From IMG/VR virus record IMGVR_UViG_3300031952_000052, positions 1 through 38,997 of that record: DNA of 38,997 nucleotides. One strand, written 5' to 3'. How positions within the stretch are numbered: position 1 is the first letter of the stretch; every line of letters starts with the position of its first letter. The DNA is from a virus. The notes under the pieces are model-generated. The model was given only the letters and a program-made list of their open reading frames with translations. It was not told the origin of the DNA and searched no databases. Shown here piece by piece: positions 1 to 38,997 of this stretch. The position numbers and the translations under genes are program-made.

Positions 1-773
1 CAGTCTCGGGCCGAACCGGTCAACTCAGCCAGCGTATCATTCAAATCCTCGCTCTTCTCGTTGGCCGGGTCCAAGAACTGGACAAACTGCAACAGAGGCT
101 GAGTGGCCCTGTTAGCTCTGATCCCCAGCTTCTCCATCGCCGCCGCCATCCCCAGCACTACCGGAACGCCCCCCTCTACGTCTTGAACCATCGGGCCGAC
201 TTGTTGCATCAGCATCTGCATACTGCCATACGACACACCGAATTCCCGGTTCATGGCGACCATTGCCGAAGACAGGTTGAATGCCTCTTGGGTCGTCAAC
301 GACATGGAGGACATCAGGGTGGTCATCCCCTTCGCCGCCGCCTCCGTGCTTTGCCCGGAGACCTTGCCGAAAATGGATGCCTTGAGGGCAAAATCTTCCA
401 GCCCCGCCGCCCCCACCCGCCCGGACTGCGCCGCCATCTCTGCGGCCCGGAGCAGGGGCTCGGGGGCCTTGCCCAGACCCATGAATTGATTGGCAAGACC
501 GTCTACAGAACCGCCAACATTCTGAACTGCAAAATCAACCTGCACCATGGTGTCTTCAAGTTCAGACGCCGCCCAGATGGCGCTGGAGGCCACGGAAACG
601 AACCCGGCCCCCACGAGCCCAAGACCAGCCCCGAGAGCGGCGGAATTCTCCTTCAGCGCATCTGCCACACTTCCAGTTCTGATCAGACTATCCGTGAACT
701 TCTTGATCGAACCCAGAGCATCGGCGGCTTCGACCAAGAAAACGATCTGGAACAGTCTGGAAATGTCCGCCAT
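1..773 (-). CDS. tail tape measure protein, N-terminal part (cut by window edge)
   Basis: Open frame on the minus strand from ATG at 773 to the left edge, about 257 residues visible. The start reads MADISRLFQIVFLVEAADAL. A hydrophobic Ala/Gly-rich helix follows (around residues 45-70), then the Ala/Met-rich helical region with the 'AAQSGRVGAAGLEDFA' type motif typical of the TP901-like tape measure core. Tape measure proteins set tail length and sit inside the tail tube. The position just after the baseplate-hub chaperone and its frameshift extension is exactly where tape measure genes lie in contractile phages. The C-terminal part and full length are not visible. The ATG lies 4 nt after the stop of the frameshift extension. 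Confidence 0.9.
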   Translation of the reverse strand, partial: MADISRLFQIVFLVEAADALGSIKKFTDSLIRTGSVADALKENSAALGAGLGLVGAGFVSVASSAIWAASELEDTMVQVDFAVQNVGGSVDGLANQFMGLGKAPEPLLRAAEMAAQSGRVGAAGLEDFALKASIFGKVSGQSTEAAAKGMTTLMSSMSLTTQEAFNLSSAMVAMNREFGVSYGSMQMLMQQVGPMVQDVEGGVPVVLGMAAAMEKLGIRANRATQPLLQFVQFLDPANEKSEDLNDTLAELTGSARD

Positions 774-776
774 GGG

Positions 777-971
777 CTAGTGCCTCATCTTAGCTGACTG
801 GATCTTCGACTCCATTTCCTCGTTGTGATCTAGGCACTTCTGGAGCCACCACGTCCGCTCCAGATCATCCATCTGCATCACGTCCCCGTAGGTAACCGCC
901 CCCTCCGTGGACATGACGATGTACCAGACCTGATTCCTCAGATCGTCTCCCGCTGTTTGGGAAGCGGAAAT
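777..971 (-). CDS. -1 frame extension of the baseplate chaperone (frameshift product C-terminus)
   Basis: This 64-residue frame begins in the -1 frame at the slippery heptamer and ends at 777. It contains 'YIVMSTEGAVTYGDVMQMDDLERTWWLQKCL', similar in character to the small DUF6760-type protein that follows T4-family hub chaperones in contractile systems. There is an internal ATG at 914, but its Shine-Dalgarno site is poor (nearest AGG about 13 nt upstream). Expression by -1 frameshifting from the chaperone, giving a fusion of about 319 residues, is therefore the better explanation. This mirrors lambda gpG/gpGT next to the tape measure gene. An independent start at 914 (45 residues) remains possible. 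Confidence 0.75.
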   Translation of the reverse strand: MSASQTAGDDLRNQVWYIVMSTEGAVTYGDVMQMDDLERTWWLQKCLDHNEEMESKIQSAKMRH

Positions 972-1735
972 AAAAAATCGGAGTTCCGGAAGGTGAACTG
1001 GATCTTCTTTCCGCACGAGGGGCAATCCGTCTCCTGCTTGAAATCAGGCCCCGGCTGGCGCTCCGTGAACGCCTCTGCGAAAGAGTCGATGGCCGGGAGG
1101 GACAATCCATCGAAGAAGTCCGGGGCGAACGGCCCGGCCTGCCCGTTCCACTCCAAAAGACAGGAGGTATACAGCTTGTAAGAAGCCGCGATGGCATTCT
1201 TCTCAAACATCGGGACCACGGCCTTCTGCTCCAACCCACGGGAGAACCGGCAAAGGGCCTTGACCCCCTTGTCCGTATTCATCCGGAAAGCCATCGCGCC
1301 CGCCCCATCCACCTCAATGATCTCGTACTCCTTGTCCTCCAGCCGCTTCACATTGATCTCGGAGAGGTCGAACGTCACTCCCAGCCGCTTGCGGCATCCC
1401 TCGCACTCCACCTCCGCCCGGACGGTGGATCCCATGGAGACCCGCCGGATCTCCATAAGCAGGAAGTCCCTGTCCCCAGACAGGAGTTCATCCAGAATCC
1501 GGCTGTTGATGCTGTAGGTTCCAACCCTGCGGAGGCATTGGGTGAAGATCATGTCGGTGACTTTGGTGGGGCTGGTGCGGACATCCTCGCGGGCAATGGA
1601 CTTGCGGGTATAGCCGGTCATCGGGAGGATCTCCGCGTCCCGATGAACCTTCCCCTCCTTCAGCAGTCCGCCGGGAAGTTGAACTACGGTTCCCGGCTCT
1701 TGAGTTGCAGGGGATCCCTGTGTGACCTCGGCCAT
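938..1735 (-). CDS. T4-family baseplate hub assembly chaperone
   Basis: 265 residues from ATG 1735, chosen because AAGGAGGAGCC stands directly before it; an in-frame ATG at 1774 lacks such a site. The N-terminal 'LPGGLLKEGKVHRDAEILPMTG' type segment, the 'CLRRVGTYSI' helix, and two CxxC pairs (C111/C114 in CEGC, C238/C241 in CPSC) match the T4_baseplate family found in contractile phages and contractile injection systems. Members help assemble the baseplate hub or tape measure complex. The gene sits between the tail tube and the tape measure. Its last codons contain a T TTT TTA slippery site (codons 254-255), so two products are expected: the 265-residue form and a -1 fusion. Confidence 0.85.
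   Translation of the reverse strand: MAEVTQGSPATQEPGTVVQLPGGLLKEGKVHRDAEILPMTGYTRKSIAREDVRTSPTKVTDMIFTQCLRRVGTYSINSRILDELLSGDRDFLLMEIRRVSMGSTVRAEVECEGCRKRLGVTFDLSEINVKRLEDKEYEIIEVDGAGAMAFRMNTDKGVKALCRFSRGLEQKAVVPMFEKNAIAASYKLYTSCLLEWNGQAGPFAPDFFDGLSLPAIDSFAEAFTERQPGPDFKQETDCPSCGKKIQFTFRNSDFLFPLPKQRETI
948..977 (-). promoter_or_regulatory. programmed -1 ribosomal frameshift site: slippery heptamer plus hairpin
   Basis: On the minus strand the sequence GA T TTT TTA lies in the zero frame as X XXY YYZ (heptamer at 977-971). It is followed by a hairpin: TTCCGCT (969-963), loop TCCCAAAC, AGCGGGA (954-948), with 7 pairs including one G-U. The zero frame stops 33 nt later at TGA (940-938). The -1 frame continues to 777. 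The stem starts very close to the heptamer (1 nt, or 3 nt for the five-pair GC core), closer than the usual 5-8 nt spacer. Confidence 0.75.
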
Positions 1736-1810
1736 GGCTCCTCCTTGGGCACCGCCCAAACCCACGATTCTCATGCGCTACGGCCCTACACCGGACCGTG
1801 CGCCGTTCGG

Positions 1811-2317
1811 TTATGTGCCGACAATTCCCCTCAACTGCGTGGCAAGATTGCTCCCACCGCCGCTCTGGAAGATGCTGACATCCACCTGACCCTCATGGGC
1901 CAGAACCACGCTCTCGATGGCGACCTCGCTGGAGCCCGCATCCAAGTCCCCGATCTCAAGGGAAATCGGCCACGCCTGCCGGACCTTGATGGTCCGGGCC
2001 ACGCTCGATCCATCGCAGTTCTTGACCGAGATGGTGAGGCCCTTCTTATACCCCAACGAACACGCAATGACCGCGTTGCGCCAGTTCATGAAGCTCTCCC
2101 GTATGCCGACTCCACGGGTAAGAGTGATGTCCTCGTACTTTCGGAGACCGGCGAACTTCCGCATGAAAGTCTTGTCCATCCCCTCCCGGTACTCGATGGG
2201 ATCGGTGGCCTCCTTCAGGCCCCCAACCTTGGTGAATCCAGCCGCGACATCGAGGCCCTCGACGTTGACCTCAAACCGGAACGCAGTCGCTGGAGTGATA
2301 ACCTGTGCCTCGGCCAT
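1811..2317 (-). CDS. tail tube protein (gp19 family)
   Basis: 168 residues; ATG 2317 is preceded by AAGGAGGATTTCC. The sequence has the gp19/TIGR02241-type layout: an FRFEVNVEGLDVAAGFTKVGGL start, 'YREGMDKTFMRKFAGLRKY', 'LTRGV', and the C-terminal 'ARTIKVRQAWPISLEIGDLD' with 'EVAIESVVLAHEG'. Such proteins stack as hexamers to form the inner tube of contractile tails. It is the smaller of two adjacent members of the family and lies between the second tube protein and the baseplate chaperone. The length is normal for the family. Confidence 0.93.
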   Translation of the reverse strand: MAEAQVITPATAFRFEVNVEGLDVAAGFTKVGGLKEATDPIEYREGMDKTFMRKFAGLRKYEDITLTRGVGIRESFMNWRNAVIACSLGYKKGLTISVKNCDGSSVARTIKVRQAWPISLEIGDLDAGSSEVAIESVVLAHEGQVDVSIFQSGGGSNLATQLRGIVGT

Positions 2318-2328
2318 GGAAATCCTCC

Positions 2329-2907
2329 TTACCTGCCAAAAACATTCTTGGTGCTGGAAACAAAGCCGGAAAACCTCGCCTTAACCGCCTCGACCATCTG
2401 GGCCGATTTTTGAGCGTCATCCGAGGATATCGGGATCATGAGATCGTAGGCAATCGTCAACCGTTCAATCTCGATCTCGCTTGCCTTGGAATCCAAGTCC
2501 CCCAACTCATAGGCGCAGGGCCACGCTCTTTGGAACTCGGCCCCCATGATTACAACCGGGGGATTCGCCTTTATCGCCCCCTCTTCTTCCAAAAATCCGC
2601 CAGACCACACCCGGATAGTCGCTCGGTAACCAGAATCATGAGCAACAGACTTAAACCACTTTGTAAGTTCCGTCCCCCCGTAGCAAATCCCCCGCTCCAG
2701 AACCAACCGACCCCCCTTCCTTGGACCGGGGATCAATCGGGGCATCGTGGGATCTCCTCCCGCACGTTTCTCCTCGACCGAAAATTCCTGCTTGAGCCCG
2801 CTGATCTTGGCGAATCCGCCGCTGATAGCACTCCCGCGTACCTCAAACAGGTACTTAAACCCGAAGTTAATCCGGGTCTTCGGGGGGCTAATCTCGCGGA
2901 TATCCAT
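2329..2907 (-). CDS. second tail tube / tube-like protein (gp19 family)
   Basis: 192 residues. The ATG overlaps the sheath stop as TAATG (shared base at 2907), so translation is coupled. It shares the family pattern with the next gene: 'FLFEVRGSAISGGFAKISGLK'-like N-terminus (here YLFEVRGSAISGGFAKISGL), 'LVLERGI', 'AWPCAYELGDLDSKASEIEIE'. Two gp19-type genes in a row occur in several contractile systems, one forming the tube and the other a tube initiator or adaptor on the baseplate side. Which role belongs to which gene cannot be settled here. Confidence 0.88.
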   Translation of the reverse strand: MDIREISPPKTRINFGFKYLFEVRGSAISGGFAKISGLKQEFSVEEKRAGGDPTMPRLIPGPRKGGRLVLERGICYGGTELTKWFKSVAHDSGYRATIRVWSGGFLEEEGAIKANPPVVIMGAEFQRAWPCAYELGDLDSKASEIEIERLTIAYDLMIPISSDDAQKSAQMVEAVKARFSGFVSSTKNVFGR

Positions 2908-4904
2908 TATCTACGCGCAAGCTCCTCTTCGATGGTCGTCCCACCGTCCCACAGACCGACCCGAACGATCACGAATTCGGCAGGGATCGGGGGGTTGATC
3001 CCGATCTCGACGTTCATGCGTCCCTCGCGGATCTCGCTCATCGGGTTGGTTTCCGAATCGCAACGGACGAAGTAGGCCCGGTCAACGGTCCCATCCTGAG
3101 AGAACAACTGCCCACGGAGGAACATGGACTGCAAGAACTCGGAGCAGGCGATCCGCACCGACTCCCACGTCCTCGGTTCGTTCAACTCGAAGACCGCGAA
3201 CCGGAGACCGCGCCGCAGGGACTCCTTCACGTAGTTCAGGATGCGGCGGACGTTCACGTAGTGCCGACCATCGTGGTAGTTCGTCAGGGTCCGGGCACCC
3301 CAGATCCGGATTCCTTCGCCCATGAACGACCGGATGACGTTGATCCCGATGGGGTTCAGGAGATCCTGCTCACCATCGGAGGTGTTGTGGGTCAGATCCA
3401 GCACGTCGCGGAGGGCGACGTTGGCCGGGGCGAACTGGACGCCACGGGTCACGCCCGTTTCCGCGTACTTGCCCTGCACATGGCCCGAGGGCGGGACGAC
3501 CAGCCGCTGGTTCCCAACCACCGGGTCGCGGACGATGAGCCACGGGTAGTACAGGGCCGCATAGGACGAGTCCACGTTCAGTTCGATGTTGCGGAAGTTG
3601 ATGACCTCCATCGGATCATCATCGGCCACCGGGGCATCCAGAACCACCATGAGGTTGCCACGGCGCTCGGCCAGCCCCACCGCTTCCTTCTCCACCGTGA
3701 CCAGCGTGATCCCGGGGACGGAGAAGAAGTTGAGTTCCGTCTGCTCATCCAACAGGAAGATCCCGCTCTTTGGAGCGACGGGAGAGCCGATATAGTCGGC
3801 ATCCGTCAGCGCGGCACCCTCGGTCCCGCCGGTCAGCGGGAAATTGATGACCGGCTCGGGCAGGGCATTGAGGACATCCACCAGCGGCGGGAACAGATCG
3901 ACCACCGACAGGAGCTTGGATTCGTTCCCTTCGCCGTACAGCCGGACTTGGAAGTAGTCCCGGGTGCTGGTCGGCTCGGTGGAAAGACCCTCAAACTGCT
4001 CGCTGAACCTCCCGTTCTCGTAGACGTAGAGGTTGAACTCCAAGGACGTGGCAATGGTCGTGTTGGCGGGGAGGGTCGCCGCGCCCGAGATGACGATGGG
4101 GGCGAAACGAATGATCAGCCCGTCAATCCTCTCCACCACCGCCGACCCGTAGTTCGCACCATCGTCAAAGTACATCCGGGCACCGATAGCCAGATTGCTG
4201 ACCGAGCGCAGGGTGGCCTGCGCGTCACCATTCGCCAGCGGAAGAGCCAGCAGGGTGTTCAGCCGGTGAGCGGACGACGAATGGACCAAGGTGGATGCAG
4301 GCGGGAAGACGAACGCCGGGGGAAGGCCAAGGATGGGCCGGACCACCAGTTCCCGGGTCCCCACGATGATGTTGAAGACGAAATACTTGCCCTTGGTGGC
4401 GGACACCAAGTCCTCAAGGACAATGAGATCCCCGCGCTGGACGTTCCGCAGGGAGGAGACGGCGATCAGGGTGGATCCATTCTGGACCACGGCGGTCGGC
4501 TGAAGGATCGTCCTCCACCGCTCGACGTTGACCGACACGTCATTGCCCCACGCCCCGGCGGAGATGGCCGCCGCGTCGAGCATGGGAGCGGCTTCATGGT
4601 TTGCCAACTGGGCGGAGGCTGTCAAGGCCCCCAGCCCAAGAACGCGGACCACGAAGCACCGTGTGCCGCCCTCGTTGAAGAAGGCGCGGACAGAGGGCTC
4701 AAGGAACGATCCTTGATAATATCCGCCGAACTTGTCGTAGAACTGGCTGACCGAGGTCACCAGTTCCGCCCTGCTGGTCACGCCCTTCTTGGCGACACCA
4801 ACGAACCCACCCGTGTTGACTCCGACCCCGATGATTCGCGGGACACCCGGCTCCTCGATGACATAAACATCGGGATGGAGGGTTTCGATTCCTGCGAGCG
4901 CCAT
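2907..4904 (-). CDS. contractile tail sheath protein
   Basis: 665 residues. It begins 'LHPDVYVIEEPGVPRIIGVG' and continues 'GGFVGVAKKGVTSRAELVTS', 'FFNEGGTRCFVVRVLG', the standard N-terminus of phage sheath proteins (cf. T4 gp18). The C-terminal part has 'YVNVRRILNYVKESLRRGLRFAVFELNE' and ends with a beta-rich segment 'GRMNVEIGINPPIPAEFVIVRV', the conserved sheath C-terminal domain. The sheath surrounds the tail tube and contracts on infection, so the phage is a myovirus type. It is long for the family; the middle part (about residues 100-330) carries inserted beta-rich sequence likely to be exposed outside the sheath. ATG 4904 follows GGAAGGGTGAACTC. Confidence 0.95.
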   Translation of the reverse strand: MALAGIETLHPDVYVIEEPGVPRIIGVGVNTGGFVGVAKKGVTSRAELVTSVSQFYDKFGGYYQGSFLEPSVRAFFNEGGTRCFVVRVLGLGALTASAQLANHEAAPMLDAAAISAGAWGNDVSVNVERWRTILQPTAVVQNGSTLIAVSSLRNVQRGDLIVLEDLVSATKGKYFVFNIIVGTRELVVRPILGLPPAFVFPPASTLVHSSSAHRLNTLLALPLANGDAQATLRSVSNLAIGARMYFDDGANYGSAVVERIDGLIIRFAPIVISGAATLPANTTIATSLEFNLYVYENGRFSEQFEGLSTEPTSTRDYFQVRLYGEGNESKLLSVVDLFPPLVDVLNALPEPVINFPLTGGTEGAALTDADYIGSPVAPKSGIFLLDEQTELNFFSVPGITLVTVEKEAVGLAERRGNLMVVLDAPVADDDPMEVINFRNIELNVDSSYAALYYPWLIVRDPVVGNQRLVVPPSGHVQGKYAETGVTRGVQFAPANVALRDVLDLTHNTSDGEQDLLNPIGINVIRSFMGEGIRIWGARTLTNYHDGRHYVNVRRILNYVKESLRRGLRFAVFELNEPRTWESVRIACSEFLQSMFLRGQLFSQDGTVDRAYFVRCDSETNPMSEIREGRMNVEIGINPPIPAEFVIVRVGLWDGGTTIEEELARR

Positions 4905-4966
4905 GAGTTCACCCTTCCTTTTTCGGGGCCGCCCCAGTCAGGAGCCAGCACCCTCTCCACACCGAA

Positions 4967-4999
4967 TGGAAATAAATGCCCGGACTGTCGCCTGTCCGG
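4967..4999 (-). terminator. possible intrinsic terminator before the sheath gene
   Basis: On the minus strand CCGGAC, loop AGGCGACA, GTCCGG (4999-4980) is followed by GCATTTATTTCC, a T-rich but imperfect tail. It stands in the 106-nt gap between the 68-residue gene (stop 5011) and the sheath gene. It could reduce read-through between the connector and tail genes. A second small hairpin, GGGGC G GCCCC, lies at 4925-4935 close to the sheath ribosome site. Confidence 0.4.
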
Positions 5000-5010
5000 T
5001 GCGTTTGGGA

Positions 5011-5217
5011 TTATCGCCTCGCCGCCATTGCCGTCCGGTCGATCAACAGCTTGGCACCGAGCAGTTTCTGCACCTCCCGGCTGTTGAACTGGGCGTCCGA
5101 GAGTTCGATCTCCTGCCGGGGGATCCAGATGGCGCTCTCCCGATCCCCGTTCGACCTCGTCGTGTCGAGGTTCGCCACCTGCTGGGTCAGGGAGACATTC
5201 ATCAGTTTGTGAGCCAT
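5011..5217 (-). CDS. small tail-region protein, unknown
   Basis: 68 residues, start ATG 5217 behind TAGGAGAACGGCA. No family recognised. Hydrophilic, with 'SAIWIPRQEIELSDAQFNSREVQKLLGAKLL'. It lies 10 nt after the 454-residue tail gene and before the sheath gene, so it probably belongs to the tail neck or completion set. That role is inferred from position only. Confidence 0.7.
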   Translation of the reverse strand: MAHKLMNVSLTQQVANLDTTRSNGDRESAIWIPRQEIELSDAQFNSREVQKLLGAKLLIDRTAMAARR

Positions 5218-5227
5218 TGCCGTTCTC

Positions 5228-6592
5228 CTAGATCCGTTCCACGTAAATACGACGAAGGTACGATGGTATATTCAGGTTACAGGTGTTTTGCGCCGTAACC
5301 ATGATGTTCACGTCCTTGATCAGCGGAATAACACCATTTTCTACCCTAAGATTCGGTTCGTCAAGGTCATCCAAGATGCCCTTGAGCCAGATCATGCCCA
5401 TGATCTTCAGGTCGATCCCACAGACGAAAAGCCCTTGGGCCACCCGGTCTTCCGACACTTCCCTCTCTGCCGACATGATACAGTAAGTTTCGCCCGTGGC
5501 TACGGAGAAAAAGTGGTCGCTCTTGTCCAAGATGCGGGCACAGGCGTCGATCATTTGGAGGGCCTCCCGCTTCAGGGAGGACTGCACCCGGACGGTGGCG
5601 TAGGCATAATAGAACACCCGGAAAAACTGAAGCCGCCCAAGCCCCTTGGCCCGGTTCCTCTCCACCTCGGGCTTCCAACTCCGAAGATCCACGTACTGCT
5701 CAATGGAGGTAACCGTCACCACGATGGAGGGGATCTTGCTGATCTGGAAGAAATCCTCGGCCCCGATGAACACGTCCGGCACCCCGGTGAACCGTACCTC
5801 CATGTTCCCAATTTGGGGGCCAAGCATGGTGACAACCCGCCCGGACAGGGAGGAAAAAAGGTTGATCAGCCGCCCGGGGTCCGTCGTGGTGTTGTAGACC
5901 TGAATCGGCTCGGTGATGGTGACCTCAAGCCCCGGCTCCGTGGCAATCGTGATGGTGGAGGCCGCCGTAGCCAGTTCCGCGAAGTAGAACATCGGAACCT
6001 GCACGCTGGTGTCGATGTATCGCTTCAGGGAACGGGTGATGTCCTCGTAGAAATCCATCTTGTGATCGTTGTAGAAGGAAACCCCGCGAAGAATCGGGCG
6101 CTGTCTGCCATCCGTGCTGGGGGTCAACCGGGCCTTGATCCGAACCTGCTTGGGCGTGATCAAGGGGAGCAAGGGCGAGCGCAAATCAACAATGTTCCCG
6201 GGATTGTAGGTGTTCAGGTAGATTCCCGTCGCCGGAAGCCAAGCATCCGGGCCATCCACCCACACGTACCACGTCACCCCGTTGTCGTTGGACAACTGGT
6301 AATCGATCTTGGCCCGCAGGGCTTCATCCATCGTTGCAATCTCTGGGTCACGATCCCACGCCTCATCGAACCCGAACAGGCTCTCCAGCCCTTCCGCCGC
6401 CCAGTTCCTAAGAACCACGGTCGTCTGGTAGTATTTCCCATCCGGGGAGTAAGCGGATTTATCAATATCCAACCGACGAAGTGTCAGCCCGACCGGGGGC
6501 AACAGGACGCCCTTCTCCGCCAGATCCGGAAGGATCGCGGGCTCAAAGGACATGCCCCAATCAGTAATCAGTTGATCCAGATGCGTGGACAT
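5228..6592 (-). CDS. large virion structural protein, possible tail terminator-like C-terminus
   Basis: 454 residues. The first half is beta-rich with 'DYQLSNDNGVTWYVWVDG' and resembles a small carbohydrate-binding or jelly-roll-like domain. The second half (from about residue 195) has 'FFRVFYYAYATVRVQSS' and 'ALQMIDACARILDKSDHFFSV', ending in a beta strand 'FVCGIDLKIMGMIWL'. This layout recalls tail terminator proteins. The start overlaps the stop of the upstream tail-completion gene by 1 base (TGATG style). The function is inferred from position between head-completion and sheath genes. Confidence 0.6.
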   Translation of the reverse strand: MSTHLDQLITDWGMSFEPAILPDLAEKGVLLPPVGLTLRRLDIDKSAYSPDGKYYQTTVVLRNWAAEGLESLFGFDEAWDRDPEIATMDEALRAKIDYQLSNDNGVTWYVWVDGPDAWLPATGIYLNTYNPGNIVDLRSPLLPLITPKQVRIKARLTPSTDGRQRPILRGVSFYNDHKMDFYEDITRSLKRYIDTSVQVPMFYFAELATAASTITIATEPGLEVTITEPIQVYNTTTDPGRLINLFSSLSGRVVTMLGPQIGNMEVRFTGVPDVFIGAEDFFQISKIPSIVVTVTSIEQYVDLRSWKPEVERNRAKGLGRLQFFRVFYYAYATVRVQSSLKREALQMIDACARILDKSDHFFSVATGETYCIMSAEREVSEDRVAQGLFVCGIDLKIMGMIWLKGILDDLDEPNLRVENGVIPLIKDVNIMVTAQNTCNLNIPSYLRRIYVERI

Positions 6593-7146
6593 CAGCCCAA
6601 GTCCTTGATGATCTGATCAGCCAAGGAATTCAGGATTCCCTTCGCCATCTGGTCCACCTCCCGCATTGCCGGGGCGAACCATGGTCTCATCGGAATCCGG
6701 AGATACTGCGTGGACTCCCTAAGAGGGAACCCCTTATGGGCAAAGAACCTACGCAATTCATCAGAGACCGGAACGGTGGCTCCTCCCTCATGGACCGCCC
6801 CGACCAACTGAAGATCCTGCCCCTTCTCCCCCTTCGCTCCTGCGGGAATCCCCGCAAACCACCTCTTCGCCTTCTTCCAGATAGTGATGGAGTTCACAAA
6901 ACTTCCCGAATCGATCAGGATCCGGGCATCGCCCTTGATGGCCTTGGTGATCTCGGTCAGGGACTCCCACCCCTCCCTGCCGCCATTGATCCCCTCGACC
7001 ATCCGCTCCTGCGCCAGAATAGCCAACTCCTTTTGGGCCTTCATGGTCTTCTCACCGGTCAACACCTTGTCGGCCCGGTTCAACTTGGCAATGAGTTTCC
7101 GGTACGTCCCGTACTGGGCGAACCTCATCTCCACTTTGTCAGCCAT
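6592..7146 (-). CDS. tail completion / virion morphogenesis protein (Mu gpG-like, Phage_tail_S)
   Basis: 184 residues. Features of the phage virion morphogenesis family: an N-terminal helical part, then 'GREGWESLTEITKAIKGDARILIDSG', 'HEGGATVPVSDELRRFFAHKG', and the terminal 'LRIPMRPWFAP' motif followed by an amphipathic helix. In Mu and P2 such proteins act in tail completion and head-tail joining. The start overlaps the previous stop by 1 base and the stop overlaps the next start, so it is part of a coupled neck operon. Confidence 0.8.
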   Translation of the reverse strand: MADKVEMRFAQYGTYRKLIAKLNRADKVLTGEKTMKAQKELAILAQERMVEGINGGREGWESLTEITKAIKGDARILIDSGSFVNSITIWKKAKRWFAGIPAGAKGEKGQDLQLVGAVHEGGATVPVSDELRRFFAHKGFPLRESTQYLRIPMRPWFAPAMREVDQMAKGILNSLADQIIKDLG

Positions 7147-7595
7147 CAGATCGACCCCAACTTCTTCCTCTGCTGTTCCGCCTGTACGTGGAGCAGGATG
7201 GGAAGAGCAAACGTCTTCTGCCGGTTGCCCCCGAATGGGGACGCCTTCACGGACTGGATGACGTTGAAGTCACAGGGCACCCCGTCGATCTCCACAATCC
7301 GGTCCCCCTTCTTTATGACGAACCCGGGGGAAATCAAATTCAATTCCCTGAACCGGAACACGAAGTGGACGGCGGAGGGCACCGAGTCGCCCGTCTGGGT
7401 CCTCTGCAACTGGAAGGTCTGCTTCAGCCCCACGGTCTGCCCGATGATCTCAACCGGCTCCGAATAGGTCCGGTTCTGCTTGGCCTCCCTGAAATCAGAA
7501 TCCTTGACCGTCGTGGTCGTGTTCAGGATCCGAACCTTCACCTTGATCCGGTTGATCCCAACCGGCTGGTTGTACGGGAACGCAGGCGGCGGCAT
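7146..7595 (-). CDS. probable head closure / neck protein
   Basis: 149 residues, beta-rich ('IKVKVRILNTTTTVK', 'FQLQRTQTGDSVPSAVHFVFRF', 'FVIKKGDRIVEIDG'), without catalytic motifs. The size, beta-barrel character and place between the connector-like gene and the gpG-like gene fit a head-closure (stopper) protein. The assignment rests on gene order. The start lies 10 nt after the stop of the upstream gene. Confidence 0.55.
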   Translation of the reverse strand: MPPPAFPYNQPVGINRIKVKVRILNTTTTVKDSDFREAKQNRTYSEPVEIIGQTVGLKQTFQLQRTQTGDSVPSAVHFVFRFRELNLISPGFVIKKGDRIVEIDGVPCDFNVIQSVKASPFGGNRQKTFALPILLHVQAEQQRKKLGSI

Positions 7596-7605
7596 CCATC
7601 ACCCC

Positions 7606-8538
7606 TCACGCAAGCCCAATGTACATGGCCGGGGTGCTGAACTGCTGGAGGATGTCGTCCACCTCCACGTTTCCAGTCGTCCAAGAGCCCCCCGCGTGCC
7701 CGTTCGTGGCGGGCATGGGACTCATCCCGTAGGAGTATCCTTCCACCGACTCGCTGTTGAGCCGGGTCCCGATCCCGAAGGGGGACTGGGCCGTGTCGAT
7801 GTCCCCGATCTTCTGCCACCGGTCGCGCACCATGAGCAGGCACGCCCGCTGAATAAGGTCGGGCACCCGCCCGTATCTGACCGCAGGAGACCCCGAGGGG
7901 CAGGAGAAGTTCACGGCCTCGCAGGAAACCCGGGTGGGGGCATTCAAAAACCCCGTGATGATGACCGACCCGGATTTCGGGAACGGATCCCGCCCGACCA
8001 GAAGCGTATCGTTGACGTTGAGTCCGGAAATGCTGGAAACCGGGATACTGGTGTCCCCGACATCGATCTGTGCCGTGGTGATGGTCCGGACCGGGGCAAA
8101 ATCGTCCACCAGCCAACCGAACACCCCATCCATGATCATGTACAGGGGGTAGTCTGGCAGGCGGGTATTCCGCGACACCATCATCACGTACCGGGGCTTC
8201 ACCTGATACGCAACAGCGGGCATTTCAACGACAGCGAGGTCTTCGCGCCCCATTCGCAGGGCGAAGAAATCGAGGATCGGGACTTGATTGGGGAGACGGA
8301 CGATGCTTCCGTCCGCCCCGTCTGCCCTGTGGACCAGCCGAACGGGCATGAACCATTGGTCGGTCAGACGATTGATCCAATGACTCATCGCCCCGATCAG
8401 GGCCGACAAAGAGGGGTCGTCAATGCTGAAGTCGCCAGTCGCGGGAATCCCAGCATACCGTGCCTGCGCGATAGTGACGTAGGCGAACGGGATGTGCAAC
8501 CCGCTGGCGAAACCAGACCCAATGCCACAAAGTGCCAT
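7606..8538 (-). CDS. probable head-tail connector / adaptor protein
   Basis: 310 residues. The N-terminal helices 'ITIAQARYAGIPATGDFSID'-like (here VTIAQARYAGIP...) and 'SALIGAMSHWINRLTDQW', and the C-terminal helix 'VPDLIQRACLLMVRDRW', resemble the helical bundle of phage head-tail connectors. The middle (about residues 130-220) is beta-rich with 'TTAQIDVGDTSIPVSSISGL', an insertion relative to typical short connectors. The position two genes after the major capsid gene agrees. ATG 8538 follows a GGGGGG(T)C-type ribosome site. Confidence 0.6.
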   Translation of the reverse strand: MALCGIGSGFASGLHIPFAYVTIAQARYAGIPATGDFSIDDPSLSALIGAMSHWINRLTDQWFMPVRLVHRADGADGSIVRLPNQVPILDFFALRMGREDLAVVEMPAVAYQVKPRYVMMVSRNTRLPDYPLYMIMDGVFGWLVDDFAPVRTITTAQIDVGDTSIPVSSISGLNVNDTLLVGRDPFPKSGSVIITGFLNAPTRVSCEAVNFSCPSGSPAVRYGRVPDLIQRACLLMVRDRWQKIGDIDTAQSPFGIGTRLNSESVEGYSYGMSPMPATNGHAGGSWTTGNVEVDDILQQFSTPAMYIGLA

Positions 8539-8547
8539 CCGACCCCC

Positions 8548-8913
8548 CTACGGAAACAGACGTTTCCGCACAAAGTAGTAGTACAGCCAAGGGTCGGCCA
8601 TGTCCTCGGTTACATCCCGCCACTCCTTGACGCTGATAGCCATCTTATCGGATGGGAACCGTTTGGGATCGATCATGGACACCCGGTTGGCCGGATTCAC
8701 CGGGGGAAACGGACCAACCGGGTTCAGGGATGCATCCACCTCCCTAAACAGGTACACCCCCGACTCGGGGGTGCCCATGAGCAGGAAGATGTTCGCGTCC
8801 CGTGGGTCATCAACCTGCGTGGCGGAAGTCTTGGAGAACGTATAAATCATACCGCTGGCGGGGCCGACAAATTGTCGGACCCCGCCGAAGCGGTATGAAA
8901 AGTACCTCGACAT
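8548..8913 (-). CDS. small virion-region protein, unknown
   Basis: 121 residues with GGAAGGGGG just before ATG 8913. No family recognised. It contains 'MIYTFSKTSATQVDDPRDANIFLLMG' and 'FREVDASLNPVGPFPPV', and ends 'WLYYYFVRKRLFP'. It lies between the major capsid protein and the connector, the usual place of head decoration or neck proteins. The role is not shown by the sequence. Confidence 0.65.
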   Translation of the reverse strand: MSRYFSYRFGGVRQFVGPASGMIYTFSKTSATQVDDPRDANIFLLMGTPESGVYLFREVDASLNPVGPFPPVNPANRVSMIDPKRFPSDKMAISVKEWRDVTEDMADPWLYYYFVRKRLFP

Positions 8914-8957
8914 CCATCCCCCTTCCCCCCTCTATCGAGGGAAGTCGGATAACCGGT

Positions 8958-10361
8958 CTACATGACCAGCGTCCGGCGACGGATGTTCTTCGTCTTCACG
9001 ATGGCGTCCACGTTCTCGACCTGCGCGTCCGCCTGATTGTACACGATGGTCTCGATCTGGTCCGTGTTCTTGTTGAACTCGGTGAAGATGCGGGTTCCGT
9101 CGAGGATCCCGAAGATGAAGTTCTTCGGGTTCGCCAACAGGAGGAACGACCCCTCGTACACCGTGTTCGACGTGCCAGCCGCCGCGCCCGTGTGGGTGAC
9201 GCCGGGGACGGGCGGGAACGGGGTGACGACCGGATCGTTCGCCGGGAGCAGACCCAGCGTGCTGTACGCCTGAGAGGTCGCCGCGACCGGCGACAGAAGG
9301 ATGGTCGAGGCTCCACCAGTCGTGGGGCTGACCAACAGGAGACGACCCTCGCGGTCATCGCGGGCCACGTCAACGAGGATCAGCGCGGGGAACGCCGTCT
9401 TGAGGGCGACGTTGATCTGCCGGGCAACCTCGGACGTGTTGAGCGTCCCATGAGACAGGGTCACGGTGACCAGCCCGATGGCGTCGATGTTGAGGATCAG
9501 CGTGTCGTTGGACGAGGTGACCTGGAACGGCCCGTACTCCGCCCCGAGGAACTCAGCCGCCGTCGCCGCCGTGATGGCGATGGGAGCGTCGTCGGGGATC
9601 AGGGGCACGCGGATCATCGGCGTCCCGAGGGGGGACATCTCGGCCCCCTGAAGGGCCGCGTCACCGAGGATCGTGCCACGGTCGGAGACCACGTCCGCCC
9701 AGTCGGTAGCGATAGCGTCACCAACCAGCCAGCGCAGACCCGGATCGTTCTTGTACTGCTTGGGGATCCGGCGCTTCATCTCGCTGAAGATGCCCTTCTG
9801 GATGGAGGCACCCTTCACGTCGAGAAGGTGGGCGCTCTCGGTCTGGGTGGCCCAGCCGTTCAGACGGCGGAGCAGGCGGTCACGCGGGGTCGTGCCGACC
9901 GTCGTGATATCGCCGTTGATGGCGAGATCCTCAAGGTCGGTGGAGATCCGCTCGACCATCGTGTTCATCACGGTCTGCTCGAACTCGTTCTGCTCGATGT
10001 TGCCCTGCAACACCTCGGTCGTGATGTTCCATGCGGAGCGGAGCTTCTGCGCCCGGAGGACGATCCTCTGGAACTTCGCCCGGGACAGATTGCCCGTGTC
10101 CGTCGCCTCGTCCACGGACTCGGTGACGGGCTCCCCGATCCACAGCTTGTCCACATCCATCAACGGACGGGGCATCCTGATGAACCGGCTGAGAGGCAGG
10201 AGGACGGAGAACTTCTTGACGAGGGTGATGAACTGCGTCTGCTGTAGCGGATTCAGCAGACCGCCAGAAAGCAGACTGCTCGTGGCGATGGTCTTCTCGA
10301 TCATCTCCTCGTTGAGAGTGTTCTGCCCAGAACTGCCACGACTCGCAACTGCGGTATCCAT
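8958..10361 (-). CDS. major capsid protein (HK97-fold type) with an inserted domain
   Basis: 467 residues from ATG 10361, chosen for AAGGAGATAGCTTC upstream; an in-frame ATG at 10412 would overlap the previous gene. The N-terminal arm, 'ISTDLEDLAINGD' followed by 'RLNGWATQTES', and 'LRWLVGDAIATDW' are typical of HK97-like capsid proteins, and the C-terminal 'NFIFGILDGTRIFTEF' belongs to the A/P domain. Between them, about residues 262-400, is an insertion with 'TLILNIDAIGLVTVTLSHGT' and 'VARQINVALKTAFPALI', which looks like a flagellin/hook IN-type beta domain. It follows the protease-scaffold gene, as expected for a shell protein. Confidence 0.88.
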   Translation of the reverse strand: MDTAVASRGSSGQNTLNEEMIEKTIATSSLLSGGLLNPLQQTQFITLVKKFSVLLPLSRFIRMPRPLMDVDKLWIGEPVTESVDEATDTGNLSRAKFQRIVLRAQKLRSAWNITTEVLQGNIEQNEFEQTVMNTMVERISTDLEDLAINGDITTVGTTPRDRLLRRLNGWATQTESAHLLDVKGASIQKGIFSEMKRRIPKQYKNDPGLRWLVGDAIATDWADVVSDRGTILGDAALQGAEMSPLGTPMIRVPLIPDDAPIAITAATAAEFLGAEYGPFQVTSSNDTLILNIDAIGLVTVTLSHGTLNTSEVARQINVALKTAFPALILVDVARDDREGRLLLVSPTTGGASTILLSPVAATSQAYSTLGLLPANDPVVTPFPPVPGVTHTGAAAGTSNTVYEGSFLLLANPKNFIFGILDGTRIFTEFNKNTDQIETIVYNQADAQVENVDAIVKTKNIRRRTLVM

Positions 10362-10408
10362 GAAGCTATCTCCTTTCCCAAAGAGGGGTTTACAGACCCC
10401 ACCAGAAA

Positions 10409-12235
10409 TCAATACTTGGACAACGCCTCAGACGCGGCCTTGTTGAAGAGCCCCTGCCACATCCCGACCCGACCCTTGGGATGAGCCACCGTGGAATCAT
10501 CGGATCCACGGGGGCCGCTGTGACTGACGCCCCCTGTCTTCTCGACTCGGTTCATACGAGCCTCCATCTCCGCGAGGCGGCGAATGGACTCGTTCACCAT
10601 CGAACCGATCCCCTCCACCGACTTGTTCACCTGATCGAGGCCCTTGGACTGCTCCTCCATGACCTTCTCGACAGCCGCGAGGACCAGATCCTTCGTGACC
10701 TCGACGCTCTTGTGGAGAACGACCTCCAGCCCCTCATCCAAGGACTTCCCGAACTGGGAAACCTCAGAAGCCTGCGGGAGCCTGCTCGTCTCCGTCAGGT
10801 TCCGCATCGTGGCATCCATCGCATCCTTGGCCGTGGGTGCCGTGGTCTCGATCTCGCCGCCGGTCTGGATGTTGCGGCGATGGTCGGTCACACCGGAGGT
10901 CCCGACATCCGTGGAATCGCCCTTCGGGGCCTTGTCGGGAATGTACATCTTGCCCGGAGCCAGACCCTTTGCGCCAGACAGGGGGGCGTAAGGGCCTCCA
11001 GCCACGATCTGGGACGCAGGAGCCGTCTCATCCGAGCCGTGATCGGCCTGCGGATTCTGAGCGGCCTGCTTCGCCAGTTCGTACCGGGTCGTCCAGAGAA
11101 GGTTGAAGAGGTTCTTCTCGGGGGACTCGGTCTCGGTCTCATCCAGTTCCTCCTCCTCGGTGGAGGGGGTGGTGTAGCCCTTCTTCGACAGAAGAACGGC
11201 GATGTCGCGGGCCAGATCCTCGGCAGTCGCCTTGCCGCACTTCGCGGCGGCGGGCTTCAGACCCTCCTGCTCTGCCATCGTCTTCGGCGTCTTGGGGGTC
11301 TCGGTGTTCCGAGGGGTCGCCACGGCCTTCTCGGGGCACGCGCATTCAGCGGCCTTCTCGGGGCAGACGTGAACCGGATGCTCCTGATTCTTCGGCGCAG
11401 TCTCAGGGGCCGGAACCTTGGGTGCGGCGACAGTCTTTGCCTTTTCGGCGGCCTCTGTCGCGGGGGCCGACTCAGTCTCGGTCACCGGATTGGACTCCGG
11501 GGTCGTGACTGCCGTCTCAGGCGGCGTTTCCTTTTTCATCTCCCTCGCTCCTCCAAACATATCCTTGAAAGCCCTTCCCAATGAAGCAAGCACACCCATG
11601 CCTGCTTTCATGTCATCCGTAACCGGCTCGGGGGACGCGACCGGAGGAGGCTCGACCTCATGGGTCCAGCCTGCCTTCTCGGCATCGTCCAACGCCTTGG
11701 AAATCGCCTCCACGAAACTCGTCCGGGGGTTCGCGGCCTGCTTCTCCCGGGTCGAGGCGATGTGATCGAGGTCAAGATCGTTGATCGTGCGGGCCAGACC
11801 GTTCTGCGTCATCTCGATGGAGACCGCCTCGCGGTTCTTCAGGTTGAGCTTCCCACCAATGGAAAGTTGCCGCTTGCAGTTCCCGGCGGCAACCTCCTTG
11901 AAGAGCTTGCGAGCCTGCGGATAGTCGCCGTCGAGTTCCACATCCACGACGAGTTGCCGAACCTTCTTCCCATCCTGCTCCCGCTCAAGGATCTCCCCAC
12001 CCACCGTCCGCCCGAACTCAAACACCGAGCGGTGGGTCTCAAGGAAGGGGACCCCGTCCTTTGCGGACTTCGCCATCTTCTCCAGCGCCTTCTGGCTCAT
12101 GCGGTCACGCTGGAGGTCGATCCGGTCGTCGCTGGCGACGGCCCGGACATGCATCTTCCCCTTGTCGTCCTGCCACGCCTTCTCGCAGGTGGCATCAAAA
12201 TCGATGCGAACGTCGGACAGGTTAATGGGATCCAT
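10409..12235 (-). CDS. prohead protease fused to a scaffold-like region
   Basis: 608 residues. The first 170 residues are a prohead-protease-like domain: 'DRIDLQRDRMSQKALEKMAK', a candidate catalytic His in 'FLETHRS' (H68) and Ser in 'RQLSIGG' (S126). The rest is low-complexity, rich in Ala, Glu, Pro, Thr and Lys, including a Cys cluster 'CPEKAAECACPEKA', and ends with a coiled coil ('VVLHKSVEVTKDLVLAAVEK', 'ESIRRLAEMEARMNRVEK'), as expected of an internal scaffold cleaved in maturation. The gene lies directly upstream of the major capsid gene and overlaps the portal by 14 nt. Confidence 0.8.
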   Translation of the reverse strand: MDPINLSDVRIDFDATCEKAWQDDKGKMHVRAVASDDRIDLQRDRMSQKALEKMAKSAKDGVPFLETHRSVFEFGRTVGGEILEREQDGKKVRQLVVDVELDGDYPQARKLFKEVAAGNCKRQLSIGGKLNLKNREAVSIEMTQNGLARTINDLDLDHIASTREKQAANPRTSFVEAISKALDDAEKAGWTHEVEPPPVASPEPVTDDMKAGMGVLASLGRAFKDMFGGAREMKKETPPETAVTTPESNPVTETESAPATEAAEKAKTVAAPKVPAPETAPKNQEHPVHVCPEKAAECACPEKAVATPRNTETPKTPKTMAEQEGLKPAAAKCGKATAEDLARDIAVLLSKKGYTTPSTEEEELDETETESPEKNLFNLLWTTRYELAKQAAQNPQADHGSDETAPASQIVAGGPYAPLSGAKGLAPGKMYIPDKAPKGDSTDVGTSGVTDHRRNIQTGGEIETTAPTAKDAMDATMRNLTETSRLPQASEVSQFGKSLDEGLEVVLHKSVEVTKDLVLAAVEKVMEEQSKGLDQVNKSVEGIGSMVNESIRRLAEMEARMNRVEKTGGVSHSGPRGSDDSTVAHPKGRVGMWQGLFNKAASEALSKY

Positions 12236-14162
12236 TGTTCCCTCCGGACAAACTCAGGTCCAAACCCCTCCGCGACATCTCTCGCGCATCGGACATCAGT
12301 TCGATCAACATTTGCAGGGACTTCTCGGGCGGAACCCCGGTCATCAGCTTGGGGATGATCGCGGGCTTCTTCTGCGGCTCCTGCTGGGTCATCGTCCTGC
12401 CGGGAGGCGGAGTCTTGACATCGGCCTGCGGAATCTCGATCCCCCAGAGCAGATCGTCCGGCTTGCCCGCCTGCGCCTGCCCCCCGGCATCCGGCTGTAC
12501 ATCCGCCACCCCGGGAGAGACCTCCGCGCCGGGGGGAGGGGCTCCGGGTGCCGCAGGTGACGGGGGCTTCTGTTCGTCCTTGAGGGTGATGGCGAGGGCG
12601 AGCCCCGCCGAGAGTTCGGCCAAGGCCACCGCCAAGGGCTTGTCCCCGAAGAAGTAATCGTTGGGGTACGGAGGGCGGTTGAGCCTCTCGCGCAACTCAT
12701 TCGGAGTGATGGCCCCCAGCGCGGCGTAGATGTGATCCATCCGCGCCTGATCAAGGGGGTCGGTCAGCGTCATGCGGGAGAACCGGAACTGGACCCGGAT
12801 CTTCTTGCGAAGCGCCTGCATCTCATCCGCGTCATCCGGGGTCTTGGGATCGTTCCCCATCATGGAGCAGAGAAGATCCATCACGATGGTCTGATTGATC
12901 TGGTACTCTTTCTCCAGCCGATCCGGTTCAAACTCCTGCTCGTTGGTGATCTCTCGGGAGACCGCCGCCGAAGCCTTGTTGACGTTCTCGGTGGAGAAGA
13001 AGACCGGGGCCAGACCGAAGATTTCTCTCACTTCCTCGTCATTGGCGCTACGGTACGTCTGGAAGGAGGCGTCCTCGGTCACACCGACCGTCAGCGGGCG
13101 CAACTCCACCATGGTCTTGTTCTGCTGTTGGAACCCGACCTTGGTAGGCTCCACTTGGATGATCATCACCCGGTGGGCCTGATCGGGGCCACGGGCCTTC
13201 CCGCGCACGAAGTCCTCGATCTGCTGTTGGGACTCCTGCGTAAGCCTACCGCCAGACACCAGAAGGGCCATTCTGGGAACCGCATCGTTTTCAAAGAACG
13301 ACACATTTCGGATGGCCGCCATGCGGTTTCCGGAGATGGCCGCCGAAGCGGGAACATACCGGGGTGATCCATAGAACGAAGACAGCGGATCGTAGACCTT
13401 GAAGTGGAGGATCTCGGAGGCGCGTTGATCCGGAGGCAGGGAGGAATTGCCGGAGTACCAGTCCCCGGATATCGCATCCATCACCCGCTTATCACCAAAC
13501 TCCTTGAAGTAACGCTTCTGGTTTCCACGGATCTGGACGAAGCCATAGACCTGAGTGCGCCCCTCGACCTTCTTCATGGATCGGACGCGCATGGTCGTGG
13601 CCGGTACGTGGTACAGGCGGTTGATGTCGCCCCTGTTGTTGCGCACAATCTCGATATATCCGTTTCCCGTGGCTTCCTCATCGACCTTCATCAGATAGAA
13701 GATTTCGGAGAGGGGCATTTTCTCGTTGGGATAGCTGAACAGGGCGCGGAGCTTTTCTCCCTGCTCAACAACAATGCTCTTGTCCGTCTCCGGGGTCTGT
13801 TTCGTGATGGGGTGCATCGGCTCGATGTGCCATCCAAGCCCCACCGTGTTCCGGGCGAATGACCGGATGCACCGGGCGAGCCGCGTGTTCTGCTCCAGCG
13901 CCTGTGCCCACGTGTTGGGGTTGAACCGGGGAGGAATGAATTCCCCGGCGGCCATCTGGTTGAATGGATCTTCGGTGATCTGACGAGACTGGGACTTCCG
14001 GTCGCTTCCGCCATCCCCATCGGAGGCGTCAGCCTCCTCTAGCCCGCCGCTTTCCCGACCGACAAGAGTGACCTTGAGCAGATTCTCCATGTCCTCCTTG
14101 GCGATGGACCTTCGGAGGATCGTATCGGCCACTTCTTCCATGGGAAAATCCGGCATCATCAA
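12222..14162 (-). CDS. portal protein
   Basis: 646 residues. Portal features in order: 'RFNPNTWAQALEQNTRLARC' and 'SFARNTVGLGWHIEP' at the N-terminus, 'MKVDEEATGNGYIEIVRNN' clip-region strand, 'ILHFKVYDPLSSFYGSPRYV' and 'ISREITNEQEF'-like helix (here SREITNEQEF), then 'GAITPNELRERLNRPPYP', the common ending of the portal core. A Pro/Gly-rich tail of about 100 residues follows. The portal forms the dodecameric DNA gate of the capsid. The start overlaps the previous stop (GATGATG) and the end overlaps the protease start. Confidence 0.93.
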   Translation of the reverse strand: MMMPDFPMEEVADTILRRSIAKEDMENLLKVTLVGRESGGLEEADASDGDGGSDRKSQSRQITEDPFNQMAAGEFIPPRFNPNTWAQALEQNTRLARCIRSFARNTVGLGWHIEPMHPITKQTPETDKSIVVEQGEKLRALFSYPNEKMPLSEIFYLMKVDEEATGNGYIEIVRNNRGDINRLYHVPATTMRVRSMKKVEGRTQVYGFVQIRGNQKRYFKEFGDKRVMDAISGDWYSGNSSLPPDQRASEILHFKVYDPLSSFYGSPRYVPASAAISGNRMAAIRNVSFFENDAVPRMALLVSGGRLTQESQQQIEDFVRGKARGPDQAHRVMIIQVEPTKVGFQQQNKTMVELRPLTVGVTEDASFQTYRSANDEEVREIFGLAPVFFSTENVNKASAAVSREITNEQEFEPDRLEKEYQINQTIVMDLLCSMMGNDPKTPDDADEMQALRKKIRVQFRFSRMTLTDPLDQARMDHIYAALGAITPNELRERLNRPPYPNDYFFGDKPLAVALAELSAGLALAITLKDEQKPPSPAAPGAPPPGAEVSPGVADVQPDAGGQAQAGKPDDLLWGIEIPQADVKTPPPGRTMTQQEPQKKPAIIPKLMTGVPPEKSLQMLIELMSDAREMSRRGLDLSLSGGNNGSH

Positions 14163-14509
14163 ACCCCAAGTTCCGCCCAGACTGCCAAAACAGACTGGAC
14201 CTCACCGCCTGCCGCCCCGGTCACTCGGAACCGGTAGCGGGTAGCGGGAACCAACGCAATCGGACTGGGCGAGGCCGCGTTGGGCCAACGATACGACTTG
14301 ACCGCCGTAGCCAGCAGGGAATCGATCAGATAAACCCGGTCCCCATCCATCACTTCAAGGTACAGGTTTACCAGAGTCGCGTTCGCCCGTTCCCACAAAA
14401 CAGTCCTGAGAGTGAACGGGTGATATCTTCCACCGCCGACCAACAGCAGAGTCTCGGCATCCTTGGCATACGCACGTTCAGTCTGAAAAACGCCTTCGGA
14501 TGCGCCCAT
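14159..14509 (-). CDS. small beta-rich virion-region protein, unknown
   Basis: 116 residues. Not recognised. Beta-rich, with 'LRTVLWERANATLVNLYLEV', 'YRFRVTGAAGGEVQSVLAVW'. It ends with a 4-nt overlap on the portal start, so the two are translationally coupled. It may be a head-associated protein. A hairpin and a possible promoter lie upstream of it. Confidence 0.65.
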   Translation of the reverse strand: MGASEGVFQTERAYAKDAETLLLVGGGRYHPFTLRTVLWERANATLVNLYLEVMDGDRVYLIDSLLATAVKSYRWPNAASPSPIALVPATRYRFRVTGAAGGEVQSVLAVWAELGV

Positions 14510-14534
14510 GTCTCACCCACCCCATTGGATCCAG

Positions 14535-14563
14535 AGATTACCGGGTTTTGTGGCTTTTGTCCA
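14535..14563 (-). promoter_or_regulatory. possible sigma70-type promoter upstream of the portal operon
   Basis: On the minus strand TGGACA (14563-14558), a 17-nt spacer, and TAATCT (14540-14535). The -35 is good and the -10 is weak. It follows directly after a strong hairpin, so a terminator-promoter arrangement between head-accessory and portal-capsid genes is plausible. Confidence 0.35.
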
Positions 14564-14590
14564 GAACGAACTATTCTGGAAAAGGCCGAA

Positions 14591-14620
14591 CCCTGTTGCC
14601 GGAACCTTCCGGCAACAGGG
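14591..14620 (-). terminator. strong perfect hairpin, probable terminator or processing site
   Basis: CCCTGTTGCCGGAA and its exact complement TTCCGGCAACAGGG are separated by two bases: a 14-bp perfect stem. On the minus strand it is followed by TTCGGCCTTTTCC, which has a short T run but not a classical U tail. It stands between the stop of the 71-residue gene (14635) and the 116-residue gene (14509). Confidence 0.55.
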
Positions 14621-14634
14621 GCGAACCTCCCGGC

Positions 14635-14850
14635 CTACGCACTCAGGATTTCCAGCTTGGGTGTCGGAACCACGAAACCGGGAATCGCCGCCGCAACGAG
14701 AGCCGCCCTCAGTTCCGCGTTCTCTTCCATCAGGGCCACGACCACATCCCGCGTGTCCCAGATGTCCGTGTTGCCACGGCTGAATTCGGGCCGGATCTTG
14801 ACGATCTGCCCATCACCGATCACCTTCGGATCGCCGCCGCCAGCAGGCAT
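14635..14850 (-). CDS. small protein, unknown
   Basis: 71 residues, ATG 14850 behind AGGGAGGTTACC. Not recognised. An acidic-hydrophobic helix 'DVVVALMEENAELRAALVAA' could form a short coiled coil. It is followed by the strong hairpin at 14591-14620, so it may be the last gene of the transcript that starts at the terminase end. Confidence 0.65.
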   Translation of the reverse strand: MPAGGGDPKVIGDGQIVKIRPEFSRGNTDIWDTRDVVVALMEENAELRAALVAAAIPGFVVPTPKLEILSA

Positions 14851-14864
14851 GGTAACCTCCCTAA

Positions 14865-15488
14865 TTAGAAACCTTCGGCCCAGAGGTACGTCCCCTGAAC
14901 CCCCATAAGAACAGACAGGAACTTACCACCGTCATCAGGAAAAACAAACCCCTCTTCCCCCGCCAAGCCTGCCATGATCTCTTGGATCGCCGGGTCGGAT
15001 GTCCCGGTCTTCTCCACGGCTCGGCCATCCTCCAAGGCAAACAGGGCCATCTGCCTTGGATTCCCCTCCTCATCCATCGCCATGATCCGGACGTTCTTGG
15101 CAACCTCCGCCTCGATCACAGCACGCCGCCGGTCCAACTCCATGATGATCGCGGGCCAGTTCCCATCGAATGGGATCGCCTTGTCATCCACCGTCGCATG
15201 GAAGAATATTTTCCTCGACTTCTGCGCCCCGTCCGCCGGGGGATTCTCGTTAATATAGTCGAAGGGTATGCCGTTGGCCTTCAGCACCTTTTCAGCGTCA
15301 GCCTGCCCCTCGGCATCCCGGGCGGTCCAGACAATGATCCGCCACCCCGTCTTACGGAGATGGAGGAGCGCATCCTTGGCCCCCGGTAGCACATGATCCC
15401 GCTCATCTGCGATGGTGTTGTCGAAATCCACCGCAACGGTCGGAACATGCACCCCGGTGACTACCACAGATCCCCGAGCCTCTGCCAT
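14865..15488 (-). CDS. HAD-superfamily phosphatase-like protein
   Basis: 207 residues. Motif I is 'VDFDNTIAD' (D21, D23, T25), motif II 'IVWTAR' (T55), the lysine may be K90 or K93, and motif IV 'DDKAIPFDG' (D101, D102). All catalytic residues of a HAD hydrolase are present, in a compact core of about 110 residues with no cap inserted. The rest (about 95 residues) is a helical and beta-rich tail of unknown role. Substrates of such phage HADs include nucleotides, polynucleotide 3'-phosphates and phosphoproteins; none can be chosen here. The start lies inside the end of the kinase-like gene (28-nt overlap), so the two are translated together. Confidence 0.82.
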   Translation of the reverse strand: MAEARGSVVVTGVHVPTVAVDFDNTIADERDHVLPGAKDALLHLRKTGWRIIVWTARDAEGQADAEKVLKANGIPFDYINENPPADGAQKSRKIFFHATVDDKAIPFDGNWPAIIMELDRRRAVIEAEVAKNVRIMAMDEEGNPRQMALFALEDGRAVEKTGTSDPAIQEIMAGLAGEEGFVFPDDGGKFLSVLMGVQGTYLWAEGF

Positions 15489-16369
15489 ACATCCAGACCC
15501 TTGAGTTGCCTGACCCGCTTCAGGACGCCGCCCTCCTCGCCGCTCTTGAATCCACGGCCTTGGAGGATACGGTAAACGGCGTCCTCATCGATGGACTGGA
15601 TCTCCGCCTGAACATCCGGGTGGATTTTCGTGCCAACGAGGTGCTTACCAGCACTTGTCCGGAACCACTTCCGCTGGTCACCCTTCACGAAAGCGTACCC
15701 GTTGTCGATGGCGTATACGCGCCGATGACGATCCATGATCCAGTTGTTCGCGTGCCTGTCGATTTCACCACGGATGAAATCAAACGCGGCAAGGCGGTGC
15801 AACCAAGGGTTTTTCTGATCCTGCCGGTAATCATACCCCTTGCTCTGCCACTCCCATGCCGTGGGGCGACTCACCCACGCCTGCACGCTCCCGTATCCAA
15901 GCTGGGAAACGTGCCTTCCCACGGTGGGGGGAACAAGGTCGAACTTGAGTTCCCGGTCGAGTTCGTAGGACAGGATCTCCCGCTCCGGTCCGGTGATGTT
16001 GATGTCCACGCTCTCGCAGTACCGCTTGTTCTCAAACTGGCAGTAGACCGTCTTCATCACCGCCTGACGGGTGGTCATTCCGCCCGACTCCACCCCATCA
16101 AGAAAAACCACCTTATAGGGGCGGTGCAGTCCCCTGCCGATGGACGCAAATTCCGACTCCTCCGCCGTCCGGAGCATCATCCGCATGACTTCCCGGTCAT
16201 GCCAGCCGCCCGGCTTTAGGGAAGTCGGCGTCCAGAAGGGACCTCCGCTCGCCGCGTCCAGATGGTCTCTCAGGAATCGACTGCCCAGAGAGACCCCCCG
16301 GTACTCTACCGGGGGTCCGCCAAACGCAGAGAACATCCGCCCCATCCGCAGGGATTCGACCGTCTGCAT
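15461..16369 (-). CDS. PI3/4-kinase-like / SCO1664-type atypical kinase
   Basis: 302 residues. The pattern of the atypical kinase group (PI3/4-kinase, HipA, SCO1664-like) is visible: a candidate ATP lysine in 'RQAVMKTVYC' (K106), 'ELDRELKFDLVPPTV' with 'GYGSVQAWV' (about 138-166), the catalytic loop 'FIRGEIDRHANNW' (D204, N208) and the metal-binding 'YAIDNGYAF' (D222). The reaction would be phosphate transfer from ATP, to protein or another acceptor. The start shares a base with the previous stop (TGATG), and the end overlaps the HAD gene. It sits between terminase and portal, so a virion or assembly protein may be its target. The family assignment is by motif only. Confidence 0.72.
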   Translation of the reverse strand: MQTVESLRMGRMFSAFGGPPVEYRGVSLGSRFLRDHLDAASGGPFWTPTSLKPGGWHDREVMRMMLRTAEESEFASIGRGLHRPYKVVFLDGVESGGMTTRQAVMKTVYCQFENKRYCESVDINITGPEREILSYELDRELKFDLVPPTVGRHVSQLGYGSVQAWVSRPTAWEWQSKGYDYRQDQKNPWLHRLAAFDFIRGEIDRHANNWIMDRHRRVYAIDNGYAFVKGDQRKWFRTSAGKHLVGTKIHPDVQAEIQSIDEDAVYRILQGRGFKSGEEGGVLKRVRQLKGLDVWQRLGDLW

Positions 16370-16737
16370 CAGTCACCCAGCGTCATGACCCGAATCCGCT
16401 GATCCGCCCCCTGCATGGTGATCTTGATCTTCAACACCCCGGCGGGGCCGGGCGTGTTGGGACCCACCTCCAGCAGAACGGTCTTGTACACCTTGTCGGA
16501 GTCGCCCTTGCCGTCGAAGTTGACGAAGAACCCCTCGCCATCCGCAAGGATGATGACGTACCTCGGATCCGCGATGGATGCAAAGTACGGGGCCAGATCG
16601 AGGACGACCGCCCCGAACACGTCATCCAGAAGCTCCTTCGCGTTCAGGGCCGCTCCCGTCACCGACTTGCTGATCGTCGGGCCGTCCGAAGGGGACAGAC
16701 CTGCGCTCATGTTTGCCGTGAAACTTGGATTCGCCAT
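16369..16737 (-). CDS. small protein, unknown
   Basis: 122 residues, with GGGAGGATTTTCG before ATG 16737. Not recognised. It starts with 'MANPSFTANMSAGLSPSDGP', has a helix 'NAKELLDDVFGAVVLDLAPY' and a beta-rich C-terminal half 'VYKTVLLEVG', 'VLKIKITMQGADQRIRVM'. Coupled to the kinase-like gene by a 1-base overlap. Confidence 0.7.
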   Translation of the reverse strand: MANPSFTANMSAGLSPSDGPTISKSVTGAALNAKELLDDVFGAVVLDLAPYFASIADPRYVIILADGEGFFVNFDGKGDSDKVYKTVLLEVGPNTPGPAGVLKIKITMQGADQRIRVMTLGD

Positions 16738-16752
16738 CGAAAATCCTCCCAG

Positions 16753-17337
16753 TTACCCCCGAGGAATATCGAAGGTATGAGTATGACCATCAGCCTCGTC
16801 CACCATCCCCACCGTAGTGATCGGGTGTTCGTGGCCGTTCACCATGTCGGTCTTTCCACGTACCACGCATCCATCCTTTGAGGCAATCACCAGCACTCGA
16901 TGTTTATGTTCAGGAGCTAGAACTCCGGAAACCAGATCGGTAATCGCCTCGACCCGCTTCTCCCCGAACTCCGTCCGGGGTTGCCAATGCCACGCGCTAT
17001 TCTCGTCCGGCACCGACCCGGCGGGGATGTTGTGGGTCCCCCCGGGGATCGCGTGGAACCGGTCGCACCTGCCCGTGGCATTCATCGCCAACTTCCACTC
17101 CTCGCACCACCCAACAGAATCGAGGCTCTTCAAAGTCTCGGCGGGCTTGAATCCCGCGCAGTTGGCGCACGCCGTCGCCGTGCCCTGCGGGATCTCCATG
17201 CAGATACCCCGCTTCAGGATGGCCGAGGTCTGGTCCGGCTGGGAAGCAAGTTCCCATCCATCCTTGCCCAGAACGTCAAGTTGGGCGAGGAGGTCTGGCA
17301 ACAGCCGCTTCTCAACGAACTTGTACTCGTACCTCAT
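16753..17337 (-). CDS. protein with HiPIP-like cysteine pattern and His-rich tail
   Basis: 194 residues. The N-terminus 'MRYEYKFVEK...LDVLGKDGWELAS' looks like the short DUF4177 fold. Residues 57-91 contain C57-x2-C60 in 'CANCAGF', C78 in 'GWCEEW' and C91, the order and spacing type of high-potential iron-sulfur proteins. The C-terminus has 'EHKHRV', 'GHEHPITT' and 'GHTHTFD', likely metal-binding. Located among virion-region genes, so it may be a minor structural or metal-storing protein. Iron-sulfur binding is inferred from the cysteine pattern alone; a plain zinc site is the alternative. Confidence 0.7.
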   Translation of the reverse strand: MRYEYKFVEKRLLPDLLAQLDVLGKDGWELASQPDQTSAILKRGICMEIPQGTATACANCAGFKPAETLKSLDSVGWCEEWKLAMNATGRCDRFHAIPGGTHNIPAGSVPDENSAWHWQPRTEFGEKRVEAITDLVSGVLAPEHKHRVLVIASKDGCVVRGKTDMVNGHEHPITTVGMVDEADGHTHTFDIPRG

Positions 17338-17346
17338 CGGAGTACC

Positions 17347-17778
17347 TCAGTAAACAGGAGCCGCCGGGGGAGGAAGCGAGCCCGGACGGTTGGGGTCGCT
17401 CGTCACCTGATCCGAAGGCTTCCCGTAGACATCCACGGGATCACGGGGGTGCGCCCACGCGCCGAACTGCCCGGGGGCCAGTTTGACCTGCCCACCCATG
17501 CGAGCGAGGGACGACATGACCGCCGGTCCATGAGTCGCCAGACCCGTCTGAGCCGACACGATGCGGGGTTGCATCTCGACGTTGCCGCGCCGGGCGAAAG
17601 CGCCCAGTTCATCGGCCTCGGCGGGAGGAACGCCCTGAACACCCGCGCCGGGGATGTTCGACGGAACCCGGGGCTGGGGCGTGGGGACGATCTGCTTCTC
17701 CACGTCACCGGTCCGGGCGCGACCAGACTTGCTGATGTTTCCGCTCTGCCCCGAGCGGGCGTAACCTGCGAGACTCAT
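17347..17778 (-). CDS. low-complexity virion-region protein, unknown
   Basis: 143 residues from ATG 17778 (AAGGAGTGTGGT upstream). An in-frame ATG 13 codons earlier lacks a ribosome site. The protein is rich in Gly, Pro and Ala with few hydrophobic residues ('VPTPQPRVPSNIPGAGVQGV', 'NRPGSLPPPAAPVY') and is probably largely unfolded. No family recognised. Confidence 0.65.
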   Translation of the reverse strand: MSLAGYARSGQSGNISKSGRARTGDVEKQIVPTPQPRVPSNIPGAGVQGVPPAEADELGAFARRGNVEMQPRIVSAQTGLATHGPAVMSSLARMGGQVKLAPGQFGAWAHPRDPVDVYGKPSDQVTSDPNRPGSLPPPAAPVY

Positions 17779-17813
17779 ACCACACTCCTTAAAAAGAGTG
17801 CAACCGATTGCAC

Positions 17814-19121
17814 TCAATCCTGAGTTTCCCCTGCCGGACTCGCCAACGGAGCAAGACGCATGACCAACGTAGTATCGCGGGTAGCCAACGGGCTGGAGAT
17901 CAGGGTTCCACCCTCCTTCTTGACCTCCTCGATCTCCACATCCAGCCCCCAGAGCCTCTGCTCAATGACCGTCTCCAGCTTGGAGCAGTCCTTGGGTATC
18001 TGACCCGGAGGAAAAGATTCCTTGGTCACCTTCACGGGGGCAATATACAGCTTTTTGACTTTCACCGCCGGGGGAACGAACGGGAGATCGAACTTCGACC
18101 CCATCACCCCCATGGGCATCCATTGAAGAGCCACCACCCGATCCCCAACCTTCAACTGCTTTGGCCGAACGAACGCAGGAGGCTCCTCGGGGAGATTACG
18201 CTCTAGCATCAATTTTCCGGTGTACTCCGTCACCGGGCGAGCGCCCTTGGTGATGGCGTCCTCCACGATGGACTTCGCCTTGTCTGTCATGGGCAGGCGA
18301 TCAAACCCGCTGTCCTTCAAGATCTTCTCGATGTCCACCGTCTGCTCAACGGCCTTCTCGGTCTTGGGCTTCTCGGGCTTGACTTCGCCCTTCGTCACGA
18401 TCCTGATGGAAATTTTTTCGGGCAGTTTGGCGGCCAATTCGCGGATACGCTCCTCGGGAAGCCCCGTCTCTACGATATCCATAAGACGACGAACCTCGCT
18501 TGGCTCCCGCTTCCTGCTGATCTCGATGGAAGAGCCATCCGCGTGTTCAAACAAATCAACGCGGGGGTTCTCCCGCCCGGACGACATCAACTTGAACCCA
18601 CTCATCGCTATACGGGGGATCAGATCCTTGAGCGCCGCGATGTTCTCACCGGCAGTCGCCTCCCTGCCGTAAGAACGCAACCCCGTGGACTCGGCGGGGG
18701 TCGTGTCCTTCATCTGGGCGATGCCCTTCACCGCCTCGGCCACATGATCGAGATGCTCCCCCGGATGACTCACGAACCTCTGGGGACCCGGGACGGCGGG
18801 CGGAGCATCCGGCTTGGCCGAAGGCTTCTCCCCCTTATCCGGTTCCTTCTTCGCCCGCTCGCGCTTCTCCCATGCCAGCCGTGAAGCCTCCGACCGAGCG
18901 GGATCCACGGATCCCCCGGCCTTCTCGACGGAGGCGCATTCAAAAGGGCGGTCAATCTCCTTCCGCGCCTTCTGAATCTCGTCCCACGTTGCCTCATTCC
19001 GCTTCTCGATCTCCTCTGCCTCGATGGGCGGCGTGGTCTTGGGGAACAGAATCCCCGGCTGGAACACTTTCCTCAACGTGGTTCGGAGGGACTTATTGAT
19101 AGCCGCAGATTTCTCGGCCAT
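17814..19121 (-). CDS. large basic virion-region protein, unknown
   Basis: 435 residues from ATG 19121, preceded by TCTGGAGGGACG; an in-frame ATG at 19157 is also possible. The N-terminal half is charged, with Lys/Glu-rich helices ('EEIEKRNEATWDEIQKARKE', 'AWEKRERAKKEPDKGEKPSA'). The C-terminal third is beta-rich with 'QLKVGDRVVALQWMPMGVMG'. No catalytic motif recognised. Gene order suggests a minor head protein. Confidence 0.6.
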   Translation of the reverse strand: MAEKSAAINKSLRTTLRKVFQPGILFPKTTPPIEAEEIEKRNEATWDEIQKARKEIDRPFECASVEKAGGSVDPARSEASRLAWEKRERAKKEPDKGEKPSAKPDAPPAVPGPQRFVSHPGEHLDHVAEAVKGIAQMKDTTPAESTGLRSYGREATAGENIAALKDLIPRIAMSGFKLMSSGRENPRVDLFEHADGSSIEISRKREPSEVRRLMDIVETGLPEERIRELAAKLPEKISIRIVTKGEVKPEKPKTEKAVEQTVDIEKILKDSGFDRLPMTDKAKSIVEDAITKGARPVTEYTGKLMLERNLPEEPPAFVRPKQLKVGDRVVALQWMPMGVMGSKFDLPFVPPAVKVKKLYIAPVKVTKESFPPGQIPKDCSKLETVIEQRLWGLDVEIEEVKKEGGTLISSPLATRDTTLVMRLAPLASPAGETQD

Positions 19122-19225
19122 CGTCCCTCCAGACCAAACATCTCTGCCTTCATTCATTGCCTTCCCCTTTCACCCTTGGCCTGCCCCTTGAGCCAGCCAT
19201 AACCCCCGCTGGTCCATGGATCTCC

Positions 19226-20182
19226 TTACTGACTTGCCTGCTCTTCCTGCTCCTTTACCGGAGCCGTCGCCTTCTCGGCGCGGCGATACACCCGCGCCAC
19301 AACCTCCCGCAACTGCTGGGCGAAGGGGTTGACCACCTCCGAAGAGGCATCCTTGGCCGTGACAGCCATCCCCGATCCGGAGATCAGCCGATGGGCATGG
19401 GCGTGACCGCCCACAGGAGCCTGATCCGGGGCGGTACGAGTGTCCAAGGATCCATCCGGGTTGATGGAAGCCTCGACCATGTGGGTGTGACCACCGTTGA
19501 AGCTGGTGTATCCCTTGACACGATATCCATTTGGGTCATTGTAAGAGGACAGGTAATACTCATGCTGGTGCCCATCGGAAATCTCGGTCAGCCCGTGGAA
19601 CACACCGGGGACATCCACGGGGGCTCCAGCCACCACCGCCGCAGGACCCTGCTGGGGGTTGACCATGCCGCCGGACGCCATGGAGATGGTCGAAATGCCG
19701 GGGGAACTCATGGACGCCTGACCGCCGCCGGTCGCCACCTGCTTCTCCGCGATCCCAATCACCCCGATAACTCCGGGGGCGATCCACACGGCCCGCACAG
19801 ACTCCGGAACCACCCGTTCGATCTCGACCGAGAAGGCGTGCTGATCCTCCTTGATCTCATCGGGAGCGCCCAGATCCCGGGCGGAAAACCAGTTCCGAAC
19901 CGCGTCCGTGGAGGCGAACTTCTTGGCCGAGAAATGGAGCCCGCCGATGACGATCTCCGGCAGTTCCACCTCTCGGTTGCACTCGTTCAACCCCCCATCG
20001 AACAATTGGGAGACGATCTCCCCTGCCCGGATGGTCTTCATGTGGGTGTCGCAGTACCGGCAGGCCATCTTCTGCCCGAGCATCTGGGGCCTCCAATCCA
20101 AGATGGACTGGACACAACACCCCTGCATCTGGCCGATGACCTCGATACCCAGACGCCCCTTCCAATCAGACTGCCCTGCCAT
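19226..20182 (-). CDS. Cys- and His-repeat protein of the virion region, unknown
   Basis: 318 residues; ATG 20182 follows GAAGGGAGCGGCC. The N-terminal part has Cys pairs ('GCC' at about 22, 'CRYC' at 41-44, 'NEC' near 68) suited to a metal site. The C-terminal half carries three GH-x-H elements, 'GHQHEY', 'GGHTHMVE' and 'GGHAHAHR', spaced about 35-50 residues. The same kind of repeat closes the HiPIP-like gene at 16753. A metal-binding structural role is inferred. The gap 19122-19225 holds only the ribosome site and no gene. Confidence 0.6.
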   Translation of the reverse strand: MAGQSDWKGRLGIEVIGQMQGCCVQSILDWRPQMLGQKMACRYCDTHMKTIRAGEIVSQLFDGGLNECNREVELPEIVIGGLHFSAKKFASTDAVRNWFSARDLGAPDEIKEDQHAFSVEIERVVPESVRAVWIAPGVIGVIGIAEKQVATGGGQASMSSPGISTISMASGGMVNPQQGPAAVVAGAPVDVPGVFHGLTEISDGHQHEYYLSSYNDPNGYRVKGYTSFNGGHTHMVEASINPDGSLDTRTAPDQAPVGGHAHAHRLISGSGMAVTAKDASSEVVNPFAQQLREVVARVYRRAEKATAPVKEQEEQASQ

Positions 20183-20194
20183 GGCCGCTCCCTT

Positions 20195-20938
20195 CTATTT
20201 GATCTGGGCGAGGATCGCATCGCCCTCTTCCCGTGAAAGAAGTTCGACTGCGACAGCATTGTTCACGATGTACGCCTTGATCCGCTTCAACTGCTCCTCG
20301 TCAAACTCACCGGCATCATCATCCATTGACACCGTTTCCTCAAGAGCAGAAAAAGCGTCGGAGATGAAATCTGGGAAACCAGCCTCCTTGTAGACCAAGA
20401 ACGCTGGCGGCTGGCTCTTCTTGACCTTGAGCCCGCCCCGCTTATCCGAAAGGATCCGGGCCATATCACGGAGAGCCCCGGCATTCGCCAGCCAAAATCG
20501 CTTCTGCTTCTCCCCCTCGGGTGTGCGGGCCTCCCCCATTGTCCGGTAACGGCTCATGTACGCCTTCGCCACACCTTCGGCCTGCCCGATTGCGGAGTTC
20601 AGGGTGCGCCACTTCTTCGACTCATTCCCCGAGAACTTGCTCTTCGGCGTATAATGAAGGAATCCATCCTTGTTGGGGGATGCCTTCTCGTACTCCTTGG
20701 CGCGAGCCTCCAGTTCCGGGGTGGCGAGAGCGGCGTTGGTATTGAACACCGCGTTGGACTCGTCGGTGAACTTCCCGAACTGGTCACGCCACGGATTCCC
20801 CGCCTTCTCGATCTCAGCCTGAGTAACCGCAATCTCCGTCGTCTTTTCGATCTCGCAGATGTCATCCAGCTTCTTCTCGACGGGACCGAGAGTGCCGATG
20901 AACTTAAGCCCGTGAAGAATGCTGTCCTGCGTATGCAT
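20195..20938 (-). CDS. protein of unknown function, first gene after terminase
   Basis: 247 residues, ATG 20938 behind CGGAGGATCCCTT. It is helical and charged, with 'AGNPWRDQFGKFTDES', a start motif often seen in phage minor head proteins, and 'RTPEGEKQKRFWLANAGALR'. The C-terminus is acidic ('DDDAGEFDEEQLKRIKAYI'). Not recognised with confidence. It is the first gene behind the promoter at 20967-20995. Confidence 0.65.
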   Translation of the reverse strand: MHTQDSILHGLKFIGTLGPVEKKLDDICEIEKTTEIAVTQAEIEKAGNPWRDQFGKFTDESNAVFNTNAALATPELEARAKEYEKASPNKDGFLHYTPKSKFSGNESKKWRTLNSAIGQAEGVAKAYMSRYRTMGEARTPEGEKQKRFWLANAGALRDMARILSDKRGGLKVKKSQPPAFLVYKEAGFPDFISDAFSALEETVSMDDDAGEFDEEQLKRIKAYIVNNAVAVELLSREEGDAILAQIK

Positions 20939-20966
20939 AAGGGATCCTCCGAGGCTTCAAAAAGTC

Positions 20967-20995
20967 ACTTTAGAGCGGTATGTCTCTTTCGTCAA
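20967..20995 (-). promoter_or_regulatory. sigma70-type promoter after the terminase gene
   Basis: On the minus strand TTGACG (20995-20990), 17-nt spacer, TAAAGT (20972-20967). It lies in the 68-nt gap between the terminase stop and the next start, 29 nt upstream of ATG 20938, and would drive the head gene cluster. Confidence 0.6.
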
Positions 20996-21006
20996 GCCCC
21001 GTTCGC

Positions 21007-22857
21007 CTATAGTACCACCACCTGCCCATCCGAAGACTTCCTCGGTCGAATCACGGGTATTTCGGTAATCGGTATATGCAAATCCGAACGAACCTGATTG
21101 GTGGGAGGAACCATTCCCTCAAACGACGGTCGGAGGCTCTTGGGAGGAGCGGAACCATGCTCCTCCTCCTCCGTCAACTCAAGGTCTTCCTTGAACCGGT
21201 CCTCAAACTGGAAGTGGAGCATGGCGCACAGAAGGGCATCCGGCCCATGGTCGTCCTTCTTGATCGGCTTTCCCATCTTGTCCTGCCGATAACGCTTGAG
21301 TTGCTCGATGAACCCGGTCAGGTGCGAGCGCATGAAAAATCGGTTTTTGTTGGTGAAGAACTTGATGACATTCCCGATCCCGTAGTCCTTCCACTTCTGG
21401 AAGTTGACCGGGCGGATGTCGAACCCCGCGTTGCTGACCTCCAAGTTGTTGTACTGTCCGCTGGCATCCGCATAAACGAAAAATTTATCCGGTCGAATCG
21501 GGTACTTCTCGGCCCAGTTGGTGATGATACGGATGGCCTCCGGGGTGAGTTTCCCGGTCATGAAGTCGGACTCAAGGATGGCAACGCACCGGGGGAAACT
21601 GGAGGGAGCCAGAACGGACCCCACCTTCTTGGGGCGGAGCATGGCCGCAAGCACCATCGCCGTCTGCCCCTGAAGCCCCCAATCGATCCCGATGGATATC
21701 TCAGCGATCTCCGCCTCTTCCCCCGGCCATTCCGGTGCAACCTCGGAGCGTTCGATCCACTCCACATCGTAGACCGGACGCATCCAGTTGGGGCGCTGGT
21801 TCTCGTACTCCACCGCGAAGACGTTGGTCCCCCGGTTCATCTTCTTGGCGATCAGGACGTTCTTCCGGGGGAGGAATCCATCAGAACACCGGGATTTTCC
21901 GTTGCATCCGGTAAACCGCTCCCCCTGACACACCCCGTCCTCGCCGTAGAGAGCCTGCTTCTCGGTAAGGTAGCATTGGGACTGGCAGAAGTGCAGGGCC
22001 TTGGGATCCTCCGTTGTGGCCTCGTCCAGCCCCTCGACGCATTGAACCATGCTGTCGTACACGTCCCATGTGTACCGCTTAAACCCGCGCTCATCCGCGA
22101 AATCCCAAATCTCTTGGAACAGCCCGATGGGATGATGGAACGTGGACAGGACCACCACCATGAAATTCGGCTCGGACATCGCGCCCTGCATGGCGGCGGA
22201 GATCAACTGGTCCGTGTTGTCCGCCGACTGGCAACTTTCATCGACAATAAAACCGGCGTTATGCTTGCCTCGCGCTTGTTTTTCAGATGCGCTGATGATC
22301 TTCAGCATCACCCCGTTCTTGAACCGGGTCTCCCCCATCAACGGATCTTCTTGCAGGACCGACCGGGCCAGATCAGGAAAGCAGTTCCAGAAGGACTTGG
22401 TGTACTGGTAAATCTGTTTAGCCTGCTCGGAACTGCCCGCCATCGCTGTGAAGGACATCTTGTGGTAAATGAGGGACATCCAGATCAGGATGGCCGAACA
22501 AAGGCTCCCTCCCGTTCCACGCCCCTTCCACAGGATGGCCTGATTTGCCCGCCGGTAGAACATGTCCGACAGAAAGTCCACCATCTGCGGATTCAACTTG
22601 ATGATGAGTTTGCGGGAATCCTTCAGGATCCATAATTGGTTCTGTATGAATGACCGCAGTTCCTTGTTCTGCCGGGCGCAGAATTGCTCGGGAGATTCGT
22701 CCGGCTGTTGGATCCGGAGAAGATCGGGGAGACCGTAGGTGCAGGGGTTCTCTGCGGAAATCCGCTTCTGGAGTTCCGAATCGATAACTGCCTTCCGGGT
22801 GAGCGCCTCGCGCATCTCCCGAACGGAGGATTCGGTGATTTTAATTTTCGCCGTCAA
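21007..22857 (-). CDS. terminase large subunit
   Basis: About 616 residues from a TTG at 22857 that overlaps the terS stop. An ATG at 22911 (18 residues more) and one at 22812 are alternatives, and none has a clear ribosome site. The ATPase part has a deviant Walker A 'WKGRGTGGS' (about residue 112), lacking the usual lysine before S/T, and Walker B 'FIVDES' (about 204-209). The nuclease part has 'GIDWG', 'YADASG' and 'DDHGPDAL', giving the acidic residues of the RNase H-like domain. It packages DNA into the prohead through the portal. A Cys-rich segment ('CQSQCYLTE', 'CNGKSRCSDG') between the domains may bind zinc. Confidence 0.92.
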   Translation of the reverse strand: MTAKIKITESSVREMREALTRKAVIDSELQKRISAENPCTYGLPDLLRIQQPDESPEQFCARQNKELRSFIQNQLWILKDSRKLIIKLNPQMVDFLSDMFYRRANQAILWKGRGTGGSLCSAILIWMSLIYHKMSFTAMAGSSEQAKQIYQYTKSFWNCFPDLARSVLQEDPLMGETRFKNGVMLKIISASEKQARGKHNAGFIVDESCQSADNTDQLISAAMQGAMSEPNFMVVVLSTFHHPIGLFQEIWDFADERGFKRYTWDVYDSMVQCVEGLDEATTEDPKALHFCQSQCYLTEKQALYGEDGVCQGERFTGCNGKSRCSDGFLPRKNVLIAKKMNRGTNVFAVEYENQRPNWMRPVYDVEWIERSEVAPEWPGEEAEIAEISIGIDWGLQGQTAMVLAAMLRPKKVGSVLAPSSFPRCVAILESDFMTGKLTPEAIRIITNWAEKYPIRPDKFFVYADASGQYNNLEVSNAGFDIRPVNFQKWKDYGIGNVIKFFTNKNRFFMRSHLTGFIEQLKRYRQDKMGKPIKKDDHGPDALLCAMLHFQFEDRFKEDLELTEEEEHGSAPPKSLRPSFEGMVPPTNQVRSDLHIPITEIPVIRPRKSSDGQVVVL

Positions 22858-23320
22858 GGCCCAACCGCCGCAACTTCCCGACCTCCTCCTCTCTCGCCTT
22901 GAGGAGTTCATCAGTCGTCATCTTGGAATAGTCCACCGACAGGTTCATATCGACCGCCGCCCGGTCGATCACGCCGGAATCCATGGCGATCTTGATCCTC
23001 TCCTTCATCGCGTTCAATGCCGTCATCAGGAAGTTGTTCTTGGCGTGGGGATTCTCCGTCTCGTTGAACTGGAACATGGCCTCTTTCTCAATCTCCGCGA
23101 TCTTCGCCATGATCTCACCGACCTCGGCAAAACGATCCGCGTTGACCGCCAGTTCCCGAAGATGGGTCTTGATCCACTTGGAGTCGTTGGTGATGGTGGT
23201 CCGGCTCACGCCCAACTGTCGGGAGATGGCGTCGTAGCTGATCCCCCGCATACTCAGGCGGAAGACCTCAAGCCGCCGCTCGTAAGTCTGGTGCGTCGGA
23301 GGTTTGCATGGAAGAGGCAT
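22841..23320 (-). CDS. terminase small subunit (HTH DNA-binding)
   Basis: 159 residues; ATG 23320 follows GGGGGTGACTT. The N-terminal helix-turn-helix 'RRLEVFRLSMRGISYDAISR' with 'LGVSRTTITNDSKWI' (about 15-50) would bind the packaging site. The central long helices ('VGEIMAKIAEIEKEAMFQF', 'FLMTALNAMKERIKIAMDSG') form the oligomer. The C-terminal acidic-basic tail likely contacts the large subunit. It directly precedes and overlaps the large subunit gene. Confidence 0.88.
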   Translation of the reverse strand: MPLPCKPPTHQTYERRLEVFRLSMRGISYDAISRQLGVSRTTITNDSKWIKTHLRELAVNADRFAEVGEIMAKIAEIEKEAMFQFNETENPHAKNNFLMTALNAMKERIKIAMDSGVIDRAAVDMNLSVDYSKMTTDELLKAREEEVGKLRRLGLDGEN

Positions 23321-23382
23321 AAGTCACCCCCAAAAATCAGCCTCATCCATTATGTATTCAAGGATCACAAAGGGAAGGGGAA

Positions 23383-23769
23383 TTATGCCTGATGCCCCTT
23401 CTTGGACAGGCTCTTGGCGATATCCTGCTTCACAAACTGAACCGCCATGCTGTTGGCGGTCCCGTCCGGATAGATCAGCCGGAAGGCAATCGCCCGGTCA
23501 ATCAATCTGCTCAACTTCGCCCGATCCACCTTCAGGAAATCAGCGAGCCGGGCGTGGTCGTACTTGACATTCTCCCACAGCCAGAACCATTGCTCGTTTT
23601 CCGCCTCGGGCACCGGAGTGCGGGGGGCCGAACAAGTCACGGGGATCATGGGCCAGATCACAATCAGGTTCCGAAGAACGGGGTCCCGCACCAGCGGATG
23701 GACGATCTCCGCCCGGTCCTTCTCCGCGCCCCTGAACCTCTGGATCACAGCCGCTATTTCTTCAGCCAT
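23383..23769 (-). CDS. probable winged-helix DNA-binding protein
   Basis: 128 residues from ATG 23769, inside the end of the methyltransferase gene. The C-terminal half 'HARLADFLKVDRAKLSRLID' with 'RAIAFRLIYPDG' reads as a helix-turn-helix with a wing. The N-terminal half has 'GAEKDRAEIVHPLVRDPVLR'. It may be a regulator or an additional packaging factor next to the terminase genes; the role is inferred from motif and position. The 62-nt gap before terS holds an AT-rich stretch but no clear promoter. Confidence 0.6.
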   Translation of the reverse strand: MAEEIAAVIQRFRGAEKDRAEIVHPLVRDPVLRNLIVIWPMIPVTCSAPRTPVPEAENEQWFWLWENVKYDHARLADFLKVDRAKLSRLIDRAIAFRLIYPDGTANSMAVQFVKQDIAKSLSKKGHQA

Positions 23770-24383
23770 CGGAGCCTCATCCCCATGTACATGTAGCACC
23801 ACTCCGCCCGATCCGGCAGGACGATCTTCTTGGCCTCAACCACCTCAAACCCGCAATCCACCACGTGAGACAGGCACGCCTGTGTCGCCATGTCCGAGAT
23901 TTTCTTGGAATGCCAAATCTTCCACTTCTCGGGGATGCCCAATTTCGCCCGAACCGACTTGGACATGAGCCGGACGGTCTTTATCGGCGCGTTGCAGTTG
24001 GTCAGGAAAACCGTCAGGTCTTCCCCCATGTAGTTCTCCAGCGCCGCGAAGTAAATCGGCCAAGGCTCTCCGTAGGGATCGATATCCAGAACGTCCGCCG
24101 ACCACTCCACATCGCGGAGCCACCTCTCGGCGGCGATCTTCACCACCCCGCTGTCCACCCGATTCTTGTCCAGCCCGGTGTACTGAATCGGATAATGCCT
24201 GCGCAGGATCCCCCAGATCGCCTGCTCCCCCGCGCAACAATCAATCACCCGGTACGTCTTGAGGGGATACTTGTCCAGAAAGTACCTGCGTATCTTGATC
24301 TTCTCGTCCAGATGCCGGTTATCCGTCTTGACCCACCCGTTGAGCGGGGCCATGCGAATATGGCTACCGACCATCCGCCCCAT
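23754..24383 (-). CDS. SAM-dependent methyltransferase-like protein
   Basis: 209 residues, ATG 24383 just after the ParB-like stop (AGGTGATGGA before it). The Rossmann motif I is 'YRVIDCCAGEQAIWGIL' (about 45-60), the acidic residue of motif II is in 'YTGLDKNRV', and motif IV-like 'LDIDPYGEPWPI' (about 98-109) resembles the DxDPFG loop of Trm1-type tRNA methyltransferases, though an NPPY-type DNA motif is absent. Substrate unknown (nucleic acid or small molecule). Confidence 0.75.
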   Translation of the reverse strand: MGRMVGSHIRMAPLNGWVKTDNRHLDEKIKIRRYFLDKYPLKTYRVIDCCAGEQAIWGILRRHYPIQYTGLDKNRVDSGVVKIAAERWLRDVEWSADVLDIDPYGEPWPIYFAALENYMGEDLTVFLTNCNAPIKTVRLMSKSVRAKLGIPEKWKIWHSKKISDMATQACLSHVVDCGFEVVEAKKIVLPDRAEWCYMYMGMRLRWLKK

Positions 24384-24387
24384 TCCA

Positions 24388-24951
24388 TCACCTGATCACA
24401 GAATCGTAGATCACACCCTCGGTCTTGCTGACCTGTTCCAAGAGGGAGGACACATCGGACCACTTCTCGGAGGGAACGGCCACCAGCGCCCAGACCATCT
24501 TCGGAGGAGGGCGCATATCAACCTCCTCGATGGTTGACTCCGCCTCGTCTTCCTTCCCCTTGGTCAGGGCCTCGACCAGCGTATCAGTCCGCAATCCATC
24601 GAGGATCTCCTTGTCGGTGATGCTATCGAGCAATTCCTTGAGATCCGGCGTCCACTCCCCCTGAATGTGGCCGTTGTTCAGGGCCACGCACAGGGCCTTC
24701 TCCTCGTCCTCATCCAAATCGACCAGCACCACCGGGACCTCCTCAATATCCATCCCCCGGAGGATGCTCAGGCGCTGGTTCCCGCCGACCACCCGGTTGT
24801 TCTTCCGGTTGACGACGATGTCCTGCACCATCCCGAACTTTTCGATGGAGGACTGCAACCCCTTGGCGGCGTCGTCGGAGATGCGCCGGGGGTTGTAGGG
24901 GGAGGGCACCAAGGAATCGAGGGGGAGGGTCGTCCGCTCAGTCTGTTTCAT
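24388..24951 (-). CDS. ParB/sulfiredoxin-fold protein
   Basis: 187 residues. The N-terminal 110 residues are a ParB-like domain: 'LPLDSLVPSPYNPRRI', 'IEKFGMVQDIVVN', 'RVVGGNQRLSILRGM', then the acidic 'VVLVDLDEDEEKALCVALNN'. Phage proteins of this type often stand next to DNA methyltransferases and terminases and may nick DNA or act as CTP switches. No second DNA-binding domain is visible, so a plasmid-type partition role is unlikely. It is followed at 5 nt by the methyltransferase. Confidence 0.85.
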   Translation of the reverse strand: MKQTERTTLPLDSLVPSPYNPRRISDDAAKGLQSSIEKFGMVQDIVVNRKNNRVVGGNQRLSILRGMDIEEVPVVLVDLDEDEEKALCVALNNGHIQGEWTPDLKELLDSITDKEILDGLRTDTLVEALTKGKEDEAESTIEEVDMRPPPKMVWALVAVPSEKWSDVSSLLEQVSKTEGVIYDSVIR

Positions 24952-24960
24952 GCCCAGATT

Positions 24961-25890
24961 TTACGTTTTATTCGGTATTCGTAAAGAGGAAACATGGCCC
25001 CGGTAATCATAACCCCACTTCAGGCACTCATCATACCCCGCCCCGAGGAGCGCCTTCCTGTACTCCTCCACCATCATCCGGTGATCGTCCGCCGGGATAA
25101 GGGCCACCAATTTGTCCGGAGGGTACTTCGCCGTGATCATGGGGCTGTGCGGAACAAAACCGCTGAAGTGGAAGAACTTCAGCCAAGAATCCCCGCACCG
25201 ATAGGCGGCCTGCTCCCTGCGGATGGGCCGGGAGGCCAGATTCCACCACGCCGCGTTGCACCCCGGGTCACGAAGAACATGAACACCATCGAACATCGCC
25301 GGGATCGGGTCCGCCCAGAATTGATCCACAAACAGAGATGGAAGTCTCAGATAGCCCCACTTGAACGTCTTGTGCCCAAGCCACCGAAGAAGGGAGTCCG
25401 CCTCCATGCCCCGGCGAAGCCCCAAGAATCCCAGATTATAGGCCCCCGTGGTGATGACATGCCGCTCCACGTCGTCAGCCAGATCCCCCGGAGGCAGGGG
25501 CTGGAGGAGATGCGGGGTCAGCACGATCTTGTGCGCCCCCAGCGCCTCCCACACAACATCCGTTCGATGAAAGAAATAAATGTCCGGGTCGTAGTAAACC
25601 AGCCGGTCAATCCCGAGAGTGAACAGGTGCTGGAGCAGGAAAGGCTTCACGGCGGTGGAGAATTCCATGATGTTGTATCGAGCCGCCATGTCCTGCGTGC
25701 CGGGAGTCCGGAGATCCCTCACGTCCACGGAAGTGAACTTCTCCTTGAGAAGGTCGAAACGTCCGGAGATGTCGTCAACGAAGAGGACGTAGACCTTCCC
25801 GCCGGGATGATGGCGGAGGTAAGAGGAGGTCAGCGCCCGAGCTTGAGCAAGAAAGTTGCGCGAGCAGATTGTGCAGATGGCGTCGATCAT
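24961..25890 (-). CDS. GT-A type glycosyltransferase (GT8-like)
   Basis: 309 residues from ATG 25890, which overlaps the previous stop (ATGA). The N-terminus 'CTICSRNFLAQARALTSSYL' is typical of GT8-like enzymes, and the DxD metal and sugar-nucleotide motif is 'LVYYDPDIYFF'. 'TGAYNLGFLGLRRG' and the histidine in 'FFHFSGFVPHSP' complete the family pattern. It would move a sugar from a nucleotide-sugar to an unknown acceptor: modified phage DNA, a virion protein or host surface glycan. There is no signal peptide, so it acts in the cytoplasm. Confidence 0.85.
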   Translation of the reverse strand: MIDAICTICSRNFLAQARALTSSYLRHHPGGKVYVLFVDDISGRFDLLKEKFTSVDVRDLRTPGTQDMAARYNIMEFSTAVKPFLLQHLFTLGIDRLVYYDPDIYFFHRTDVVWEALGAHKIVLTPHLLQPLPPGDLADDVERHVITTGAYNLGFLGLRRGMEADSLLRWLGHKTFKWGYLRLPSLFVDQFWADPIPAMFDGVHVLRDPGCNAAWWNLASRPIRREQAAYRCGDSWLKFFHFSGFVPHSPMITAKYPPDKLVALIPADDHRMMVEEYRKALLGAGYDECLKWGYDYRGHVSSLRIPNKT

Positions 25891-26111
25891 TTCTTGGCCC
25901 GAGCCTTCTTCCAATCCACGTTCCGATGACTCTCAAACCACGCCACCACACCCGCCGGGGCGTGCAGAGCGCGGAGTTCAAAAATGGCCGCATCCGTGGA
26001 CATGCCCCCGGTGCGGACCTTCTCTCTCAACCCCAATCCCATTGGGCACGGGACGACCTTCGTGTTGCGCGGGGACTCCTTGTCCTTCTCCACGCCGTCC
26101 GCCTGCGTCAT
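25887..26111 (-). CDS. small protein, unknown
   Basis: 74 residues from ATG 26111, behind GGAGGATGTTCG and overlapping the upstream zinc-ribbon stop. It is hydrophilic with 'ELRALHAPAGVVAWFESHRN' and ends in 'KKARAKK'. The stop overlaps the glycosyltransferase start. Not recognised. Confidence 0.6.
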   Translation of the reverse strand: MTQADGVEKDKESPRNTKVVPCPMGLGLREKVRTGGMSTDAAIFELRALHAPAGVVAWFESHRNVDWKKARAKK

Positions 26112-26275
26112 CGAACATCCTCCGTTTTGAGAGCCCGCTTCTTGACAACGATCTCCATGTGCCTGCAAGTCTGGCAGATCCACGCCTCCCGGTCTAGGTC
26201 TGTGCGACTCTCACGGATGACGGCCAGCACCGTCACCCGCCCGCCGCACTTTGAGCATCGTTTCCATGCGCCCAT
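26108..26275 (-). CDS. small zinc-ribbon protein
   Basis: 55 residues, ATG 26275 preceded by GGCGGTGAGTC. It has two Cys pairs, 'RCSKCGG' near the start and 'WICQTCRH' near residue 37, which form a zinc ribbon. The start is 3 nt after the previous stop, and the stop overlaps the next start (ATGA). Probably a nucleic-acid or protein-binding factor; function unknown. Confidence 0.65.
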   Translation of the reverse strand: MGAWKRCSKCGGRVTVLAVIRESRTDLDREAWICQTCRHMEIVVKKRALKTEDVR

Positions 26276-26278
26276 GAC

Positions 26279-26740
26279 TCACCGCCGCCCATTTCGGGCA
26301 GTAGACAGCAGGTTTTTCGCACAGGCGAACTGGTCCCCACTCCACGTCCGGTTCTGCCCCCAGTATTCGACAAGGTTCCACGCGAACTTCTTCTCCCCGT
26401 TCTTCAGCCCGGTCAGGGCCACCGTCAGGAGGTCCGCAACCACCGCCACGATGTCCTCGTTCTCATCCACAAGGACCCCGTTCTCCACCCGGGAACGGAA
26501 CCGTGCCTCGATGTCCTTCGGCAAGGGGAACCCGTGGTCAATGTGCTGTTTGACCTGAATCATGAACTCGTCCTCGACCACCGGCTCATCCATCAACGTG
26601 AGTGCAACCGCCGCCCCGGCCTCCCGCTCAAGGACGGACCCGTACTTCTGCGCGGCCTGATCATGATTCTGCGCGATCCGGTCGGCAACCGCCGCCTCGC
26701 GCTTGGCCTTCTTCACCCGTGGATCATGTCTTGGGTCCAT
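26279..26740 (-). CDS. hypothetical protein
   Basis: 153 residues from ATG 26740 (GGGGGATGAACTG upstream; TGATG overlap with the previous stop). Helical and acidic, with 'ADRIAQNHDQAAQKYGSVLE' and 'DENEDIVAVVADLLTVALTG'. No family recognised. Confidence 0.65.
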   Translation of the reverse strand: MDPRHDPRVKKAKREAAVADRIAQNHDQAAQKYGSVLEREAGAAVALTLMDEPVVEDEFMIQVKQHIDHGFPLPKDIEARFRSRVENGVLVDENEDIVAVVADLLTVALTGLKNGEKKFAWNLVEYWGQNRTWSGDQFACAKNLLSTARNGRR

Positions 26741-26979
26741 CAGTTCATCCCCCACAGGTAACTGCACAAGTCCGCCTCCGTCCTCGGGGTACTCGGCCCC
26801 GGGGCCTTTGGGATCCCCACCAGCACGATGCCCCGGCGAACCCACCCCGCGATGGACTCCCCGGGATCCTTGGGAACCCGGTCAAGAATCCTCTGCCCCA
26901 CCTCGACAGCCGTGTCGGAGGTCGTGGGAACATCAAGGACCTCGGCCACCTCCAGAAGCAGTTCGTTCATCCGGGCCAT
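26740..26979 (-). CDS. hypothetical protein
   Basis: 79 residues from ATG 26979 behind GGGAGGGAACC; in-frame codons further up lack a ribosome site. Helical with 'ELLLEVAEVLDVPTTSDTAV'. Not recognised. First gene of an operon reading down to the glycosyltransferase. Confidence 0.65.
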   Translation of the reverse strand: MARMNELLLEVAEVLDVPTTSDTAVEVGQRILDRVPKDPGESIAGWVRRGIVLVGIPKAPGPSTPRTEADLCSYLWGMN

Positions 26980-27007
26980 GGTTCCCTCCCTTTCTGACCC
27001 TAATAAC

Positions 27008-27036
27008 ATTATGCTCTTTTTGTCCACCGAATACAA
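27008..27036 (-). promoter_or_regulatory. possible promoter of the 26979-24961 operon
   Basis: On the minus strand TTGTAT (27036-27031), 17-nt spacer, CATAAT (27013-27008). Both boxes deviate from consensus. It stands after a hairpin and 29 nt before ATG 26979. Confidence 0.4.
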
Positions 27037-27037
27037 G

Positions 27038-27069
27038 AACAGGTTGCGATCCTCTCGACCGCACCTGTT
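27038..27069 (-). terminator. possible intrinsic terminator
   Basis: Minus-strand stem: GCGCACCTGTT-type arm pairs with AACAGGT(T)GCG with one bulged base, loop of about 11 nt, followed by TTCTTGTATT. It lies just after the stop at 27075 and could end the transcript of the 27730-27075 genes. Confidence 0.4.
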
Positions 27070-27074
27070 TCGGA

Positions 27075-27215
27075 TCAGCACCCTTCCGCCGGGGGCCAGA
27101 ATTTACGCCCCGCCCGGGGACGACGGCCCATGCTCTTCTCGGAGTTCCCAACCCGGGCGTCCGTACACATCGAGCAACGGACCTTCCGCCGTGGGCGCTT
27201 ACGCCGTGGTCCCAT
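27075..27215 (-). CDS. small basic protein, unknown
   Basis: 46 residues, ATG 27215 with TAGGAGGGGCAGGG directly before it, overlapping the stop of the upstream gene. It is Arg/Lys-rich ('MGPRRKRPRRKVRCSMC', 'MGRRPRAGRKFWPPAEGC') with one CxxC pair. The strong ribosome site argues for a real gene; the basic character suggests nucleic acid binding. Another long frame over the same bases (to 27935) is a shadow. Confidence 0.55.
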   Translation of the reverse strand: MGPRRKRPRRKVRCSMCTDARVGNSEKSMGRRPRAGRKFWPPAEGC

Positions 27216-27226
27216 CCCTGCCCCTC

Positions 27227-27730
27227 CTACGCGACCTTCCGCACGTTGACATAGGCGGTCCAGTAGACGTTCCCGGCGGCGTCCTTCACGCCGACCCGGG
27301 TTCCGAACTTTCCCTCCCCGATCCAGAAGACCTTCCCGGTGGTCCCGATGGGCACCTTGCGGCCCCGAGCCACCCGCACCGCGTCCCCCTTGTGGATCCG
27401 GGCGGCTTCCGCCGCCACTTCCCGGGCCTCCACCGCCGCCTCCCGCGCCTCTTCCGCCGCCCGCTCCTCCGCCGCCTTGGCCGCTTCCAGCGCGTTGAAG
27501 GCGGCGACCGCCTCGGGGTGCGCGTCGATCTCGGCGTAGGCGATCTCGTCGGTCAGCCCGTCGTGGTAGACCGAGAGGGCTTCGGACCCGTAGGACCCGT
27601 TGGCGTTGAGGATCACCGCGTACTTGGTGTTGTCCCCCATCCCCGGCACGGAGAAGTGGAAGGCCCGACCGAACCCGACCACCCGCCCGACGTGGCTGAT
27701 CGCGCCAGACCGCAGGTTCTTCACCGCCAT
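27227..27730 (-). CDS. coiled-coil protein with a C-terminal KOW-like domain
   Basis: 167 residues, ATG 27730 behind AGGGAGAAAA. The N-terminus (1-55) is beta-rich. The middle (about 70-110) is a long Ala/Glu helix ('AVAAFNALEAAKAAEERAAE'). The end (about 112-167) reads 'IHKGDAVRVARGRKVPIGTT' and 'GKVFWIG', like KOW or SH3-like folds. Function unknown. It is transcribed from the strong promoter at 27781-27809. Confidence 0.7.
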   Translation of the reverse strand: MAVKNLRSGAISHVGRVVGFGRAFHFSVPGMGDNTKYAVILNANGSYGSEALSVYHDGLTDEIAYAEIDAHPEAVAAFNALEAAKAAEERAAEEAREAAVEAREVAAEAARIHKGDAVRVARGRKVPIGTTGKVFWIGEGKFGTRVGVKDAAGNVYWTAYVNVRKVA

Positions 27731-27780
27731 TTTTCTCCCTCCGACCGTTTCCCGTTTCCCGCTCCCCTCTCACCACAAGA

Positions 27781-27809
27781 ATCATACCCCATATGCTCGT
27801 GTTTGTCAA
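27781..27809 (-). promoter_or_regulatory. strong sigma70-type promoter
   Basis: Minus strand TTGACA (27809-27804), 17-nt spacer containing CATATGGGG, TATGAT (27786-27781). It is 51 nt before ATG 27730 and one of three near-identical promoters in the accessory region. Confidence 0.8.
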
Positions 27810-27828
27810 CCCTAATTCTGAAAAAAAA

Positions 27829-28128
27829 TTATCGCCTCCGCTTCTTCCGGGTCTCGGGAAAGGGCCACCTCCCCACCTTCTTCGCCAATGCAAGTGCGGC
27901 CCGCGCCTGATGCGCCCATCGGTCCGCATGGTCACCCGGGAGCAAATCCTCCGGGCTGATTAGATCCGTCAACCCAAAGCAATTAAGGGCCTCCTTCAGC
28001 GCCTTCCGCATGGCAATGAAGGCTTCCATGATCTTCGGCATCAACTCGACGCACTCCTCGCACGTGGTGGGGGCCGGACGAAAACTAATGCACCGCCCGC
28101 AGACACGGCACTTGGTCGGCTCGGGCAT
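27829..28128 (-). CDS. small zinc-binding protein
   Basis: 99 residues from ATG 28128 (GGAGGCCAAGTG before it; TGATG overlap). Four cysteines 'KCRVCGRCISF' and 'TTCEECVEL' form a zinc knuckle at 7-30. A helix 'IMEAFIAMRKALKEALNCFG' follows. The stop is followed at once by a run of eight T on the minus strand. Function unknown. Confidence 0.7.
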   Translation of the reverse strand: MPEPTKCRVCGRCISFRPAPTTCEECVELMPKIMEAFIAMRKALKEALNCFGLTDLISPEDLLPGDHADRWAHQARAALALAKKVGRWPFPETRKKRRR

Positions 28129-28418
28129 CACTTGGCCTCCTTCCCGCCGCGAGGAGCGGCTTGTGCCTCGCAAATACGACACAGAACTGCCCCCTGATTG
28201 AGGGACCGCATCATCCGGCACCGTGCTGGATTCTCGCAGTCATGATCCAGAAACGGCTCCAACGCCTCCCGCAACTGCCCGATCACCCTGTCCGCCTCGT
28301 CTGCGTGGTCGAGGAGGGCGGTGATCGTTGCGCGGAGTTGCTTGTCCGAAATGATGGAGCTCGTTCGGACCACTTCACCCATCAGCGTCCGCGTTTCCTT
28401 CGTCAGTAGATTGCTCAC
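28128..28418 (-). CDS. hypothetical protein with Cys motif
   Basis: 96 residues from a GTG at 28418, with GGAGGTGAAGCC before it and a GTGA overlap with the previous stop. The N-terminal part is helical ('ISDKQLRATITALLDHADEA'). The end has Cys residues 'DCENPARC' and 'VLCRIC', which may bind zinc. Not recognised. Confidence 0.65.
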   Translation of the reverse strand: MSNLLTKETRTLMGEVVRTSSIISDKQLRATITALLDHADEADRVIGQLREALEPFLDHDCENPARCRMMRSLNQGAVLCRICEAQAAPRGGKEAK

Positions 28419-28765
28419 GGCTTCACCTCCTCGCCAAGAGCGGCGTTGTACCGTTCACAACGCTCATGGCAACCAGAGCAAACCGCGCATCCCCTCAACG
28501 CCTCCCTCGCGGCCAGCAGATCGCGGCAGAGGGCGGGGACGTCGGTGCGGGAGTGAGAGATGAAGACCCAGTCCTCTGCCCTCGCCTCCGTCTTGTCTTC
28601 GTCTTCTTCCTCAAACGGTTGGCAGACCCACCGAAAGGTCTTGTTCTTTCCGACCATTATGTCCACAGATATCCCGCCGGTCTTGCCCGGATGCCCCACA
28701 TCCCACTTCCCCGGGGTCGCGGCCTCGGCTCGGGCGAGGATGGCGCGGATGTCGGCGTTGGTCAT
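28415..28765 (-). CDS. Ea22-like phage protein
   Basis: 116 residues from ATG 28765, overlapping the previous stop. 'RAILARAEAATPGKWDVGHP' and 'DWVFISHSRTDVPALCRDLL' are the hallmark of a widespread family of phage accessory proteins (ead/Ea22-like) of unknown role. 'CAVCSGCHERC' near the end adds a probable zinc site. Confidence 0.7.
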   Translation of the reverse strand: MTNADIRAILARAEAATPGKWDVGHPGKTGGISVDIMVGKNKTFRWVCQPFEEEDEDKTEARAEDWVFISHSRTDVPALCRDLLAAREALRGCAVCSGCHERCERYNAALGEEVKP

Positions 28766-28959
28766 GGCTTGATCCTGCATCCGTGCTTGTGCCGACCATA
28801 TTTCGACAACGCCTCCCGCAACCGGGTGACGAGAGGCATCGCGTACTCCGCATATTCCGTGAGATCCCGTAGCAGGATGTTATCGCCCACCAAGTAGTCA
28901 TCGTCGGTGAATGAATCCACCAGAACCCGCGCCTTGCAAAGATTGTCCGGCGTCAACAT
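28762..28959 (-). CDS. small protein, unknown
   Basis: 65 residues, ATG 28959 behind GGAGGACTGACCC, part of which encodes the end of ClpS. Acidic, with 'VLVDSFTDDDYLVGDNILLR' and a basic end 'GRHKHGCRIKP'. The start lies 3 nt after the ClpS stop, so the two are translated together. Not recognised. Confidence 0.65.
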   Translation of the reverse strand: MLTPDNLCKARVLVDSFTDDDYLVGDNILLRDLTEYAEYAMPLVTRLREALSKYGRHKHGCRIKP

Positions 28960-28962
28960 GGG

Positions 28963-29268
28963 TCAGTCCTCCGGTTCATAGGTGAGCGACAGGGGAAAGC
29001 CCCGCGCACCCGACAAGCTCTTGCATTGCTCGACGTGGAACTCGGCCCGCTCAAGGGTCTCCACCGTCACAAGGGCGATCTCGGTCTTGTGCGCCTCCAT
29101 CATGATCTGCACGGCCTTTTCGTACTGTAGGTTGAAAACCTTGAGAAGCACCGACACCACGAAATCCATCGGGGTGAACGGGTCATTGTGGATCAGGACC
29201 TTGTAAAGCGGGGCGTGCCGCTCCTTGGGCTTCGTCACCGGGTCCTGTACGACAGGTTTCTTGTCCAC
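28963..29268 (-). CDS. clpS: ClpS, adaptor of the ClpAP protease (N-degron adaptor)
   Basis: 101 residues from GTG 29268 (TAGGAGCGGAC before it), close to the about 106 residues of E. coli ClpS. A longer frame up to 29586 only runs over the upstream gene. The ClpS core is intact: 'LYKVLIHNDPFTPMDFVVSV' (21-40), 'AVQIMMEAHKTE', and the final 'GFPLSLTYEPE'. The N-degron pocket residues Asn28, Asp29, Thr32, Met34, Met56 and His60 match E. coli N34, D35, T38, M40, M62 and H66; D36 is replaced by Pro, and the usual Gly of the H-x-x-G turn is absent. The N-terminal extension that enters ClpA is short (about 20 residues). It would bind host ClpA in the cytoplasm and load N-degron substrates, or block other substrates. 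Confidence 0.9.
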   Translation of the reverse strand: MDKKPVVQDPVTKPKERHAPLYKVLIHNDPFTPMDFVVSVLLKVFNLQYEKAVQIMMEAHKTEIALVTVETLERAEFHVEQCKSLSGARGFPLSLTYEPED

Positions 29269-29276
29269 GTCCGCTC

Positions 29277-29480
29277 CTAGATCCGGATCCTCGGCCCACC
29301 GGGGAACAGGGGGACCCTGCGCTTCTCCATCATGATCTCGGTTTCGCAATCCCGAATCAATCGGAGAAAGTCCCGGGCCTGTTCCTCTGTGGCCGAATCC
29401 AGCATTTTCTCCAACTCCCCGTAACGCCGACCGGTCAGCCGCTGGGCCGCATACAAGGCCACACGCGCAGTTCCACTCAC
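29277..29480 (-). CDS. small protein upstream of clpS, unknown
   Basis: 67 residues from GTG 29480, sharing bases with the stop of the secreted protein gene (GTGA). Helical with 'LTGRRYGELEKMLDSATEEQ' and 'FLRLIRDCETEIMME'. Its TAG stop is part of the clpS ribosome site, so clpS is coupled to it. Not recognised. Confidence 0.65.
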   Translation of the reverse strand: MSGTARVALYAAQRLTGRRYGELEKMLDSATEEQARDFLRLIRDCETEIMMEKRRVPLFPGGPRIRI

Positions 29481-30265
29481 TTCTTGGCCCCTCCCTTGTT
29501 TCCCGGGTTCCCGGGCGACGTGCCCGGACCGTCGTTGACCGGGGGATTCCCCGGGGGCTGGGGGTCCACGCCGTTGCCGACCCCATTGTTCCCCTTGGGA
29601 TTCTTCTCCTTGGCTTCCTTGGCCTTCTTTTCCTGCTCCTTCTTGGCTTCCGCGTTCTTCTGCTCGGCCTTGATCTTCGCCTCCGCTACCTTCTTGGCCT
29701 CGACCTCGATCTGAGCCAGAAGTTTCTTTCGGTTCTCTTCCTGCTTCTTGGCGTTCTCGGCCTCGACGCGCTTCGCCTCCGCTTCCTTCACCTTGATGGT
29801 CTCGGGGGAATCATGCGCCCGATCCAACCGGACGTAGCCGCAACAGGTGAATCGTGCGTTAGGCACATCCAGCGTGCAACCGTCCGGGTCCTTGCCGCCG
29901 TTGTAGATGACGTTGGAGTACACAACCCGGATGACGTGGTGCTGGTTGTCCCTGATGGGGATGAAGAACCGGCTGAAACTCATCGCCGCCGTCTGAAGGT
30001 GCTGGGGGCGATACAGGCGGGCCAGCATTTTGCGCCCGTCGATGTAGACATCGCACCCATCGTCGGAGATCACCCTGAACTCGGTCGTCACCCCCGGGTC
30101 CTTGACGGAGAAGCACCCGATGAACTCCGTGACCTCCAGCCGCCGACTCTCATACGAACAGTTAATGAGCGGATTCGACACGGGCTGGGTCAGCCGCGAA
30201 ATCGGCAGATCGGCGCTGGCCGCTCCGCAGATCAGCAGGGTCAGCAGGGTCCAGATGGTACGCAT
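29477..30265 (-). CDS. secreted protein with PA14-like domain and coiled coil
   Basis: 262 residues from ATG 30265 (GGGGGGAAATC). A signal peptide 'MRTIWTLLTLLICGAASA' is followed by a domain of about 130 residues. 'FRVISDDGCDVYIDGRKML' fits the PA14 hallmark (DDG ... IDG), and six or so cysteines suggest disulfides outside the cytoplasm. Then comes a Lys/Glu/Ala coiled coil (about 150-225) and a Gly/Pro/Asn-rich end. It could modify the infected cell envelope or take part in lysis; function unknown. A small membrane protein overlaps its start. Confidence 0.7.
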   Translation of the reverse strand: MRTIWTLLTLLICGAASADLPISRLTQPVSNPLINCSYESRRLEVTEFIGCFSVKDPGVTTEFRVISDDGCDVYIDGRKMLARLYRPQHLQTAAMSFSRFFIPIRDNQHHVIRVVYSNVIYNGGKDPDGCTLDVPNARFTCCGYVRLDRAHDSPETIKVKEAEAKRVEAENAKKQEENRKKLLAQIEVEAKKVAEAKIKAEQKNAEAKKEQEKKAKEAKEKNPKGNNGVGNGVDPQPPGNPPVNDGPGTSPGNPGNKGGAKK

Positions 30266-30362
30266 GATTTCCCCCCTTACAATGAATCGCCATTCCCACA
30301 ATCAGATCAATCCACAGAATCAAAAGCGTGACGATCACGATGCAAAAAATCTGCCCGATCAT
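30162..30362 (-). CDS. small membrane protein overlapping the secreted protein gene
   Basis: 66 residues, ATG 30362 behind AGGAGAGGGC and overlapping the previous stop (ATGA). One transmembrane helix at the start, 'FCIVIVTLLILWIDLIVGMA'. The last 30 residues are read from the same bases as the signal peptide gene (104-nt overlap) and look hydrophilic. Such a nested pair recalls Rz/Rz1 spanins, but the inner gene has no lipobox, so this is only a resemblance. A lysis role is inferred at best. Confidence 0.55.
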   Translation of the reverse strand: MIGQIFCIVIVTLLILWIDLIVGMAIHCKGGNHAYHLDPADPADLRSGQRRSADFAADPARVESAH

Positions 30363-30550
30363 GCCCTCTCCTCAACATCGTCCTGACAGCACTCACACCG
30401 AAACACGGACTTGATAGGTTCAGCCTTGTTGACCGAGACGATAGTCAGTTCAACCTGATCGTCAATCACCTGCTGACCCGTGAATTTCTCCCCGCAATCA
30501 CAGCAGGAGAACAGCATGTCCGGCTTGACACCCCTTGCGCTAAGGATCAT
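30359..30550 (-). CDS. small zinc-ribbon protein
   Basis: 63 residues from ATG 30550 (GGAGGGTGTGTCG). Cys pairs 'FSCCDCGEKF' and 'FRCECCQDD' about 37 residues apart make a zinc ribbon. The stop overlaps the membrane protein start. Function unknown. Confidence 0.65.
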   Translation of the reverse strand: MILSARGVKPDMLFSCCDCGEKFTGQQVIDDQVELTIVSVNKAEPIKSVFRCECCQDDVEERA

Positions 30551-30572
30551 CGACACACCCTCCAGAGCGTCC

Positions 30573-30815
30573 CTATCCAAACCGCAGGGACCGATGAATC
30601 TCGCCGCACTCCGGGCACCCGAAAGTCAGGATATCCCGGCCCTCGATGTCCTCCTCGATTCCCTCAAACTTGACGTTGCTCTCTGAGACCATGTCCCCGG
30701 AACAGGCCAAGCGCACCCGAATCGGAGACGGAGGCGGCGGGCTAGGAGGCCCATTCGCCTCCTCCTCCATCCGCAGGAAATCCTCCGGTGCCAGATCCTC
30801 GTAGTTGCCGCCCAT
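30573..30815 (-). CDS. small acidic protein with CxxC
   Basis: 80 residues, ATG 30815 behind GGAGGGCTAACC. It starts 'MGGNYEDLAPEDFLRMEEEA', has a Pro-rich stretch, and ends with 'FGCPECGEIHRSLRFG'. A single CxxC with the nearby His may bind zinc. Not recognised. Confidence 0.65.
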   Translation of the reverse strand: MGGNYEDLAPEDFLRMEEEANGPPSPPPPSPIRVRLACSGDMVSESNVKFEGIEEDIEGRDILTFGCPECGEIHRSLRFG

Positions 30816-30817
30816 GG

Positions 30818-31162
30818 TTAGCCCTCCGAGTCCCGCGTCATCTTGTCATCCTTCCGCTGGTCGATCATCCGGTCGGCCTCGTAAGCCCGCGCCTCCTCCC
30901 GCGCCTCCAGCCGGGCGAGGGCCGCATCGTTCTGGTCGTCCTCGATCATCTCGCGGCACTTCTCGCAGGCGTCCTCGGGGTCCATCCCGTAGTCGCACCC
31001 CTCGGGGCAGGTCACCTCTCCAGCGCCCTCGCAGACCGGGCACTTGCTGGCGCGGTGAATCGGCCCCTCCTCGATGGATCCGCCCACGATCCTCTCCAAC
31101 TCCCCGGCCCCGTCGCACACCCCACAGTCGTGCATGACCGGGCGGTCCGCGTTGCTCGTCAT
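30818..31162 (-). CDS. DnaJ-type zinc-finger protein
   Basis: 114 residues from ATG 31162 (GGGAGGGAAAAGAA); the ORF upstream is not coding. 'CGVCDGAGE', 'CPVCEGAGE', 'CPEGCDYG' and 'ACEKCREM' are four Cys pairs of the CxxCxGxG type seen in the DnaJ central domain. No J domain is present. It is first in the operon behind the promoter at 31190-31218. A chaperone-like or protein-binding role is inferred. Confidence 0.75.
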   Translation of the reverse strand: MTSNADRPVMHDCGVCDGAGELERIVGGSIEEGPIHRASKCPVCEGAGEVTCPEGCDYGMDPEDACEKCREMIEDDQNDAALARLEAREEARAYEADRMIDQRKDDKMTRDSEG

Positions 31163-31189
31163 TTCTTTTCCCTCCCTCACACCGTCAAC

Positions 31190-31218
31190 ATCATACCCCG
31201 TATGGTTGCTTTTGTCAA
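31190..31218 (-). promoter_or_regulatory. strong sigma70-type promoter
   Basis: Minus strand TTGACA (31218-31213), 17-nt spacer with CATACGGGG, TATGAT (31195-31190), 28 nt before ATG 31162. It drives the operon that includes clpS (31162 down to 27829), since no strong terminator is seen in between. Confidence 0.8.
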
Positions 31219-31233
31219 CTACTAATTTCAGAA

Positions 31234-31983
31234 TCATGCGCTCTTCTGCGACTCCCGCCACGCCTTGAGCGCGGCCACCTGATCCTCGGCCATCTTCTGC
31301 GCGGCCTCCAGATCCGGCTTCCGCTCCCCGAGGACGTAGGGCGAGTAGGTCTTCCGGTCCCATACGTCGCGGTCAGACCGCTTCCAGTATTCGATGAACT
31401 TGGTCCACTCCTTGTCAGCCCACGTCGGGGTCCAGCAGGAGGACCGGCAGATGAACACTCCCGTGTAACACTCGGTCTTGTCCGGCATCCCGTACCGGAT
31501 ACTGGTGGGCCGCTCCGTAGTGGGGAACGACTCGGGATGGTCCTTGCGCCACTCGGGGTAGACCACGTGGTACTCCTTGAGCCGCCGCTCTTGGAGCAAA
31601 TGCTTCGCCCAGTTCCCGCAATCCAGTTTGCTGTTGTCCTTCCTGTACCCGAAGTCATGGTGGGAGTCGTAGTTCGTGATCGAGAGATTGGACATCGCCC
31701 GCTGGTTGGCGGTCACCCACTCGTACATCGCCTTGTGACTCTCGCAGATCGCCAAGAACGCCGTGGTGCCACCGCACGCTTTCTGCCAGAACCCGCGCAA
31801 TTTCTTGGGGTCGGGCCGGACGGCGTCCGTGGCGAGGGCGTGTTTCCCGAACATGTCGTGGTTCCCCGCCCGGATGGACCAGACGGCCTCGTACAGGAAG
31901 GCGGACTCCTCATGGTGCCCCCAATCGTAGCCGTCGATGTTGGGGAAAAAGAAATCCCAATCCACGGACAGGATCTTCATCAT
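31234..31983 (-). CDS. arginase/deacetylase-like protein (UPF0489-like)
   Basis: 249 residues; ATG 31983 behind CGGAGGAGCA. It starts 'MKILSVDWDFFFPNIDG' and has 'ITNYDSHHDFGY' with a metal-type D-x-H-H-D cluster (about 104-112), 'DCGNWAKHLL', and 'FICRSSCWTPTWADKEW'. This pattern resembles the UPF0489 group of arginase-fold proteins. The substrate is unknown; a metal-dependent hydrolase is the best guess. No signal peptide. The promoter at 31190-31218 lies just after its stop. Confidence 0.6.
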   Translation of the reverse strand: MMKILSVDWDFFFPNIDGYDWGHHEESAFLYEAVWSIRAGNHDMFGKHALATDAVRPDPKKLRGFWQKACGGTTAFLAICESHKAMYEWVTANQRAMSNLSITNYDSHHDFGYRKDNSKLDCGNWAKHLLQERRLKEYHVVYPEWRKDHPESFPTTERPTSIRYGMPDKTECYTGVFICRSSCWTPTWADKEWTKFIEYWKRSDRDVWDRKTYSPYVLGERKPDLEAAQKMAEDQVAALKAWRESQKSA

Positions 31984-32033
31984 TGCTCCTCCGAATCAAG
32001 GACAGCCTTCATTTCTTCCAGCCATGGCCGCCC

Positions 32034-32435
32034 CTATGAAACGTCGTACCCGCAATCGTTACAGGCCATCCCGCTCATCCGCCCCCCGCACTTCAGGCAA
32101 CGATGCCTGCCGAAGATGTCAAAGGCGTCCGACAAAGGCGGAGGCGGCTTCCCCCGCTCAACCCACCACCCATCGTGAAGAAGATCCCCAATATCCAAAT
32201 ATTGGGGATCCGGCTTGGCGGTGGCATCCTCCATCTTGAGGACCTCGGCATACCGGGCATGGGGCATCTCGGCAAACATCATTCCCAGCAGGTGGGCCTT
32301 TGCGTCCCCCTCGGTGCTGAACCATCGGTACTCCTTGTGCGCGGGGGCGTAGTAGGTTCCGAAGTCTCCATCCTCACCCAGCACGCACAGGTAGGACAAA
32401 TCACCGAACTTCAACTTCACCCCTATGCCGAACAT
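32034..32435 (-). CDS. hypothetical protein with C-terminal zinc ribbon
   Basis: 133 residues from ATG 32435 (GGGGGAGCC), inside the end of the upstream gene by 13 nt. The N-terminal half is beta-rich ('VKLKFGDLSYLCVLGEDGDF'). The end has 'HRCLKCGGRM' and 'ACNDCGYDV', a complete zinc ribbon. Function unknown. A perfect 12-bp inverted repeat lies in its coding region. Confidence 0.7.
   Translation of the reverse strand: MFGIGVKLKFGDLSYLCVLGEDGDFGTYYAPAHKEYRWFSTEGDAKAHLLGMMFAEMPHARYAEVLKMEDATAKPDPQYLDIGDLLHDGWWVERGKPPPPLSDAFDIFGRHRCLKCGGRMSGMACNDCGYDVS
32183..32210. repeat. perfect 12-bp inverted repeat inside a gene
   Basis: GATCCCCAATAT and ATATTGGGGATC with 4 bases between. It codes for part of 'PDPQYLDIGDLL', and the rest of the gene shows nothing like it. 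A hairpin in the mRNA or an operator-like site are both possible. Confidence 0.7.
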
Positions 32436-32605
32436 GGCTCCCCCGTTTCGGTGCCCGCCTTGGGCCAGTTCCCGACAATCTCCACCTCGATATCCTTGAG
32501 CCACTTCTCGTAGTCCGCCGCGAAGACCGCCCACTCCGCCTCAATCTGGGCGTCCGCCATCCCACGCTTCAGGCAATCCGCCCGGAAGGACTCCTTGAGA
32601 TTCAT
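32423..32605 (-). CDS. small protein, unknown
   Basis: 60 residues, ATG 32605 behind GAGGAGAAGGC, overlapping the previous stop (ATGA). Helical and acidic with 'MADAQIEAEWAVFAADYEKW'. Not recognised. Confidence 0.65.
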   Translation of the reverse strand: MNLKESFRADCLKRGMADAQIEAEWAVFAADYEKWLKDIEVEIVGNWPKAGTETGEPCSA

Positions 32606-32808
32606 GCCTTCTCCTCCAAGGGTTTCACCGTGATCTCGTACTTGATTCCGTCGTCGTAAGCGACCACCCCCCGCACCCCGTCCGAGGTGAACCGGCTATC
32701 CTCGATCTTCAGGACCCGGCGGATCACGGACAGGATCTGGGCGCAATGGGTCTCGGGGAGGATCTTCACCGTCAGTTTCCCGTCCGGATCGATGAATGGG
32801 ACAATCAT
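32602..32808 (-). CDS. small protein, unknown
   Basis: 68 residues, ATG 32808 behind CAGGAGGCGGC. Compact alpha-beta character with 'HCAQILSVIRRVLKIEDSRF'. First gene after the promoter region 32842-32879. Not recognised. Confidence 0.65.
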   Translation of the reverse strand: MIVPFIDPDGKLTVKILPETHCAQILSVIRRVLKIEDSRFTSDGVRGVVAYDDGIKYEITVKPLEEKA

Positions 32809-32841
32809 GCCGCCTCCTGTTCAGTTCCTTTCCCTAATCAC

Positions 32842-32879
32842 TCCATAGGATATTATATACTCTTTGTCAACCCTGTCAA
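32842..32879 (-). promoter_or_regulatory. promoter region with two -35 boxes
   Basis: On the minus strand TTGACA occurs twice (32879-32874 and 32870-32865). The first pairs with TATAAT (32857-32852) at 16 nt, the second with TATGGA (32847-32842) at 17 nt. It lies directly after a terminator and 34 nt or more before ATG 32808. Confidence 0.65.
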
Positions 32880-32889
32880 GAAGATTCGG

Positions 32890-32925
32890 GGGAAAAGAAA
32901 GGGAGGAGGCGGAAAGCCCCCTCCC
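32890..32925 (-). terminator. intrinsic terminator
   Basis: Minus strand GGGAGGGGGC, loop TTTCC, GCCTCCTCCC (10 pairs with one G-U), followed by TTTCTTTTCCCC. It ends the transcript of the gene at 33142-32960 just before the next promoter. Confidence 0.7.
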
Positions 32926-32959
32926 CCCGGAGATGGCGGGACACCAGCGCAGGCTAGAA

Positions 32960-33142
32960 CTAGATCGGACGCGCCTCTTTCATGCGAACACGCAACTCCC
33001 TGATCACGTTCTCAAACGCTTCCTTCAGGGTTTCGCCGTAGCCACGGGCTTCCACCCCGAACTTGGCGGTCTTCGGCGTGACCTTTCCGCAACGGATCCA
33101 CACGCTCCGCTCCCGACATTCACTCTTCGTCATCGTCGCCAC
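32960..33142 (-). CDS. small protein, unknown
   Basis: 60 residues from GTG 33142 (GGAGGAAAGACC before it); ATG three codons further is an alternative. Basic, with 'TAKFGVEARGYGETLKEAFE' and 'NVIRELRVRMKEARPI'. Not recognised. Confidence 0.6.
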   Translation of the reverse strand: MATMTKSECRERSVWIRCGKVTPKTAKFGVEARGYGETLKEAFENVIRELRVRMKEARPI

Positions 33143-33184
33143 GGTCTTTCCTCCGACATCGAACCGTGCATTCCCCTCCGCCCA

Positions 33185-33667
33185 TTACCCCACGCCACCT
33201 CCCCCCGGAGTATCCGGAGCATCGGGGTCCAGATTTGAATCGTTCCGCCAACACAGGCAGGGCTCCTTCTTGTGCCCGTGGCACCGCTCGCAGGTCTGGT
33301 CCTGATACCGGCCAGATCCATCACACAACCCGCAGGACCGGATATGGCTCCCCCAGCATTTCGGGCACGCCGCGCTCTGCTTGTTGGACACCCCGAAGCA
33401 CCGATGGCAGAGAGCCGCCGGTTGCTCCGGGCGATCCCCGCCGTAAACCAGCGGGCGCTCGTACCGGTACATGCTATCCCGGTGCCCGACCTTCCCGCAC
33501 GAATAGCACCACCAATGAAGCCGATCCTCCGGGGCCTGCTTGACCTCGCCGCTACACAATCCGCAGACCAGAACAACGGGAGATTTTCCTCCCGAGCAAT
33601 CGGGGCACGAAAATGTGAACCCGATGCAGACCGGACATCCCTGACAAGCTCCCCGCTCCTTGCACAC
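33185..33667 (-). CDS. Cys-rich multi-zinc-finger protein
   Basis: 160 residues from GTG 33667 (AGAGAGGGGAAACC before it). The frame is open up to ATG 33778, but there is no ribosome site there. At least seven Cys pairs are visible, including 'CQGCPVC', 'CPDCSGG', 'VCGLCSGE', 'CYSCGKVG', 'CHRCFG', 'CPKCWG', 'CGLCDGSGR' and 'CERCHGHKKEPCLC', several of CxxCxG type as in DnaJ. It probably binds several zinc ions; function unknown. Confidence 0.65.
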   Translation of the reverse strand: MCKERGACQGCPVCIGFTFSCPDCSGGKSPVVLVCGLCSGEVKQAPEDRLHWWCYSCGKVGHRDSMYRYERPLVYGGDRPEQPAALCHRCFGVSNKQSAACPKCWGSHIRSCGLCDGSGRYQDQTCERCHGHKKEPCLCWRNDSNLDPDAPDTPGGGGVG

Positions 33668-33784
33668 GGTTTCCCCTCTCTGGGCGTAGAACAGCCCAAA
33701 AACCCTTCCGGGCAAACTGGCTAAAATGCCGCCCCTCGTTTCTTTCTCGGGGTAGCCAGACGAATGGGAGCCACCCATTCATCG

Positions 33785-33910
33785 CTCAGGTGGGAACAGT
33801 TCCAAAGTACGCCTCGATACCCCTACGAGCAAGAACAATAAAAAATATTTTTCCAGCCCCGGTTTCCGAAGTCCAATAAACATCCATATCTACAACTATT
33901 TTCCAGAATT
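33785..33910. other. AT-rich intergenic stretch
   Basis: No gene with a convincing start is seen here. It is clearly more AT-rich than its surroundings (AAAAAATATTTTT near 33840-33853). A 33-codon minus-strand frame from ATG at about 33887 lacks a ribosome site. No promoter matching the others was found. Confidence 0.5.
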
Positions 33911-33943
33911 CAAAAACAGCGATGGCCGGGATTGCTCCCGGCC
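33911..33943 (-). terminator. intrinsic terminator after the SH3-protein gene
   Basis: Minus strand GGCCGGGA, loop GCAA, TCCCGGCC (8 perfect pairs), then ATCGCTGTTTTTG. The loop is a GNRA tetraloop. It follows the stop at 33969 by about 25 nt. The T run begins 7 nt after the stem, so efficiency is uncertain. Confidence 0.6.
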
Positions 33944-33968
33944 ACCCTGCGGAGGACTGACGGTGGCA

Positions 33969-34637
33969 TCAGTATGTAAAATTACTCAAGGTGCTGTAGG
34001 GCACCCAACCGTACTTCTCTCCGTACCGGATCAGCACGAAGGACCCGCTGTAATCAAGGATCTGACGAACCCGCGTTCCGATCCCGACCATACCGATGAC
34101 CCGCCCATTCGGGGTCTCACGCACGGTCGTCACCTTGCCCATACCCTTTGTCCCACCGTTGCTCCGGTACAGCGGGCAGAGTTTATCGAACGACCCCGCC
34201 GCGCCGTAGGCGTAGGACCACCACTCCACCTTCTGCCCGACCTTGCAGACGAGGGCCAACTTCGTCCCGTAGCGCGACACCGTGTACCGCAGGAGGCTCC
34301 CCGGCTTGGTTGTGCCAAGAGTTTCGATCCAGTACACGTCGCCCACGCGGAGCCACGAACGGAAGTTCTGGATAAGGTAGGTCGTGGTGAACCCATCCTT
34401 GCCGTGGAAGAGGGTGAACTTGTACCAGCCCGGCTTATCTCCAATGATCGTGCCCAGAGAACAGACCTTCCCATCGCGGGGAACGGTGAGGGAATCGCAG
34501 TTCGGAGCGAGCTTGATCACCGCCGTGCAATCCTTGGGGGTCTCGATGACGGTGCCATTGCAGGGCCAGTAGAAGAACGGAAGGTCAATCGCCCACGCGG
34601 GCGAGGCCAGCAACAGCAGGGCGAGGATCCGCTTCAT
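33969..34637 (-). CDS. secreted protein with C-terminal SH3b-like domain
   Basis: 222 residues from ATG 34637 (GGAGGGAGCAACC). A signal peptide 'MKRILALLLLASPAWA' is followed by a beta-rich middle part with several Cys, and the end (about 160-222) 'VRETPNGRVIGMVGIGTRVR' with 'YGEKYGWVPYSTL' matches the bacterial SH3 pattern found in envelope and cell-wall proteins. It probably acts in the periplasm or at the wall, in lysis or superinfection exclusion; this is inferred. Confidence 0.7.
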   Translation of the reverse strand: MKRILALLLLASPAWAIDLPFFYWPCNGTVIETPKDCTAVIKLAPNCDSLTVPRDGKVCSLGTIIGDKPGWYKFTLFHGKDGFTTTYLIQNFRSWLRVGDVYWIETLGTTKPGSLLRYTVSRYGTKLALVCKVGQKVEWWSYAYGAAGSFDKLCPLYRSNGGTKGMGKVTTVRETPNGRVIGMVGIGTRVRQILDYSGSFVLIRYGEKYGWVPYSTLSNFTY

Positions 34638-34666
34638 GGTTGCTCCCTCCACCTTACCCATGCATT

Positions 34667-34695
34667 ATGCTATCAAAAACGTAAAACGATTGCAA
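34667..34695 (-). promoter_or_regulatory. possible promoter of the SH3-protein gene
   Basis: Minus strand TTGCAA (34695-34690), 17-nt spacer, TAGCAT (34672-34667). Each box has 4 of 6 consensus bases. The 76-nt gap is AT-rich. Confidence 0.35.
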
Positions 34696-34713
34696 GGGGA
34701 TTCTGAAAAATTC

Positions 34714-35031
34714 TTACGGGAAGATCGCGGGCGCTCCCCCCATGTGCAGGTTGTAGTTCAGCGAATACTGCTCGACCGGAGGCATCAGGTTCCGCTGGGG
34801 GAACGCCGGGGACCGGGCACAGGCCATCCGATGAAACTCATGGATGGGGATCGGTCGATCCATCACAGGCATGGTCTGGATCACAACGACGGTCTGGACC
34901 ACGACGACGACCTGCTGGGGCTGTTGATCCTGTAGGATCACTCCCGGGGAGTACGGAAACATCGCCTTGTGATCCGCCGCCGTCACTCCCGCCATCAGCA
35001 GAAACATCAGAATTGCCGTTGCCGTCCGCAT
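34714..35031 (-). CDS. small secreted protein
   Basis: 105 residues from ATG 35031 (AAAAGGAGGAAGGACC). A signal peptide 'MRTATAILMFLLMAGVTAA' precedes a Gln/Val/Pro-rich part ('QQPQQVVVVVQTVVVIQT', 'MDRPIPIHEFHRMACARSPA'). No family recognised. Its ribosome site is inside the upstream small gene. Confidence 0.65.
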   Translation of the reverse strand: MRTATAILMFLLMAGVTAADHKAMFPYSPGVILQDQQPQQVVVVVQTVVVIQTMPVMDRPIPIHEFHRMACARSPAFPQRNLMPPVEQYSLNYNLHMGGAPAIFP

Positions 35032-35194
35032 GGTCCTTCCTCCTTTTGAGTTCCTCGCCATCCTTCATGAACGCAATGAATTCCGTGTCGTCCCGTTCGC
35101 ACCATTTCGACCAGCATCGATCACAAATTCTCCAGTCGATATAGGTCATCGCGGGGGTGCCCCGGCACCTCCTCGCCTCACAACGATCCCCCAC
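34838..35194 (-). CDS. small zinc-ribbon protein with a long overlapping tail
   Basis: 118 residues from GTG 35194, with GTAGGGGGGTGGGGG in front. 'RCEARRCRGTPAMTYIDWRI' then 'CDRCWSKWC' is a common phage zinc-ribbon pattern (C-x4-C ... C-x2-C). The last 65 residues are Gly/Asp/Ser-rich and overlap the secreted protein gene by 194 nt, so that tail may be a by-product of the overlap. Confidence 0.5.
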   Translation of the reverse strand: MGDRCEARRCRGTPAMTYIDWRICDRCWSKWCERDDTEFIAFMKDGEELKRRKDHADGNGNSDVSADGGSDGGGSQGDVSVLPGSDPTGSTAPAGRRRGPDRRCDPDHACDGSTDPHP

Positions 35195-35205
35195 CCCCCA
35201 CCCCC

Positions 35206-35421
35206 CTACTTCTCACAATCATGGTGCGACAGAATCCGGTGCTTGTGGCAGAAGTAGTCCTTCTGCCCGGCCACCGGGCAACCGGCTTTCGTACAGGTCC
35301 GGAGTTTCCAGCCCCACATCTCAGGAGGGTACGGCTCCAAGAATACCCAGACTGTCTCCTTGCATTCCGGAGCCGCGCAATGAAGAAGAACATGCTCAAC
35401 TACCCGGCTTGGGTCCGCCAT
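35206..35421 (-). CDS. small Cys/His protein
   Basis: 71 residues from ATG 35421 (GGAGGATGAAAAGG), 26 nt inside the previous gene. Cys/His ligands 'LHCAAPECKE', 'RTCTKAGCPV' and 'YFCHKHRILSHHDCEK' suggest two zinc sites. Function unknown. Confidence 0.65.
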   Translation of the reverse strand: MADPSRVVEHVLLHCAAPECKETVWVFLEPYPPEMWGWKLRTCTKAGCPVAGQKDYFCHKHRILSHHDCEK

Positions 35422-35839
35422 CCTTTTCATCCTCCAGCTTCGCGTTCCTAACACAATCCCGGGCCACCAATGCCCGCTCGGTCACCCCGATGATCCGAAG
35501 AATCATGCACCACGGCTCATGCCCCTTCACGTCCGGAGGACAGGTGCAGAGGTTGTACGCCTTCCCCTTCACGATGTCCCAAAGCAACTCGGTCATCTCT
35601 AAAAAGGAGGGGGTCACGTTCTCAAAATACCCCAGCATGTGGTCCCGCTCATCCATATCCTTCTGGTGCCGCTCCTCCTGTTCCCGTTTCATCTCACTCA
35701 GCCACGCCATGACCGCGCAGTCGTCAGGAAGACCGGGGTTGCCCGCATGAACCTCCCCGCAATGGGGGCTCTTGTCCGGAACCCAGCGGGGGCACTCCCG
35801 GTGCAGGCAGTCGATCTTTCCAACACTACTATCATCCAT
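35396..35839 (-). CDS. hypothetical protein with Cys/His motifs
   Basis: 147 residues; ATG 35839 overlaps the upstream stop. Cys at 'DCLHREC' and 'HCGEVH' near the start, a charged helix 'WLSEMKREQEERHQKDMDER', then 'LCTCPPDVKGHEPWC'. Zinc binding is likely; no family known. Confidence 0.65.
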   Translation of the reverse strand: MDDSSVGKIDCLHRECPRWVPDKSPHCGEVHAGNPGLPDDCAVMAWLSEMKREQEERHQKDMDERDHMLGYFENVTPSFLEMTELLWDIVKGKAYNLCTCPPDVKGHEPWCMILRIIGVTERALVARDCVRNAKLEDEKDGGPKPGS

Positions 35840-36065
35840 GCTTCTTCGTGTGCCCCGCGTACTGGACCAGCAACCCCCCGTACACCTGATTCAGGGCGCG
35901 GACCAGCCCCTCTTCCGAAGGCTCATGATCCCCGAAATGAATCGTCTCGGATACTACAACACCACACGCCGGGCAGGGAGAGAGGGAACACAGGACATCG
36001 TGTACCCCCGGATTCGCCCCCGGCAGTTTCCATACAAGGCTCGCCCTCAACTTCGGGGAAGCCAC
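35832..36065 (-). CDS. hypothetical protein with CxxC
   Basis: 77 residues from GTG 36065, whose first base is shared with the previous stop (TAGTG). The open frame reaches 36179 but that part overlaps the previous gene. 'CSLSPCPACGVVVSETIHFG' could hold a metal. The start is the least certain of this group. Confidence 0.5.
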   Translation of the reverse strand: MASPKLRASLVWKLPGANPGVHDVLCSLSPCPACGVVVSETIHFGDHEPSEEGLVRALNQVYGGLLVQYAGHTKKHG

Positions 36066-36358
36066 TACTCCTTCTCCGATTGACCTGCCGCCGCCTGTTG
36101 CTTTCCCTTGCAGTACCCGCAGGGGTGTTCCTTGCAATGGCGGTGGCGATACGCTCTCTCGCACTCCGGGTTCTGGCACAAGGCCGCAATCCGCCCCTCC
36201 ACCGTGTCCCCGTCTATCGGCTCAACCATCTCCGCGAAGATTTCCCGCGCCTCCTTTCGGGAGGAGAAGACGTTGTATCCGCCCTCGTCGGAGTATCCGA
36301 CCCGGTTTCCGCACACAGGGCACAGGGCGACGATAAATTTCTGCTCGACCAGCGGCAC
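36065..36358 (-). CDS. small zinc-finger protein
   Basis: 97 residues from GTG 36358 (GAGGTGATGG before it). 'ALCPVCGNRVGYSD' then 'CQNPECERAYRHRHCKEHPC' and 'CGYCKGK' give a Cys/His-rich protein with probably two zinc sites. First gene after the promoter at 36417-36445. Confidence 0.65.
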   Translation of the reverse strand: MPLVEQKFIVALCPVCGNRVGYSDEGGYNVFSSRKEAREIFAEMVEPIDGDTVEGRIAALCQNPECERAYRHRHCKEHPCGYCKGKQQAAAGQSEKE

Positions 36359-36416
36359 CCATCACCTCACTTGTCCAACCCCGCCTTCGTCACCAATTCC
36401 ATTCTTGCCATTAATA

Positions 36417-36445
36417 ATCATATACCATATGAGTAACTTTGTCAA
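36417..36445 (-). promoter_or_regulatory. strong sigma70-type promoter downstream of the tmRNA gene
   Basis: Minus strand TTGACA (36445-36440), 17-nt spacer with CATATGG, TATGAT (36422-36417), 59 nt before GTG 36358. It is 14 nt after the tmRNA 3' end, so the tmRNA is a separate unit from the operon that follows. Confidence 0.75.
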
Positions 36446-36459
36446 CGTATTTTGCAGAG

Positions 36460-36823
36460 TGGAGGTGTGGGGAATCGAACCCCAGTCCCAAAATTCGTCA
36501 ACAGGATCCGTATCCGCTCACAGTCGCTGGGCCAGCAATAACTTTAAGGTCCGCTCACGGGTTGGCCGACAGCGACCTGCCGTGTCGTGAGCCCAGACCA
36601 GTCTCATTTTTCTCGCCGTCAAGGAGACTACCTCGTGACAGCCAGCCGATCATTAACGTCCCGCCCCCGTTATCGGCGTCCTCGGGGTGGACGGGCCGCT
36701 CTAGGCGGCCTTGAGCATGGGCTTGGCACCCAAATTTGGTCGGCTTGTTTTACGAGGGCCAACCGACCAACCCTCGGAGCGCGAACTCCTGCCTCGGAAT
36801 CCGGTCGAAACCAGTTCACCCCC
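36460..36823 (-). ncRNA. ssrA: tmRNA (transfer-messenger RNA)
   Basis: About 364 nt. The 5' end GGGGGTG (36823-36817) pairs with CACCTCC (36467-36461) as a 7-bp acceptor stem with one G-U. The D-like loop has the tmRNA signature GAACTGGTTTCGACC, and the T arm is TGGGG TTCGATT CCCCA (5 pairs). H2 is GGATTCCG with CGGATCC (one bulge). PK1 is clear: CGAGGG/CCCTCG with an 8-bp second stem TTGGTCGG/CCGACCAA. H5, a GGCCGC/GCGGCC hairpin, carries the tag stop UAG in its loop. CCA is not encoded (CTC follows), so the host CCA enzyme must add it. tmRNA with SmpB frees stalled ribosomes and tags the nascent protein. No smpB gene is visible here, so host SmpB would be used. No convincing promoter of its own was seen. 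Confidence 0.95.
36701..36727 (-). other. tmRNA tag reading frame
   Basis: The frame set by the UAG in the H5 loop ends GCC AAG CCC ATG CTC AAG GCC GCC TAG, giving AKPMLKAA if the resume codon is GCC at 36727, 8 nt after PK1. The Ala start codon and the distance from PK1 fit known tmRNAs. The ending Lys-Ala-Ala differs from the usual Leu-Ala-Ala. An earlier resume point in the same frame would lengthen the tag but not change its end. A GCC at 36744 in another frame gives no stop in H5 and is unlikely. Confidence 0.7.
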
Positions 36824-36851
36824 CAAAAACAAACACCACCCCGGCATATGC

Positions 36852-37067
36852 TCAACTGGTAACGCCCACGGTCTCAGGCTTCCGATGACGCTTCTTCAGG
36901 CCGTGCAGGATCCGGCGCAGATCGTGGGCGGGAAGCAACTCCTCCCCGCTCCGGACCAGATCACGCAGGGCCTCCGGGCTGAACCCGGGATCCAGCAGTT
37001 CCGAAACATCCCAGATTTCGTTCACCAGACGCACCTGCTCGGCGGCGGACTTTTCGGCGTCGGTCAT
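36852..37067 (-). CDS. small protein upstream of tmRNA, unknown
   Basis: 71 residues from ATG 37067 (AAGGAGATGCTGGA), overlapping the previous stop (ATGA). Helical, with 'AAEQVRLVNEIWDVSELLDP' and 'EELLPAHDLRRILHGLKKRH'. Its stop is 28 nt before the tmRNA 5' end, so the tmRNA may be cut from the same transcript. Not recognised. Confidence 0.65.
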   Translation of the reverse strand: MTDAEKSAAEQVRLVNEIWDVSELLDPGFSPEALRDLVRSGEELLPAHDLRRILHGLKKRHRKPETVGVTS

Positions 37068-37573
37068 TCCAGCATCTCCTTGAGAGGACCCTCGACCTCC
37101 GTGTCGCACTCCTCGACCTCTTCCAGCATCACCTCTCCGCCCGCACTCCGCTTGAAGAATTGGAGCCTGCTTCCCAGCATCCGCTTCCCGCCATCGAGCC
37201 GAAACTTCCAGCAGACAGTCATCACGTTCCGCCCATCCTCGGACACGGCCCGGAGGGTCGGAGGGGGCTCCTCGATGGGAGCCTTCTTGGCCCTCCCCTC
37301 CATCACCACGACTATGCCGTCTGACGCATTCTCCTTCAGGGTGACCCGGAGCCCCGTCCACATGTTCTGGAGAAAAATGTCGGCCAGATGCGGCCCCACC
37401 TTCTCAAACGCCACCTGCGCCACATCGAAGACCGGCTGAAGAGGAATGATCCCATCCACCCCTCCCCCCTTGCAGGGGAAGGCCACCGGGATGACATGGT
37501 CGTCCCGAATCAGCAGGGCCTTGGCGTTCCCGCAGATGTCCTCCACGATCTTCTTCGCGCTCTTCTTGTTCAC
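37064..37573 (-). CDS. hypothetical protein
   Basis: 169 residues from GTG 37573 (AAGGAGAGTGCCCC), overlapping the previous stop (GTGA). The N-terminus is basic ('NKKSAKKIVEDICGNAKALL'); the rest is beta-rich with an acidic end 'VMLEEVEECDTEVEGPLKEM'. Not recognised. Confidence 0.65.
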   Translation of the reverse strand: MNKKSAKKIVEDICGNAKALLIRDDHVIPVAFPCKGGGVDGIIPLQPVFDVAQVAFEKVGPHLADIFLQNMWTGLRVTLKENASDGIVVVMEGRAKKAPIEEPPPTLRAVSEDGRNVMTVCWKFRLDGGKRMLGSRLQFFKRSAGGEVMLEEVEECDTEVEGPLKEMLE

Positions 37574-37872
37574 GGGGCACTCTCCTTGTACCCGGCCAGT
37601 TCGTGGGCCGTCTTCTTATCCATCTTCAGCCAGACCTTCGGGCGATGATCATCAGGGCGGGTGAATTCCTCAAACTCCCTCTCATTGTAGACCAACGCCG
37701 CCGCCTCGAAAAGCCCGTTGTCCATGACGCAGATCAACGCCGCGCCGGGGTCAACCCTGTCGAAGGAGTCGGGCCTGTGGATGCGGACGGCCCCGCAATC
37801 CTTGATCAGATCCTCGGCCTTCCCGTGCGCGGCCAGCGGGCGCGAACCCGTGCTGTTCAGGTAGTAACCCAT
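37570..37872 (-). CDS. hypothetical protein
   Basis: 100 residues, ATG 37872 behind AAAGGAGAACTGAACG. 'ALICVMDNGLFEAAALVYNE' and 'REFEEFTRPDDHRPKVWLKM' are typical of small phage proteins of unknown role. The stop overlaps the next start. Confidence 0.65.
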   Translation of the reverse strand: MGYYLNSTGSRPLAAHGKAEDLIKDCGAVRIHRPDSFDRVDPGAALICVMDNGLFEAAALVYNEREFEEFTRPDDHRPKVWLKMDKKTAHELAGYKESAP

Positions 37873-37886
37873 CGTTCAGTTCTCCT

Positions 37887-38168
37887 TTATTTGCTCCCCA
37901 GTCGGACCAGCATTGCCCGACAATGCTTAATCCCGATTCGGTAACCCTTAATCTCGCTTCGGTAATGCTCAATTCTTTCGCTTCTTGCCGCTTCGGGCAA
38001 CTTTCGAGCGGGTGCCACCTTTCCGACTGGATGCTCCCGGCCCGCTGACCAAGCCCCCCATGCGTCTTCTTTTTCTTCTCTGGACATAGGGATGTCCGAG
38101 TAGAAATATTCTTCGGAAGAACTCTGATGTCCCGGCCCATGTTGACACGAAAACTTGTACCAAGGCAT
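37887..38168 (-). CDS. hypothetical protein
   Basis: 93 residues, ATG 38168 behind GGAGGACTAA, next to the previous stop. It begins 'MPWYKFSCQHGPGHQSSSEE', has a charged middle, and ends with a basic helix. Not recognised. Confidence 0.6.
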   Translation of the reverse strand: MPWYKFSCQHGPGHQSSSEEYFYSDIPMSREEKEDAWGAWSAGREHPVGKVAPARKLPEAARSERIEHYRSEIKGYRIGIKHCRAMLVRLGSK

Positions 38169-38393
38169 TTAGTCCTCCCCCTCTGCGATGACCTCTTCAG
38201 TCCGCTTTATGAGTCTGGTCAGTTCTGTTGCAAACCTCGGGTTGTGCTTCCACGTCTCGAATCCCCGAATCGCGCTCGGCTTGTGGCTGTAGACATGCTT
38301 CGTATCGAACCACCGCGCCACCCCTTGCCCACCCATCTCGGTCAGCCCGGCCACCATCTGTATCTGGATCACAAACTCGGTCTTGGTCTTCAT
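38169..38393 (-). CDS. hypothetical protein
   Basis: 74 residues, ATG 38393 behind AAGGAGGACTGAAC. It has 'TEFVIQIQMVAGLTEMGGQG' and 'WKHNPRFATELTRLIKRTEE'. The ribosome site of the next gene forms its last codons. Not recognised. Confidence 0.65.
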   Translation of the reverse strand: MKTKTEFVIQIQMVAGLTEMGGQGVARWFDTKHVYSHKPSAIRGFETWKHNPRFATELTRLIKRTEEVIAEGED

Positions 38394-38395
38394 GT

Positions 38396-38650
38396 TCAGT
38401 CCTCCTTCAAAGCCTTCAGCATGGCTTTAAGGTGCTTCTGAAGGCATTTGGCCCAGTCCTTTTTGCGGGTCATCATTGTGAAAGATGCAGTCAGTAGAAA
38501 GACCCCAAGTTTGTTATTTCGGTCTGTCTGCGGGAGCGTGAGGATGAGTTTCTGGACATCCTCCAGACCCATGAGGACATCCTTGTCCCCGGTCAGGATT
38601 ACCACACCCTTCTCTGTTCGCGTGAATCCAAGTGGTAGTACGTGCTTCAT
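38396..38650 (-). CDS. hypothetical protein
   Basis: 84 residues, ATG 38650 behind AGGAGGACTGAACG. It has 'VVILTGDKDVLMGLEDVQKL' and a basic helical end 'CLQKHLKAMLKALKED'. Not recognised. Confidence 0.65.
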   Translation of the reverse strand: MKHVLPLGFTRTEKGVVILTGDKDVLMGLEDVQKLILTLPQTDRNNKLGVFLLTASFTMMTRKKDWAKCLQKHLKAMLKALKED

Positions 38651-38779
38651 CGTTCAGTCCTCCTTCTTCATCTTCAATGCCTTCATGTAAGTAAAACGGT
38701 TTACGCCTTGCCCGAGATCAACATTTTCCCGGTCAACTCCTGTCGGATCTGAGCTGAAAGGAACCGGTTATCGGTCTCC
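38651..38779. other. intergenic stretch with a start-less open frame
   Basis: 129 nt. On the minus strand a 24-codon frame reads 'ETDNRFLSAQIRQELTGKML' then stops, but has no ATG/GTG/TTG before TTG at its middle. Next to the 84-residue gene a 10-codon frame 'MKALKMKKED' resembles that gene's own end (KAMLKALKED). A near palindrome GTAAAACGGTTTAC lies at 38691-38704. No promoter of the common type was seen. Confidence 0.4.
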
Positions 38780-38997
38780 TTACTCTACGTTCTCGGCGAT
38801 CTCCTTCCCGAACTCCTTCTTGATCTTCGAGACGATCTCCTTCACATCCTTGCCGCTCCAGGCCCGGAGGACGGCGTACAGATTTCCGACGTCACTGATG
38901 GCCTCCAGGTCCTTCTTCGACAGCCTGTGCGACGAGACGAGCAGGGCGTTGTCATCCGTTCCAGTGTCGACATCATAGAACAGGCCTTCCCCGCCGA
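38780..38997 (-). CDS. hypothetical protein, C-terminal part (cut by window edge)
   Basis: Minus-strand frame open from the right edge to TAA at 38782-38780, 71 residues visible: 'GLFYDVDTGTDDNALLVSSH' at the start of the visible part, then 'LSKKDLEAISDVGNLYAVLR' and a Lys-rich end. It is the first gene seen in transcription order. The start and family are not visible. Confidence 0.6.
   Translation of the reverse strand, partial: GGEGLFYDVDTGTDDNALLVSSHRLSKKDLEAISDVGNLYAVLRAWSGKDVKEIVSKIKKEFGKEIAENVE

Follow-up and report, generated by a model that had tools for sequence, protein, structure and literature searches.

A short minus-strand reading frame in a stretch of viral DNA raises the question of whether a phage encodes its own ClpS, and of what such an adaptor would do during infection. 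The stretch, referred to here as the window, is the whole of the 38,997 nucleotides of IMG/VR record IMGVR_UViG_3300031952_000052 that we analysed. The window is tailed phage DNA, encoding a tail sheath, a portal, a terminase, a capsid protein and a T4-type baseplate protein by Pfam and PHROG comparison, and the reading frame is a genuine ClpS homologue of that phage. The same DNA carries a tmRNA gene that the initial annotation overlooked, and we favor, with moderate confidence, the view that the protein is a true adaptor of a tailed phage which together with the phage tmRNA would reset host proteolysis.

The clpS frame runs in the ORF listing of the window from a GTG at 29268 to a stop at 28963, and the gene and its immediate surroundings are as follows.

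28963 to 29268, minus strand: clpS, encoding a ClpS-family Clp protease adaptor, complete, 101 aa, GTG start (PF02617, PDB phmmer, AlphaFold2/Foldseek)
29274 to 29279, minus strand: ribosome-binding site TAGGAG, 5 nt ahead of the clpS GTG (read from the sequence)
29277 to 29480, minus strand: 67-aa gene upstream of clpS, in the same operon (ORF)
28762 to 28959, minus strand: 65-aa gene downstream of clpS, its ATG 3 nt past the clpS stop (ORF)

The ribosome-binding site shares bases with the TAG stop of the upstream gene, and neither the 67-aa nor the 65-aa product has a Pfam or PHROG match. The initial annotation had regarded the start, ribosome site and size as fitting, and the GTG, the TAGGAG motif and the 101-residue length bear this out, as does the operon position. 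A longer frame starting at 29586 was rejected, because it would run into two genes upstream and because the GTG is served by a ribosome site of its own. Also on the minus strand are two CxxC-repeat proteins (30818-31363 and 33185-33778), the first with a weak match, below cut-off, to the DnaJ zinc domain.

Both family and fold are established computationally. The product matches PF02617 with 84.2 bits (E 5e-24; cut-off 23) over profile positions 2-80 of 80, and PHROG 27368, which represents jumbo-phage ClpS, at 9e-17; a phmmer search of the PDB returned 12 ClpS-type sequences, with Agrobacterium tumefaciens ClpS2 the best at 9e-15. The NCBIfam ClpS equivalog models match as well (best 81 bits) but under their own strict cut-offs, as expected of a divergent member. 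A set of 102 window and locus sequences yielded an AlphaFold2 model with an overall pLDDT of 88, rising to about 96 in the core, and with predicted elements E21-27, H34-45, H49-62, E64-71, H72-89 and E94-99, preceded by an N-terminal extension of about 20 residues that is predicted to be disordered (pLDDT 53-61). The first claim had been made to hinge on structural comparison with ClpS, and the best solved match of the model in Foldseek is indeed Caulobacter ClpS (3gq0), at an rmsd of 0.6 Å and a target TM of 0.97. The Pfam, PDB and Foldseek matches are far beyond chance and rule out a fortuitous or mis-framed ORF, and together with the phage structural genes they uphold the proposal that the genome of a phage encodes a complete ClpS homologue. 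Compared with the ClpS proteins of E. coli and Caulobacter, the window protein shares the fold (rmsd 0.6-0.8 Å), the size, the disordered N-terminal extension, the Asn/Asp/Thr/Met/His pocket and the contact residues E79 and E82; it differs in having only 35-41% identity, in having no clpA neighbour, and in its single junction proline (Ala19-Pro20), where E. coli ClpS has Pro24-Pro25.

The lineage of the protein is unlike that of most phage ClpS. In a tree of 161 ClpS sequences it groups with cyanobacterial ClpS1 (SH-aLRT 98), and in a more careful 59-row tree the same grouping has 98 bootstrap and 76 SH-aLRT support, with the main viral clade at 97/93; forcing the window sequence into the viral clade of the latter tree costs 20 log-likelihood units (p-AU 0.064), values that are to be read in the light of the short domain and of a sampling that leaves out Planctomycetota and several other phyla. 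The phylogeny with bacterial and phage ClpS that was suggested at the outset thus places the window copy beside cyanobacterial ClpS1 and outside the main viral clade, and clpS was likely acquired separately from most phage ClpS. The resemblance to cyanobacterial ClpS1, a ClpC partner, extends to as much as 51% identity over residues 15-84, the MMEAH and AEF motifs and an Ala at position 65, and Prochlorococcus ClpS shares the NDP motif; the differences are a longer C-terminal end, GFPLSLTYEPE, as in the ClpS of Proteobacteria and Bacteroidota, and a Thr at position 32 in place of the Asn of the sampled cyanobacteria. Searches of Chloroflexota and Cyanobacteriota found no donor, though the protein falls near cyanobacterial ClpS1, and among the IMG/VR matches listed no relative is more than 44% identical across the greater part of the protein.

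Phage-encoded ClpS is itself a known kind of gene, and the window copy is a separate lineage of it with unusual residues and a tmRNA partner. The suggestion that phages rarely carry Clp adaptors does not hold in general: with the better query, ClpS is found in only 31 of 50,697 isolated phage records, nearly all of them jumbo phages, yet IMG/VR contains at least 556 stretches with a ClpS gene, and jumbo-phage cases have been published (PMC7824862, PMC6102473). As in the jumbo phages PA5oct, Atu_ph07, Phosso, SCTP-2 and the Rak2-like phages (PHROG 27368), the window clpS is phage-encoded and lacks an adjacent ClpA gene, and Phosso also has a tmRNA, albeit a permuted one. Against these likenesses, the window protein lies outside the jumbo-phage clade, with 21-38% identity where aligned; its gene has no Hsp20 neighbour, and the accompanying tmRNA is of the one-piece type. 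A ClpA-like ORF flanks 73 of 80 cellular clpS loci but only one of 85 main-set viral loci (L102), so the viral adaptor presumably works with a host unfoldase. An Hsp20 gene lies beside the viral clpS, usually preceding it, at 62 of the 85 loci and a DnaK gene at 35, neighbours that point to protein quality control. One further locus (L088, CAKLQH020000043.1), labelled as Acinetobacter 'phage MD-2021a', is a bacterial clpS-clpA operon that looks like host DNA and was left out. Downstream of viral clpS at L100-L179 we also observe genes resembling heme oxygenase and bilin reductase, identified by Pfam on representatives.

About 7 kb from clpS, among tightly packed genes on the same strand, lies the tmRNA gene of the window.

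36457 to 36823, minus strand: ssrA, one-piece tmRNA, full-length (Rfam RF00023: 126.5 bits against a gathering score of 47, covering model positions 1-374)
36701 to 36727, minus strand: tmRNA tag frame GCC AAG CCC ATG CTC AAG GCC GCC TAG, encoding AKPMLKAA (Rfam alignment and sequence; resume codon inferred)

The acceptor stem (GGGGGUG / CACCUCC) retains the alanine identity pair G3-U70, and the stop of the tag frame falls in the loop of the next hairpin. With the resume codon as inferred, the predicted tag ends in LKAA, whereas the bacterial tags compared usually end in ALAA or AVAA. ARAGORN did not report a tmRNA at 36457-36823, and minimum free energy folding was uninformative (z -1.65). 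Across 50,697 phage records only a 36-nt T-arm stretch matches the window tmRNA, and no SmpB was found. Complete ssrA genes are known in the genomes of the mycobacteriophage Bxz1 group, phage G and methylophage Melnitz (PMC4131195, PMC9004378), from which the window gene differs in accompanying clpS and in being a one-piece gene with a short tag ending in LKAA. Among sequenced phages 2.3% have a tmRNA, the known carriers including marine methylophages and pelagimyophages (PMC9004378).

ClpS-bearing viruses carry tmRNA genes far more often than other viruses do. As controls we took 43 random viral records, each 18 kb or longer and picked by an arbitrary 14-mer, and find tmRNA genes in 29 of 48 ClpS-bearing records but in two of the 43 random ones (Fisher p 7e-9, for records that are not independent, many ClpS carriers being related large myoviruses, and for two sets that differ in length); below 125 kb the counts are 17 of 33 and one of 40. 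ClpS itself occurs in a single random record, and that record also has a tmRNA. The 29 comprise 28 permuted tmRNAs (RF04321, over cut-off) and the one-piece gene of the window. Records with the permuted two-piece form include L182, L185, L187, L189 and L306-L321, and the tag in L307 reads AKADTIDFSAMSFTGNSVSGKSKVALAA. In other viral records, RF00023 matches scoring 20-35 bits coincide in some cases with permuted tmRNAs; those about 75 nt long are tRNA-like and were left uncounted. The association is partly one of shared ancestry, with most ClpS-bearing viral records falling in one viral ClpS clade. The pair has nonetheless probably arisen more than once, given that the window ClpS does not belong to the main viral clade and that its tmRNA companion is of the one-piece, not the permuted, kind. 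Published work covers phage ClpS and phage tmRNA separately; we found no link between the two in the literature searched, and ClpS is unmentioned in the text of the phage tmRNA paper PMC9004378.

The properties of E. coli ClpS suggest how the two genes might act together. That protein docks on the ClpA N-domain and puts its N-terminal extension into the pore, slowing degradation of ssrA substrates and delivering N-degron substrates, and so switching ClpAP (PMC9663308, PMC12493166). By analogy we infer docking, delivery and a functional link with tmRNA for the phage protein: it would dock on the N-domain of a host ClpC or ClpA unfoldase, its N-terminal tail would thread into the pore, and the docked adaptor would slow that protease's breakdown of ssrA-tagged substrates and bring hydrophobic N-degron proteins to it. 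The ClpS1-like interface of the window protein hints at ClpC as the partner. In an infected cell the phage tmRNA would release ribosomes trapped on broken mRNAs and tag their products, and the phage ClpS would turn ClpAP or ClpCP from these tagged products, which would be left to ClpXP, to N-degron and misfolded proteins. Because E. coli ClpS switches ClpAP off ssrA-tagged proteins, a phage with both genes would hold a tag-making RNA and an adaptor that alters how the tag is read. Phage steering of host Clp through this adaptor is plausible, and viruses may take over the tagging and Clp quality-control pathway as a set. More speculatively, and tentatively at best, phages may have repeatedly built a two-part module of their own tmRNA and their own ClpS that controls both how stalled ribosomes are rescued and what becomes of their products, with ClpS (and Hsp20/DnaK in many lineages) diverting ClpA/ClpC from ssrA-tagged proteins and its pocket tuned to phage-specific N-termini. 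The question of why phages carry tmRNAs and Clp adaptors, an old one, becomes directly testable here.

Another account is that clpS and ssrA are independent former host genes, each kept for its own reason, and that their co-occurrence here is incidental. This is conceivable, if not what we would expect: they lie about 7 kb apart and form no single visible operon, the window clpS lacks the Hsp20 and DnaK neighbours of other viral clpS genes, and the general association is in part a matter of lineage, but the excess of tmRNA genes in ClpS-bearing records, set against the low rate in sequenced phages (PMC9004378), and the apparently repeated origin of the pair speak for a connection.

The adaptor reading has also to be weighed against the residues of the pocket and of the ClpA interface. 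By alignment with E. coli ClpS, the pocket residues N28 (E. coli 34), D29 (35), T32 (38), the gatekeeper M34 (40), V37 (43), M56 (62), H60 (66) and L93 (99) are kept, among them the six that the initial annotation had named (Asn28, Asp29, Thr32, Met34, Met56 and His60, equivalent to E. coli N34, D35, T38, M40, M62 and H66). Four positions of the pocket and interface depart from E. coli: P30 (D36), A59 (V65), E63 (G69) and H78 (K84). The replacement of a second Asp by Pro30 had been recognized correctly; a glycine had also been thought lost directly after His60, and the glycine that is replaced (Glu63, equivalent to G69) lies three residues further on. In Caulobacter ClpS the alpha-amino group is held by N47, D49 and H79 (PMC12493166), and Pro30 stands at the position of D49, equivalent to E. 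coli D36, so that one of three alpha-amino contacts is absent in the window protein. Two of the three residues of E. coli ClpS that contact ClpA, E79, E82 and K84 (PMC12493166), are kept as E73 and E76, and the third, the Lys84 that salt-bridges ClpA, is replaced by His78, a point against the adaptor reading; cyanobacterial ClpS1 has Tyr at this position and Chloroflexota have Arg.

The main rival of the adaptor reading is that the protein is a decoy which docks on ClpA or ClpC but, with Pro30 and Glu63 in or near its pocket, delivers few or no N-degron proteins, so displacing host ClpS, blocking turnover of both ssrA-tagged and N-degron substrates and shielding phage proteins. The lost alpha-amino contact and the retained ClpA contacts are consistent with this, and no equivalent of Glu63 is seen among 192 further ClpS sequences, of which 98 are bacterial and 94 viral rows. 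Pro30 and Glu63, as placed by the alignment, could indeed weaken N-degron binding. The D36 contact is however common rather than universal in the family: proline replaces it in a single one of the same bacterial and viral rows, Prochlorococcus L061, and is seen also in Prochlorococcus ClpS L066 and in Mycobacterium smegmatis ClpS (WDDPV). The latter has been solved with Trp-Ser and Phe-Ala dipeptides bound, so that proline alone does not abolish binding, and the window protein retains His60 together with the remaining hydrophobic pocket residues. We regard a decoy as rather unlikely, and continue to favor a delivering adaptor. Whichever applies, the odd pocket residues, which may alter the choice of N-terminal residues as first suggested, make the protein a naturally occurring variant with which to study the N-termini that ClpS will accept. 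We also note that the pocket residue Met62 (E. coli numbering) is a Thr in 47 of 94 viral ClpS and in none of the 98 bacterial rows, a substitution that may have shifted N-degron specificity throughout a phage clade.

A second contig, 3300035701_000057 (L096), bears on the integrity of the window. Over 11010-28162 it agrees with the window at 99.96% identity, and it contributes a further 19.1 kb of tail and baseplate genes, which brings the phage to 58 kb or more; joining the two gave no end overlap that would make the phage circular. This contig diverges abruptly from 28163 on and stops before clpS, and beyond that point it has the two gene families of the window (28128-28418 and 28415-28780) in rearranged form (window 28128-28780 against L096 1-735), which favors mosaicism of the early region over a chimera. 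That clpS and ssrA came from a bacterial contig, through misassembly or as host DNA, is very improbable. In its favor are the end of the near-identical contig just short of clpS, the frequent use of ssrA as an integration site by prophages, and the absence of clear phage or bacterial matches for the genes that lie to the right of the tmRNA; against it, the same gene families recur past the break in mosaic form, the genes flanking clpS and ssrA are all on one strand with tight packing and steady composition, no clpA adjoins clpS, and no integrase is seen in the annotated parts. Searches for the host with the terminase, capsid, sheath and early genes returned only distant or conspecific phages. 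In the late region, beside a HAD-like protein, the minus-strand frame at 15461-16369 has a weak PI3/PI4-kinase-like match (0.00076, below cut-off), and a homologue with 64% identity is present in L097.
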